A DNA stretch of 30,494 nt, from IMG/VR virus record IMGVR_UViG_3300030107_005002, positions 1 to 30,494 of that record. One strand, 5' to 3'. Numbering within the stretch: the first letter of the stretch is position 1; the number at the start of each line of letters is the position of its first letter. The position numbers were made by a program, and so were the translations under genes. The notes beneath the pieces are model-generated. The model did not search any database. It was not told the DNA's origin and saw only the letters and a program-made list of their open reading frames with translations. Positions 1 through 30,494 of this stretch are shown here, piece by piece. Source of the stretch: a virus.

Positions 1-429
1 AAGAAAAGACATCCAGAGGCTACATGGATTGTACATGAATGGGATGGAGTTCCTTTCATAAATACGGAATGTGGCTTCTTCGTTAAAGTAACTGTGATAG
101 TGAATGATATTGAGATGACTCAAGTACACCCTGTTCTTGACCATCAAAATAAATCTATAACATCACCAAACTCATTTCAAATAAATACAAGTATACAAAG
201 ATGTTTGGCTAAGGCAATAGCATTGCATGGATTAGGTATACACCTTTTTGCAGGTGAAGATTTACCACCAAGTCCACCATTAACGGAAGAGCAAACTGTT
301 CAGCTACTTACTAGTTTAGATGATAATGATAAAGAAGGCTTAATTGATACTGTTAAACATCAAATAAGCATGGGGCAAATAAACCAAAGTAATTTCCATA
401 AAGCAATGGAACATTACACAAACACATAA
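1..429 (+). CDS. DUF1071 / Sak3-type single-strand annealing protein, 5' end cut by window
   Basis: The reading frame is open from the first base, so the ATG at 94 is internal and the gene begins outside the window; 142 residues are visible. The segments 'INTSIQRCLAKAIALHG' and 'GLGIHLFAGEDLP' match the conserved C-terminal core of DUF1071 proteins, known as Sak3-type phage recombinases that anneal complementary single strands during recombination and replication. The upstream 'WIVHEWDGVPFINTECGFFV' fits the beta-strand part of the same domain, and the last ~45 residues look like a variable helical tail. The gene ends 9 bases before an SSB-like gene, which is the usual pairing of an annealing protein with its ssDNA-binding partner. 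Recognition is by motif memory only; an essential function is inferred. Confidence 0.82.
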   Translation, partial: KKRHPEATWIVHEWDGVPFINTECGFFVKVTVIVNDIEMTQVHPVLDHQNKSITSPNSFQINTSIQRCLAKAIALHGLGIHLFAGEDLPPSPPLTEEQTVQLLTSLDDNDKEGLIDTVKHQISMGQINQSNFHKAMEHYTNT

Positions 430-438
430 GGAGTAATA

Positions 439-1062
439 ATGTCAACAATGACTGAAACACTAGAAAACACAGAGGCTTTGTTTATCCCAGATGGGAATGG
501 TACAGAGTCTACACCAAAGTATGTTCCAATGGCTGAAGGTGATCACTTAGGTCACATTATTGAGGCACGTACAATTACAAGGGAATTTACAAAGAATAAA
601 AGAACAGTAAAAGCATCTATCTTTAATTTTAAAGTTAAGATTGCAGATGAAAATAGACATAACAAGTATCATGTAAAGGGAGAAGAAATACATGGTGAGC
701 ATTACATTGGTAAAGAAATAGTTGCTGATGGAGTGTTTAGATACTTAGAGCCTACTAGTGGAGATACATTTGAATCTAATTCGGCTGAGAATAAAAAGTA
801 TCTTATGTTTTGTCAATCTATTGGAATGGAAATACCAATGGAGAAACGTACAATCAATGGTAAGACTGTAGAAGTTCAGCTATTACCTGATATTACGATT
901 GATAACTTAAATGGAACACCTGTAGTTGCAGTTGTAGGAAGAGGTCAAGATTGGACAGATGACGAAGGCAATGCAAGACCATCATATAAGGTTAAGTTTA
1001 CAAAGCTTTGGCAAGATGGTAAACGTATAGCTGCAAAGGGTGATGATGACCTTCCGTTCTAA
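439..1062 (+). CDS. SSB-like single-stranded DNA-binding protein
   Basis: This 207-aa soluble protein ends in DDDLPF (residues 202-207), an acidic tip closely resembling the C-terminal peptide of bacterial and phage SSBs (E. coli SSB ends DDDIPF) that recruits partner proteins. The body is rich in beta-strand-type segments, such as 'KASIFNFKVKI' and 'PSYKVKFTKLW', and in basic and aromatic residues, compatible with an OB fold, although no classic SSB signature is obvious. The start follows a clear GGAG ribosome site. The gene lies directly after the annealing protein and its 3' end overlaps a small HTH gene. It probably coats ssDNA during phage replication and recombination. The family assignment rests on the tail and context; a DUF669-like recombination accessory protein is an alternative. 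Confidence 0.68.
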   Translation: MSTMTETLENTEALFIPDGNGTESTPKYVPMAEGDHLGHIIEARTITREFTKNKRTVKASIFNFKVKIADENRHNKYHVKGEEIHGEHYIGKEIVADGVFRYLEPTSGDTFESNSAENKKYLMFCQSIGMEIPMEKRTINGKTVEVQLLPDITIDNLNGTPVVAVVGRGQDWTDDEGNARPSYKVKFTKLWQDGKRIAAKGDDDLPF

Positions 1063-1180
1063 GTTAAAGAAAAAGCTTGCACAGGTAGCTGTAAAAGCAT
1101 TAAAAATGAAACCTGATACAGTAGCAAAAAGACTTAATATAAGCAGAGCTACAGTATATAGGTATATTAAAAATTCGTAG
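1043..1180 (+). CDS. Small resolvase-type helix-turn-helix protein
   Basis: A 45-codon frame starts with a double ATG (1043 and 1046) inside the last 20 bases of the SSB-like gene, in a different frame. The peptide is very basic at the N-terminus ('KLKKKLAQVAVKALK') and ends in 'TVAKRLNISRATVYRYIKN'. This fits a Hin/resolvase-style helix-turn-helix: an A-x-x-L turn, then S-R-A-T-V-Y-R-Y-I as the recognition helix. A free-standing HTH this small could regulate phage transcription by DNA binding, and the structured gene-free region immediately downstream is a possible target. No good Shine-Dalgarno is visible, and translation is probably coupled to the upstream gene. The residue pattern is strongly non-random, but a tiny overlapping gene needs experimental confirmation. 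Confidence 0.6.
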   Translation: MMTFRSKLKKKLAQVAVKALKMKPDTVAKRLNISRATVYRYIKNS

Positions 1181-1189
1181 GCATAAGTG

Positions 1190-1244
1190 GTAATCTCAGA
1201 GAAGAATAAACACTTTCTCCACAATGGGTAGGATTGGAGATTAC
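1190..1244 (+). repeat. Inverted repeat GTAATCTC / GAGATTAC
   Basis: Perfect 8-base arms at 1190-1197 and 1237-1244 enclose 39 bases. A nested arm pair, GAGAA (1199-1203) and TTCTC (1215-1219), could stack inside, giving a branched hairpin in the + strand transcript. Confidence 0.55.
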
Positions 1245-1352
1245 ACAATATATACCAATATGAAAATCTTATGTCAAAGACGAATAGATTAGCTGGCTGG
1301 AAGTTGCAGCATCTTGGGGATAATAAAGCCAAGTGGTAAAAAACTCTAATAA

Positions 1353-1436
1353 GAGAGCTGATACAAAGGGCATTAAAGGATGTCCTATATTATAATTGAA
1401 CAAGGGAAACGTAAATTAAAATAGGTATTAGCTCTC
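1353..1436 (+). repeat. Inverted repeat GAGAGCTGATAC / GTATTAGCTCTC
   Basis: Twelve-base arms at 1353-1364 and 1425-1436 pair fully, with a single G-U wobble, around a 60-base loop. A short AGGATGTCCT palindrome lies in the loop at about 1376-1385. The length of the pairing makes chance less likely, but no terminator-style U tract follows. Confidence 0.55.
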
Positions 1437-1451
1437 ACAAAATTAACAGAG

Positions 1452-1522
1452 GGGGGTATAAATCTTTTTGGGCATTGTCTGTACTTCGAGGATATAGATG
1501 AGGAGAAGAAAGAAATACCCCC
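1452..1522 (+). repeat. Two-part stem GGGGGTAT / ATACCCCC upstream of a membrane-protein gene
   Basis: Eight-base arms at 1452-1459 and 1515-1522 pair perfectly. After a small internal loop (AAA opposite A), a second helix of seven pairs forms between TCTTTTT (1463-1469) and AGAAAGA (1507-1513), with one G-U. The apical loop is about 37 bases. The G/C-run stem stands out in AT-rich DNA and sits about 20 bases before the ribosome site of the next gene, so it could influence its translation or act as an RNA processing or stability element. Confidence 0.55.
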
Positions 1523-1557
1523 TAATGTTATCACAACCAATATAAGGAGAAAACGAG

Positions 1558-1887
1558 ATGAGAGGATTAGTGTTAATAGTATTATTCGCAAGTGTATTTG
1601 CAATTTCTTATCAATACACAGTACATGACAAACATGTAAAAGAGGCAGATAAGATTAGTAGTACATATATTAAACCTAGTTTGAAAAATGATAAATATTT
1701 AACTTTAAATGAACGTGCAACATTGCTTAGATTAGATGTATTATTATCTGAGATTATAAGTAAAAGACATCCACAAACAAGGACTATTAAGATAATAGAA
1801 ATTTCAAATAAGTATGTTGAGTTAAATAAAAAAAGAAATACTGAGATAGATAAGCTATTAAAAGAATTGAAAGAATTAACTGATTAA
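1558..1887 (+). CDS. Small membrane-anchored helical protein, unknown function
   Basis: The 109-aa product starts with one hydrophobic segment (residues about 3-18, 'GLVLIVLFASVFAISYQY') with a basic residue before it. This is a signal anchor or an uncleaved signal peptide, with no lipobox cysteine. The rest is charged and strongly helical, ending in a coiled-coil-like, lysine/glutamate-rich tail ('KLLKELKELTD'). It would sit in the inner membrane with a helical domain facing the periplasm or cytoplasm. The start has a good AAGGAG site and follows the structured region. No family is recognised. Membrane-anchored small early phage proteins often serve in superinfection exclusion, lysis control or host takeover, but nothing here decides between these. 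Confidence 0.72.
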   Translation: MRGLVLIVLFASVFAISYQYTVHDKHVKEADKISSTYIKPSLKNDKYLTLNERATLLRLDVLLSEIISKRHPQTRTIKIIEISNKYVELNKKRNTEIDKLLKELKELTD

Positions 1888-1976
1888 AATTATGAGCAGG
1901 TACGCTTCACGTTTACCTTATGATGAACAGCAACTGGTCTTTGCACTTTCCACATAGCTGCCTGCTCTACTTTTAA
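1888..1976 (+). other. Short gap with 7-base inverted repeat
   Basis: Arms GAGCAGG (1894-1900) and CCTGCTC (1961-1967) are perfect complements 74 bases apart end to end, a tRNA-like size. The inside does not fold into D or T arms and no TTCRA loop is present, so it is not called a tRNA. A 21-codon frame (1892-1957) lacks a ribosome site. The repeat could be another structured RNA element like those at 1190-1522. Confidence 0.4.
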
Positions 1977-2219
1977 ATGAAGAATCAAGAACAGAGAGAT
2001 TTAGAGAAAAGATTGAAAAAATTAGAAAAGGATAGTCACCCTCCAGTTGACTGGCAAGAACTTATATTTGCCAATATTGAAAGAATAGAAGAATTAGAAG
2101 ATGCTAATAATCAGTTATTAGACATTATAAAAAACTTGACAAGAGAGAAGAAGGAACTAAAGGAAAGAGTAGAGATAATGGAAGTTATTATCTCAGACAT
2201 ATTTCCAACTAATGACTAA
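1977..2219 (+). CDS. Small coiled-coil protein, unknown function
   Basis: The 80-aa product is almost entirely heptad-like and highly charged. It has two helical stretches ('RDLEKRLKKLEKD' and about residues 30-70 with 'IERIEELEDANNQLLDI') separated by a short proline-containing loop ('HPPVDW'). Such proteins usually oligomerise or bind a partner protein. No catalytic motif or family is recognised. The ATG follows TAA and T-rich sequence without an evident Shine-Dalgarno, so expression may depend on the upstream gene or on the inverted repeat just before it. It is followed 12 bases later by another small charged helical protein with a strong ribosome site, so the two look like members of one small-gene operon. 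Confidence 0.62.
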   Translation: MKNQEQRDLEKRLKKLEKDSHPPVDWQELIFANIERIEELEDANNQLLDIIKNLTREKKELKERVEIMEVIISDIFPTND

Positions 2220-2231
2220 CAAGGAGATAAC

Positions 2232-2444
2232 ATGGGAAGAGCAATAGATCAAGACAACAGACTAGATGATCATGAAAGAAGGCTAGAAATACTAGAAGGT
2301 GTTGTTGCAGAGTTGTCTGATGCACTTGTAAATACTAAACAAACAAAAAATGTAGATTTACATGATGCACTAGATGAACATGAGAGAGAACTTAGAAAAG
2401 CTAAGCCAAAAAGAAAATCAAAAAAGACAGTAGAGGTTGACTAG
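2232..2444 (+). CDS. Small acidic/basic helical protein, unknown function
   Basis: This 70-aa protein has an excellent AAGGAG ribosome site 7 bases before ATG. The N-terminal half ('LDDHERRLEILEGVVAELSD') is a coiled coil. A second, similar segment ('DLHDALDEHERELRKA') repeats the D-x-H-E-R-x-L pattern, suggesting an internal duplication. The C-terminus ('KPKRKSKKTVEV') is strongly basic and could bind nucleic acid. No family is recognised. It sits in a row of small, probably early, accessory genes between the annealing/SSB pair and the methyltransferase. Confidence 0.65.
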   Translation: MGRAIDQDNRLDDHERRLEILEGVVAELSDALVNTKQTKNVDLHDALDEHERELRKAKPKRKSKKTVEVD

Positions 2445-2482
2445 TATTGCACAAAAGATAAGAGATTATCTGAAGAAGAAGT

Positions 2483-2710
2483 ATGGCAATTCCAGTTATA
2501 AAACTTCTACAGGAAAAACCATTAAATCTGTACGTATGCAATATGTGCAAGACAAGGACAATAAAAAGTAAGTTTTCTTGGAAGAGTTGGTTTACTGGAA
2601 CTGAATTAATAATATGTAGAGATTGTGCCTATAAAGAGTCATTTGGTACAAAGAAAATAAAGAAAGCAAAAAAAGAGAGAATACTTGAGCAGAAAGAAAT
2701 TAACGAATAA
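2483..2710 (+). CDS. Small zinc-ribbon-like protein
   Basis: The 75-aa product carries two CxxC knuckles, C19-x2-C22 ('CNMC') and C45-x2-C48 ('CRDC'), 22 residues apart. This is the spacing expected for a single structural zinc site of zinc-ribbon type. The C-terminal third is a lysine-rich helix ('KKIKKAKKERILEQKE') suited to nucleic acid or protein binding. The family is not recognised. Comparable small phage zinc proteins often act as transcription modulators or inhibitors of host enzymes; that is only an inference. The ribosome site is a weak GAAGAAG run. The end overlaps the next gene by 26 bases in another frame. Confidence 0.66.
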   Translation: MAIPVIKLLQEKPLNLYVCNMCKTRTIKSKFSWKSWFTGTELIICRDCAYKESFGTKKIKKAKKERILEQKEINE

Positions 2711-2912
2711 AGAAATTACTAATGCTATTGAAGGTCTTAGCAGGAACGATCAGATATTGTATAAGGAAATTATTGAAATGAAACAAGCTTTTGCCTTATA
2801 TTTAGATTACAGAAAAGAATCCTTTAAGGAAGATACAGAAGGATTTAATGATTTCGTCAAAGCTAAAACAGAAGAGTTTGAAAAACAACAACGATCTAAA
2901 ATTAAAACATGA
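2685..2912 (+). CDS. Small helical protein, TTG start, unknown function
   Basis: This 75-aa protein is chosen to start at TTG 2685, preceded by an AGAGAG purine stretch. The frame then runs 'MSRKKLTNKEITNAIEGLS' and continues as charged helices to 'EKQQRSKIKT'. It overlaps the zinc-ribbon gene at its start and the next gene by 65 bases at its end. That amount of overlap is larger than elsewhere in this region and makes the exact boundaries of the neighbours uncertain. No family is recognised. The composition (many K, E and aromatic residues, no hydrophobic segment) indicates a soluble, probably oligomeric protein. Confidence 0.6.
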   Translation: MSRKKLTNKEITNAIEGLSRNDQILYKEIIEMKQAFALYLDYRKESFKEDTEGFNDFVKAKTEEFEKQQRSKIKT

Positions 2913-3267
2913 ACTTGATTCTGTATATATAGATTCAAGTGGTGGTAAACATCTGAAATATGATGAGGCATTGTGTGCTGAAGCACAAATACAGGCATGC
3001 ATACAACGTAAATTAGAAGAAAGAGAAAAGGTCATGGAAATAGTAGAACTAGTAATGCAGATTCTTAAAAGTGAAAATTGGGGAGTTTATTATAAGAACC
3101 AACCAATACAGCCTCTTGAAATGCAAGATGGCAATTCACTTTATAAGGTAAATCAAGTTGACGAAAGTGATATTGAAGAAGCAATAGAGACAGCGTTAAC
3201 AAAGGATAAGCCTTGGGAATCTTCGCAGATAAATTCGAGTCAGAACAACAACTCCACGAGTGGTTGA
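2848..3267 (+). CDS. Hypothetical early protein, start uncertain
   Basis: The 139-aa frame uses ATG 2848 with AAGGA five bases upstream. An alternative TTG at 2878 would shorten it by 10 residues and reduce the large overlap with the previous gene. The middle (about residues 25-100) looks globular: 'ELDSVYIDSSGGKHLKYDEA' followed by two long helices and 'ENWGVYYKNQPIQPLEM'. The C-terminus is acidic, then Ser/Asn-rich and probably disordered. There are two Cys but no metal-binding pattern. The family is not recognised. It overlaps the following small gene by 55 bases, so three consecutive genes here share coding DNA. Confidence 0.62.
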   Translation: MISSKLKQKSLKNNNDLKLKHELDSVYIDSSGGKHLKYDEALCAEAQIQACIQRKLEEREKVMEIVELVMQILKSENWGVYYKNQPIQPLEMQDGNSLYKVNQVDESDIEEAIETALTKDKPWESSQINSSQNNNSTSG

Positions 3268-3425
3268 TAACTTTCTATGAGAAACAGTTAGTTTCGTTTC
3301 TCAGTGACATTGGAGGCGTTACATCGTATGGTGTAAAAATAACACCGACCCTTGTAAAGTCTACAATTAAAAGGTATTCTCAACTATTGGAGAATAATAA
3401 TGTTACTGATTGGAAACAGTCTTGA
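3213..3425 (+). CDS. Small hypothetical protein, TTG start
   Basis: The 70-aa frame begins at TTG 3213, preceded by AAAGGA at a good distance, which supports this start despite a 55-base overlap with the previous gene. The product ('[20 protein letters not shown]...') contains aromatic and hydrophobic residues typical of a folded helical domain, then '[20 protein letters not shown]'. No motif or family is recognised. It overlaps the methyltransferase start by 26 bases, so it is likely translated with it and may be a small partner, though nothing shows interaction directly. Confidence 0.55.
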
Positions 3426-4308
3426 AAAAATAGACGAAATAGAAGAAAAGTCAGTACAAGCTATCGTAACTTCACCACCTTATTGGGGTCTTAGAGACTA
3501 CAAGGCAGATGGTCAGTTAGGTGAGGAGCTTGTTCCTGAAGAATTTGTAAAAAACCTCACCACATTGTTCAATAAATCAAAACGAGTACTTAAAGATGAT
3601 GGCACTTTATGGCTGAATATAGGTGATACTTATTTCGGTGCTAAAGGTGGTCATTGGGATGGTGGCAATTCTATTACTAATGATAGTACAGGTGGTAATT
3701 ATAGAATGCAACGTAAAGCACCACCAAAACATCCTAGATTAAAAACTAAGGACTTAACAGGAGTGCCTTGGATGTTAGCATTTTCTATGCAAAAAGATGG
3801 ATGGTATTTACGTCAAGATATTATATGGCATAAGCCTAATCCAATGCCAGAGGCAGTTAAAGATAGATGTGTTAAGTCACATGAGTATATATTTTTATTC
3901 TCATTAAAGCCTAGGTATTATTTTGATTATAAAGCAATACAAGAACCAGCAGCTTATGCTGGAGATAATAGATCATTAAGAAATGATGCTAGAAGAGGTG
4001 AACCAATGGCAAATGCTATCGCAGCCAATACGCAGCCAACACAAGAGTTTAGAAATAAACGTAGTATATGGACTATCAATACTGCTCAATCAGGTGAGGC
4101 TCACTTTGCTGTATTTCCTGAGAAAATTCCTGAACTTTGTATAAAAGCAGGAACAAAAGAGGGAGACGTGGTACTTGATCCTTTTATGGGTAGTGGTACT
4201 ACTGCAAGTGTTGCACAAAGACTTGGTAGAAAATGGATAGGCATTGAACTTAATGAAGACTATGCACAAATAATAAACAAGAAAACAGCACAAGGAGAGC
4301 TATTTTAA
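3400..4308 (+). CDS. Beta-class DNA methyltransferase (amino-methyltransferase, N4-cytosine or N6-adenine)
   Basis: The 302-aa protein transfers a methyl group from S-adenosylmethionine to an exocyclic amino group in DNA. The catalytic motif [11 protein letters not shown] (SPPY at residues 25-28) is near the N-terminus. The SAM-binding motif DPFMGSGTT (260-268) followed by '[13 protein letters not shown]' is near the C-terminus. This order defines the beta class, and length is normal for a solitary enzyme. TSPPY is more often seen in N4-cytosine enzymes, but N6-adenine cannot be excluded. No restriction endonuclease is adjacent. It lies within the replication region and ends TAATG, sharing one base with the helicase start, so the two are translationally coupled. 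Protection of phage DNA from host restriction is the likely role. The recognition sequence cannot be predicted. Confidence 0.9.
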
Positions 4309-5648
4309 TGAACAAGTTACCAAATGAAGCAGATATAGAGATTGCTGTCATTGGTGGCGTTATAAACAATCCTCGTAAATATAATGATATAGCTAAATAC
4401 ATTGTTTCTAATGATGTATGGTATGAAAATAAATCAAGAGTGCTATGGGAAGTAATTACAGGAATGGTCAAAAGAAGAGAGCATATAGATATGATTACAC
4501 TTACATCTACATTAACTGAAGATGATAAAGTTGTAGGAGTAGATGCTGTCTTTATAGTTGATTGTACAAATAATGCACCAACTGAATCAGCATTAGAGGT
4601 TTATGCTAAAAAGATATATGAAAAATATCTATTAAGATTAGTAGTAGACCAAGCAAAAGAAATAGAAGAAACAGCACTTGATAATAAAGTTAATGCAATG
4701 GATGTTCTTGTATCAGCACATACATCTATTGGTGAGCTTATAAACCTTAGACCTGATAGTACATTTGATATTAATGAGGCTCTTGGTGATGCAATAGAGT
4801 CAATAAGAAATACAGATAAGCTATTAATAAAAACTGGATTCAAGAATGTTGATGACTTTGCAGGTGGATTAACAAGAGGTGAGATAACAATAGTTGGTGG
4901 TAGACCAGGCCATGGTAAGTCAACTATGCTTTTAAATATGTTAAGCAATGTTTTAACATCTAAAAAGAAAGTAATGCTATTTAACAGAGAGCTTACAAAC
5001 GTAGAGGTCTTGAAGAAACTATTAGCATTGGAATCTGGAAAGCTATCATATGGAATGATACGTCAAGGGATGTATGAGCAAAGTCAATTACAAGAGCTTG
5101 ATAGAGTTCGTGAATTTATAGCAAAGAAATATTGCACAGAAAGATTTAGAATGTTTGACCAAATAAAAGACTTTCCTACATCTGCAACAGAAATAAAGAA
5201 ATTTAAACCAGATGTTATATTTGATGACTATATTCAATTAATAACACCTGCAGGTAAAGAAGACCAAAGAAGATTACAATTAGAGAGAATTGTTAATGAT
5301 TACAAATGGATTGCAAAAGAATATAAATGCTCAGTAATTTTAGCTTCACAATTAAACAGGGCTTTGGAAACAAGAGGAACACAAAGACCCCAATTATCTG
5401 ATATAGCAGAAAGTGGAGCAATAGAACAAGTTGCTGAAAATGTATTCTTTGTTTTCTATCCATATAAGGTTAGTGGAAAACCTGAAGAGAAAAACGCAAT
5501 GACACTTGTAGCTGCTAAGGTTAGATATGGAGAAACAGGATCAGTACAAATGGCTTATGATGGAGATAAATGTAAAATTTATAATGACACAGAAGAGCTG
5601 TTTGCACCATCCTTAACGGAGGCAGAACAAGATGAAATCCCCTTTTAA
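4308..5648 (+). CDS. DnaB-like replicative DNA helicase
   Basis: This is a 446-aa hexameric RecA-fold helicase that unwinds DNA 5'-3' at the phage fork. Residues 1-~150 form the DnaB N-terminal helical domain ('PNEADIEIAVIGGVINNP...'). The motor domain follows: Walker A GGRPGHGKST (197-206, K204), the H1a-like 'MLFNRELTNVEVLKKLLA', Walker B 'PDVIFDDYIQL' (D306/D307), motif H3 'SVILASQLNRALETRGTQRP' and 'LSDIAESGAIEQVAENVFFV' of H4. It is close in length to bacterial DnaB. The last residues are DEIPF, resembling an SSB C-terminal tip; those codons overlap the start of the next gene. No helicase loader or separate primase is seen in the window. Confidence 0.93.
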   Translation: MNKLPNEADIEIAVIGGVINNPRKYNDIAKYIVSNDVWYENKSRVLWEVITGMVKRREHIDMITLTSTLTEDDKVVGVDAVFIVDCTNNAPTESALEVYAKKIYEKYLLRLVVDQAKEIEETALDNKVNAMDVLVSAHTSIGELINLRPDSTFDINEALGDAIESIRNTDKLLIKTGFKNVDDFAGGLTRGEITIVGGRPGHGKSTMLLNMLSNVLTSKKKVMLFNRELTNVEVLKKLLALESGKLSYGMIRQGMYEQSQLQELDRVREFIAKKYCTERFRMFDQIKDFPTSATEIKKFKPDVIFDDYIQLITPAGKEDQRRLQLERIVNDYKWIAKEYKCSVILASQLNRALETRGTQRPQLSDIAESGAIEQVAENVFFVFYPYKVSGKPEEKNAMTLVAAKVRYGETGSVQMAYDGDKCKIYNDTEELFAPSLTEAEQDEIPF

Positions 5649-6153
5649 AAAATGTATAGGTATTGACCCAGGAAAAGGTGGTGGTATAGCCATCATCACA
5701 GATGAGACAGTAACCCTTCATAATTGTCCACGTACAGTAGACGATATGGCTCTCCTGTTAGGTATGTGTCTCAACGATGTCGCAGCATATAGGACTCAAG
5801 TATTCTTAGAAAAAGTATGGGCATTCCCTACAGATGGTAGGGCTGGGTCATTTACCTTTGGTGAGAATTATGGACAATGGCAAGGAATACTTGCATCACA
5901 TGAACTAAAACCAAAACTAGTAACACCAAAAGAATGGCAGTCACATTTCGATATTAAAAAAGGTTTAAAAAAGGATGTAAGAAAGAAAATTTTAAAGCAG
6001 ATAGCTAAAGATAAATGTCCAAATATTAAAAAAGTAACACTTAAAACTGCTGATGCACTACTTATTGCTATTTATGGCATAGAGGCTCATTTAAGCTATG
6101 AAAAGGATTTACCTTGGGTAGAGCCTAATAAAGAAGAAAAAGTAGCTATATAG
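5632..6153 (+). CDS. RuvC-like Holliday junction resolvase
   Basis: The 173-aa protein has the RNase H-like fold of RuvC-type endonucleases that cut four-way junctions or branched replication intermediates before packaging. 'GIDPGKGGGIA' gives D12, 'QVFLEKVWAFPTDGRAG' gives the second acidic residue E60, and 'KTADALLIAIYG' gives D141. Length is close to E. coli RuvC (173). The position three residues before D141, usually acidic in RuvC, is Lys here, so the metal site differs. The start overlaps the helicase by 17 bases and follows a GGAGG-like site. It is the last gene of the + strand operon. A role in resolving recombination intermediates made by the upstream annealing protein is inferred. 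Confidence 0.87.
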   Translation: MKSPFKKCIGIDPGKGGGIAIITDETVTLHNCPRTVDDMALLLGMCLNDVAAYRTQVFLEKVWAFPTDGRAGSFTFGENYGQWQGILASHELKPKLVTPKEWQSHFDIKKGLKKDVRKKILKQIAKDKCPNIKKVTLKTADALLIAIYGIEAHLSYEKDLPWVEPNKEEKVAI

Positions 6154-6196
6154 TCCTATTTTGGCTTAATAACGTGATAGTGATTAAATAGTAGGA
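6154..6196. terminator. Possible weak bidirectional terminator between converging operons
   Basis: The two opposed operons meet here with a 30-base spacer. TCCTA (6154-6158, followed by TTTT) can pair with TAGGA (6192-6196, preceded by AAATA), so both strands would have a short stem beside A/T runs. The stem is only five pairs and the loop is long, so the call relies mainly on the convergent layout. Confidence 0.25.
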
Positions 6197-9100
6197 TTAG
6201 AAAAATATAACTTTTTATATTTTTGCTTTCTTATGATTTTGTTGAAATGCCTTTCTCTAAATTTGTGAATCTTTTCAAGTTTTGTTGCAAGCATCTTATC
6301 TTCAGGTGTCAACCAATCATAAAATTGATTTAATAATGTTTTTGAAGTACCTTTTCTACTATCTGAAATATTTAAAGGACTGTAGTGAGACATAACTTGA
6401 CGCACAGCTCTTTTTGCCTTTTTATATAATCCACGTTGAGTCATAAATCTATTCTCTCTTGACATAATTTGCATAGAGCTACTAATAGCATCCCAATAAC
6501 TTTCTGCTATTTCTTCATCTGTTCCAAACATTAGTTTATTTTTTAAGTCTCTATAAAAAGGTGCTTTTCTACTTACGATACCATCACCAGAATATAATTC
6601 CATCCCACGTGATTCTTTAAACTTTCTAACTAGTTGTCTCATATTGTTAAAATCTTTAAAGTATGGAGACCTTGTTGTCTTTATTAACTGATCAGCTTGA
6701 TTAATGGCTACAAATGTTCTTTTTGACCAATCTAAAGTAGCATCAGAGAGAGATTTTCCTTCTTTATTCATTAAGTTATATTGTTTCTTTGCCTCTAAAA
6801 TATTTCTTATAACAATTGGTTCAGAAAATGGTACTGCAAGTTCTTTCTCATAAGGATTAAGACCTGGTATTACTTCAGAAAATAAACCAAAAAATTCTGA
6901 TCTCCATAAGTTTAATAATATGTTTGAAAACCCATCATCTTGAGTAAGTTCGTCTCCTGTTGGTTTTTGTTTTCCAAATGCTTCTTGGTAAAACCAGTAT
7001 AAAAGTTCACCACTTATAGCATGAGATACAGTTGCCCTTAATAAAGGTTTAAAGTTTCCATATTGAGCAATAGGCTTGATAACATTTCTATACATATCTA
7101 TTGTTGTAGCCATTGCCATTCTATGGAATAATGTTAAAGGTTTTACTTCCTTTTTAGACATCCATAATGGAAGCATAGCAACAGATGTTCCACCTTGAGC
7201 AGATACATGAGAAAAGTGTCCTACTTTATGCATTATCTCAGCAAGCATAGCTTTGTTTTCAGGCGTAGTAAAATCTTTTGTTTTTTCAATAAAATTTATT
7301 TGATCATCTGATAAGTGCCATACCTCACTCATAACATTTTTCATTCTATCTTTTGTTGTGCCCATTTTAAATAGCCCTGACTCTCCACGAACCTTAGCCA
7401 TTGCTTCAGTAAAATATAAGTGTCCAGCATGAGAAGATATAATTCTATTTAAATTTTCTGTTTTAGTCATTAGGTTAAATTGAAACATTTTCCTTAAATT
7501 AAATCTTCCAAAACCTTTATCTTCGAGTTCTAATGTTCTAGCACCATACTCTAACTGTCCTTTACGTCTTGCATCGTTCCATGATGTAGCATCCATTGCA
7601 TGAAATATTGCTTTTGCTGTTCTTCTAAATCCATATAAAGAGATAGCCCTAGGTATACCAATAGCAAGGTTTTTAAGACCAGAGGTTGGAGATGACAATC
7701 CTGCAACAGCTGAAATACTTGCAAGAGAAGAACCAATTCTACTTCCTGGTAATGTTAATGGATCGGCTGTATCTAGCCCAAGCTGTCTTTTAATTGACAA
7801 GTCGGCATATCTAACCATTTCATTATTTTCACCTAATCTTGCTATTTTACTTTTTGATCCTAAGTCCATAAGATGTTGACTTCCTTCATTAGTCCACTCA
7901 GGAAAATAAGTAAGATTTGCAAGATATTTAGACATACGATTTACATATGCTTCTCCAGTTCCCTGTAGAGTGTTGTCATATACATCAATTTCTATCAATC
8001 TTCCCCTATTATCTGTAACCTTTATTTTCTCATCTAAGAGACCTTTACGTGGAATTAAGTGAGGATTTTTAACATTTCCATAACCAAATTTTAAAACATT
8101 ATAAATTTCATTTCCTATTTCCTCCCTTAAATCTTTTCCTTTTTGTGATTCTGGGTCTAAATATTCTTTTTCTATACGTTTTTTATCTGCGTCTGTTTTT
8201 CCTTCTTTCAGTGCATATTTTTTTGCAACTCTCTTAACTTCATTATTTGCTAAATTTCTTATATAATTATTATCAGGTTTGTCTAAAACATATTTATAAA
8301 AATCTTTAGTAACTGAACGTGTCATATACCCATCAACATATACTTCTTTCATTTCTTTTAAAATACGTTTTGCATCTTCATGTGTATGATGTTGTAATAA
8401 TATTTTTCTTCTATGATCCCAAATTTCTTCTGTATATTTATTCCAAACTTCCCAAGCTCTATATTCATCAGAATTTTTATCTATTCCTTTTCCATCTTTA
8501 TCTCCATATATTTTTTCATAAAAATCCTTTTGCTGCTCAGTCATTGTTCCATCTTCATAGTTTCTTTTAGCTCTTTCTTTATCAAAGATAATAGATGCAT
8601 CGTCAGATTTTTTTCTACCTACAATTGGAACTTTTCCTTTTACCTTAGTTTTTAAATCTTTTGCAGTTTCTATAGAACCTTTATCAAGCGTATTTTTTAC
8701 AATGGATAAAGCTTCTTGGCCTGGCCCATTGAATAAAACATGTTCAGCATATTCATGATTAATTATTTTTTCTGACAATGCTCTTCCAGCCTTACCTCCA
8801 AACTTTCTTAAAACTAACCATACAGGCATAACACCTCTTCCATAAGCCCATAAAAGTTTATCAGTTCTACTTTTAACACCATCTTCTTGGGTTAATAGTG
8901 CTATATTAGTAAAAGATGTATCCTTCTTAGTAACAGGATCATAATTATTCCTAATAAAAGACTCATAAGTTTTAACAATAAAATCATCTGCATTCTCATA
9001 TTTTCCATCTTCAACACCCATAAGCTCTAACCTAGATTTTGCAATATCTGGATGAATATTATATTTATTATTTATATCTTCTATCCTTCTTACAACTGGC

Positions 9101-12100
9101 TCAGTATTACGTTTATTTGGCCCTTTATTAAGCCCATGACCTGTAATAAATTCTTCATACTGTTGCATTTGATCTAGTGTTATCTTATCTATATTATATG
9201 TTGTATCTCCAAATATCTCTATTCTTTTTGCTCTCCAGTTCTTATAATCTCCATCTCTAACCTTTCTATCTAGGCTATTTATTTCTCCACCTGCATGCAA
9301 ATTATCACTTATTTCCTTTATTTGATCTCTTACAGTAGGATTTTCTTTAGATGTTTGATATTTAGTAATAAAATCTTTTCTTTGTGTCTCTGGCAAATCA
9401 CCTTTTAATACTTTTTCACCAAGAATACGAGTAACATCAGTTTTATTATGTACTCCAAGTTTATGCTTTAAATGACTCCAAAATTTTCTAAGGAAATTTT
9501 TAACCTTAGATACTGTTGTTTTATTTTTAAGCCTTCCAGCAACATATTCTCCAATAGATTGAACCATGTTTTCTTCTGGACTTTTACTTCTATCTACATT
9601 TTTAAACATACGTTCACCATCACGTATAATATCTTTACTTTTCTTATCTCCAAAGGCACGTAGAACATCAACAACGTGGTGAGAAACCTCATGAGGAATT
9701 GTATCTATTGCAGCTTTACCCTCAGCTATTTCAATAAGACGACCAGTAATACGACCAAGAACTTCTTCTCCTTGAAATTTTCCTAAATCTTTTTTTAGTT
9801 GTATATCAAGCTCAGGATATTTTTTCTTAAAAAATTCTATCTGTTTTTTTAATTGGTCAACACTAATATTTAGAGTTTTAGCAGCAGACTCAAGTTGATA
9901 TTTAACTTCTTTAGTTCCAAATAATTCTGATATTTTAACTCTTCCATCTTCTACTGAAATATTTTCATTTAAAATATCTTTTAAAATTCCACTAAGCTGA
10001 ACTTCCGTAGAGGGTTTTAAAGTTCCTTTGTAAAATGTATCAGCAGTATCTGTTGTACCTTCGTGTCCAAGGAAATATTTAAGAAATTCTTTTTGCCTAT
10101 GAGTCATGCCTATCTCATCTGCTCTTGTTTCTATTAGTTTTCTTGAATCTTCTATCTTGATATTTTCTTTATACTTCTTATCTTTAAGAATTTTACTATG
10201 TGTATTTTTATCAAAAATAACATCACTATTTTTTAAACCTTTTTCATTGGCAAGTTTTTTAATATTGTCATATGTTTTTTTAGTAATTTCAACTTTTCTT
10301 GGATTACCACCACCCTTTCCTATATAAGAAGCTTTTACATGATAATAATATTTAGTATCCTTACCAACTTTTAAAGACTTAATATCTTCAACTTTTAATT
10401 TATTTAATTCTGCTGTTCTTATAGAAAGACCTTCTTCCAAATGGAGATCAGCTGAAATGTGCATTTCTTTTTGTTGTGTAGAAGATTTATCAAACTCAGG
10501 AAGCTTTGATATAGTTTTTTTAATATCTTTTTTTAAATCTATGCCTGCTATATATTCTTTTCTTTCTTGTGCTCTTTCTTTTATTATTTGGTTGGCAAGT
10601 CTAAAGGCATCTTTTAAATCTTTTTGTCTAAAGGGTCTGTTTGTAAGCCCTTGATATGTAGTCCATTCTTTGAATTTTGAAAATGCAGTTGCAACTGCAG
10701 GTGCTGAACCTTTTAGACCTTCAATCTTACCATCACCTATTGCTTGTATTATTCTTGTTATATCGTTACCTGTGAGCTGTTCAGTTGATCTTTTTCCAAG
10801 ATATTCCAATCCCTTTGCTATATATCTAACAGCACTTCTACTTCCTTCACCTTGGTTTACCCATTCTAATAATATATCTTTAGTATTACTATCTTTAATT
10901 TCTGGAATATATGTACTCTCAGTGGACTCTCTATTAAAATCTTCTATTGTTTTTTCAACCTCAGACCAATCTCTCTTCTTTATTTTATTCTTTATTTTAC
11001 CAGCAACGTCACTTACAATTTGTTGTATTCTTCCAGAGATAGACGATATATCTGTTTTGCTTCCTGCTACTGAAGGAGCATCAAAATCTTGTATAGCTTT
11101 TTTCTCATCTAAAATTAATTTTTGAGCTTTTGCTCTATCTGTATCAACATCAAGATTTAAATTGTCAATATCAGCATATTCTAATATATTGCCATCTTGA
11201 TCTTTTCTTATACTTCCATCCTTATTTCGCATTATATTTTCTTCAATAACACGATTTTTCTTCCAAATACGATCTGCATTAAATCCATGTATTGATGCTT
11301 GATTTATTGCATTCTCACCACTCCATTGATCTTGTATCTTATGAAGTGCCTCTTTCTGCTTCTCAAATTTATGCAATAAGGTCTTATACATTGGATTAAC
11401 CTCATCCTTAGCATGCTCTATAAGTTTTTCAAGAGTTCCAATTTGTTTTAAGACATTACTAATAATCTTTTTTGCACGAGCAGGAGAAGCTTCTGTGATC
11501 CCATCTTTATGATCATCAATAAGAGATTTTGTTTCTTTTCTTGCGTTCTCTAGCTCATCTCTAAGGTTTAAATATTGTTCATCTACATTGGTTTTTTCTT
11601 GAGCTATTATATCTGCAGCTGCATCAATAGCATCAGCCTCATCAATTTCTCCCTTCTCTCTTTTAGCCCTTGCCTGTGCTCTTAGGTCTAATTCTGACTT
11701 ATCTTTAATTTGACTATCACGTGTCTTACCATTTTCATCAACACCAAGCTTTATTTTTTCAGCTTCTTCTAAAAGTTTATAATTTTCTAAACTTTTATTA
11801 AATGTTTTAGACATGCCTTTTGAGAGTCCAAATAAACCAAGTTCAGCAATAAATCCTTTTTTAACATCATCCCATCTTACATCTTCACCTTTTGCTATTT
11901 GGTGAACAATATCACCTGCATTAAATGCTGCATCTTCAGCAACTATTTGTCCTAAATCTCCAGTAGCCCCTAATGTGATCTTTTCTCCAAATGTTAATGT
12001 TCTAGTAGCATCTTTAGCCCCTCTTGTTCCAAGTTTACCTGCTTTAGTAAATTTATTTAAAGAATGTGCATGCTTATAAGCGAGACCTCCACCTGCTACT

Positions 12101-12750
12101 CCTGCAAGTCCACCAAGTACTCCTCCATGAACAACGCCAGAACCAATAGCACTTAATACATCTTCCCCATTGCTAGCTGCTTGCATTCCATTCATAGCAC
12201 CTTCATAAGTACCCATAGTAGCACCTTGCCTTGTTGCATTTTCAACCATTTTTTGTGCTAAAGATTGTTCTATTTTTTTCTTTGCAGCCACCTTAGCAGT
12301 TGTAGCACCAAATCCTTTTAATAATAAATTCCCAGCACCACTACCAGCACCTAATGCAATAATATCAAGTGGCATAAAAAATGACAATCCCATAGAAAGA
12401 ACATCTTCCATAAAATCTGGATCATATTCAGAAAGATTAAATCTTTGCTCTCCAGTTAAAGCTTTCTCAGTCATACCTGTAAGAGAATTTGTATATGCAG
12501 CTTTCATCCAATCAGCAGAATTTTCATCAATTCCCCAATCAAACCATTCTTTAAAACCATTTATAGCACTAGCATCTGTGTTTACATTTTTCTTTTTAGT
12601 TCCTCTTTCAAGATCAACTTCATGCCATGTAAGATCAGGATTTTTAGTTTTGACAAGACTATATACTTTTTTATCGTCTAAATCATTAGACCATGGATTT
12701 TCTGCACGATATGTATCAAGCTCTTTTTTTACATTTAATGGTATTGACAT
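6184..12750 (-). CDS. Giant polyvalent-type internal virion/ejection protein with recombinase-like and zincin domains
   Basis: This is a 2188-aa protein, far longer than T7 gp16 (1318 aa), with an AAAGGAGA site before ATG. Visible order: an N-terminal region followed by hydrophobic segments (about 117-150) and a Gly-rich segment (200-225, 'VVHGGVLGGLAGVAGGGL'); coiled-coil helices (about 310-600); a tyrosine-recombinase-like domain (about 627-912) with R778, K812, R870, H896 and candidate nucleophile Y907; a metallopeptidase motif HEVSHH (1020-1025); then mostly helical sequence with a hydrophobic patch near 1670-1720 ('SSPTSGLKNLAIGIPRAISL') that resembles large polyvalent-protein-associated (LPD38-like) regions. 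It is the last gene of the structural operon, after three internal-virion-like genes, so injection with the DNA is likely. The enzymatic roles are inferred. No lytic transglycosylase motif was recognised. Confidence 0.78.
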   Translation of the reverse strand: MSIPLNVKKELDTYRAENPWSNDLDDKKVYSLVKTKNPDLTWHEVDLERGTKKKNVNTDASAINGFKEWFDWGIDENSADWMKAAYTNSLTGMTEKALTGEQRFNLSEYDPDFMEDVLSMGLSFFMPLDIIALGAGSGAGNLLLKGFGATTAKVAAKKKIEQSLAQKMVENATRQGATMGTYEGAMNGMQAASNGEDVLSAIGSGVVHGGVLGGLAGVAGGGLAYKHAHSLNKFTKAGKLGTRGAKDATRTLTFGEKITLGATGDLGQIVAEDAAFNAGDIVHQIAKGEDVRWDDVKKGFIAELGLFGLSKGMSKTFNKSLENYKLLEEAEKIKLGVDENGKTRDSQIKDKSELDLRAQARAKREKGEIDEADAIDAAADIIAQEKTNVDEQYLNLRDELENARKETKSLIDDHKDGITEASPARAKKIISNVLKQIGTLEKLIEHAKDEVNPMYKTLLHKFEKQKEALHKIQDQWSGENAINQASIHGFNADRIWKKNRVIEENIMRNKDGSIRKDQDGNILEYADIDNLNLDVDTDRAKAQKLILDEKKAIQDFDAPSVAGSKTDISSISGRIQQIVSDVAGKIKNKIKKRDWSEVEKTIEDFNRESTESTYIPEIKDSNTKDILLEWVNQGEGSRSAVRYIAKGLEYLGKRSTEQLTGNDITRIIQAIGDGKIEGLKGSAPAVATAFSKFKEWTTYQGLTNRPFRQKDLKDAFRLANQIIKERAQERKEYIAGIDLKKDIKKTISKLPEFDKSSTQQKEMHISADLHLEEGLSIRTAELNKLKVEDIKSLKVGKDTKYYYHVKASYIGKGGGNPRKVEITKKTYDNIKKLANEKGLKNSDVIFDKNTHSKILKDKKYKENIKIEDSRKLIETRADEIGMTHRQKEFLKYFLGHEGTTDTADTFYKGTLKPSTEVQLSGILKDILNENISVEDGRVKISELFGTKEVKYQLESAAKTLNISVDQLKKQIEFFKKKYPELDIQLKKDLGKFQGEEVLGRITGRLIEIAEGKAAIDTIPHEVSHHVVDVLRAFGDKKSKDIIRDGERMFKNVDRSKSPEENMVQSIGEYVAGRLKNKTTVSKVKNFLRKFWSHLKHKLGVHNKTDVTRILGEKVLKGDLPETQRKDFITKYQTSKENPTVRDQIKEISDNLHAGGEINSLDRKVRDGDYKNWRAKRIEIFGDTTYNIDKITLDQMQQYEEFITGHGLNKGPNKRNTEPVVRRIEDINNKYNIHPDIAKSRLELMGVEDGKYENADDFIVKTYESFIRNNYDPVTKKDTSFTNIALLTQEDGVKSRTDKLLWAYGRGVMPVWLVLRKFGGKAGRALSEKIINHEYAEHVLFNGPGQEALSIVKNTLDKGSIETAKDLKTKVKGKVPIVGRKKSDDASIIFDKERAKRNYEDGTMTEQQKDFYEKIYGDKDGKGIDKNSDEYRAWEVWNKYTEEIWDHRRKILLQHHTHEDAKRILKEMKEVYVDGYMTRSVTKDFYKYVLDKPDNNYIRNLANNEVKRVAKKYALKEGKTDADKKRIEKEYLDPESQKGKDLREEIGNEIYNVLKFGYGNVKNPHLIPRKGLLDEKIKVTDNRGRLIEIDVYDNTLQGTGEAYVNRMSKYLANLTYFPEWTNEGSQHLMDLGSKSKIARLGENNEMVRYADLSIKRQLGLDTADPLTLPGSRIGSSLASISAVAGLSSPTSGLKNLAIGIPRAISLYGFRRTAKAIFHAMDATSWNDARRKGQLEYGARTLELEDKGFGRFNLRKMFQFNLMTKTENLNRIISSHAGHLYFTEAMAKVRGESGLFKMGTTKDRMKNVMSEVWHLSDDQINFIEKTKDFTTPENKAMLAEIMHKVGHFSHVSAQGGTSVAMLPLWMSKKEVKPLTLFHRMAMATTIDMYRNVIKPIAQYGNFKPLLRATVSHAISGELLYWFYQEAFGKQKPTGDELTQDDGFSNILLNLWRSEFFGLFSEVIPGLNPYEKELAVPFSEPIVIRNILEAKKQYNLMNKEGKSLSDATLDWSKRTFVAINQADQLIKTTRSPYFKDFNNMRQLVRKFKESRGMELYSGDGIVSRKAPFYRDLKNKLMFGTDEEIAESYWDAISSSMQIMSRENRFMTQRGLYKKAKRAVRQVMSHYSPLNISDSRKGTSKTLLNQFYDWLTPEDKMLATKLEKIHKFRERHFNKIIRKQKYKKLYFSNPTI

Positions 12751-12765
12751 CTACCTAGTTCTCCT

Positions 12766-14421
12766 TTATATACGCTTCTCAAATCCACTTCTTTTCTTTT
12801 TTATATTTTCTTTCATTTCTTTTAATTTTTCTTCCCACACATCAGGATATTCTTTTATAAATCTTAAAATATCTTTATTCTCTTTAAGTTTATTTACATC
12901 TTTTAATTGAGACACATGCCTAAATTGTCCTTTGAAATCTATTTCTCCAGTATTGATAAAATATTTAGCAGTATTGACAAGTGCCTGCGTATGTTCTCCA
13001 ACATTTATCATCCCACCATAAAGTTCTTCTTCTGCAATACTTACCTTATCATTAAGATCATCTATGCTTTTAATATTCATTCTTTTAAGGGCTCTATCAT
13101 AAGCTGCCTTACTATTCTTTTTAGCCTGTTCCAATTTTTTAATATCTTTTTTATATTGTGATATTTCTTTCTTTTTCTCTCCACTTTTAGATATAGCATC
13201 AAATGGATTTGTAGTTTCCTTGATTTCCTGTATTTTCTGTTTCTTAGGACTCATCTTTTTTTCAATATATTCCTTAGCCTCATCATATTTTAAATTGCCT
13301 ATTTCATCATCAGACCATTTTAACAATTTGAGTTTATCTATATCATCTTGAGTTAATTTTGGTGGTGGTGGAGTTTTTTGGTATATACGATCATGTATAG
13401 TTTTATCCCTAGTTGCTAAATAGTTTACACCAGTCCTATCTTGGAGAGTAGTGTTGTCAATCTTTAATTCATCGTCTGCTTTTTGGCTTGCCTGTTCTAA
13501 CGCTTGTAATTCGTGAGGCTCAATATTTAACTGACCATTTTCATCAAATAGTTTCATATCTTCATATTCTTCTCCCATAAAATCTTCAAGGGAAGCAGCA
13601 CCAGTAAGCATTCCCTTATATTTATTTGCAATCTCAATTTTACTATCCATGCTTTTTATAAGATTCTCACGAGATGTGTTTAGCATTTGCTTTTTAAATT
13701 GTTTAAAATTATTAATTCCTTCCATACTATTAGTATTGAAAGATTGTTTATAAGCATCATATTCTACTTTATCTATTTTATTGTCACTAAAAAAACTATC
13801 AAGCATAAATTCATTTATATATTGTGCCTGAGAAAGGTCTTGCAAGACATGAGAATTATTAGGAAGCTGCAATCTATCTGCATATTCATTAACAAAATTC
13901 TCACTCCAAGCTGTATATTCTTCAGATATTTTTCTAAATTCATCTATTTTAGCTTGATCTGCCTCATCCTCAGTATTATATTGTTTCCCAACTACAAAAT
14001 TTTTTTCATTATCTATAAAATTTCTTACCACTTCAAACTTATCATCCATTTGAGATTTAAATAAATCAAACTTAGCATTTTTTTGATGTTGATAATTAAA
14101 ATTCTCCATGTGAAGTTTAGCAATTTCCATGGTCTCAGAATCCATATTATCATAATTGTTTTCAATATATTTTTTCAACTGACCTCTTTTATGTTCAACA
14201 TCTTTATTATTGTATAGTCTCTCTGTGTCTGCTGAAATACTATTAATAATATTTTTTCTTCCAGCATTCTTTTTCTCTTCCCATTCTTTTCTTCTTTCTG
14301 CTATTACTGATCCAGCTTCTATGCCTTCAAGCAATGCTGTAATATCATCTCTTTTACCACCACTAGGTCTATATGTACTTTTTTCTGAAAGAATTTGATT
14401 TAATGTTTCTGAAATACTCAT
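12766..14421 (-). CDS. Large helical internal virion-like protein
   Basis: The 551-aa product is almost wholly charged alpha-helix with coiled-coil stretches (about 30-110, 400-450 and the Lys-rich C-terminus), and it has no hydrophobic segment. A short proline run ('TPPPPK', about residue 350) separates two halves. An acidic 'DNKIDKVEYDAYKQSF' segment near 210 looks EF-hand-like but incomplete. No enzymatic motif is recognised. It sits between a 279-aa protein and the giant 2188-aa protein, with a 15-base gap to the latter, at the position held by gp15-type ejection proteins in T7-like phages. A scaffold-like or ejectosome tunnel component is a reasonable inference. The start has a GGGAG site. 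Confidence 0.62.
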   Translation of the reverse strand: MSISETLNQILSEKSTYRPSGGKRDDITALLEGIEAGSVIAERRKEWEEKKNAGRKNIINSISADTERLYNNKDVEHKRGQLKKYIENNYDNMDSETMEIAKLHMENFNYQHQKNAKFDLFKSQMDDKFEVVRNFIDNEKNFVVGKQYNTEDEADQAKIDEFRKISEEYTAWSENFVNEYADRLQLPNNSHVLQDLSQAQYINEFMLDSFFSDNKIDKVEYDAYKQSFNTNSMEGINNFKQFKKQMLNTSRENLIKSMDSKIEIANKYKGMLTGAASLEDFMGEEYEDMKLFDENGQLNIEPHELQALEQASQKADDELKIDNTTLQDRTGVNYLATRDKTIHDRIYQKTPPPPKLTQDDIDKLKLLKWSDDEIGNLKYDEAKEYIEKKMSPKKQKIQEIKETTNPFDAISKSGEKKKEISQYKKDIKKLEQAKKNSKAAYDRALKRMNIKSIDDLNDKVSIAEEELYGGMINVGEHTQALVNTAKYFINTGEIDFKGQFRHVSQLKDVNKLKENKDILRFIKEYPDVWEEKLKEMKENIKKKRSGFEKRI

Positions 14422-14424
14422 TAT

Positions 14425-15264
14425 TTAACTCCCTTTCGCATCTGGTAATTTACTTAAAACTTCTAAAAAAGTCTTCTTACTTTTTTTCATTCCATGCTTA
14501 GTAACTAATCCTCCAAATCTTGCCTTATCTTCAAGCCACCCAGGTTGAACCCAGTCACTAATGCCAGTTTCAAATTCATCGCCTGCAGCTTCTTCTAATT
14601 TATATATACTCCTATCCCTTGTCTGACCTGCTTCTTTAAATGATTCAGCAATATCTTCCTGCTTAGACTTCATTCCACGCATACCTCCCATCATTCCAGT
14701 ACCATAAACATTGCCCATAGCACCAGTAAATCCACGTGCTTCTTTTTGTACACCATAAACATCTTTCTCATAATCTTCTTGTACATAATCAAGCTCTTCC
14801 TGCTCTGGCCCTTGATACCTAGATAGATTATCTATGATGTTTTGTCTTAGTTCATTTCCTTCTATTCCTGGCAATAGTGGATTTATCTCTTTATATATCT
14901 CCTCTACATCTTTAGGACTTCCATCAGCATTTATAAACATTTCTTTAGTAAGTTGAGGTGCTCCCCAATCACTACCAGTGCTAGTAATTTCGTCAGTCTT
15001 TAAGTCTGTTTTTCCAAAATTAGAACCTGTCTTAGGGTTTTTAGCTATCTCCAAAGCAGCATCTTTCCATCCCTGCTTCTTAGCATAATCATAATTACTT
15101 GAATGTAAAAGTGTAAAGTCATCCATTGAACCTCCTGAAGGATAATACGCTACTTGCCATTCGGATACTACTTGTCCAAATTTAGGTTTACGCCTTGTAA
15201 TATATATATTACCCTGACTATCTGTGTGACCTGCATTAACCCATTTTTTCCAAGCATAAGCCAT
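14425..15264 (-). CDS. Structural/internal virion-like protein, unknown family
   Basis: The 279-aa protein begins with a beta-rich, aromatic segment ('WQVAYYPSGGSMDDFTLLHS') and continues into mixed helices. It has a Gly/Met-rich stretch ('GTGMMGGMRGMKSKQ', about 190-205) that could be flexible or membrane-interacting. The C-terminus has 'ISDWVQPGWLEDKARFGG', then basic helices. No catalytic signature is visible. The ribosome site (GGGAGG) is strong, and it is 3 bases from the next gene and 6 from the previous one, so it is co-translated with the other internal-virion candidates. It may be a component of the ejection apparatus; this comes from position only. Confidence 0.58.
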   Translation of the reverse strand: MAYAWKKWVNAGHTDSQGNIYITRRKPKFGQVVSEWQVAYYPSGGSMDDFTLLHSSNYDYAKKQGWKDAALEIAKNPKTGSNFGKTDLKTDEITSTGSDWGAPQLTKEMFINADGSPKDVEEIYKEINPLLPGIEGNELRQNIIDNLSRYQGPEQEELDYVQEDYEKDVYGVQKEARGFTGAMGNVYGTGMMGGMRGMKSKQEDIAESFKEAGQTRDRSIYKLEEAAGDEFETGISDWVQPGWLEDKARFGGLVTKHGMKKSKKTFLEVLSKLPDAKGS

Positions 15265-15270
15265 ACTAAT

Positions 15271-16311
15271 TTACCTCCCTAGTTTTTGTGATAGTGATTG
15301 AATATTATTTCCCCCAAGAGTTTTACCTTGAGATGCAAAATATTCAGTAATTGTTGGTTGAGGTTTTTCTGTATTCTGATTACTAGATTGCATTTGATTT
15401 CCTTCACCTAAAAGAGAAAGCAATGATGCTAATTGATCCATTTCAAAAACTTGACCACCATCCTCGTAGATTAATCCACCATATTCTTTTTTTTCTACTT
15501 CTTTGTTTTGTAAACGCCATAACTTCCATTCGTCTTGCTCTTGTGGGCTCATTGTTCCCCATTTATTAGAATCCATCTCACTCCATTCATCACCCCCTGT
15601 CTCCATATTGTTATCCTCACCAGTACCACCACTAAGTTTTACTTCATTTTCTACAACATCTTCACCCTCAGTATCATCACTATCTTCACTATCCTTGTCA
15701 AGTAATTTGGTTGGGTCTTGAGCAGCACCAAGAATCTCACTTAATGTCAATCCTTCTCCTTTTTCACCAATTTTTGTAAATTCTGTAAATTTCTTACCTA
15801 GTTTGGTATCATCAAGAGTTCCTGCCATTACTTCTTGACCAGTTGCATCAATTAATTCTCTTCCAAGATTTGTATCATCTGGTCGTAATTGTTTTTCTAA
15901 TTCAGACTTTAAAGTGTCTACTTCTTTTCCTGCGTATCCATACTTATCTACAACGTCAAGTTTAGAAGTATCAGGCTTCAGTTTATTAGTTATACCTTCA
16001 GCGAATTTTTTTGCTGCTATAGATGATAAAGCAGTCAGTGCTATTTGAGCAATTGCACCACCTGGAATAAATGACATCATAGGTGACTTAGTTAGCCCTG
16101 CTATAAATTTTCCACCAGCTCCAGACATAAACTTAGCTAACCCTTTTTGCATTCCTCTTTTTAGAAGTTTTTGTCCACCTTTTTTGGCTATATTTTTTGC
16201 TACTGTATGTTTGGTAGCATCACTTTGTATATCTGTTTGTGCAGATGTTAACTGATCTTCTAATCCCTGCATTATAGATTGTCTTCTTTTTCCTGCTAAA
16301 CTTACTCCCAT
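15271..16311 (-). CDS. Internal virion-like protein with hydrophobic segment and acidic linker
   Basis: The 346-aa protein has three parts. The N-terminus is basic and helical (residues 1-60, 'GGQKLLKRGMQKGLAKFMSG'). A hydrophobic Gly/Ala segment follows ('MSFIPGGAIAQIALTALSSI', about 78-97) that could insert in a membrane. A very acidic, low-complexity middle (about 205-245, Asp/Glu/Gly) leads to a Gln/Ser-rich tail. A small hydrophobic virion protein placed just after the fibre and before larger helical proteins matches the gp14-like slot of T7-type ejection systems. No family match is claimed. The start has AGGAGA before ATG; the gap to the fibre gene is 9 bases. Confidence 0.6.
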   Translation of the reverse strand: MGVSLAGKRRQSIMQGLEDQLTSAQTDIQSDATKHTVAKNIAKKGGQKLLKRGMQKGLAKFMSGAGGKFIAGLTKSPMMSFIPGGAIAQIALTALSSIAAKKFAEGITNKLKPDTSKLDVVDKYGYAGKEVDTLKSELEKQLRPDDTNLGRELIDATGQEVMAGTLDDTKLGKKFTEFTKIGEKGEGLTLSEILGAAQDPTKLLDKDSEDSDDTEGEDVVENEVKLSGGTGEDNNMETGGDEWSEMDSNKWGTMSPQEQDEWKLWRLQNKEVEKKEYGGLIYEDGGQVFEMDQLASLLSLLGEGNQMQSSNQNTEKPQPTITEYFASQGKTLGGNNIQSLSQKLGR

Positions 16312-16320
16312 TTTATTCTC

Positions 16321-17604
16321 CTAACTATTTTTTAAATTATTTATTTCTACTTGCATTGCATCTATTTTTGCTGATAATTCTTGTATTGATTTAACCATCA
16401 TTGGTATCATTTTTATTGTTGATAAAGATTTAAAGTCATTTACCTCAACACCATCTATCTCTTCTTTTAGATTGGCATCAACATACTGAGGTGCTATAGT
16501 CAATACTTCATCTGCTATGAATCCATATCTAGTTATACCATCATCTAAAGTCATATCTGCTTTACCATTATATTTAAATGTTCTTGGTCTTAATTGATTA
16601 ATAATATTTAAACCATCTGAAAGATCAGTTATATCTTTTTTAATTCTTATATCAGATATGCTATGAACTGTTCCATCATTTGTATAAAAATCTCCATTAG
16701 AGTTTAAAATTCTTAACCTAGTAGTGCCAGTTATATAATCTAAAATATAAAAATTTGGAGTAGAACCACTTGTACCTGAAGAATTATCTGTTCTTAAACT
16801 CCAAGCTATTCTTTGATAATCACCAGCATCAGAAGTATCATCATCTCCATTATTATCTACAGATTGCCACATATTAATTTCCGTATCTTGCCCAACACCA
16901 TTAGCAGGATAAACATTTATCTCTCCACAGTGAAGTCTTCCTTTCTCTGTGCCTTGATCTCCAATATGTATATTCTCACTTAAATAAACATCAGTTACAG
17001 CATAGTTCCCTATAGTGCATGTATTATTAGCTACACCTTCAGCACCCTTACCTATAACAATACGATTTGTTGAACTAGCAGGAGTACTTCTTGATGCAAT
17101 AGCTTCATGTCCTACAATTGTATTATCACTTCCAGTTGTAATATCAAGCCCAGCCTCTACTCCTAAAAATACATTTGAGTCTCCTGTTGTTAATGCTTTT
17201 CCAGCTTCCAAACCAATTATTGTATTATCGTTAGCACCAGATTCTAAAGAATTACCTGCATCAACTCCAATAACTACATTATTTTCTCCAATATCTTTAT
17301 TTCCAGTTCCCATGCAAACATTTTGAGTTCCTTTACTAGATAAAGTAATCTTACCTTTTAAATTAATTTCATCTACACTAAGAGTGTTAGCAGAGTTCAT
17401 TTTCCCTTGGTCAGTTTCACTAGATAAAAATGTACTATGCCACGTACCACCAAGCTTTACAAATATCTTTGCTCCAATTTTGGTTTGTCTTAATTGTATA
17501 TCTCCATTATTACCTTCATTAGGACTTGGAGCACTTAAAGAATTGACAATCTTTGGTCTCTTTGCACTATTCCATTCTAATTTTCTTGATCTATCACTTG
17601 ACAT
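16321..17604 (-). CDS. Tail fibre with YadA-like repeats and C-terminal S74 intramolecular chaperone
   Basis: This 427-aa fibre or tailspike-type protein has a central block (about residues 100-170) with four imperfect ~20-residue repeats of the type 'NNVVIGVDAG', 'NTIIGLEAG', 'NVFLGVEAG', 'NTIVGHEA', as in trimeric beta-helical YadA-like stalks. The C-terminal ~110 residues are an S74/intramolecular chaperone autoprocessing domain: 'SISDIRIKKDITDL' with Ser317 as predicted cleavage residue and Lys322 five residues later, then 'YGFIADEVLTIAPQYV' and a closing coiled coil. In this family the domain trimerises the fibre and then cuts itself off. The start codon shares a base with the stop of the nozzle-like gene (TAATG), indicating coupled synthesis and probable attachment to the same tail tip. 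Confidence 0.86.
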   Translation of the reverse strand: MSSDRSRKLEWNSAKRPKIVNSLSAPSPNEGNNGDIQLRQTKIGAKIFVKLGGTWHSTFLSSETDQGKMNSANTLSVDEINLKGKITLSSKGTQNVCMGTGNKDIGENNVVIGVDAGNSLESGANDNTIIGLEAGKALTTGDSNVFLGVEAGLDITTGSDNTIVGHEAIASRSTPASSTNRIVIGKGAEGVANNTCTIGNYAVTDVYLSENIHIGDQGTEKGRLHCGEINVYPANGVGQDTEINMWQSVDNNGDDDTSDAGDYQRIAWSLRTDNSSGTSGSTPNFYILDYITGTTRLRILNSNGDFYTNDGTVHSISDIRIKKDITDLSDGLNIINQLRPRTFKYNGKADMTLDDGITRYGFIADEVLTIAPQYVDANLKEEIDGVEVNDFKSLSTIKMIPMMVKSIQELSAKIDAMQVEINNLKNS

Positions 17605-20015
17605 TATTTTATTGGTCTCAATCTATATACTATTGTTATATCATTTATTTGAAAATCTTCACCACAAGAACCTGTAAATTTTAAAGCAATACTTTTAATA
17701 GTATCAGGCTGTGAATCTATTGTAAACGTTGCAACTGTATGGTCAGCTACTCCATGATTTGTTAAGGTTGCATCAGAAGTTCCAGCATTTGTCATGGCTG
17801 TGTCTGGAGTTGAATCTCCATTTAAACCACAAGTTCCAGTTAAAGCATTTGCATCCCCTTGGTATGTAACATATATTTTAAATATTTTCTTTGTTTGATT
17901 TGGAAATCCAAAATCAATATCTTTTGTTATATAGGTAACTGTTTGTGCATTGCCACTAGCTTGACCTTGACTATAATTATATAAAGTAGTAACATCATCT
18001 ATAAGAAAGCTTAAATATCCTTTTGCAGATACAATAAAATTAGTATGCCTCCCTCCAGCTGCATTTGTAAATATGTCAATTCCTTCAGTCCATGATTGAG
18101 TTGGCATATTGTAAACCCATGCATTTTGATCTGTTGAATCATCATTAATATCTTTAAGAACAATAATATTTTGTGACCTTGGATCATATCCAACACTAGG
18201 AACGCCAGCACCTTCATCTCCAATAGCAGAACCTTCATCGTTTGGTAAATCCCAAGCAGCATCATCGAATTTACCACCAGTTAGAGAGATAATCTTACTA
18301 CCATCATAAATATAGCATCCATGTTTATTTGCAAAGATAATACCAAATGAAGCAGTAAATACTTGACATGGATTATGAACACCACAATCTCTATAAGCTG
18401 CTTCAGCATAAAACTTCTCAGGATTTGAAATATTTATAATATACAATCCATTTTCTTTAAACTGTAAAATTGTATCACCATATGCTGCAAGGGCAGTTAT
18501 AGCTGACCCATCAGATGAAGGAGAGTCAAAAGTATTTAATAATGGAAATACCCCAGGTTTTCCTGGCATAGAAAACATCATTGCATCAGGTCTATGAGTA
18601 CCATTAAATTTTACATTCCCAATATAAACAATACCACCTTGACCAACAACAGCAGTTTTATAATAAACAAGATAGGCTGTAGGTCTTCCACTTGTTGAAT
18701 TTGGAGATTTTGAATAAACTTCATTTGCAGCATATCCATTTAATGATTGATATGTATATACTTCTGGAGGGTCTTCAAATACAATATTACTTCCTAAATG
18801 ATATATATTAGTTGCTGATTCCTCCCAAGGAGTAAATGTAGAATCTAAAGCACCTTTTATTCCTTCTACTAAGCTAACTTCTGCAAGAAGGTATCTTTCT
18901 TTGGTTCCAGGTGGCATAAAATATATTCTAGCACCTTCAATCCTTTTATCTCCACCAACAGGGCCACCATTTGCATGGTGTATGCTAACATTAAGTTCAC
19001 ACGTTTCATTGGAAAAGCCATTATCTGATCCAAGACAAGTTAGGCCAGTCTCAGTTCCTCCATCAAAAAGCCAAGAAATATAAAAAAAATATGTACCATT
19101 CCATGTACCAGTATTAGCGTCCATAATTGCAACTTCAAGCCTTCCTGCAGCACCAGCATCATTATGAGTACCTTTCATTTCAACATCATTTGTCGTACTT
19201 GCTGAGTAATCAGGTGAATCAATAAGTGCCTTACCTGAGCTAACCCAACCACTAATACCTACAGTACCATTTATATCTGATCTATTAACGTACATTTTTG
19301 CTCTACGAGCATTACCTGTATTGGCAAAATTTGCATCAGCAACATATACCCCATTACCTGCTGCATAAAAAACAAATGCAGTATCGTCATTATCATTGCC
19401 TCCAAAGTCTATTTGTGTGTTTCCATTTAAGCCAGCTGCATCATGAGAATCTACCCTATCACCATCAGCAGAATATGTTATAACTGTTTCTCCTGTAGTG
19501 TCATCTTTATCTGCTGGAGCAGTAAATTGAAATAGACCATAACCTGCAGTACACCTGTTAGTTGTACCTACAGCATGAGTAGTAATGCTATTCTCAGTAT
19601 TTTTACAATCTCCAAGTAGTTTTATAGAACCAATACTTGAAAAAGTAATATTTTTAGCTTCTTGACATTCGTTTTCAGAAATATCACGTGGTGAAGAGCT
19701 TTGATTAACTCCTTCATGAAATTGAGATAATTGATATATCTTCTTATTTGCTCCTGCTGAAGCTGGTAATGCTTGAAATCCAGCAGGTACAGCTTGTTGG
19801 TTTACAACACCTGTAAAGGCAGTAGAACCTACGTTAGAAATAGAAGGAATTGAGGGCTCAGGTGTTTGGGACAGTTCTTTTTTATCCAATCTAGCCCTTT
19901 CTTTAGCTAGTATTTTATCCTTATCCTTCCAAGTGCCTCTCCCATATTTATTTTCAAAAGCTCTTCTTTGTCTAGCAAATTCATCACTAACCATTTTATC
20001 CCAGCCACTACCCAT
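17604..20015 (-). CDS. Tail nozzle / tail-tube B-like protein
   Basis: In this 803-aa protein, residues 1-~90 are charged, then low-complexity. From about 93 the sequence 'IYQLSQFHEGVNQSSSPRDI' and 'SENECQEAKNITFSSIGSIK' resembles the opening strand of nozzle proteins of T7/P22-type podoviruses (gp12 or gp10-like), where a beta-propeller plug begins with 'F-x-G-G-x-N-x-...-D-x-x-D-N-E'. The remainder is beta-rich with scattered Cys, often in pairs ('CGVHNPCQVF'). It has the expected size and lies upstream of the fibre and internal virion genes, as in T7. It would form the distal channel of a short tail. The family is recognised by pattern, not by search. Confidence 0.68.
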   Translation of the reverse strand: MGSGWDKMVSDEFARQRRAFENKYGRGTWKDKDKILAKERARLDKKELSQTPEPSIPSISNVGSTAFTGVVNQQAVPAGFQALPASAGANKKIYQLSQFHEGVNQSSSPRDISENECQEAKNITFSSIGSIKLLGDCKNTENSITTHAVGTTNRCTAGYGLFQFTAPADKDDTTGETVITYSADGDRVDSHDAAGLNGNTQIDFGGNDNDDTAFVFYAAGNGVYVADANFANTGNARRAKMYVNRSDINGTVGISGWVSSGKALIDSPDYSASTTNDVEMKGTHNDAGAAGRLEVAIMDANTGTWNGTYFFYISWLFDGGTETGLTCLGSDNGFSNETCELNVSIHHANGGPVGGDKRIEGARIYFMPPGTKERYLLAEVSLVEGIKGALDSTFTPWEESATNIYHLGSNIVFEDPPEVYTYQSLNGYAANEVYSKSPNSTSGRPTAYLVYYKTAVVGQGGIVYIGNVKFNGTHRPDAMMFSMPGKPGVFPLLNTFDSPSSDGSAITALAAYGDTILQFKENGLYIINISNPEKFYAEAAYRDCGVHNPCQVFTASFGIIFANKHGCYIYDGSKIISLTGGKFDDAAWDLPNDEGSAIGDEGAGVPSVGYDPRSQNIIVLKDINDDSTDQNAWVYNMPTQSWTEGIDIFTNAAGGRHTNFIVSAKGYLSFLIDDVTTLYNYSQGQASGNAQTVTYITKDIDFGFPNQTKKIFKIYVTYQGDANALTGTCGLNGDSTPDTAMTNAGTSDATLTNHGVADHTVATFTIDSQPDTIKSIALKFTGSCGEDFQINDITIVYRLRPIK

Positions 20016-20051
20016 AGAGAACCTCCATATAAAATAAAGTTAATATATATT

Positions 20052-20200
20052 TATAGACTTTCAATAAGCTCCTTTATCTTTGCCCAAGCCTCATCATCTT
20101 TTTTAGTTTTAGTTAACTTTACAGCAGTATTCCCTACTTTTATAAGAATACCTTTTAAACCATGCTTTTTTATTGCTTTTCCTAGTAATACTTTAAACAT
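20052..20200 (-). pseudogene. Small gene needing a -1 shift (indel or programmed frameshift)
   Basis: The frame from ATG 20200 (site GGGGAA) reads 'MFKVLLGKAIKKHG', then 'LKGILIKVGNTAVKLTKTKK', and then runs into 'MMRLGQR' and stops at 20075. If translation slips -1 after the AAA AAG codons (about 20099-20104), it continues 'DDEAWAKIKELIESL' and stops at 20052. That ending closely parallels 'DDLIWTSIKK' in the neighbouring small protein, so the shifted product is probably the real one, about 49 aa. An A5/A6 homopolymer error, a true mutation, or recoding could explain it. It lies in the lysis-like small-gene cassette. Confidence 0.6.
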
Positions 20201-20201
20201 A

Positions 20202-20348
20202 TTATTTCCCCACTACTTTATATATTGATTTTTTAATTGATGTCCATATAAGATCATCCCACTCAGTTGGACTAAGTGCAACAGCCTTATCTATAGCCAT
20301 TATAGCTATTACCACATATTCCCAGTTATTTAATAATGCATCTACCAT
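20202..20348 (-). CDS. Small 48-aa protein of the lysis-like cassette
   Basis: This short frame has a strong site (AAGGAGAC) before ATG. The product has a modestly hydrophobic stretch ('YVVIAIMAIDKAVAL', residues 11-25) interrupted by D20, then 'SPTEWDDLIWTSIKKSIY'. The 'DDxxWxxIKK' ending is shared with the shifted product of the adjacent frame-disrupted gene, so the two may be diverged copies. The stop lies one base from that gene's ATG and the start overlaps the stop of the 83-aa membrane protein by one base. It could be membrane-associated and act with the holin-like proteins. Function unknown. Confidence 0.62.
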   Translation of the reverse strand: MVDALLNNWEYVVIAIMAIDKAVALSPTEWDDLIWTSIKKSIYKVVGK

Positions 20349-20599
20349 TATTTGTCTCCTTGTTTAAATAATTTAATTACTATATCTTTTATTGCGTTAA
20401 CTGCTGTCATTGTTTTCTTTGTTTCATCTTTTGCTTGTCTATTACTATCTATTAATTTTACAGTAATTTCATACAAGTTTTTAATATCAGCCTTTACGTC
20501 CTTTGTTATAAATTTTATAAGATACATCAAAGCATAACCTAAACCTATCGCCACTGCGACTGGAATCCCAACAGTTTCTATTATTCCAATTATGTCCAA
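20348..20599 (-). CDS. Holin-like small membrane protein (BhlA/UviB type)
   Basis: The 83-aa protein starts at TTG 20599, supported by GGAGGA six to seven bases upstream. One long hydrophobic helix (about residues 8-31, 'VGIPVAVAIGLGYALMYLI') is followed by a charged helical tail ('NLYEITVKLIDSNRQAKDET'). This topology, an N-terminal membrane anchor plus a coiled-coil tail, is that of BhlA/UviB-like holin and bacteriocin-associated proteins. It lies next to a second small membrane protein, so lysis timing or membrane disruption is the likely job. Holins are poorly conserved, so confidence is based on architecture and context. Confidence 0.62.
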   Translation of the reverse strand: MDIIGIIETVGIPVAVAIGLGYALMYLIKFITKDVKADIKNLYEITVKLIDSNRQAKDETKKTMTAVNAIKDIVIKLFKQGDK

Positions 20600-20614
20600 A
20601 TGTATCCTCCATTC

Positions 20615-20770
20615 CTACTTTAATTCTTTATATATTTTAATCACTAAATACGTTAAAGTTGCAATCCCAACAAGTAAACTAACAACTTCTGGTAACCAAC
20701 CACTAATAGATAACCACCATCCTCCCATACCTGCTCCTGTTGTTTTTAATGTATCTACTATCCCTTCCAT
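20615..20770 (-). CDS. Small holin-like protein, one membrane helix
   Basis: The 51-aa protein has a glycine/tryptophan-rich N-terminal half ('TTGAGMGGWWLSISGWL') and one clear membrane helix (about residues 26-45, 'LPEVVSLLVGIATLTYLVIK') ending in the charged tail 'IYKELK'. The size and single helix fit a small phage holin or spanin-like membrane protein. Its ATG shares a base with the TGA of the upstream gene, so it is translationally coupled, and the next membrane gene starts 15 bases later. Together they suggest a two-component lysis unit, but no endolysin is recognised nearby. Confidence 0.62.
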   Translation of the reverse strand: MEGIVDTLKTTGAGMGGWWLSISGWLPEVVSLLVGIATLTYLVIKIYKELK

Positions 20771-21114
20771 CAATATCCCATTGTTTCTAATAATCGTGTT
20801 ATTATATTTTTCTGTGGAGCAAGTCTTCCTTTCCCTTCTTTGTATGAAATAGTATCTGCTGTAGCTGGATTATTCTCTATATTCGCTCTTGTCATATTTC
20901 CCATCCAATTCAAATTAGGTCTTGTTGGCATCATGTTTAAATATTCATGAATATATCTTTTGTCCCCACTTTCAGTGAGTATTTCATATAAAATATCTGC
21001 ACCCTCTCCACGAGAAGCAAATCCCACTTCTTCAAGAGTATTAGCAACAAGCTCATCAGATTTTTTAGATTTTACTCCATATACATCTAGTATTGATTTT
21101 TCTTCTTCGTTCAT
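20770..21114 (-). CDS. Hypothetical protein upstream of holin-like genes
   Basis: The 114-aa soluble protein has a good ribosome site (AAAGGATAAC). The N-terminal ~60 residues are acidic and helical ('EEEKSILDVYGVKSKKSDEL'). The C-terminal part contains 'NLNWMGNMTRANIENNPATA' and ends 'ITRLLETMGY'. No family or catalytic motif is recognised. It lies between the metallophosphoesterase and the holin-like gene and is coupled to the latter by a TGATG overlap. A structural or lysis-regulating role is possible, but neither is supported directly. Confidence 0.6.
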   Translation of the reverse strand: MNEEEKSILDVYGVKSKKSDELVANTLEEVGFASRGEGADILYEILTESGDKRYIHEYLNMMPTRPNLNWMGNMTRANIENNPATADTISYKEGKGRLAPQKNIITRLLETMGY

Positions 21115-21118
21115 AATG

Positions 21119-21898
21119 TTATCCTTTTATTAACTCACCCCATAAGGATGTTTTACCATTTATTATTTGTATTACATGTACAGTGAAAAAACCTTTATCA
21201 TAAAAATCTACTATTGCAAAAGCATGAGACCAATTATGCATTCTATTTTGTAGAAAACTATTTTTGTCTGCACTCATGTTTTTTAGGCATCCTATACTCC
21301 ACGCTGACTTTACTCCATCCAAGTGGGTTACAGATGACTGCTGAATATCGTGGTGATGACCATACATTATATTTGTTCCCAACCTCATTAAATGATTTCT
21401 TGTATGATTTATCCCAGCAAAATGATGACCATGATACATCGCTAGTTTCCCAATCTTGTAATACCTCCCAATTGGATGATATTGATACCCTCTTTCTTCT
21501 AAATTTACGCATTCTTTAAACCTGTATCCTTCCAAGTAAGGATGCTCATCAACGAACCTATTCATCCAATCGTCATGATTACCCTCTATCATATGTTTTT
21601 CTTTACAATTTGCTTTATCTAAAGACTCATCTATCTGATCCATTCCCTTGTTAACATCTTTAATATCTTGATCTATAAATGGAGTTTGATACTCTAATGG
21701 TGGACGTTTTCTTTTTGTCCATTGCCAGTGACTTGCTCCACCCCATTCTCCAACGTCTCCTAAATCAACATATATGTCTGGTTTTACTATTTCAATAGAT
21801 TTACACAAAACATTAATTGCCTTTTTATCATGCAAAGGAAAATGTTTATCTGGAGTTACTATTGCTCTTTTTACTATTGATTTTTTATCTTTTATCAT
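21119..21898 (-). CDS. Calcineurin-like metallophosphoesterase
   Basis: This 259-aa protein has the full set of dimetal phosphoesterase motifs: 'TPDKHFPLHD' (D17, H19; canonical DxH), 'DLGDVGEW' (GD at 47-48, E51), 'EGNHDDW' (GNHD at 106-109), 'YHGHHF' (H156, H158) and 'YGHHHD' (180-183). Such enzymes cleave phosphodiesters of nucleic acids or small nucleotides; the substrate cannot be told from sequence. It is unexpected among tail and lysis genes. Some phages carry comparable enzymes (Mre11/SbcD or YfcE-like) for DNA processing or for removing cyclic-nucleotide defence signals; here that is inference only. It overlaps the next upstream small gene by 4 bases (ATGA). Confidence 0.88.
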   Translation of the reverse strand: MIKDKKSIVKRAIVTPDKHFPLHDKKAINVLCKSIEIVKPDIYVDLGDVGEWGGASHWQWTKRKRPPLEYQTPFIDQDIKDVNKGMDQIDESLDKANCKEKHMIEGNHDDWMNRFVDEHPYLEGYRFKECVNLEERGYQYHPIGRYYKIGKLAMYHGHHFAGINHTRNHLMRLGTNIMYGHHHDIQQSSVTHLDGVKSAWSIGCLKNMSADKNSFLQNRMHNWSHAFAIVDFYDKGFFTVHVIQIINGKTSLWGELIKG

Positions 21899-22089
21899 GA
21901 TCTTGAGTCTATCTCTTTATTTAAACATTCTACAGCATTAGTCATAGCTACTATATTAGCATCAAAAGAAGAAGCTATATCCATCTCTTCACATTCTTCA
22001 AAAAATAATATAATGCTTGAAGTTTCATTTAGTCTACTTGTTATTGTAGCTAAAATTGCCTGCAATTCTTCTAAAGTTTTACTACCCAT
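21895..22089 (-). CDS. Small helical protein, unknown function
   Basis: The start is placed at ATG 22089, which shares one base with the stop of the upstream gene (TAATG), a coupling used repeatedly in this genome; an ATG at 22104 in the same frame would overlap more. The 64-aa product ('MGSKTLEELQAILATITSRL...') is a two-helix, mostly acidic protein with two Cys-Glu positions ('FFEECEEM', 'AVECLNKE'). No family is recognised. It precedes the metallophosphoesterase with a 4-base overlap, so a partner role is conceivable. Confidence 0.57.
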   Translation of the reverse strand: MGSKTLEELQAILATITSRLNETSSIILFFEECEEMDIASSFDANIVAMTNAVECLNKEIDSRS

Positions 22090-22952
22090 TACACCCACCA
22101 CCATCTAATTAAAGCATTATCTGAAGCATCTTGCATTCCATTACCACTATTACTTGCTGCTAAATATGCCATTACAAAATTTTTATCACTTTCTCCATTT
22201 AAGGTAATTTCAGGACTTCTAATCCACATCCATTTTCCAGATATATTACTTCCAGATGATTCTGTGTATATAAATTTTGTACCTGAATCTTGAGCAATAG
22301 TACTAGTTCCAGAGCCTATTATTGTTCCAGGATCACCTGCATTAGAATATATTCCAGAAACACTATCTGCTGCACCTGTATTAGAACTTCCAGTACTTGT
22401 TGCCCAAGACCAATTACCATTACTTGAAGAAGTATTTATAGCTACCCAAGATTGTGATCCAGCTGATATAACATCGTTGTAATTTTCCAATCCAGCAGTA
22501 CCTGTTCCTATATAATCTACACTTGCCTGAGTCCATGCATCTCTATCTACAGTATCAGTAAATGCCCAACCCTTATCTAAAGTACTATAGTCATCACTTA
22601 CTAATTGTATAGCTCCTATGCAAAAATCGTTATAATAAGTTGTAGATGCATTTATTTTAACAGCTATATATATTCTTCCAGTTGCTCCAACTTTAGCAAC
22701 AGCAGCATCCATATTTTCATGGTGTACATTATATGCTGTTGTCATATCTGCAGTACCACCTGATTGGGCAGTAAGAGTTACAGCTATTCTTTGACCATTA
22801 TTATCAGGCCAGCCAGCAAAAGGCTCTGGCCAATTTGAATTTCTCTTATGCCTTAATTGATCTTCTAAAGTCCATATACCTCCTGCCTCACTACTTGTAG
22901 CAGTTCTATAACTAGCACTTGCATGTATTATTCCAGCTTCCCATTTAGGCAT
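22089..22952 (-). CDS. Tail appendage/fibre-like protein
   Basis: The 287-aa product is rich in Ser, Thr, Gly, Ala, Asn and Trp with alternating hydrophobic beta-strands. It begins 'MPKWEAGIIHASASYRTATS' and ends 'DNALIRWWWV'. The low-charge, beta-rich composition is typical of receptor-binding or decoration proteins on phage tails. No enzymatic motif is visible. It lies at the downstream end of the fibre block and overlaps the previous gene by 8 bases. The start has a GGTAAT purine-poor site, so coupling may matter. The tryptophan-rich tip and NGNWSW-like segments could bind carbohydrate, an inference only. Confidence 0.6.
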   Translation of the reverse strand: MPKWEAGIIHASASYRTATSSEAGGIWTLEDQLRHKRNSNWPEPFAGWPDNNGQRIAVTLTAQSGGTADMTTAYNVHHENMDAAVAKVGATGRIYIAVKINASTTYYNDFCIGAIQLVSDDYSTLDKGWAFTDTVDRDAWTQASVDYIGTGTAGLENYNDVISAGSQSWVAINTSSSNGNWSWATSTGSSNTGAADSVSGIYSNAGDPGTIIGSGTSTIAQDSGTKFIYTESSGSNISGKWMWIRSPEITLNGESDKNFVMAYLAASNSGNGMQDASDNALIRWWWV

Positions 22953-23337
22953 CGTTTATTACCTCATATGACATAAATAAATCTAAATCACTTGCAGCAC
23001 TTGCACCACCCTTTAAAACATCTCCCTCTCTTAAATAAATAGGAGTATCTACTAATACTAATGTAGAATCAGCAGGAACTGACATTGTTTTAGCTAAGTA
23101 TATATCTGATGCACCACTAGCAACTGTGCCTCCAGCAGATGTCTGTGCTCCTGTATCTATATATAAATTAAATGATGCAGCTGAAGTTCCATCCACATTA
23201 GCCACAGTAATTCTATTAACTTTAATTAGGTAATCAGCACTTACAGTAAATAAAGTTGTTGTTAGTGTATTTGTTAGATTCCATCCAACGGATTCTCCAA
23301 GTATGGTTGCTACAGATACTATATTAGGATTTGCCAT
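22945..23337 (-). CDS. Small beta-rich virion protein
   Basis: The 130-aa protein has AGGAGAATAAA before ATG. Its strands 'NLTNTLTTTLFTVSADYLIK', 'INRITVANVDG'-like and 'LVLVDTPIYLREGDVL' suggest a jelly-roll or immunoglobulin-like fold. The pattern 'FTVsadylikVNRITVANVDG...FNLYI...' resembles small capsid- or fibre-associated beta-sandwich proteins in marine phages. A closely similar layout appears in the 130-aa protein at 24315-24707 ('...LRAGDMLTLPIS...' type ending), so they may be diverged copies. Role: probable fibre adaptor or decoration. Confidence is moderate because no family is named. Confidence 0.6.
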   Translation of the reverse strand: MANPNIVSVATILGESVGWNLTNTLTTTLFTVSADYLIKVNRITVANVDGTSAASFNLYIDTGAQTSAGGTVASGASDIYLAKTMSVPADSTLVLVDTPIYLREGDVLKGGASAASDLDLFMSYEVINDA

Positions 23338-23346
23338 TTATTCTCC

Positions 23347-24315
23347 TTATCCAAATACTATTGCCATTGCAATAGCCTTTCCTGTTGTTATTCCACCTGC
23401 ATTATCATCTACATATTTCTTTGTTGCCACTGCATAGTCTGATGGAGGTGTATAATTTCCACCATTATCCTTACAAAGAATAATACCAGTCGATGAATCA
23501 AGAGTAATATCTCCAGCTATATCTAAAGTAAAATCGCCAGTATTAGCTACATCTTCTGCTCCAACATTTGTAGATATAGTAAAAGATTGTCCATTGCCAC
23601 CACTATACATTCTTACATAGCTATCAGCATCAGTATCCGTTAGAAACCTATAAACTCCACTTCCAGAGTCTAAATATATATCTCCACCAGCATCTAATTT
23701 TATATCTCCACTTTCTGCTGTCATCCATGTAGTATGACTATCCGCAGTACAATGAATCTGAGAATAGCTATTAAAATCATGTGACATATTTAATTGTCTC
23801 TCAGAACATGTTACAGAAATACCATTATTAGTATCAGCACCTGAACAATTTATTGTAAGTCCATAAGTAGCACTACTTCCCCCAGTATCTCCAACTACTA
23901 CAATTTGCTGTCCAGTAGTACTTATAAATCCACCTGATGCACCAGTAGCACTTACATTTATAGTAAGACCAACATTAGTATCTAAACCAGTACTTACATC
24001 CCCAGTTCTATCCATATCAAGATAAAATCCAGTGTTGATACCTCCAGTTGTAGTATCGAGATCATGATCTATTTTTATCATGCCACCTTCTTGTGGTGTT
24101 ATTGTAAGGTCACTATTGCTATCAACAGTAAAATTACAATAGCTATCAGAATCATAAGCCAGCCTTAATTGCCTATTAACAGATGACAATGTAACATCGC
24201 CTGTATCATCAATAGAGATACCTTCATTTCCACCATCGTTAGAAATGTATTTACCATTTAATCTTAGGTTACGAGTAAGTAAATGATGGTCTCTTATAAG
24301 TTTAGTTTCAGCCAT
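23347..24315 (-). CDS. Tail fibre protein, beta-rich repeats
   Basis: The 322-aa protein has the short N-terminal segment 'MAETKLIRDHHLLTRNLRLN' and then repeated Gly/Asp-bounded strands, for example 'DTGDVTLSS', 'NTGDFTLDIAGDITLDSS' and 'ESGDIKLDAGGDIYLDSGSG'. The repetition implies a trimeric beta-helix or beta-prism shaft. The C-terminus 'TPPSDYAVATKKYVDDNAGG' is the 'DYAVATKKYVD' element common in phage fibre proteins and probably closes the trimer. No chaperone domain is present. The start shares a base with the upstream gene (TAATG). Confidence 0.74.
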   Translation of the reverse strand: MAETKLIRDHHLLTRNLRLNGKYISNDGGNEGISIDDTGDVTLSSVNRQLRLAYDSDSYCNFTVDSNSDLTITPQEGGMIKIDHDLDTTTGGINTGFYLDMDRTGDVSTGLDTNVGLTINVSATGASGGFISTTGQQIVVVGDTGGSSATYGLTINCSGADTNNGISVTCSERQLNMSHDFNSYSQIHCTADSHTTWMTAESGDIKLDAGGDIYLDSGSGVYRFLTDTDADSYVRMYSGGNGQSFTISTNVGAEDVANTGDFTLDIAGDITLDSSTGIILCKDNGGNYTPPSDYAVATKKYVDDNAGGITTGKAIAMAIVFG

Positions 24316-24707
24316 TATGTAATAATACTTATGTTAAATTTTTGACTTGTATCTCCTGCTCGTATAGAAATATTATCAGTTGAGGAAATTGGAAGGGTTA
24401 GCATATCTCCAGCGTGTAATCGTATTCCCTCTGTATCATCTCCTGACACTCCACCATCGCCTACCATAATAAAACTAGCATTGTCAAAATCTGCTTGTAT
24501 AATAACTTCTTTACAAGATGATAATGTAGTACCTATCAATGTTGATACTGTGGATGCACTTGTAGTAGATGTATCTTGAGCATATGAGGTAAATGTGCTT
24601 GACCCAACACCAATAGTTGCATTTACATCAAGACGATTATTAGTAACGGATACAACATCGCTATCGTTATCAATAATTTTTACTGCACCTGTTCCTATAT
24701 TAGCCAT
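24315..24707 (-). CDS. Small beta-rich virion protein, possible paralogue
   Basis: The 130-aa protein is of the same length and Thr/Ser-rich beta composition as the one at 22945-23337. Features are 'VVSVTNNRLDVNATIGVG', 'CKEVIIQADFDNASFIMVGD' and 'GIRLHAGDMLTLPISSTDNI', ending 'KFNISIIT'. These match the small 'D-x-A-x-F-I-x-V-G-D...L-x-A-G-D' domains found in phage head or tail decoration proteins. It overlaps the preceding coiled-coil gene by 8 bases and shares a base with the fibre gene, so all three are translated as a unit. Probably a fibre adaptor; the exact role is unknown. Confidence 0.6.
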   Translation of the reverse strand: MANIGTGAVKIIDNDSDVVSVTNNRLDVNATIGVGSSTFTSYAQDTSTTSASTVSTLIGTTLSSCKEVIIQADFDNASFIMVGDGGVSGDDTEGIRLHAGDMLTLPISSTDNISIRAGDTSQKFNISIIT

Positions 24708-25623
24708 TTAGTATATCCGATAATCCAGCCTTATCAATATTATCGACCTTATTTTTAAGTTTTAATCTTGCCACTTCTTCAAGGACTCCAATCTTCCATT
24801 TTTCAAAATTTTCTTTAGCTTTTTTAATTCGATCTTGCTCTTTGTCTGCTTTCTCTTTTTCCTTAAATACTTTATGCTCCCACTTTATATAGTCATCTTC
24901 AGTATTGTTACAAAGATTTTTAACTGCCTGTAATTCATTTTCAGATTTCTTCAACTCTTTTTTATACTTTTCTTGAAAATCTTTTAATTGATTTTCTTCA
25001 TCTTTAACAAGGTTTTGAGTATCAACAAGACGTTTCTCAAATTGATGAACCATATCTTCATGTTTTTTAGCTTTTTCTTCTAAAGCTTCATATCTATCCT
25101 CATATGAAGATATTTTATTTTTACACTCTTGAGCTTCGTCTTTAGCATTCTCTTTGATAACTTCTATTTCCTCTAAGAGACTATCTTTTTCATCTTGAAG
25201 ATTTCCAAGTTCATTCTTAGAGTCTTCACATCTATCTTTATAAAATTCTAATCTCTTGATTTCTTCTACTAGTTTAGTTTCTTCATCTTTAAGCCTTGAT
25301 ACACGTTCCTTTTGTTCTGAGTATTCTTTATCGGCTTTTGAGACAAGCTTTAACTTTTCTGATAAAAGTTTCTCATTAGAATAGATACCACCACTAACCT
25401 TACTCATTCTCTCTTCTTGGAACTCAATATCCTTTAAAAGTTTTCCATATTTCTTACTTTGAGAGTCATAATCTTTATCTAATGATTTTAACTCTTTTTG
25501 CTTATCCTTGATAGAAGACTCTAAATCTTTATTTTTAGATTCAAGAGAATTATTCTTTTTTAAAACAGCCTGCTTTAAATCATTTTTACTTATTGGTATT
25601 TTTGGTTTACCTAAACTAGCCAT
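24700..25623 (-). CDS. Long coiled-coil protein within fibre operon
   Basis: The 307-aa protein has about 250 residues of heptad-repeat, very highly charged (Lys/Glu) coiled coil from residue ~20, for example 'KERVSRLKDEETKLVEEIKR'. It is flanked by a short 'MASLGKPKIPISKNDLKQA' N-terminus and a C-terminal 'WKIGVLEEVARLKLKN' helix. There are three Cys and no catalytic motif. Its placement between small beta-sandwich virion genes and fibre genes suggests a fibrous spacer, a fibre-assembly factor or a tape-measure-like rod, but most coiled-coil function cannot be inferred. The start has GGGAG upstream. Confidence 0.68.
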   Translation of the reverse strand: MASLGKPKIPISKNDLKQAVLKKNNSLESKNKDLESSIKDKQKELKSLDKDYDSQSKKYGKLLKDIEFQEERMSKVSGGIYSNEKLLSEKLKLVSKADKEYSEQKERVSRLKDEETKLVEEIKRLEFYKDRCEDSKNELGNLQDEKDSLLEEIEVIKENAKDEAQECKNKISSYEDRYEALEEKAKKHEDMVHQFEKRLVDTQNLVKDEENQLKDFQEKYKKELKKSENELQAVKNLCNNTEDDYIKWEHKVFKEKEKADKEQDRIKKAKENFEKWKIGVLEEVARLKLKNKVDNIDKAGLSDILNG

Positions 25624-25631
25624 AATACTCC

Positions 25632-25988
25632 CTAGTGAAATGATAAAATTGACAAAACATCATCATCTGTTCCAGAACCATCTCCATGTATTGTGACTTC
25701 CTCAATAAGCATACCTTTTACTGTAAATGGTAATTGCTCACTATCTATGGTAATATCAGCTCCATATGATCCATTAACTTTAAAAGCAATTACTATACCA
25801 TCATCATTAGCTGCATTGCCCTTACTAAATATCATTACTTCTTTTGCTGGCTGATTTAACCAACTTGATGTTGTTTTTTCAGTAGTACCATCTAATGTTA
25901 AGGTTTCAAATTTATATGTATTGTATGCATCTGCTGAATTTACAGCCTCTTGTACTGTGAAACCATTTCTTCCATATTTACTTGCCAT
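25632..25988 (-). CDS. Small beta-rich virion protein
   Basis: The 118-aa protein starts from AGGAGAATAAAC before ATG, nearly the same leader used at 16311 and 23337. Strands 'YKFETLTLDGTTEKTTSSWL', 'AKEVMIFSKGNAANDDGIVI' and 'EQLPFTVKGMLIEEVTIHGD' suggest a beta-sandwich like the two 130-aa proteins downstream, and the ending 'DDDVLSILSFH' is typical of small decoration proteins. It may be a further member of that set. It lies after a hairpin-containing gap. Structural role inferred from context. Confidence 0.58.
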   Translation of the reverse strand: MASKYGRNGFTVQEAVNSADAYNTYKFETLTLDGTTEKTTSSWLNQPAKEVMIFSKGNAANDDGIVIAFKVNGSYGADITIDSEQLPFTVKGMLIEEVTIHGDGSGTDDDVLSILSFH

Positions 25989-26017
25989 GTTTATTCTCCT
26001 TTTGAGTTACACTTTAA

Positions 26018-26031
26018 GCTCTTGGCAGAGC
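26018..26031. repeat. GC-rich hairpin in a gap of the fibre operon
   Basis: GCTCT (26018-26022) and AGAGC (26027-26031) are perfect complements around a 4-base loop. A GAGCGT tandem pair lies beside it (26028-26039). It falls in the 52-base gap before the 118-aa gene. There is no U tract on the - strand side, so it is not a classic terminator. RNA processing or partial attenuation is possible. Confidence 0.4.
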
Positions 26032-26040
26032 GTGAGCGTG

Positions 26041-26238
26041 TTATTTGTCTTCTTCAGGATGTAGTTGTAATAATACTTCTAATGCACCCTGTGCTTTAAT
26101 TGCCATTGTTTTATGATGGTCAGCTTTCTCTAAATGATCTTTAAGCTGTACCCTTAAATTCTGTATAACATCTCTCTCTTTATTTTCTTCTTTTGCTACG
26201 TTATTCTCTACGTTTTTATTTTCTTTTATTTTACTCAT
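26041..26238 (-). CDS. Small charged helical protein
   Basis: The 65-aa protein has a Lys/Glu/Asn-rich, probably disordered N-terminus ('KIKENKNVENNVAKEENKER') followed by a helix ('VIQNLRVQLKDHLEKADHHK') and a hydrophobic-patterned end. AAAGGTAAAG precedes the ATG. No family is recognised. It sits between a large fibre and the small virion proteins, and could be an assembly chaperone or minor virion part. Confidence 0.57.
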   Translation of the reverse strand: MSKIKENKNVENNVAKEENKERDVIQNLRVQLKDHLEKADHHKTMAIKAQGALEVLLQLHPEEDK

Positions 26239-26258
26239 TCTTTACCTTTTTTTATATT

Positions 26259-27620
26259 TTAAGAAGCACCATCTACAGCTGAGACCCACATATCGCCCCC
26301 AAGCTGTGTAACAGCATAGCTTCTCTCAGCTGTTAACCCTGTTATTTCAAAATAAGAATCTCCATCATCTGTACCACTAAAACTAGTTGCTGTACCTATA
26401 CCACTAGATGCACCATTATTTAACTTAGATACAGTTAATGAACCTGTATGAAACTGAGCATGTATGAAGAAACTATTAGCTACAGCAGAAACTTCACATA
26501 TTGAAAATAATGCAGTATTATAATTCCCACCTCTAACATAAAATCTTATTTTAGTTTCACCTGCTTTAGTAGCTGCTCTAAAATAACTAAAATGCCCTCC
26601 CACAGTAACATGATTATCAGCATCATGGTTAGAACCAGTTAATTCTGCCTGTGCAACACGAAGCGTTTTTGTTCCCATCGCTCCACCACCATATATATCT
26701 AATATTGCTGTAGGGCTAGTATCTCCAATACCAACTTTACCATCATCAGCTATTCTCATTCTTTCAGTAAGAGTATCATCGCCATCAGCTACTGTTTTAA
26801 AAATTAATTTACCACCACAATCACTACTATCTCCTCCTGTAGCCCATTCTCCAGCAGACATACCTACAATAGCACATCCTTGCTTAAATGTTCCATCAGA
26901 GGGGTCATCTCCTCCAAATAAAATTTGACCTAGTGCGTTATCATTTTCTATTGCAGTATCATCTCTATTTAAAGAAATCACTCCACCATCACCACTATTC
27001 ACAGATAAATCATGAGATGGAACTGTAGTTCCAATACCAACTTTTCCATCTTCATCAATAATCATCTTTGTAGTGGCAGTCTCACTCTTTCCAGTTTGAA
27101 AATATAGAGCTGTTGAATTAGTAGTATCATCGAAAGTATCTTGAGCTACAGCTGCAATAGATGCACCTACTAAATCAGAATCTGCCCCAGTGTCAAGTGG
27201 AGATTGAAAATTAATTCTACCTAAAACATCATTTGCAACAACACTAGGCTCTTTTGTTGAAAGAGTTAATATTGCCCCACCTGTAGTAAGACCATCTTGA
27301 ATCTCTAATATACTTGACGGATCACTAGTCCCTATACCAATTTTTGAATTATCTCCTCCTGCTGTTAATATTGAAGCACCAGAAGAATTTGTTACTACAA
27401 AATCATCTCCACCTCCAGTTCCAAGTGTTAAAGTAGCTTTATCGTTAGCAATAGCTAATGCTGATATATTGCCATATCCATCTTCTATTGCTTTTAAAGA
27501 ATCAGAAACTATATTTGTATTTGCAGCAACTCCTCCACCATCAGAGTCATTAGCAAGCTTTAATAAACTTTTATAAGTTGCTGCAATAGTTTTTCCTTCT
27601 AGTTTTCCTTCGTTAGCCAT
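26259..27620 (-). CDS. Tail fibre with repeated GIGTT modules
   Basis: The 453-aa fibre protein has an N-terminal helix and linker ('MANEGKLEGKTIAATYKSLL...'), then at least three modules of the form 'D-G-K-V-G-I-G-T-T-x-P-S-x-x-L-x-V' (examples 'DGKVGIGTTVPSHDLSVNSG' and 'DGKVGIGDTSPTAILDIYGG'). These occur in many phage fibre and host-range proteins and probably form beta-prism repeats. The C-terminal ~130 residues ('...GGHFSYFRAATKAGETKI...') form a separate beta domain, the likely receptor-binding tip. No S74 domain is present. It is related to the next upstream gene by the shared modules. The ATG follows AAGGGA. Confidence 0.78.
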   Translation of the reverse strand: MANEGKLEGKTIAATYKSLLKLANDSDGGGVAANTNIVSDSLKAIEDGYGNISALAIANDKATLTLGTGGGDDFVVTNSSGASILTAGGDNSKIGIGTSDPSSILEIQDGLTTGGAILTLSTKEPSVVANDVLGRINFQSPLDTGADSDLVGASIAAVAQDTFDDTTNSTALYFQTGKSETATTKMIIDEDGKVGIGTTVPSHDLSVNSGDGGVISLNRDDTAIENDNALGQILFGGDDPSDGTFKQGCAIVGMSAGEWATGGDSSDCGGKLIFKTVADGDDTLTERMRIADDGKVGIGDTSPTAILDIYGGGAMGTKTLRVAQAELTGSNHDADNHVTVGGHFSYFRAATKAGETKIRFYVRGGNYNTALFSICEVSAVANSFFIHAQFHTGSLTVSKLNNGASSGIGTATSFSGTDDGDSYFEITGLTAERSYAVTQLGGDMWVSAVDGAS

Positions 27621-27633
27621 TTATTAATTTCCC

Positions 27634-27649
27634 TTATGATTTATCATAA
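27634..27649. repeat. Palindromic hairpin upstream of fibre ribosome site
   Basis: TTATGAT and ATCATAA are perfect complements with a 2-base spacer. The element lies in the 31-base gap between the two fibre genes, immediately before the AAGGGA site of the 453-aa fibre, and could modulate its translation. It is AT-only apart from one G/C pair, so chance is possible. Confidence 0.35.
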
Positions 27650-27651
27650 TA

Positions 27652-28995
27652 TTATGAATTATTTGCAGTAGAAACTTGATGCCAATTAGTTCCATTGAAT
27701 ATAAGCATTATAGAGTCATGAGTAGTATCTAATGAAAAATCACCACCAAGTAATAAATTTCCAGTTCCATCTTTTAAAACTACTGTACGATGAGTATTAT
27801 GAGCTACAAGAACTAATATCATTCCAACATGCCCACCACTAATAGTGTCTACATCATCGCTAGATGCATCACCTTCAGTATCTACCTTATGAAATGATTC
27901 TGTGATTGTTAATACTCCACTTGATATAGTTACTTCACTCCTAGTGCCTATAGACAAAGTTCCATGAATATCTAATGTACACCCAGGATCGTTTGTCATG
28001 ATTCCCACTCTATCATTATGTCTTACTGTCAAGGTAGCATTTCCTGACCCTGTTAAATATAGATAATTATTAGCAGCTACATTATCGTCAGGACAATAAC
28101 CTAATGTACCTGATCTTCCACTTCCATCAGCAGATAAGCCAGATAACTTTATTTCCACATTCTCATTTGCAGTTGTTTCAGCGACTGTAAGCCTTGTGCT
28201 TGGAGAAGTTGTTCCAATGCCAACATCACCACCAGCTGTTATTATCATTCTAGTGCCAAGCGAATTAGATACATCAGGACAAGTCATAAATGATATATCT
28301 GTTGGAATATAAGCATTCCCAGCACTAAGAGAACCTTCCTGCCTAAATCTAATTCCAGCACCAACAGCCCAACTCACAGGGTCAGCATAATTAACTCCAT
28401 ATGCAAGAATATCTCCTAAAACCTTATTATTAGGCGTAGTAGCTAAAGTTCCTACAGTATCATTCCATGATGACCTTAAAACAAGAGTTCCTCCATGTTC
28501 AATACTTCCATCAGAAAAAGAACTTGAATTTATAACACAATCATTCCCAGACTTTGCAACTTCTAATGAGTATGATGGTGAAGTAGTTCCAATACCTACT
28601 CTTCCTTCTCCACCTATGATTAAATCATCTTGAGATTCATCCCATAACATATATGAACCAGATGTTGCTCCAAAAAACTTTACATCATGTCCTGTGTCAT
28701 CCACTCCAACAGTTACAGTACCAATTGTAGTTGTTCCTACTGTGCTTGCATTTACTTTAAATATACTTGTCCCACCAGTGTTTTGTACATCAAATACTGC
28801 TGCATTACTTGTATCTACACCTTTTACTAAAAGTCTTTCATCATCTAATTGAACAGCAGATTTACCTGTTTCTGTAGAAACTACTTTAAGTGTTGCCTCT
28901 ACAAGGCCAACAGCACTATCTAGGTATAAAATTTGATCAAATGAAGACGATACTGTTTGTGTTTCTAATTTATTTGTTGGTACTGTTAATCCCAT
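27652..28995 (-). CDS. Tail fibre with repeated GIGTT modules, paralogue
   Basis: The 447-aa protein has N-terminal 'MGLTVPTNKLETQTVSSSFD', then 'GRVGIGTTSPSYSLEVAKSG', 'GDVGIGTTSPSTRLTVAETT' and the divergent 'NDRVGIMTNDPGCTLDIHGT', the same module type as in the adjacent 453-aa fibre. The C-terminus ends 'DSIMLIFNGTNWHQVSTANN', a 'LIFNGTNWH' closing element common in phage fibre proteins. It has one region with two Cys but no enzymatic motif. The two genes, 31 bases apart, are probably tandem duplicates diverged in their tips, giving two receptor specificities. The ribosome site is GAGAG. Confidence 0.78.
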   Translation of the reverse strand: MGLTVPTNKLETQTVSSSFDQILYLDSAVGLVEATLKVVSTETGKSAVQLDDERLLVKGVDTSNAAVFDVQNTGGTSIFKVNASTVGTTTIGTVTVGVDDTGHDVKFFGATSGSYMLWDESQDDLIIGGEGRVGIGTTSPSYSLEVAKSGNDCVINSSSFSDGSIEHGGTLVLRSSWNDTVGTLATTPNNKVLGDILAYGVNYADPVSWAVGAGIRFRQEGSLSAGNAYIPTDISFMTCPDVSNSLGTRMIITAGGDVGIGTTSPSTRLTVAETTANENVEIKLSGLSADGSGRSGTLGYCPDDNVAANNYLYLTGSGNATLTVRHNDRVGIMTNDPGCTLDIHGTLSIGTRSEVTISSGVLTITESFHKVDTEGDASSDDVDTISGGHVGMILVLVAHNTHRTVVLKDGTGNLLLGGDFSLDTTHDSIMLIFNGTNWHQVSTANNS

Positions 28996-29009
28996 TTATA
29001 TCTCTCTTT

Positions 29010-29288
29010 TTAAGATTCCGTTACTTGTTGTATTTTAGTATTTGCAGTTATTGTCCATTGATCATATTGATATGTTGTTGGATCAGTTCCCCATGTATAA
29101 CTTACTGCTGACCATCTATTACCACCAGCTACTTCAGATGCACTTGCAAATACACCCCAACTGCTAGCCCAATCCCATTTATGAGTTGAAAGTTGATCAT
29201 AGTCATCTGTACTGCTTGTATCCATTGCGTCCCATGTTGGGCCAGACCCACCAGTACTCTTATCTCTTACTTTCCAAGAAGTAGGCAT
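29010..29288 (-). CDS. Small tryptophan-rich virion protein
   Basis: The 92-aa protein is notable for eight or more Trp and many Ser/Thr ('STHKWDWASSWGVFASASEV', 'SYTWGTDPTTYQYDQWTITA'). It has no membrane segment. Such compact aromatic, beta-rich proteins often are fibre adaptors or carbohydrate-binding modules. Its ATG shares one base with the stop of the upstream 131-aa gene (TAATG), so it is coupled to it. The gap to the fibre gene downstream is 14 bases. Family not recognised. Confidence 0.6.
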   Translation of the reverse strand: MPTSWKVRDKSTGGSGPTWDAMDTSSTDDYDQLSTHKWDWASSWGVFASASEVAGGNRWSAVSYTWGTDPTTYQYDQWTITANTKIQQVTES

Positions 29289-29683
29289 TATAATTCAGGT
29301 ACAAGAAGAACTCTTACACCAGATTTTCTTGTTGGAGCTTTAGCAATTGCTGTTTGGTATTTTGCAAAGAAATAAGCAGATTTTTGCTCATCTCCCTCAT
29401 CTTCTAAAATTCTTGATTTTACATAGTCTAAAACACTTACATGCATTGTTTCGTTTAGTCCACAGTCAGTTTGAAGATCATCAGTCAAATTGTTTGCTTG
29501 TTCATACTTTGAATGTATTGTAATCTTTATTCCATCTGTAACTGTACTATCAGTATATGTATCATATTCTCCAGACTTTAATCCTTTTGAATCAACTGTG
29601 TTTACTTGTCTTTCAACTATTGCAAGTCTATCATCATCATTATACCATGCAAAATAATCATTTGGTTTATCTCTTGATGCCAT
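29288..29683 (-). CDS. Connector/virion-like protein
   Basis: The 131-aa product starts 'MASRDKPNDYFAWYNDDDRL' and has a beta-strand section ('DGIKITIHSKYEQ') followed by helices 'MHVSVLDYVKSRILEDEGDE' and 'SAYFFAKYQTAIAKAP', ending 'GVRVLLVPEL'. This pattern of short structural proteins with 'YFxxKYxxxIxxxPxR' helices is seen in phage tail-completion or head-tail connector neighbours, but no named family is certain. It shares one base with the upstream gene, and lies in the probable connector group at the right edge. Confidence 0.6.
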   Translation of the reverse strand: MASRDKPNDYFAWYNDDDRLAIVERQVNTVDSKGLKSGEYDTYTDSTVTDGIKITIHSKYEQANNLTDDLQTDCGLNETMHVSVLDYVKSRILEDEGDEQKSAYFFAKYQTAIAKAPTRKSGVRVLLVPEL

Positions 29684-30000
29684 TATGTTAAATCTCCTGT
29701 TCCACCATCATCTGTATCTGATTTTAATAGTTTATGAGGATCACTCAATTTAGGTATTAAATGATACCTTGCAGTATCACTACTACTATCAAGTATTTCC
29801 ACTCTAACAACATCTATCGTCCTTGTTGGTAAATCATACCATCTTTGACCTGATGCTAAATCAGCTTTAGCAGATACAGTGTAGTGCTGTTTTTTTGATG
29901 CAATATCTAAAAGTGCATCATTAATAAGTTGTTTTATATATTCATGTCCTTTTCTTCCATATAGGCTTTCAACTTGTTCAATTATATTTTTAACTGTCAT
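29683..30000 (-). CDS. Head-tail adaptor-like protein
   Basis: The 105-aa protein begins with a helical segment 'MTVKNIIEQVESLYGRKGHE' / 'YIKQLINDALLDIASKKQHY' and then a beta section 'GQRWYDLPTRTIDVVRVEIL' ending with 'RYHLIPKL'. This is the layout of phage adaptor or gp4/gp6-like proteins: N-terminal helices contacting the portal, then a strand region with a 'WYDLP' turn. The presence of such a protein right after a probable virion protein, and just before the fibre block, fits a tail-connection role. The ATG follows a GGTGA-type site. The specific family is not certain. Confidence 0.6.
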   Translation of the reverse strand: MTVKNIIEQVESLYGRKGHEYIKQLINDALLDIASKKQHYTVSAKADLASGQRWYDLPTRTIDVVRVEILDSSSDTARYHLIPKLSDPHKLLKSDTDDGGTGDLT

Positions 30001-30494
30001 TTATTCGTCACCCCTTCCAAGAGTTGCTAAGGCTCTTGCATATTCAGCAGATAATTTAGCATATTGATCTCCATACCATTGGTATTGAGCAGTATCTTGT
30101 TGAAGTCTTGCAGCTGCCTCTGCAAGCTGTGAAGATGATAATCTTAAAGCTGCATCCATAATTTCAATATCTTCATTTGACAGAGAACCATATGCATCTG
30201 TGGTAGAAGATGGCTGATTATTATTAATAACATTTTGAGCATTAGTAAGAGCAGTTGTTATATTGCTATTCCAAGATGAAGACATATTAGATTGAAATTG
30301 TAGCAACTGTCTCATTGCAACAAATAATACTAATAAGTTTTCAGCTTCAATTGGGAAATTAGCAATTGCATCTACATCGCTAACATTTATAGAAGATGGA
30401 TATACTATATGATAGACAAATCCATTTTGAGCTGCTGTTGGCGTAGGTTTGATTTCAACCTTGTTATCTCTTATAAAAAAAGCTGGATCATCTG
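30001..30494 (-). CDS. Virion protein, 5' end cut by window
   Basis: The frame continues upstream of the ATG at 30315 without a stop to the window edge, so that ATG is internal and at least 164 residues are visible. The N-terminal part reads 'DDPAFFIRDNKVEIKPTPTA', then 'AQNGFVYHIVYPSSINVSDV' and 'DAIANFPIEAENLLVLFVAM'. The C-terminus is helical and Ala/Gln-rich ('LAEAAARLQQDTAQYQWYGD') ending 'YARALATLGRGDE'. It resembles short tail-tube/adaptor proteins of podoviruses ('EAENLLVLFVA' followed by coiled helices). It is one base from the downstream adaptor gene. The function beyond 'virion component' is inferred. Confidence 0.62.
   Translation of the reverse strand, partial: DDPAFFIRDNKVEIKPTPTAAQNGFVYHIVYPSSINVSDVDAIANFPIEAENLLVLFVAMRQLLQFQSNMSSSWNSNITTALTNAQNVINNNQPSSTTDAYGSLSNEDIEIMDAALRLSSSQLAEAAARLQQDTAQYQWYGDQYAKLSAEYARALATLGRGDE

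Follow-up and report, generated by a model that had tools for sequence, protein, structure and literature searches.

A tyrosine-recombinase-superfamily domain inside a giant virion-type protein of an environmental podovirus lineage

A tyrosine recombinase encoded by a phage is usually taken as a sign of lysogeny or of dimer resolution, and the locus described here raises the question of what such a domain would be doing in the middle of a giant protein that appears to belong to the virion. The window, i.e., the whole stretch of DNA that was analysed, is a virus record of 30,494 bases, a metagenomic contig and probably a fragment. It encodes P0001, a predicted protein of 2188 residues (6184..12750, minus strand), whose reading frame has no internal stops and which occupies the same place in relatives. 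An earlier note on this DNA had placed a tyrosine-recombinase-like domain at 10015-10872, and this interval corresponds exactly to residues 627-912 of P0001 on the minus strand; the frame is open throughout, and the plus strand of the same interval is full of stops. While these coordinates are right, the domain is slightly longer than proposed. According to the profile matches, a predicted structure, fold searches, and the equivalent domain of the relative L034, it spans residues ~615-925 (9976..10908, minus strand) and consists of a SAM-like core-binding part (~615-745) and a catalytic part (~745-925), all boundaries being approximate.

The genomic setting gives a first indication of what P0001 may be. 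It is the final gene of a structural block, preceded on the same strand by genes for an 803-residue tail or internal virion protein (17604..20015, minus strand; phrog_511 internal virion protein, E 1.8e-5), a tail fibre, proteins of 346 and 279 residues (14425..16311, minus strand), and a protein of 551 residues (12766..14421, minus strand), an order that is repeated in relatives. By position and synteny, the 346-, 279-, and 551-residue proteins are candidate ejection proteins, the last of them, which has no PHROG match, standing in a gp15-like position. On the long contig of the relative L033, the block opens, on the strand of the giant gene, with a terminase, a P22-like portal, and an SU10-type capsid protein. 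P0001 has no PHROG match among the known gp16 families and no detectable sequence similarity to them; it is its position, closing a podovirus structural and ejection block, that corresponds to gp16-like proteins, and this place in the operon makes it quite likely that P0001 is a gp16-like ejection protein of a podovirus.

Positions 1-6153 carry, on the plus strand and convergent with the giant gene, a likely SSB, a likely DNA methyltransferase, a DnaB helicase (phrog_19, E 8e-71), and a RuvC-like protein, of which the SSB, the methyltransferase, and the RuvC-like protein were named by eye; at the point of convergence, the stop codons lie ~30 bases apart. A metallophosphoesterase (21119-21898; phrog_221, E 2e-24) is located within the structural block and kept in relatives, and positions 22089-28995 hold a run of fibre-like proteins with common 'GIGT..PS' motifs, which differ between relatives. 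The DnaB and the phosphoesterase match broad families only. A tblastn search of 50,697 phage records with P0001 and its relatives L041, L073, L088, and L094 returned no match, and hence neither a cultured relative nor a host can be assigned.

Taken alone, P0001 gives only faint signals of homology: the integrase family phrog_216 is matched at E 0.0046 and Pfam Integrase_1 at E 0.031, below the cut-off, with no match to PF00589. Given the weakness of this evidence, we gathered relatives: 18 loci were reached through the 803-residue protein, 11 through the zincin-like region of three giants, and 53 through the C-terminal region; patterns derived from P0001's own recombinase domain and from its C-terminal part found no relatives. 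Removal of identical and contained sequences left 52 giant-protein sequences, P0001 included, some of which are fragments. An HMM whose seed was the segment on the N-terminal side of the zincin detected the module in 16 giants, in each of which it lies mid-protein, and the alignment of these 16 domains, which we call subtype A, is referred to as A9. Compared with all PDB sequences, the A9 profile matches XerA (5hxy, 3.2e-9), an archaeal XerC-like protein (4a8e, 1.9e-8), and XerD (1a0p, 2.9e-6), and in these alignments the R1, R2, H3, and Tyr positions pair with the catalytic residues of Xer, from which a clustering of these residues in the fold would follow indirectly. In L034, which is 36% identical to P0001 overall, the equivalent domain lies in the same place and matches PF00589 at 8.1e-14, above the curated cut-off; the N-terminal part in L038 matches Phage_int_SAM_1 above the cut-off. 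Once the relatives are added, the similarity seen in these profiles is far beyond chance. The same profile also matches, at 2.4e-6, chain 14 of PDB 9i5v, a chain of 401 residues in a ribosome entry.

The predicted structure leads to the same family. An AlphaFold2 model built with the 16-row alignment (pLDDT 81.2, pTM 0.70) replaced an earlier one that was based on 8 sequences and was poor near Y907. The best 12 Foldseek matches all have the tyrosine-recombinase/topoisomerase IB fold and include Cre, the integron and Tn1549 integrases, lambda Int, topoisomerase IB, and the recombinase-fold repressor SroF (best E 1.2e-3, probability 1.0). All 50 listed VIA-align rows likewise have this fold, among them an archaeal Xer recombinase (Z 12.7, rmsd 9.2 over 239), IntI (Z 12.4, rmsd 5.3 over 243), Cre (Z ~11.5), and topoisomerase IB (Z 10.9, rmsd 3.0 over 160). 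Alignments to Xer and Cre extend along the entire model, and those to topoisomerase IB are mostly confined to the catalytic part. Because the Foldseek E value never falls below 0.001 and the rmsd over the two halves is large, we regard the sequence-profile result as the stronger leg. Collectively, profiles and model make it almost certain that the domain belongs to the tyrosine-recombinase superfamily in both fold and homology, and the integrase fold anticipated in the earlier note is the one that the model and the fold searches return.

Does the domain retain an active site? The canonical hexad, R-K-H-R-H/W-Y, is incomplete in P0001, as had been pointed out: five of the six positions are present, namely the box-I arginine R778 (10417..10419), the beta-hairpin lysine K812 (10315..10317), the box-II arginine R870 (10141..10143), the box-III histidine H896 (10063..10065), and the presumed nucleophile Y907 (10030..10032), and E867 (10150..10152) stands at the position of the box-II His, all on the minus strand. 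The motifs and residue numbers quoted for this set were all correct. In a MAFFT alignment of the 16 subtype A domains, which are 14-49% identical to P0001, the only invariant columns are those of R778, E781, R870, and Y907; H896 is conserved in 14 of the 16 domains, and a lysine occupies the column of K812 in 13, the other 3 having it one column away. This conservation among homologues agrees with the catalytic role that had been assigned to R778, R870, H896, and Y907. In a ranking of 316 positions by conservation, the first five places go to Y907, R870, E781, R778, and H896 and the eighth to K812, and the combinatorial chance of finding five catalytic positions among the top eight of 316 is ~2e-9 if the columns are taken as independent. 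The column of E867, by comparison, ranks 154th of 316 and never holds a His in the 16 domains, the box-II His being present only in L034. For the less diverged pairs, dN/dS within the domain is well below 1 (0.126/0.70 and 0.025/0.084).

As judged from these alignments, the R-K-R-H-Y set is selectively kept in the lineage, and such a pattern would be expected from selection for DNA cleavage chemistry, going beyond the needs of a bare DNA-binding fold. It is therefore probable, as far as sequences can tell, that the domain has retained its chemistry. R-K-R-H-Y without the box-II His is the set used by type IB topoisomerases, and the absence of this His makes nicking-closing of the topoisomerase IB type somewhat likelier than efficient four-strand recombination.

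The recombinase domain has a conserved neighbor. A putative zincin-like metallopeptidase region (residues ~950-1150; 9301..9903, minus strand) carries the motif HEVSHH (9679-9693), whose HExxH, at residues 1020-1024 and ~110 residues after Y907, is conserved in relatives. At 65% identity in comparisons of P0001 with two relatives, this region is the best-conserved part of the middle segment; it has no Pfam peptidase match.

The recombinase domain itself behaves as an exchangeable cassette: one relative lacks it, another has it swapped, and several carry degenerate versions. The giant protein of L030 (L030:767-5410, 1548 residues) can be aligned with the first ~470 and the last ~1010 residues, with the recombinase-zincin segment absent. 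Between L033 and L028, identity is mostly 55-86% but drops to 15-31% across residues ~480-900 of L033, returning to high values ahead of the zincin. In 2 pairs, synonymous divergence is lower in the domain than in its flanks (dS 0.084 versus 0.43-0.50 in L038/L052, and 0.70 versus 1.06-1.16 in L027/L033), pointing to a more recent exchange of the domain piece. Giants of ~1500-1660 residues (L072, L073, L074, L076, L077, L087, and L093) have no recombinase module detectable by the family HMM.

Other relatives carry variant modules, which are of two kinds at least. Subtype D (L037, L046, L048, L053, L056, and L064) is related to subtype A (hhalign E 9e-10) and matches an XerC-like protein at E 0.0024. 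In subtype B (L028, L035, L040, L059, L061, L062, and L067), the recombinase slot is occupied by a fast-evolving module that largely lacks R1 and K and has remnants resembling box II and box III; its relation to subtype A is weak (hhalign E 2e-4, over the R-H-Y part), a comparison with the PDB gave no recombinase among its matches, and we do not claim these modules as proven recombinase domains. Since some relatives have degenerate modules, without R1 and K, or no module, the domain is not essential to virion function in this group. The giant of L078 (L078:4484-11596) combines FtsK-gamma (PF09397, E 3.2e-14; residues ~579-637) with an integrase SAM-like core-binding domain (PF13495, E 2.1e-10; residues ~859-943) and has no evident catalytic part; such a combination of Xer and FtsK elements is unusual for a virion-type protein.

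On balance, we favor the reading in which P0001 is a podovirus gp16-like ejection protein that contains, beside a zincin-like peptidase, an active and injected strand-transfer domain of the Xer/Int type as an exchangeable cassette. The giant protein would be packaged and then ejected with the DNA, the recombinase domain would perhaps be freed by the zincin, and Y907 would form a 3'-phosphotyrosyl bond, the DNA being rejoined in the newly infected cell ahead of phage gene expression. The likeliest substrate would be the entering phage genome, for release of topology or for end joining and circularisation, as Cre does for P1, with host sites such as dif as a second choice. The window contains 3 lox- or dif-like palindromes, compared with 0-7 in shuffled sequences, and no site stands out. 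More tentatively, the virion may deliver a pre-made, active recombinase or topoisomerase as a swappable module of the ejection protein, with DNA cut and rejoined before any phage gene is expressed.

The earlier note had left the choice between an injected DNA-joining or topoisomerase-like activity and a domesticated DNA-binding fold; for the P0001 lineage, conservation of the active site favors the former, and the degenerate, swapped, and missing versions keep the latter alive. Indeed, the main rival to our reading, if a rather unlikely one, is a domesticated, catalytically inactive clamp that grips the entering DNA without cutting it. T7 gp16-C binds DNA in the cytoplasm (PMC8954989), a recombinase-fold repressor is found among the fold matches, subtype A has lost the box-II His, and both the subtype B modules, without R1 and K, and L078, with FtsK-gamma and a core-binding part but no evident catalytic part, would suit such a role. 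However, DNA binding alone leaves the invariant Y907, R870, and R778 and the near-invariant H896 unexplained at 14-49% identity. Less probable still is an anti-host effector, one of several swappable modules of a polyvalent protein, which upon injection would act on host sites (e.g., dif) or disturb the host Xer/FtsK system. The closest known sequences are indeed Xer proteins, one relative carries FtsK-gamma, a XerD-interacting domain, and module swapping fits the polyvalent-protein theme (PMC5512222), but FtsK-gamma occurs in one relative only, where it is not accompanied by an evident catalytic part, and no host is known.

An active strand-transfer domain might alternatively serve lysogeny, as a virion-borne integrase of a temperate phage. 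The intact pentad and the full hexad of L034 would permit this, yet no lysogeny genes were noticed in the window, and a C-terminal profile scan of limited sensitivity, which covered 84,980 bacterial and archaeal species with one genome apiece, found no prophage copy of the giant; we consider this explanation very improbable. Within 23 related records of 18-64 kb, which are fragments, PF00589 matched nothing outside giant-sized ORFs, and no free integrase was found. Finally, the window being a metagenomic contig, faulty assembly might be suspected of having joined an integrase gene to a structural one, but the same fusion is present in the same place, and open throughout, in independent divergent contigs, which rules out such an artefact for practical purposes.

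The active, injected strand-transfer domain that we favor resembles several known systems without coinciding with any of them. With the Xer/Int tyrosine recombinases (XerA, XerC-like, XerD, IntI, and Cre; PF00589), it shares the SAM-like core-binding and catalytic domains, the order and spacing of R1, K, R2, H3, and Tyr, and significant profile similarity; unlike them, it has Glu in place of the box-II His, lies internally in a virion-type protein of 2188 residues, and, for P0001 alone, falls under the Pfam cut-off. The catalytic fold (Z ~9-11, 3.0-3.3 A) and the R-K-R-H-Y set without the box-II His are shared with type IB topoisomerases, whereas the N-terminal half of P0001's domain is of the Xer/Int core-binding type and the sequence profile matches Xer rather than topoisomerase IB. 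P1 Cre is a phage tyrosine recombinase that serves genome handling rather than lysogeny, and phiCbK gp143 is a free phage tyrosine recombinase with a non-integrating role (PMC3556154). The P0001 domain would similarly be a phage tyrosine recombinase outside lysogeny, but those two are stand-alone proteins and it is part of a virion giant.

As a whole protein, P0001 is similar to the phage polyvalent proteins, which are large and multidomain, with exchangeable enzyme modules and a zincin hub, for which the region with the conserved HExxH is the candidate here; in the main text of the survey by Iyer et al. (2017), an integrase/recombinase domain is mentioned 0 times (PMC5512222). It is also similar to the T7 gp16-like ejection proteins of podoviruses, as the large last protein of an ejection block with mosaic enzyme domains, and differs from them in having no detectable sequence match to them; the known enzyme part of gp16-like proteins is a transglycosylase, and no recombinase appears in the review of these proteins (PMC8954989). 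The view that no ejection protein of this layout has been described agrees with our literature search, covering few subscription papers, in which no description of a virion-borne tyrosine recombinase or topoisomerase IB was found. P0001 is best filed with the polyvalent/ejection proteins, here with a recombinase module for which we found no described counterpart, and a recombinase in such a giant would add an enzyme class to this group. An integrase match alone is accordingly no ground for calling such phages temperate. If, in a lineage of environmental podoviruses, this fold is found nowhere but in a virion-type giant, then DNA strand transfer or control of topology can reach the cell as a ready-made, injected activity, and the virus may deliver such a recombinase at the very moment of infection.

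What the first reader, a model, noticed from the sequence alone, without database searches (positions are those of the whole stretch)
9421..9783. Zincin-type metallopeptidase motif HEVSHH in the same giant protein
'IPHEVSHHVVDVLRAF' (H1020-E1021-x-x-H1024) is a canonical HExxH helix with a plausible downstream glutamate ('SIGEYVAGRLKN', about 40 residues later) as third ligand. Zincin domains are known in phage 'polyvalent proteins' that are injected with DNA to counter host factors. Together with the recombinase-like domain ~110 residues earlier, this creates a two-activity protein; the protease could release or activate the neighbouring domain after entry.
Basis: partly seen in the sequence, partly recalled or inferred. 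Interest (0 to 1): 0.7.

Follow-up and report, generated by a model that had tools for sequence, protein, structure and literature searches.

The report
Zinc peptidase domain in phage protein
A giant protein at the end of this phage's tail-gene block carries a well-conserved zinc-peptidase domain next to a DNA-recombinase-like domain, so it looks like a multi-enzyme package that the phage probably injects with its DNA; the peptidase domain itself is of a known general kind.

Summary
The minus-strand ORF 6184-12750 (2188 aa) contains HExxH at H1020-H1024, the only one in the protein. It is not chance: 48 non-redundant homologous domains from viral contigs (fetched partly by motif patterns) share D-T-x-P-H-E-x-x-H almost without exception, and all 15 fetched by the downstream glutamate motif alone still have HExxH. 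AlphaFold with a 44-sequence alignment (pLDDT 84.6) gives the zincin fold; the best aligned PDB rows (Z 5.5-6.7) are mainly zincins (ArdC, PPEP, PprI, lethal factor). Homologues support the neighbouring tyrosine-recombinase domain (PF00589, E 5.6e-14 in one). The two domains form a cassette inside a conserved N/C-terminal frame; one relative lacks both and another lacks the zincin. The domain matches nothing in Pfam, PHROGs or PDB by sequence. Best reading: a polyvalent-type, probably ejected protein with an active zinc peptidase. Processing of the giant protein and attack on a host protein cannot be separated here. Known kind of domain, new family and partner.

The parts
6184..12750 (-). ORF for the 2188-aa giant protein, last gene of the minus-strand tail/structural block
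   Evidence: ORF call; homologues in at least 8 other viral contigs
9373..9912 (-). zincin-like metallopeptidase domain, residues about 947-1126
   Evidence: HMM of 44 relatives, AlphaFold model pLDDT 84.6/pTM 0.79, VIA-align rows mainly zincins
9679..9693 (-). HExxH, H1020-E1021-V-S-H1024
   Evidence: 48/48 relatives
9571..9576 (-). E1059-E1060; E1060 is the preferred third zinc ligand
   Evidence: E1060 48/48, E1059 45/48; at the N-terminus of the second helix after HExxH
9547..9549 (-).
   Evidence: 41/48; K, D or V in the other seven
9991..10833 (-). tyrosine-recombinase-like domain, residues about 640-920 (R778, K812, R870, H896, Y907; box-II His position is E867)
   Evidence: Foldseek top rows Cre (E 0.016, prob 0.97-1.00); homologue L058 PF00589 E 5.6e-14; L055 phrog_216 integrase E 3.5e-5
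11341..12750 (-). conserved N-terminal frame, residues 1-470, with hydrophobic stretches near 115-140 and 198-224
   Evidence: alignment with relatives that differ in the middle; hydropathy
6187..9219 (-). conserved C-terminal frame, residues 1178-2188

Best explanation
The 2188-aa protein is a polyvalent-type giant phage protein, most likely a virion internal (ejection) protein. Its conserved N- and C-terminal frame carries an exchangeable cargo cassette: a tyrosine-recombinase-like DNA enzyme followed by an active zincin peptidase. Zinc is held by H1020, H1024 and probably E1060, with E1021 as general base. After entry the peptidase probably cuts, either within the giant protein (freeing cargo) or a host protein. 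I favour processing of the giant protein only slightly. Shown: the domain, its fold by prediction, conservation, neighbouring domain and modularity. Inferred: presence in the virion, ejection, zinc binding, proteolysis and target.
For: HExxH and E1060 in 48/48 relatives; HExxH kept in 15/15 sequences matching only the pattern without it, and E1060 in 12/12 matching only the pattern without it. Predicted fold has the described polyvalent MPTase order: helix, three strands, HExxH helix, Glu helix (description in PMC5512222). VIA rows are mainly zincins, top ArdC Z 6.7, PPEP-3 Z 6.3; BFVD matches include crAss-like structural proteins and polyvalent-annotated phage proteins. Residues 1000-1090 are the best conserved of 13 segments in four of five pairwise comparisons and second in the fifth. 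Cassette logic: L034 lacks both domains, L033 lacks the zincin, frame retained. The gene lies at the end of the tail block, convergent with replication genes, as N4 vRNAP does.
Against: No zinc, activity, virion or cleavage data. VIA Z values (under 8) and Foldseek PDB E-values (1.5 or more) are weak singly. The profile comparison with the N4 zincin is weak (probability 6.7%, E 0.0054) and pairs the N4 glutamate with E1068 rather than E1060. Frames without the zincin show that processing by it is not universal.
Confidence: 0.6

Rival explanations
1. The zincin is an effector that cleaves a host protein after injection (for example a defence or transcription factor), with no role in processing the giant protein.
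For: The domain is far better conserved than its neighbour in divergent relatives; it occurs with different partners and as a free-standing 119-aa ORF in L102 and two near-identical contigs; N4 vRNAP is reported packaged unprocessed (PMC5512222).
Against: No target known; nearly always embedded inside giant proteins.
Confidence: 0.35
2. The domain keeps the zincin fold as a structural or DNA-binding element and is not a peptidase.
For: E1068 is lost in 7/48; the top structural row is the antirestriction protein ArdC, better known for DNA protection than proteolysis (general knowledge).
Against: HExxH and E1060 are invariant, unexpected for a dead enzyme.
Confidence: 0.15
3. HExxH is a chance motif in a helical region.
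For: Single motif, 6.4% of shuffles contain one; no Pfam or PHROGs match.
Against: Conserved across 48 diverse relatives with a predicted zincin fold.
Confidence: 0.02

Closest known systems
Zincin-like MPTase domains of polyvalent proteins (Iyer et al. 2017, PMC5512222)
   Same: HExxH helix plus a glutamate in a following helix, three-strand sheet, inside giant multi-domain phage proteins
   Different: This family carries the D-T-x-P-H-E motif and matched no Pfam or PHROGs model; the words recombinase and integrase do not occur in that paper's main text. Whether it falls in one of that paper's 12 clades was not tested (its alignments were not available)
HExxH domain of phage N4 virion RNA polymerase
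   Same: HExxH zincin in a giant ejected protein encoded at the end of the late block, convergent with replication genes
   Different: Profile similarity weak; no T7-like RNA polymerase detected by Pfam or PHROGs here; tyrosine-recombinase-like domain instead
Giant proteins of crAss-like phages and relatives
   Same: Among the best viral structure matches
   Different: Some zincin relatives have a DxDGD RNA-polymerase-like motif; no BLAST similarity of the window protein to those outside the zincin region
ArdC (R388), PPEP-1/PPEP-3
   Same: Zincin fold by structural alignment (Z 6.7 and 6.1-6.3)
   Different: No detectable sequence relation; small proteins, not giant phage proteins

Membership tests
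Zincin metallopeptidase (gluzincin type) | HExxH with both histidines and the catalytic glutamate | tested here: met
   48/48 relatives
Zincin metallopeptidase (gluzincin type) | third ligand glutamate in a downstream helix | tested here: inconclusive
   E1060 invariant, E1068 41/48, same predicted helix; coordinates not available to measure a site
Zincin metallopeptidase (gluzincin type) | zincin fold | tested here: met
   AlphaFold topology and VIA rows; a prediction
Zincin metallopeptidase (gluzincin type) | zinc binding and peptidase activity | not testable with these tools
   needs protein
Polyvalent proteins | two or more unrelated activity domains in one phage or plasmid polypeptide | tested here: met
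   zincin and tyrosine-recombinase-like
Polyvalent proteins | delivered into the host with the DNA | not testable with these tools
   only genomic position
Tyrosine recombinases | R...K...HxxR...H/W...Y in a catalytic domain | tested here: inconclusive
   R778, K812, R870, H896, Y907 assigned by eye, box-II His is E867; window protein itself only Integrase_1 E 0.029, below cut-off; L058 PF00589 5.6e-14, above cut-off
N4-type virion RNA polymerase | T7-like RNA polymerase domain | tested here: inconclusive
   no Pfam or PHROGs match in the whole protein, which does not exclude a diverged domain

The most novel reading that the evidence does not exclude
A phage lineage packages a site-specific or topoisomerase-like tyrosine recombinase together with its own zinc peptidase in one ejected protein, and the peptidase frees the recombinase inside the cell so that it can act on the incoming genome (for example circularise or resolve it) before any phage gene is expressed.
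Probability: 0.15. Interest if true: 0.8.

Novelty: new variant of a known kind. Interest (0 to 1): 0.5.

Why it matters
It defines a zincin family of giant phage proteins, not matched by Pfam or PHROGs, with a clear motif for annotating many uncultured viruses, and a fixed cargo slot where natural gains and losses (recombinase plus zincin, a recombinase-like segment alone, neither) make the open question of what these packaged peptidases do testable by comparison and by mutation of one residue.

Tried and rejected
Pfam, PHROGs and NCBIfam scans of the whole protein and Pfam and PHROGs scans of 15 zincin relatives: no real match. tblastn of the whole protein in GenBank phages and of a relative's zincin in plasmids: none; only one faecal phage record, MT835645, matches relatives' zincins. 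Two scans of genome contigs: no relative confirmed. PDB sequence search with 15- and 44-row profiles: no relative. Foldseek alone in PDB gave no significant row for the zincin. The first AlphaFold job with both domains was poor, pLDDT 64.5, so the relative placement of the two domains is unknown. A MAFFT alignment of recombinase segments was visibly unreliable in divergent rows and was not used for residue counts. The ParB-like look of L033 residues 960-1080 got no Pfam or PHROGs support and is not claimed. Literature searches for a recombinase in an ejected virion protein found nothing relevant; the library is partial. Chance motif considered and rejected.

Full report
Observation. H1020, E1021 and H1024 are at 9679-9693, E1068 at 9547-9549. 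HExxH occurs once in the protein; composition predicts 0.07 and 6.4% of shuffles have one, so homologues are needed.

Homologues of the domain. A first relative (L003) shared D-T-x-P-H-E-x-x-H and a downstream G-E-Y. Wider scans brought 15 and then 56 viral contigs. In 48 non-redundant segments D1016, H1020, E1021, H1024 and E1060 are invariant; E1059 is 45/48 and E1068 41/48. Collection was by two patterns, which biases counts, so I split the set: 15 sequences matching only the glutamate pattern all have HExxH, and 12 matching only the HExxH pattern all have E1060, while six of these 12 lack E1068. Segments were cut around an HExxH, but no locus was dropped for lacking one. A search by the C-terminal frame, independent of the zincin, gave nine full-length giants, eight with HExxH (two of these, L056 and L057, look like copies of one virus).

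Fold. AlphaFold with 44 rows gave pLDDT 84.6, pTM 0.79: N-terminal helix, three strands, HExxH helix, a further helix, then the helix starting near residue 1058 that holds E1059, E1060 and E1068. This is the order described for polyvalent-protein MPTases (PMC5512222). VIA-align rows are mainly zincins: ArdC Z 6.7, PPEP-3 6.3, PPEP-1 6.1, PprI 5.9, lethal factor 5.9; a few other rows (a Mycobacterium tuberculosis regulator, YfcM) I did not assign. Z under 8 is modest; Foldseek alone gave nothing significant in PDB. BFVD matches were phage giant proteins, several crAss-like or annotated polyvalent.

Third ligand. E1060 is favoured by invariance and by its place in the first turn of the helix; a profile comparison with the N4 domain instead pairs E1068 with a conserved N4 glutamate, weakly. 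I could not measure distances, so this stays open.

Neighbouring domain. In the window protein the recombinase resemblance is weak by sequence (Integrase_1 E 0.029), but the model's top Foldseek rows are Cre (low-confidence model), and homologues at the same place match Phage_integrase PF00589 at 5.6e-14 (L058, above the curated cut-off) and 1.5e-5 (L059, just below it) and phrog_216 integrase at 3.5e-5 (L055).

Architecture. Residues 1-470 and 1178-2188 align across relatives. Between them L034 (1548 aa) has no recombinase or zincin, and L033 has no zincin (profile E 0.12) but a recombinase-like segment by eye. L054 keeps the zincin at 82% identity over residues 1000-1090 while its upstream domain is 18-19% identical. 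Over five pairwise comparisons segment 1000-1090 is the most conserved of 13 in four; against L060 it is second (71% against 77% for 921-999). The pair therefore behaves as a cargo cassette.

Setting. Upstream genes include a tail fibre (phrog_1980) and an internal-virion-protein-like match (phrog_511); on the other side, convergent, are a DnaB-like helicase and a Holliday junction resolvase. N4 has the same layout around its virion RNA polymerase. This supports, but does not show, a virion ejection protein.

Mechanism. Best: an active zinc peptidase in a polyvalent, probably ejected protein. In-protein processing and host attack are nearly equally likely; N4 vRNAP is reported packaged unprocessed and P1 DdrB processed before packaging (PMC5512222). 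Relatives lacking the zincin argue against an obligate role in assembly.

Novelty. The kind is known. The sequence family is not matched in Pfam, PHROGs or PDB sequences, and I found no report of a tyrosine-recombinase partner in the papers searched.

Noticed in passing
L047, L050, L051, L052 (giant ORFs), also L003: DxDGD motif downstream of the zincin (in L003 seen by eye as YDGDA), suggesting an RNA-polymerase-like barrel in the same giant protein
   Followed up: no
L102:3004-3360: Free-standing 119-aa ORF with the zincin and V at the E1068 position; near-identical in L103 and L104
   Followed up: partly
L003:3-6488: Giant protein with zincin and a GNAT acetyltransferase match (E 1.4e-4)
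   Followed up: no
L034 (G009): Natural 1548-aa version of the giant protein lacking recombinase and zincin
   Followed up: yes
L033 residues 960-1080: ParB-like appearance by eye where relatives have the zincin; no Pfam or PHROGs support
   Followed up: partly
window 3400-4308 (+): DNA methyltransferase (phrog_67, E 3.5e-74)
   Followed up: no
window 439-6153 against 6184-30315: Replication genes convergent with the structural block, as around N4 vRNAP
   Followed up: partly
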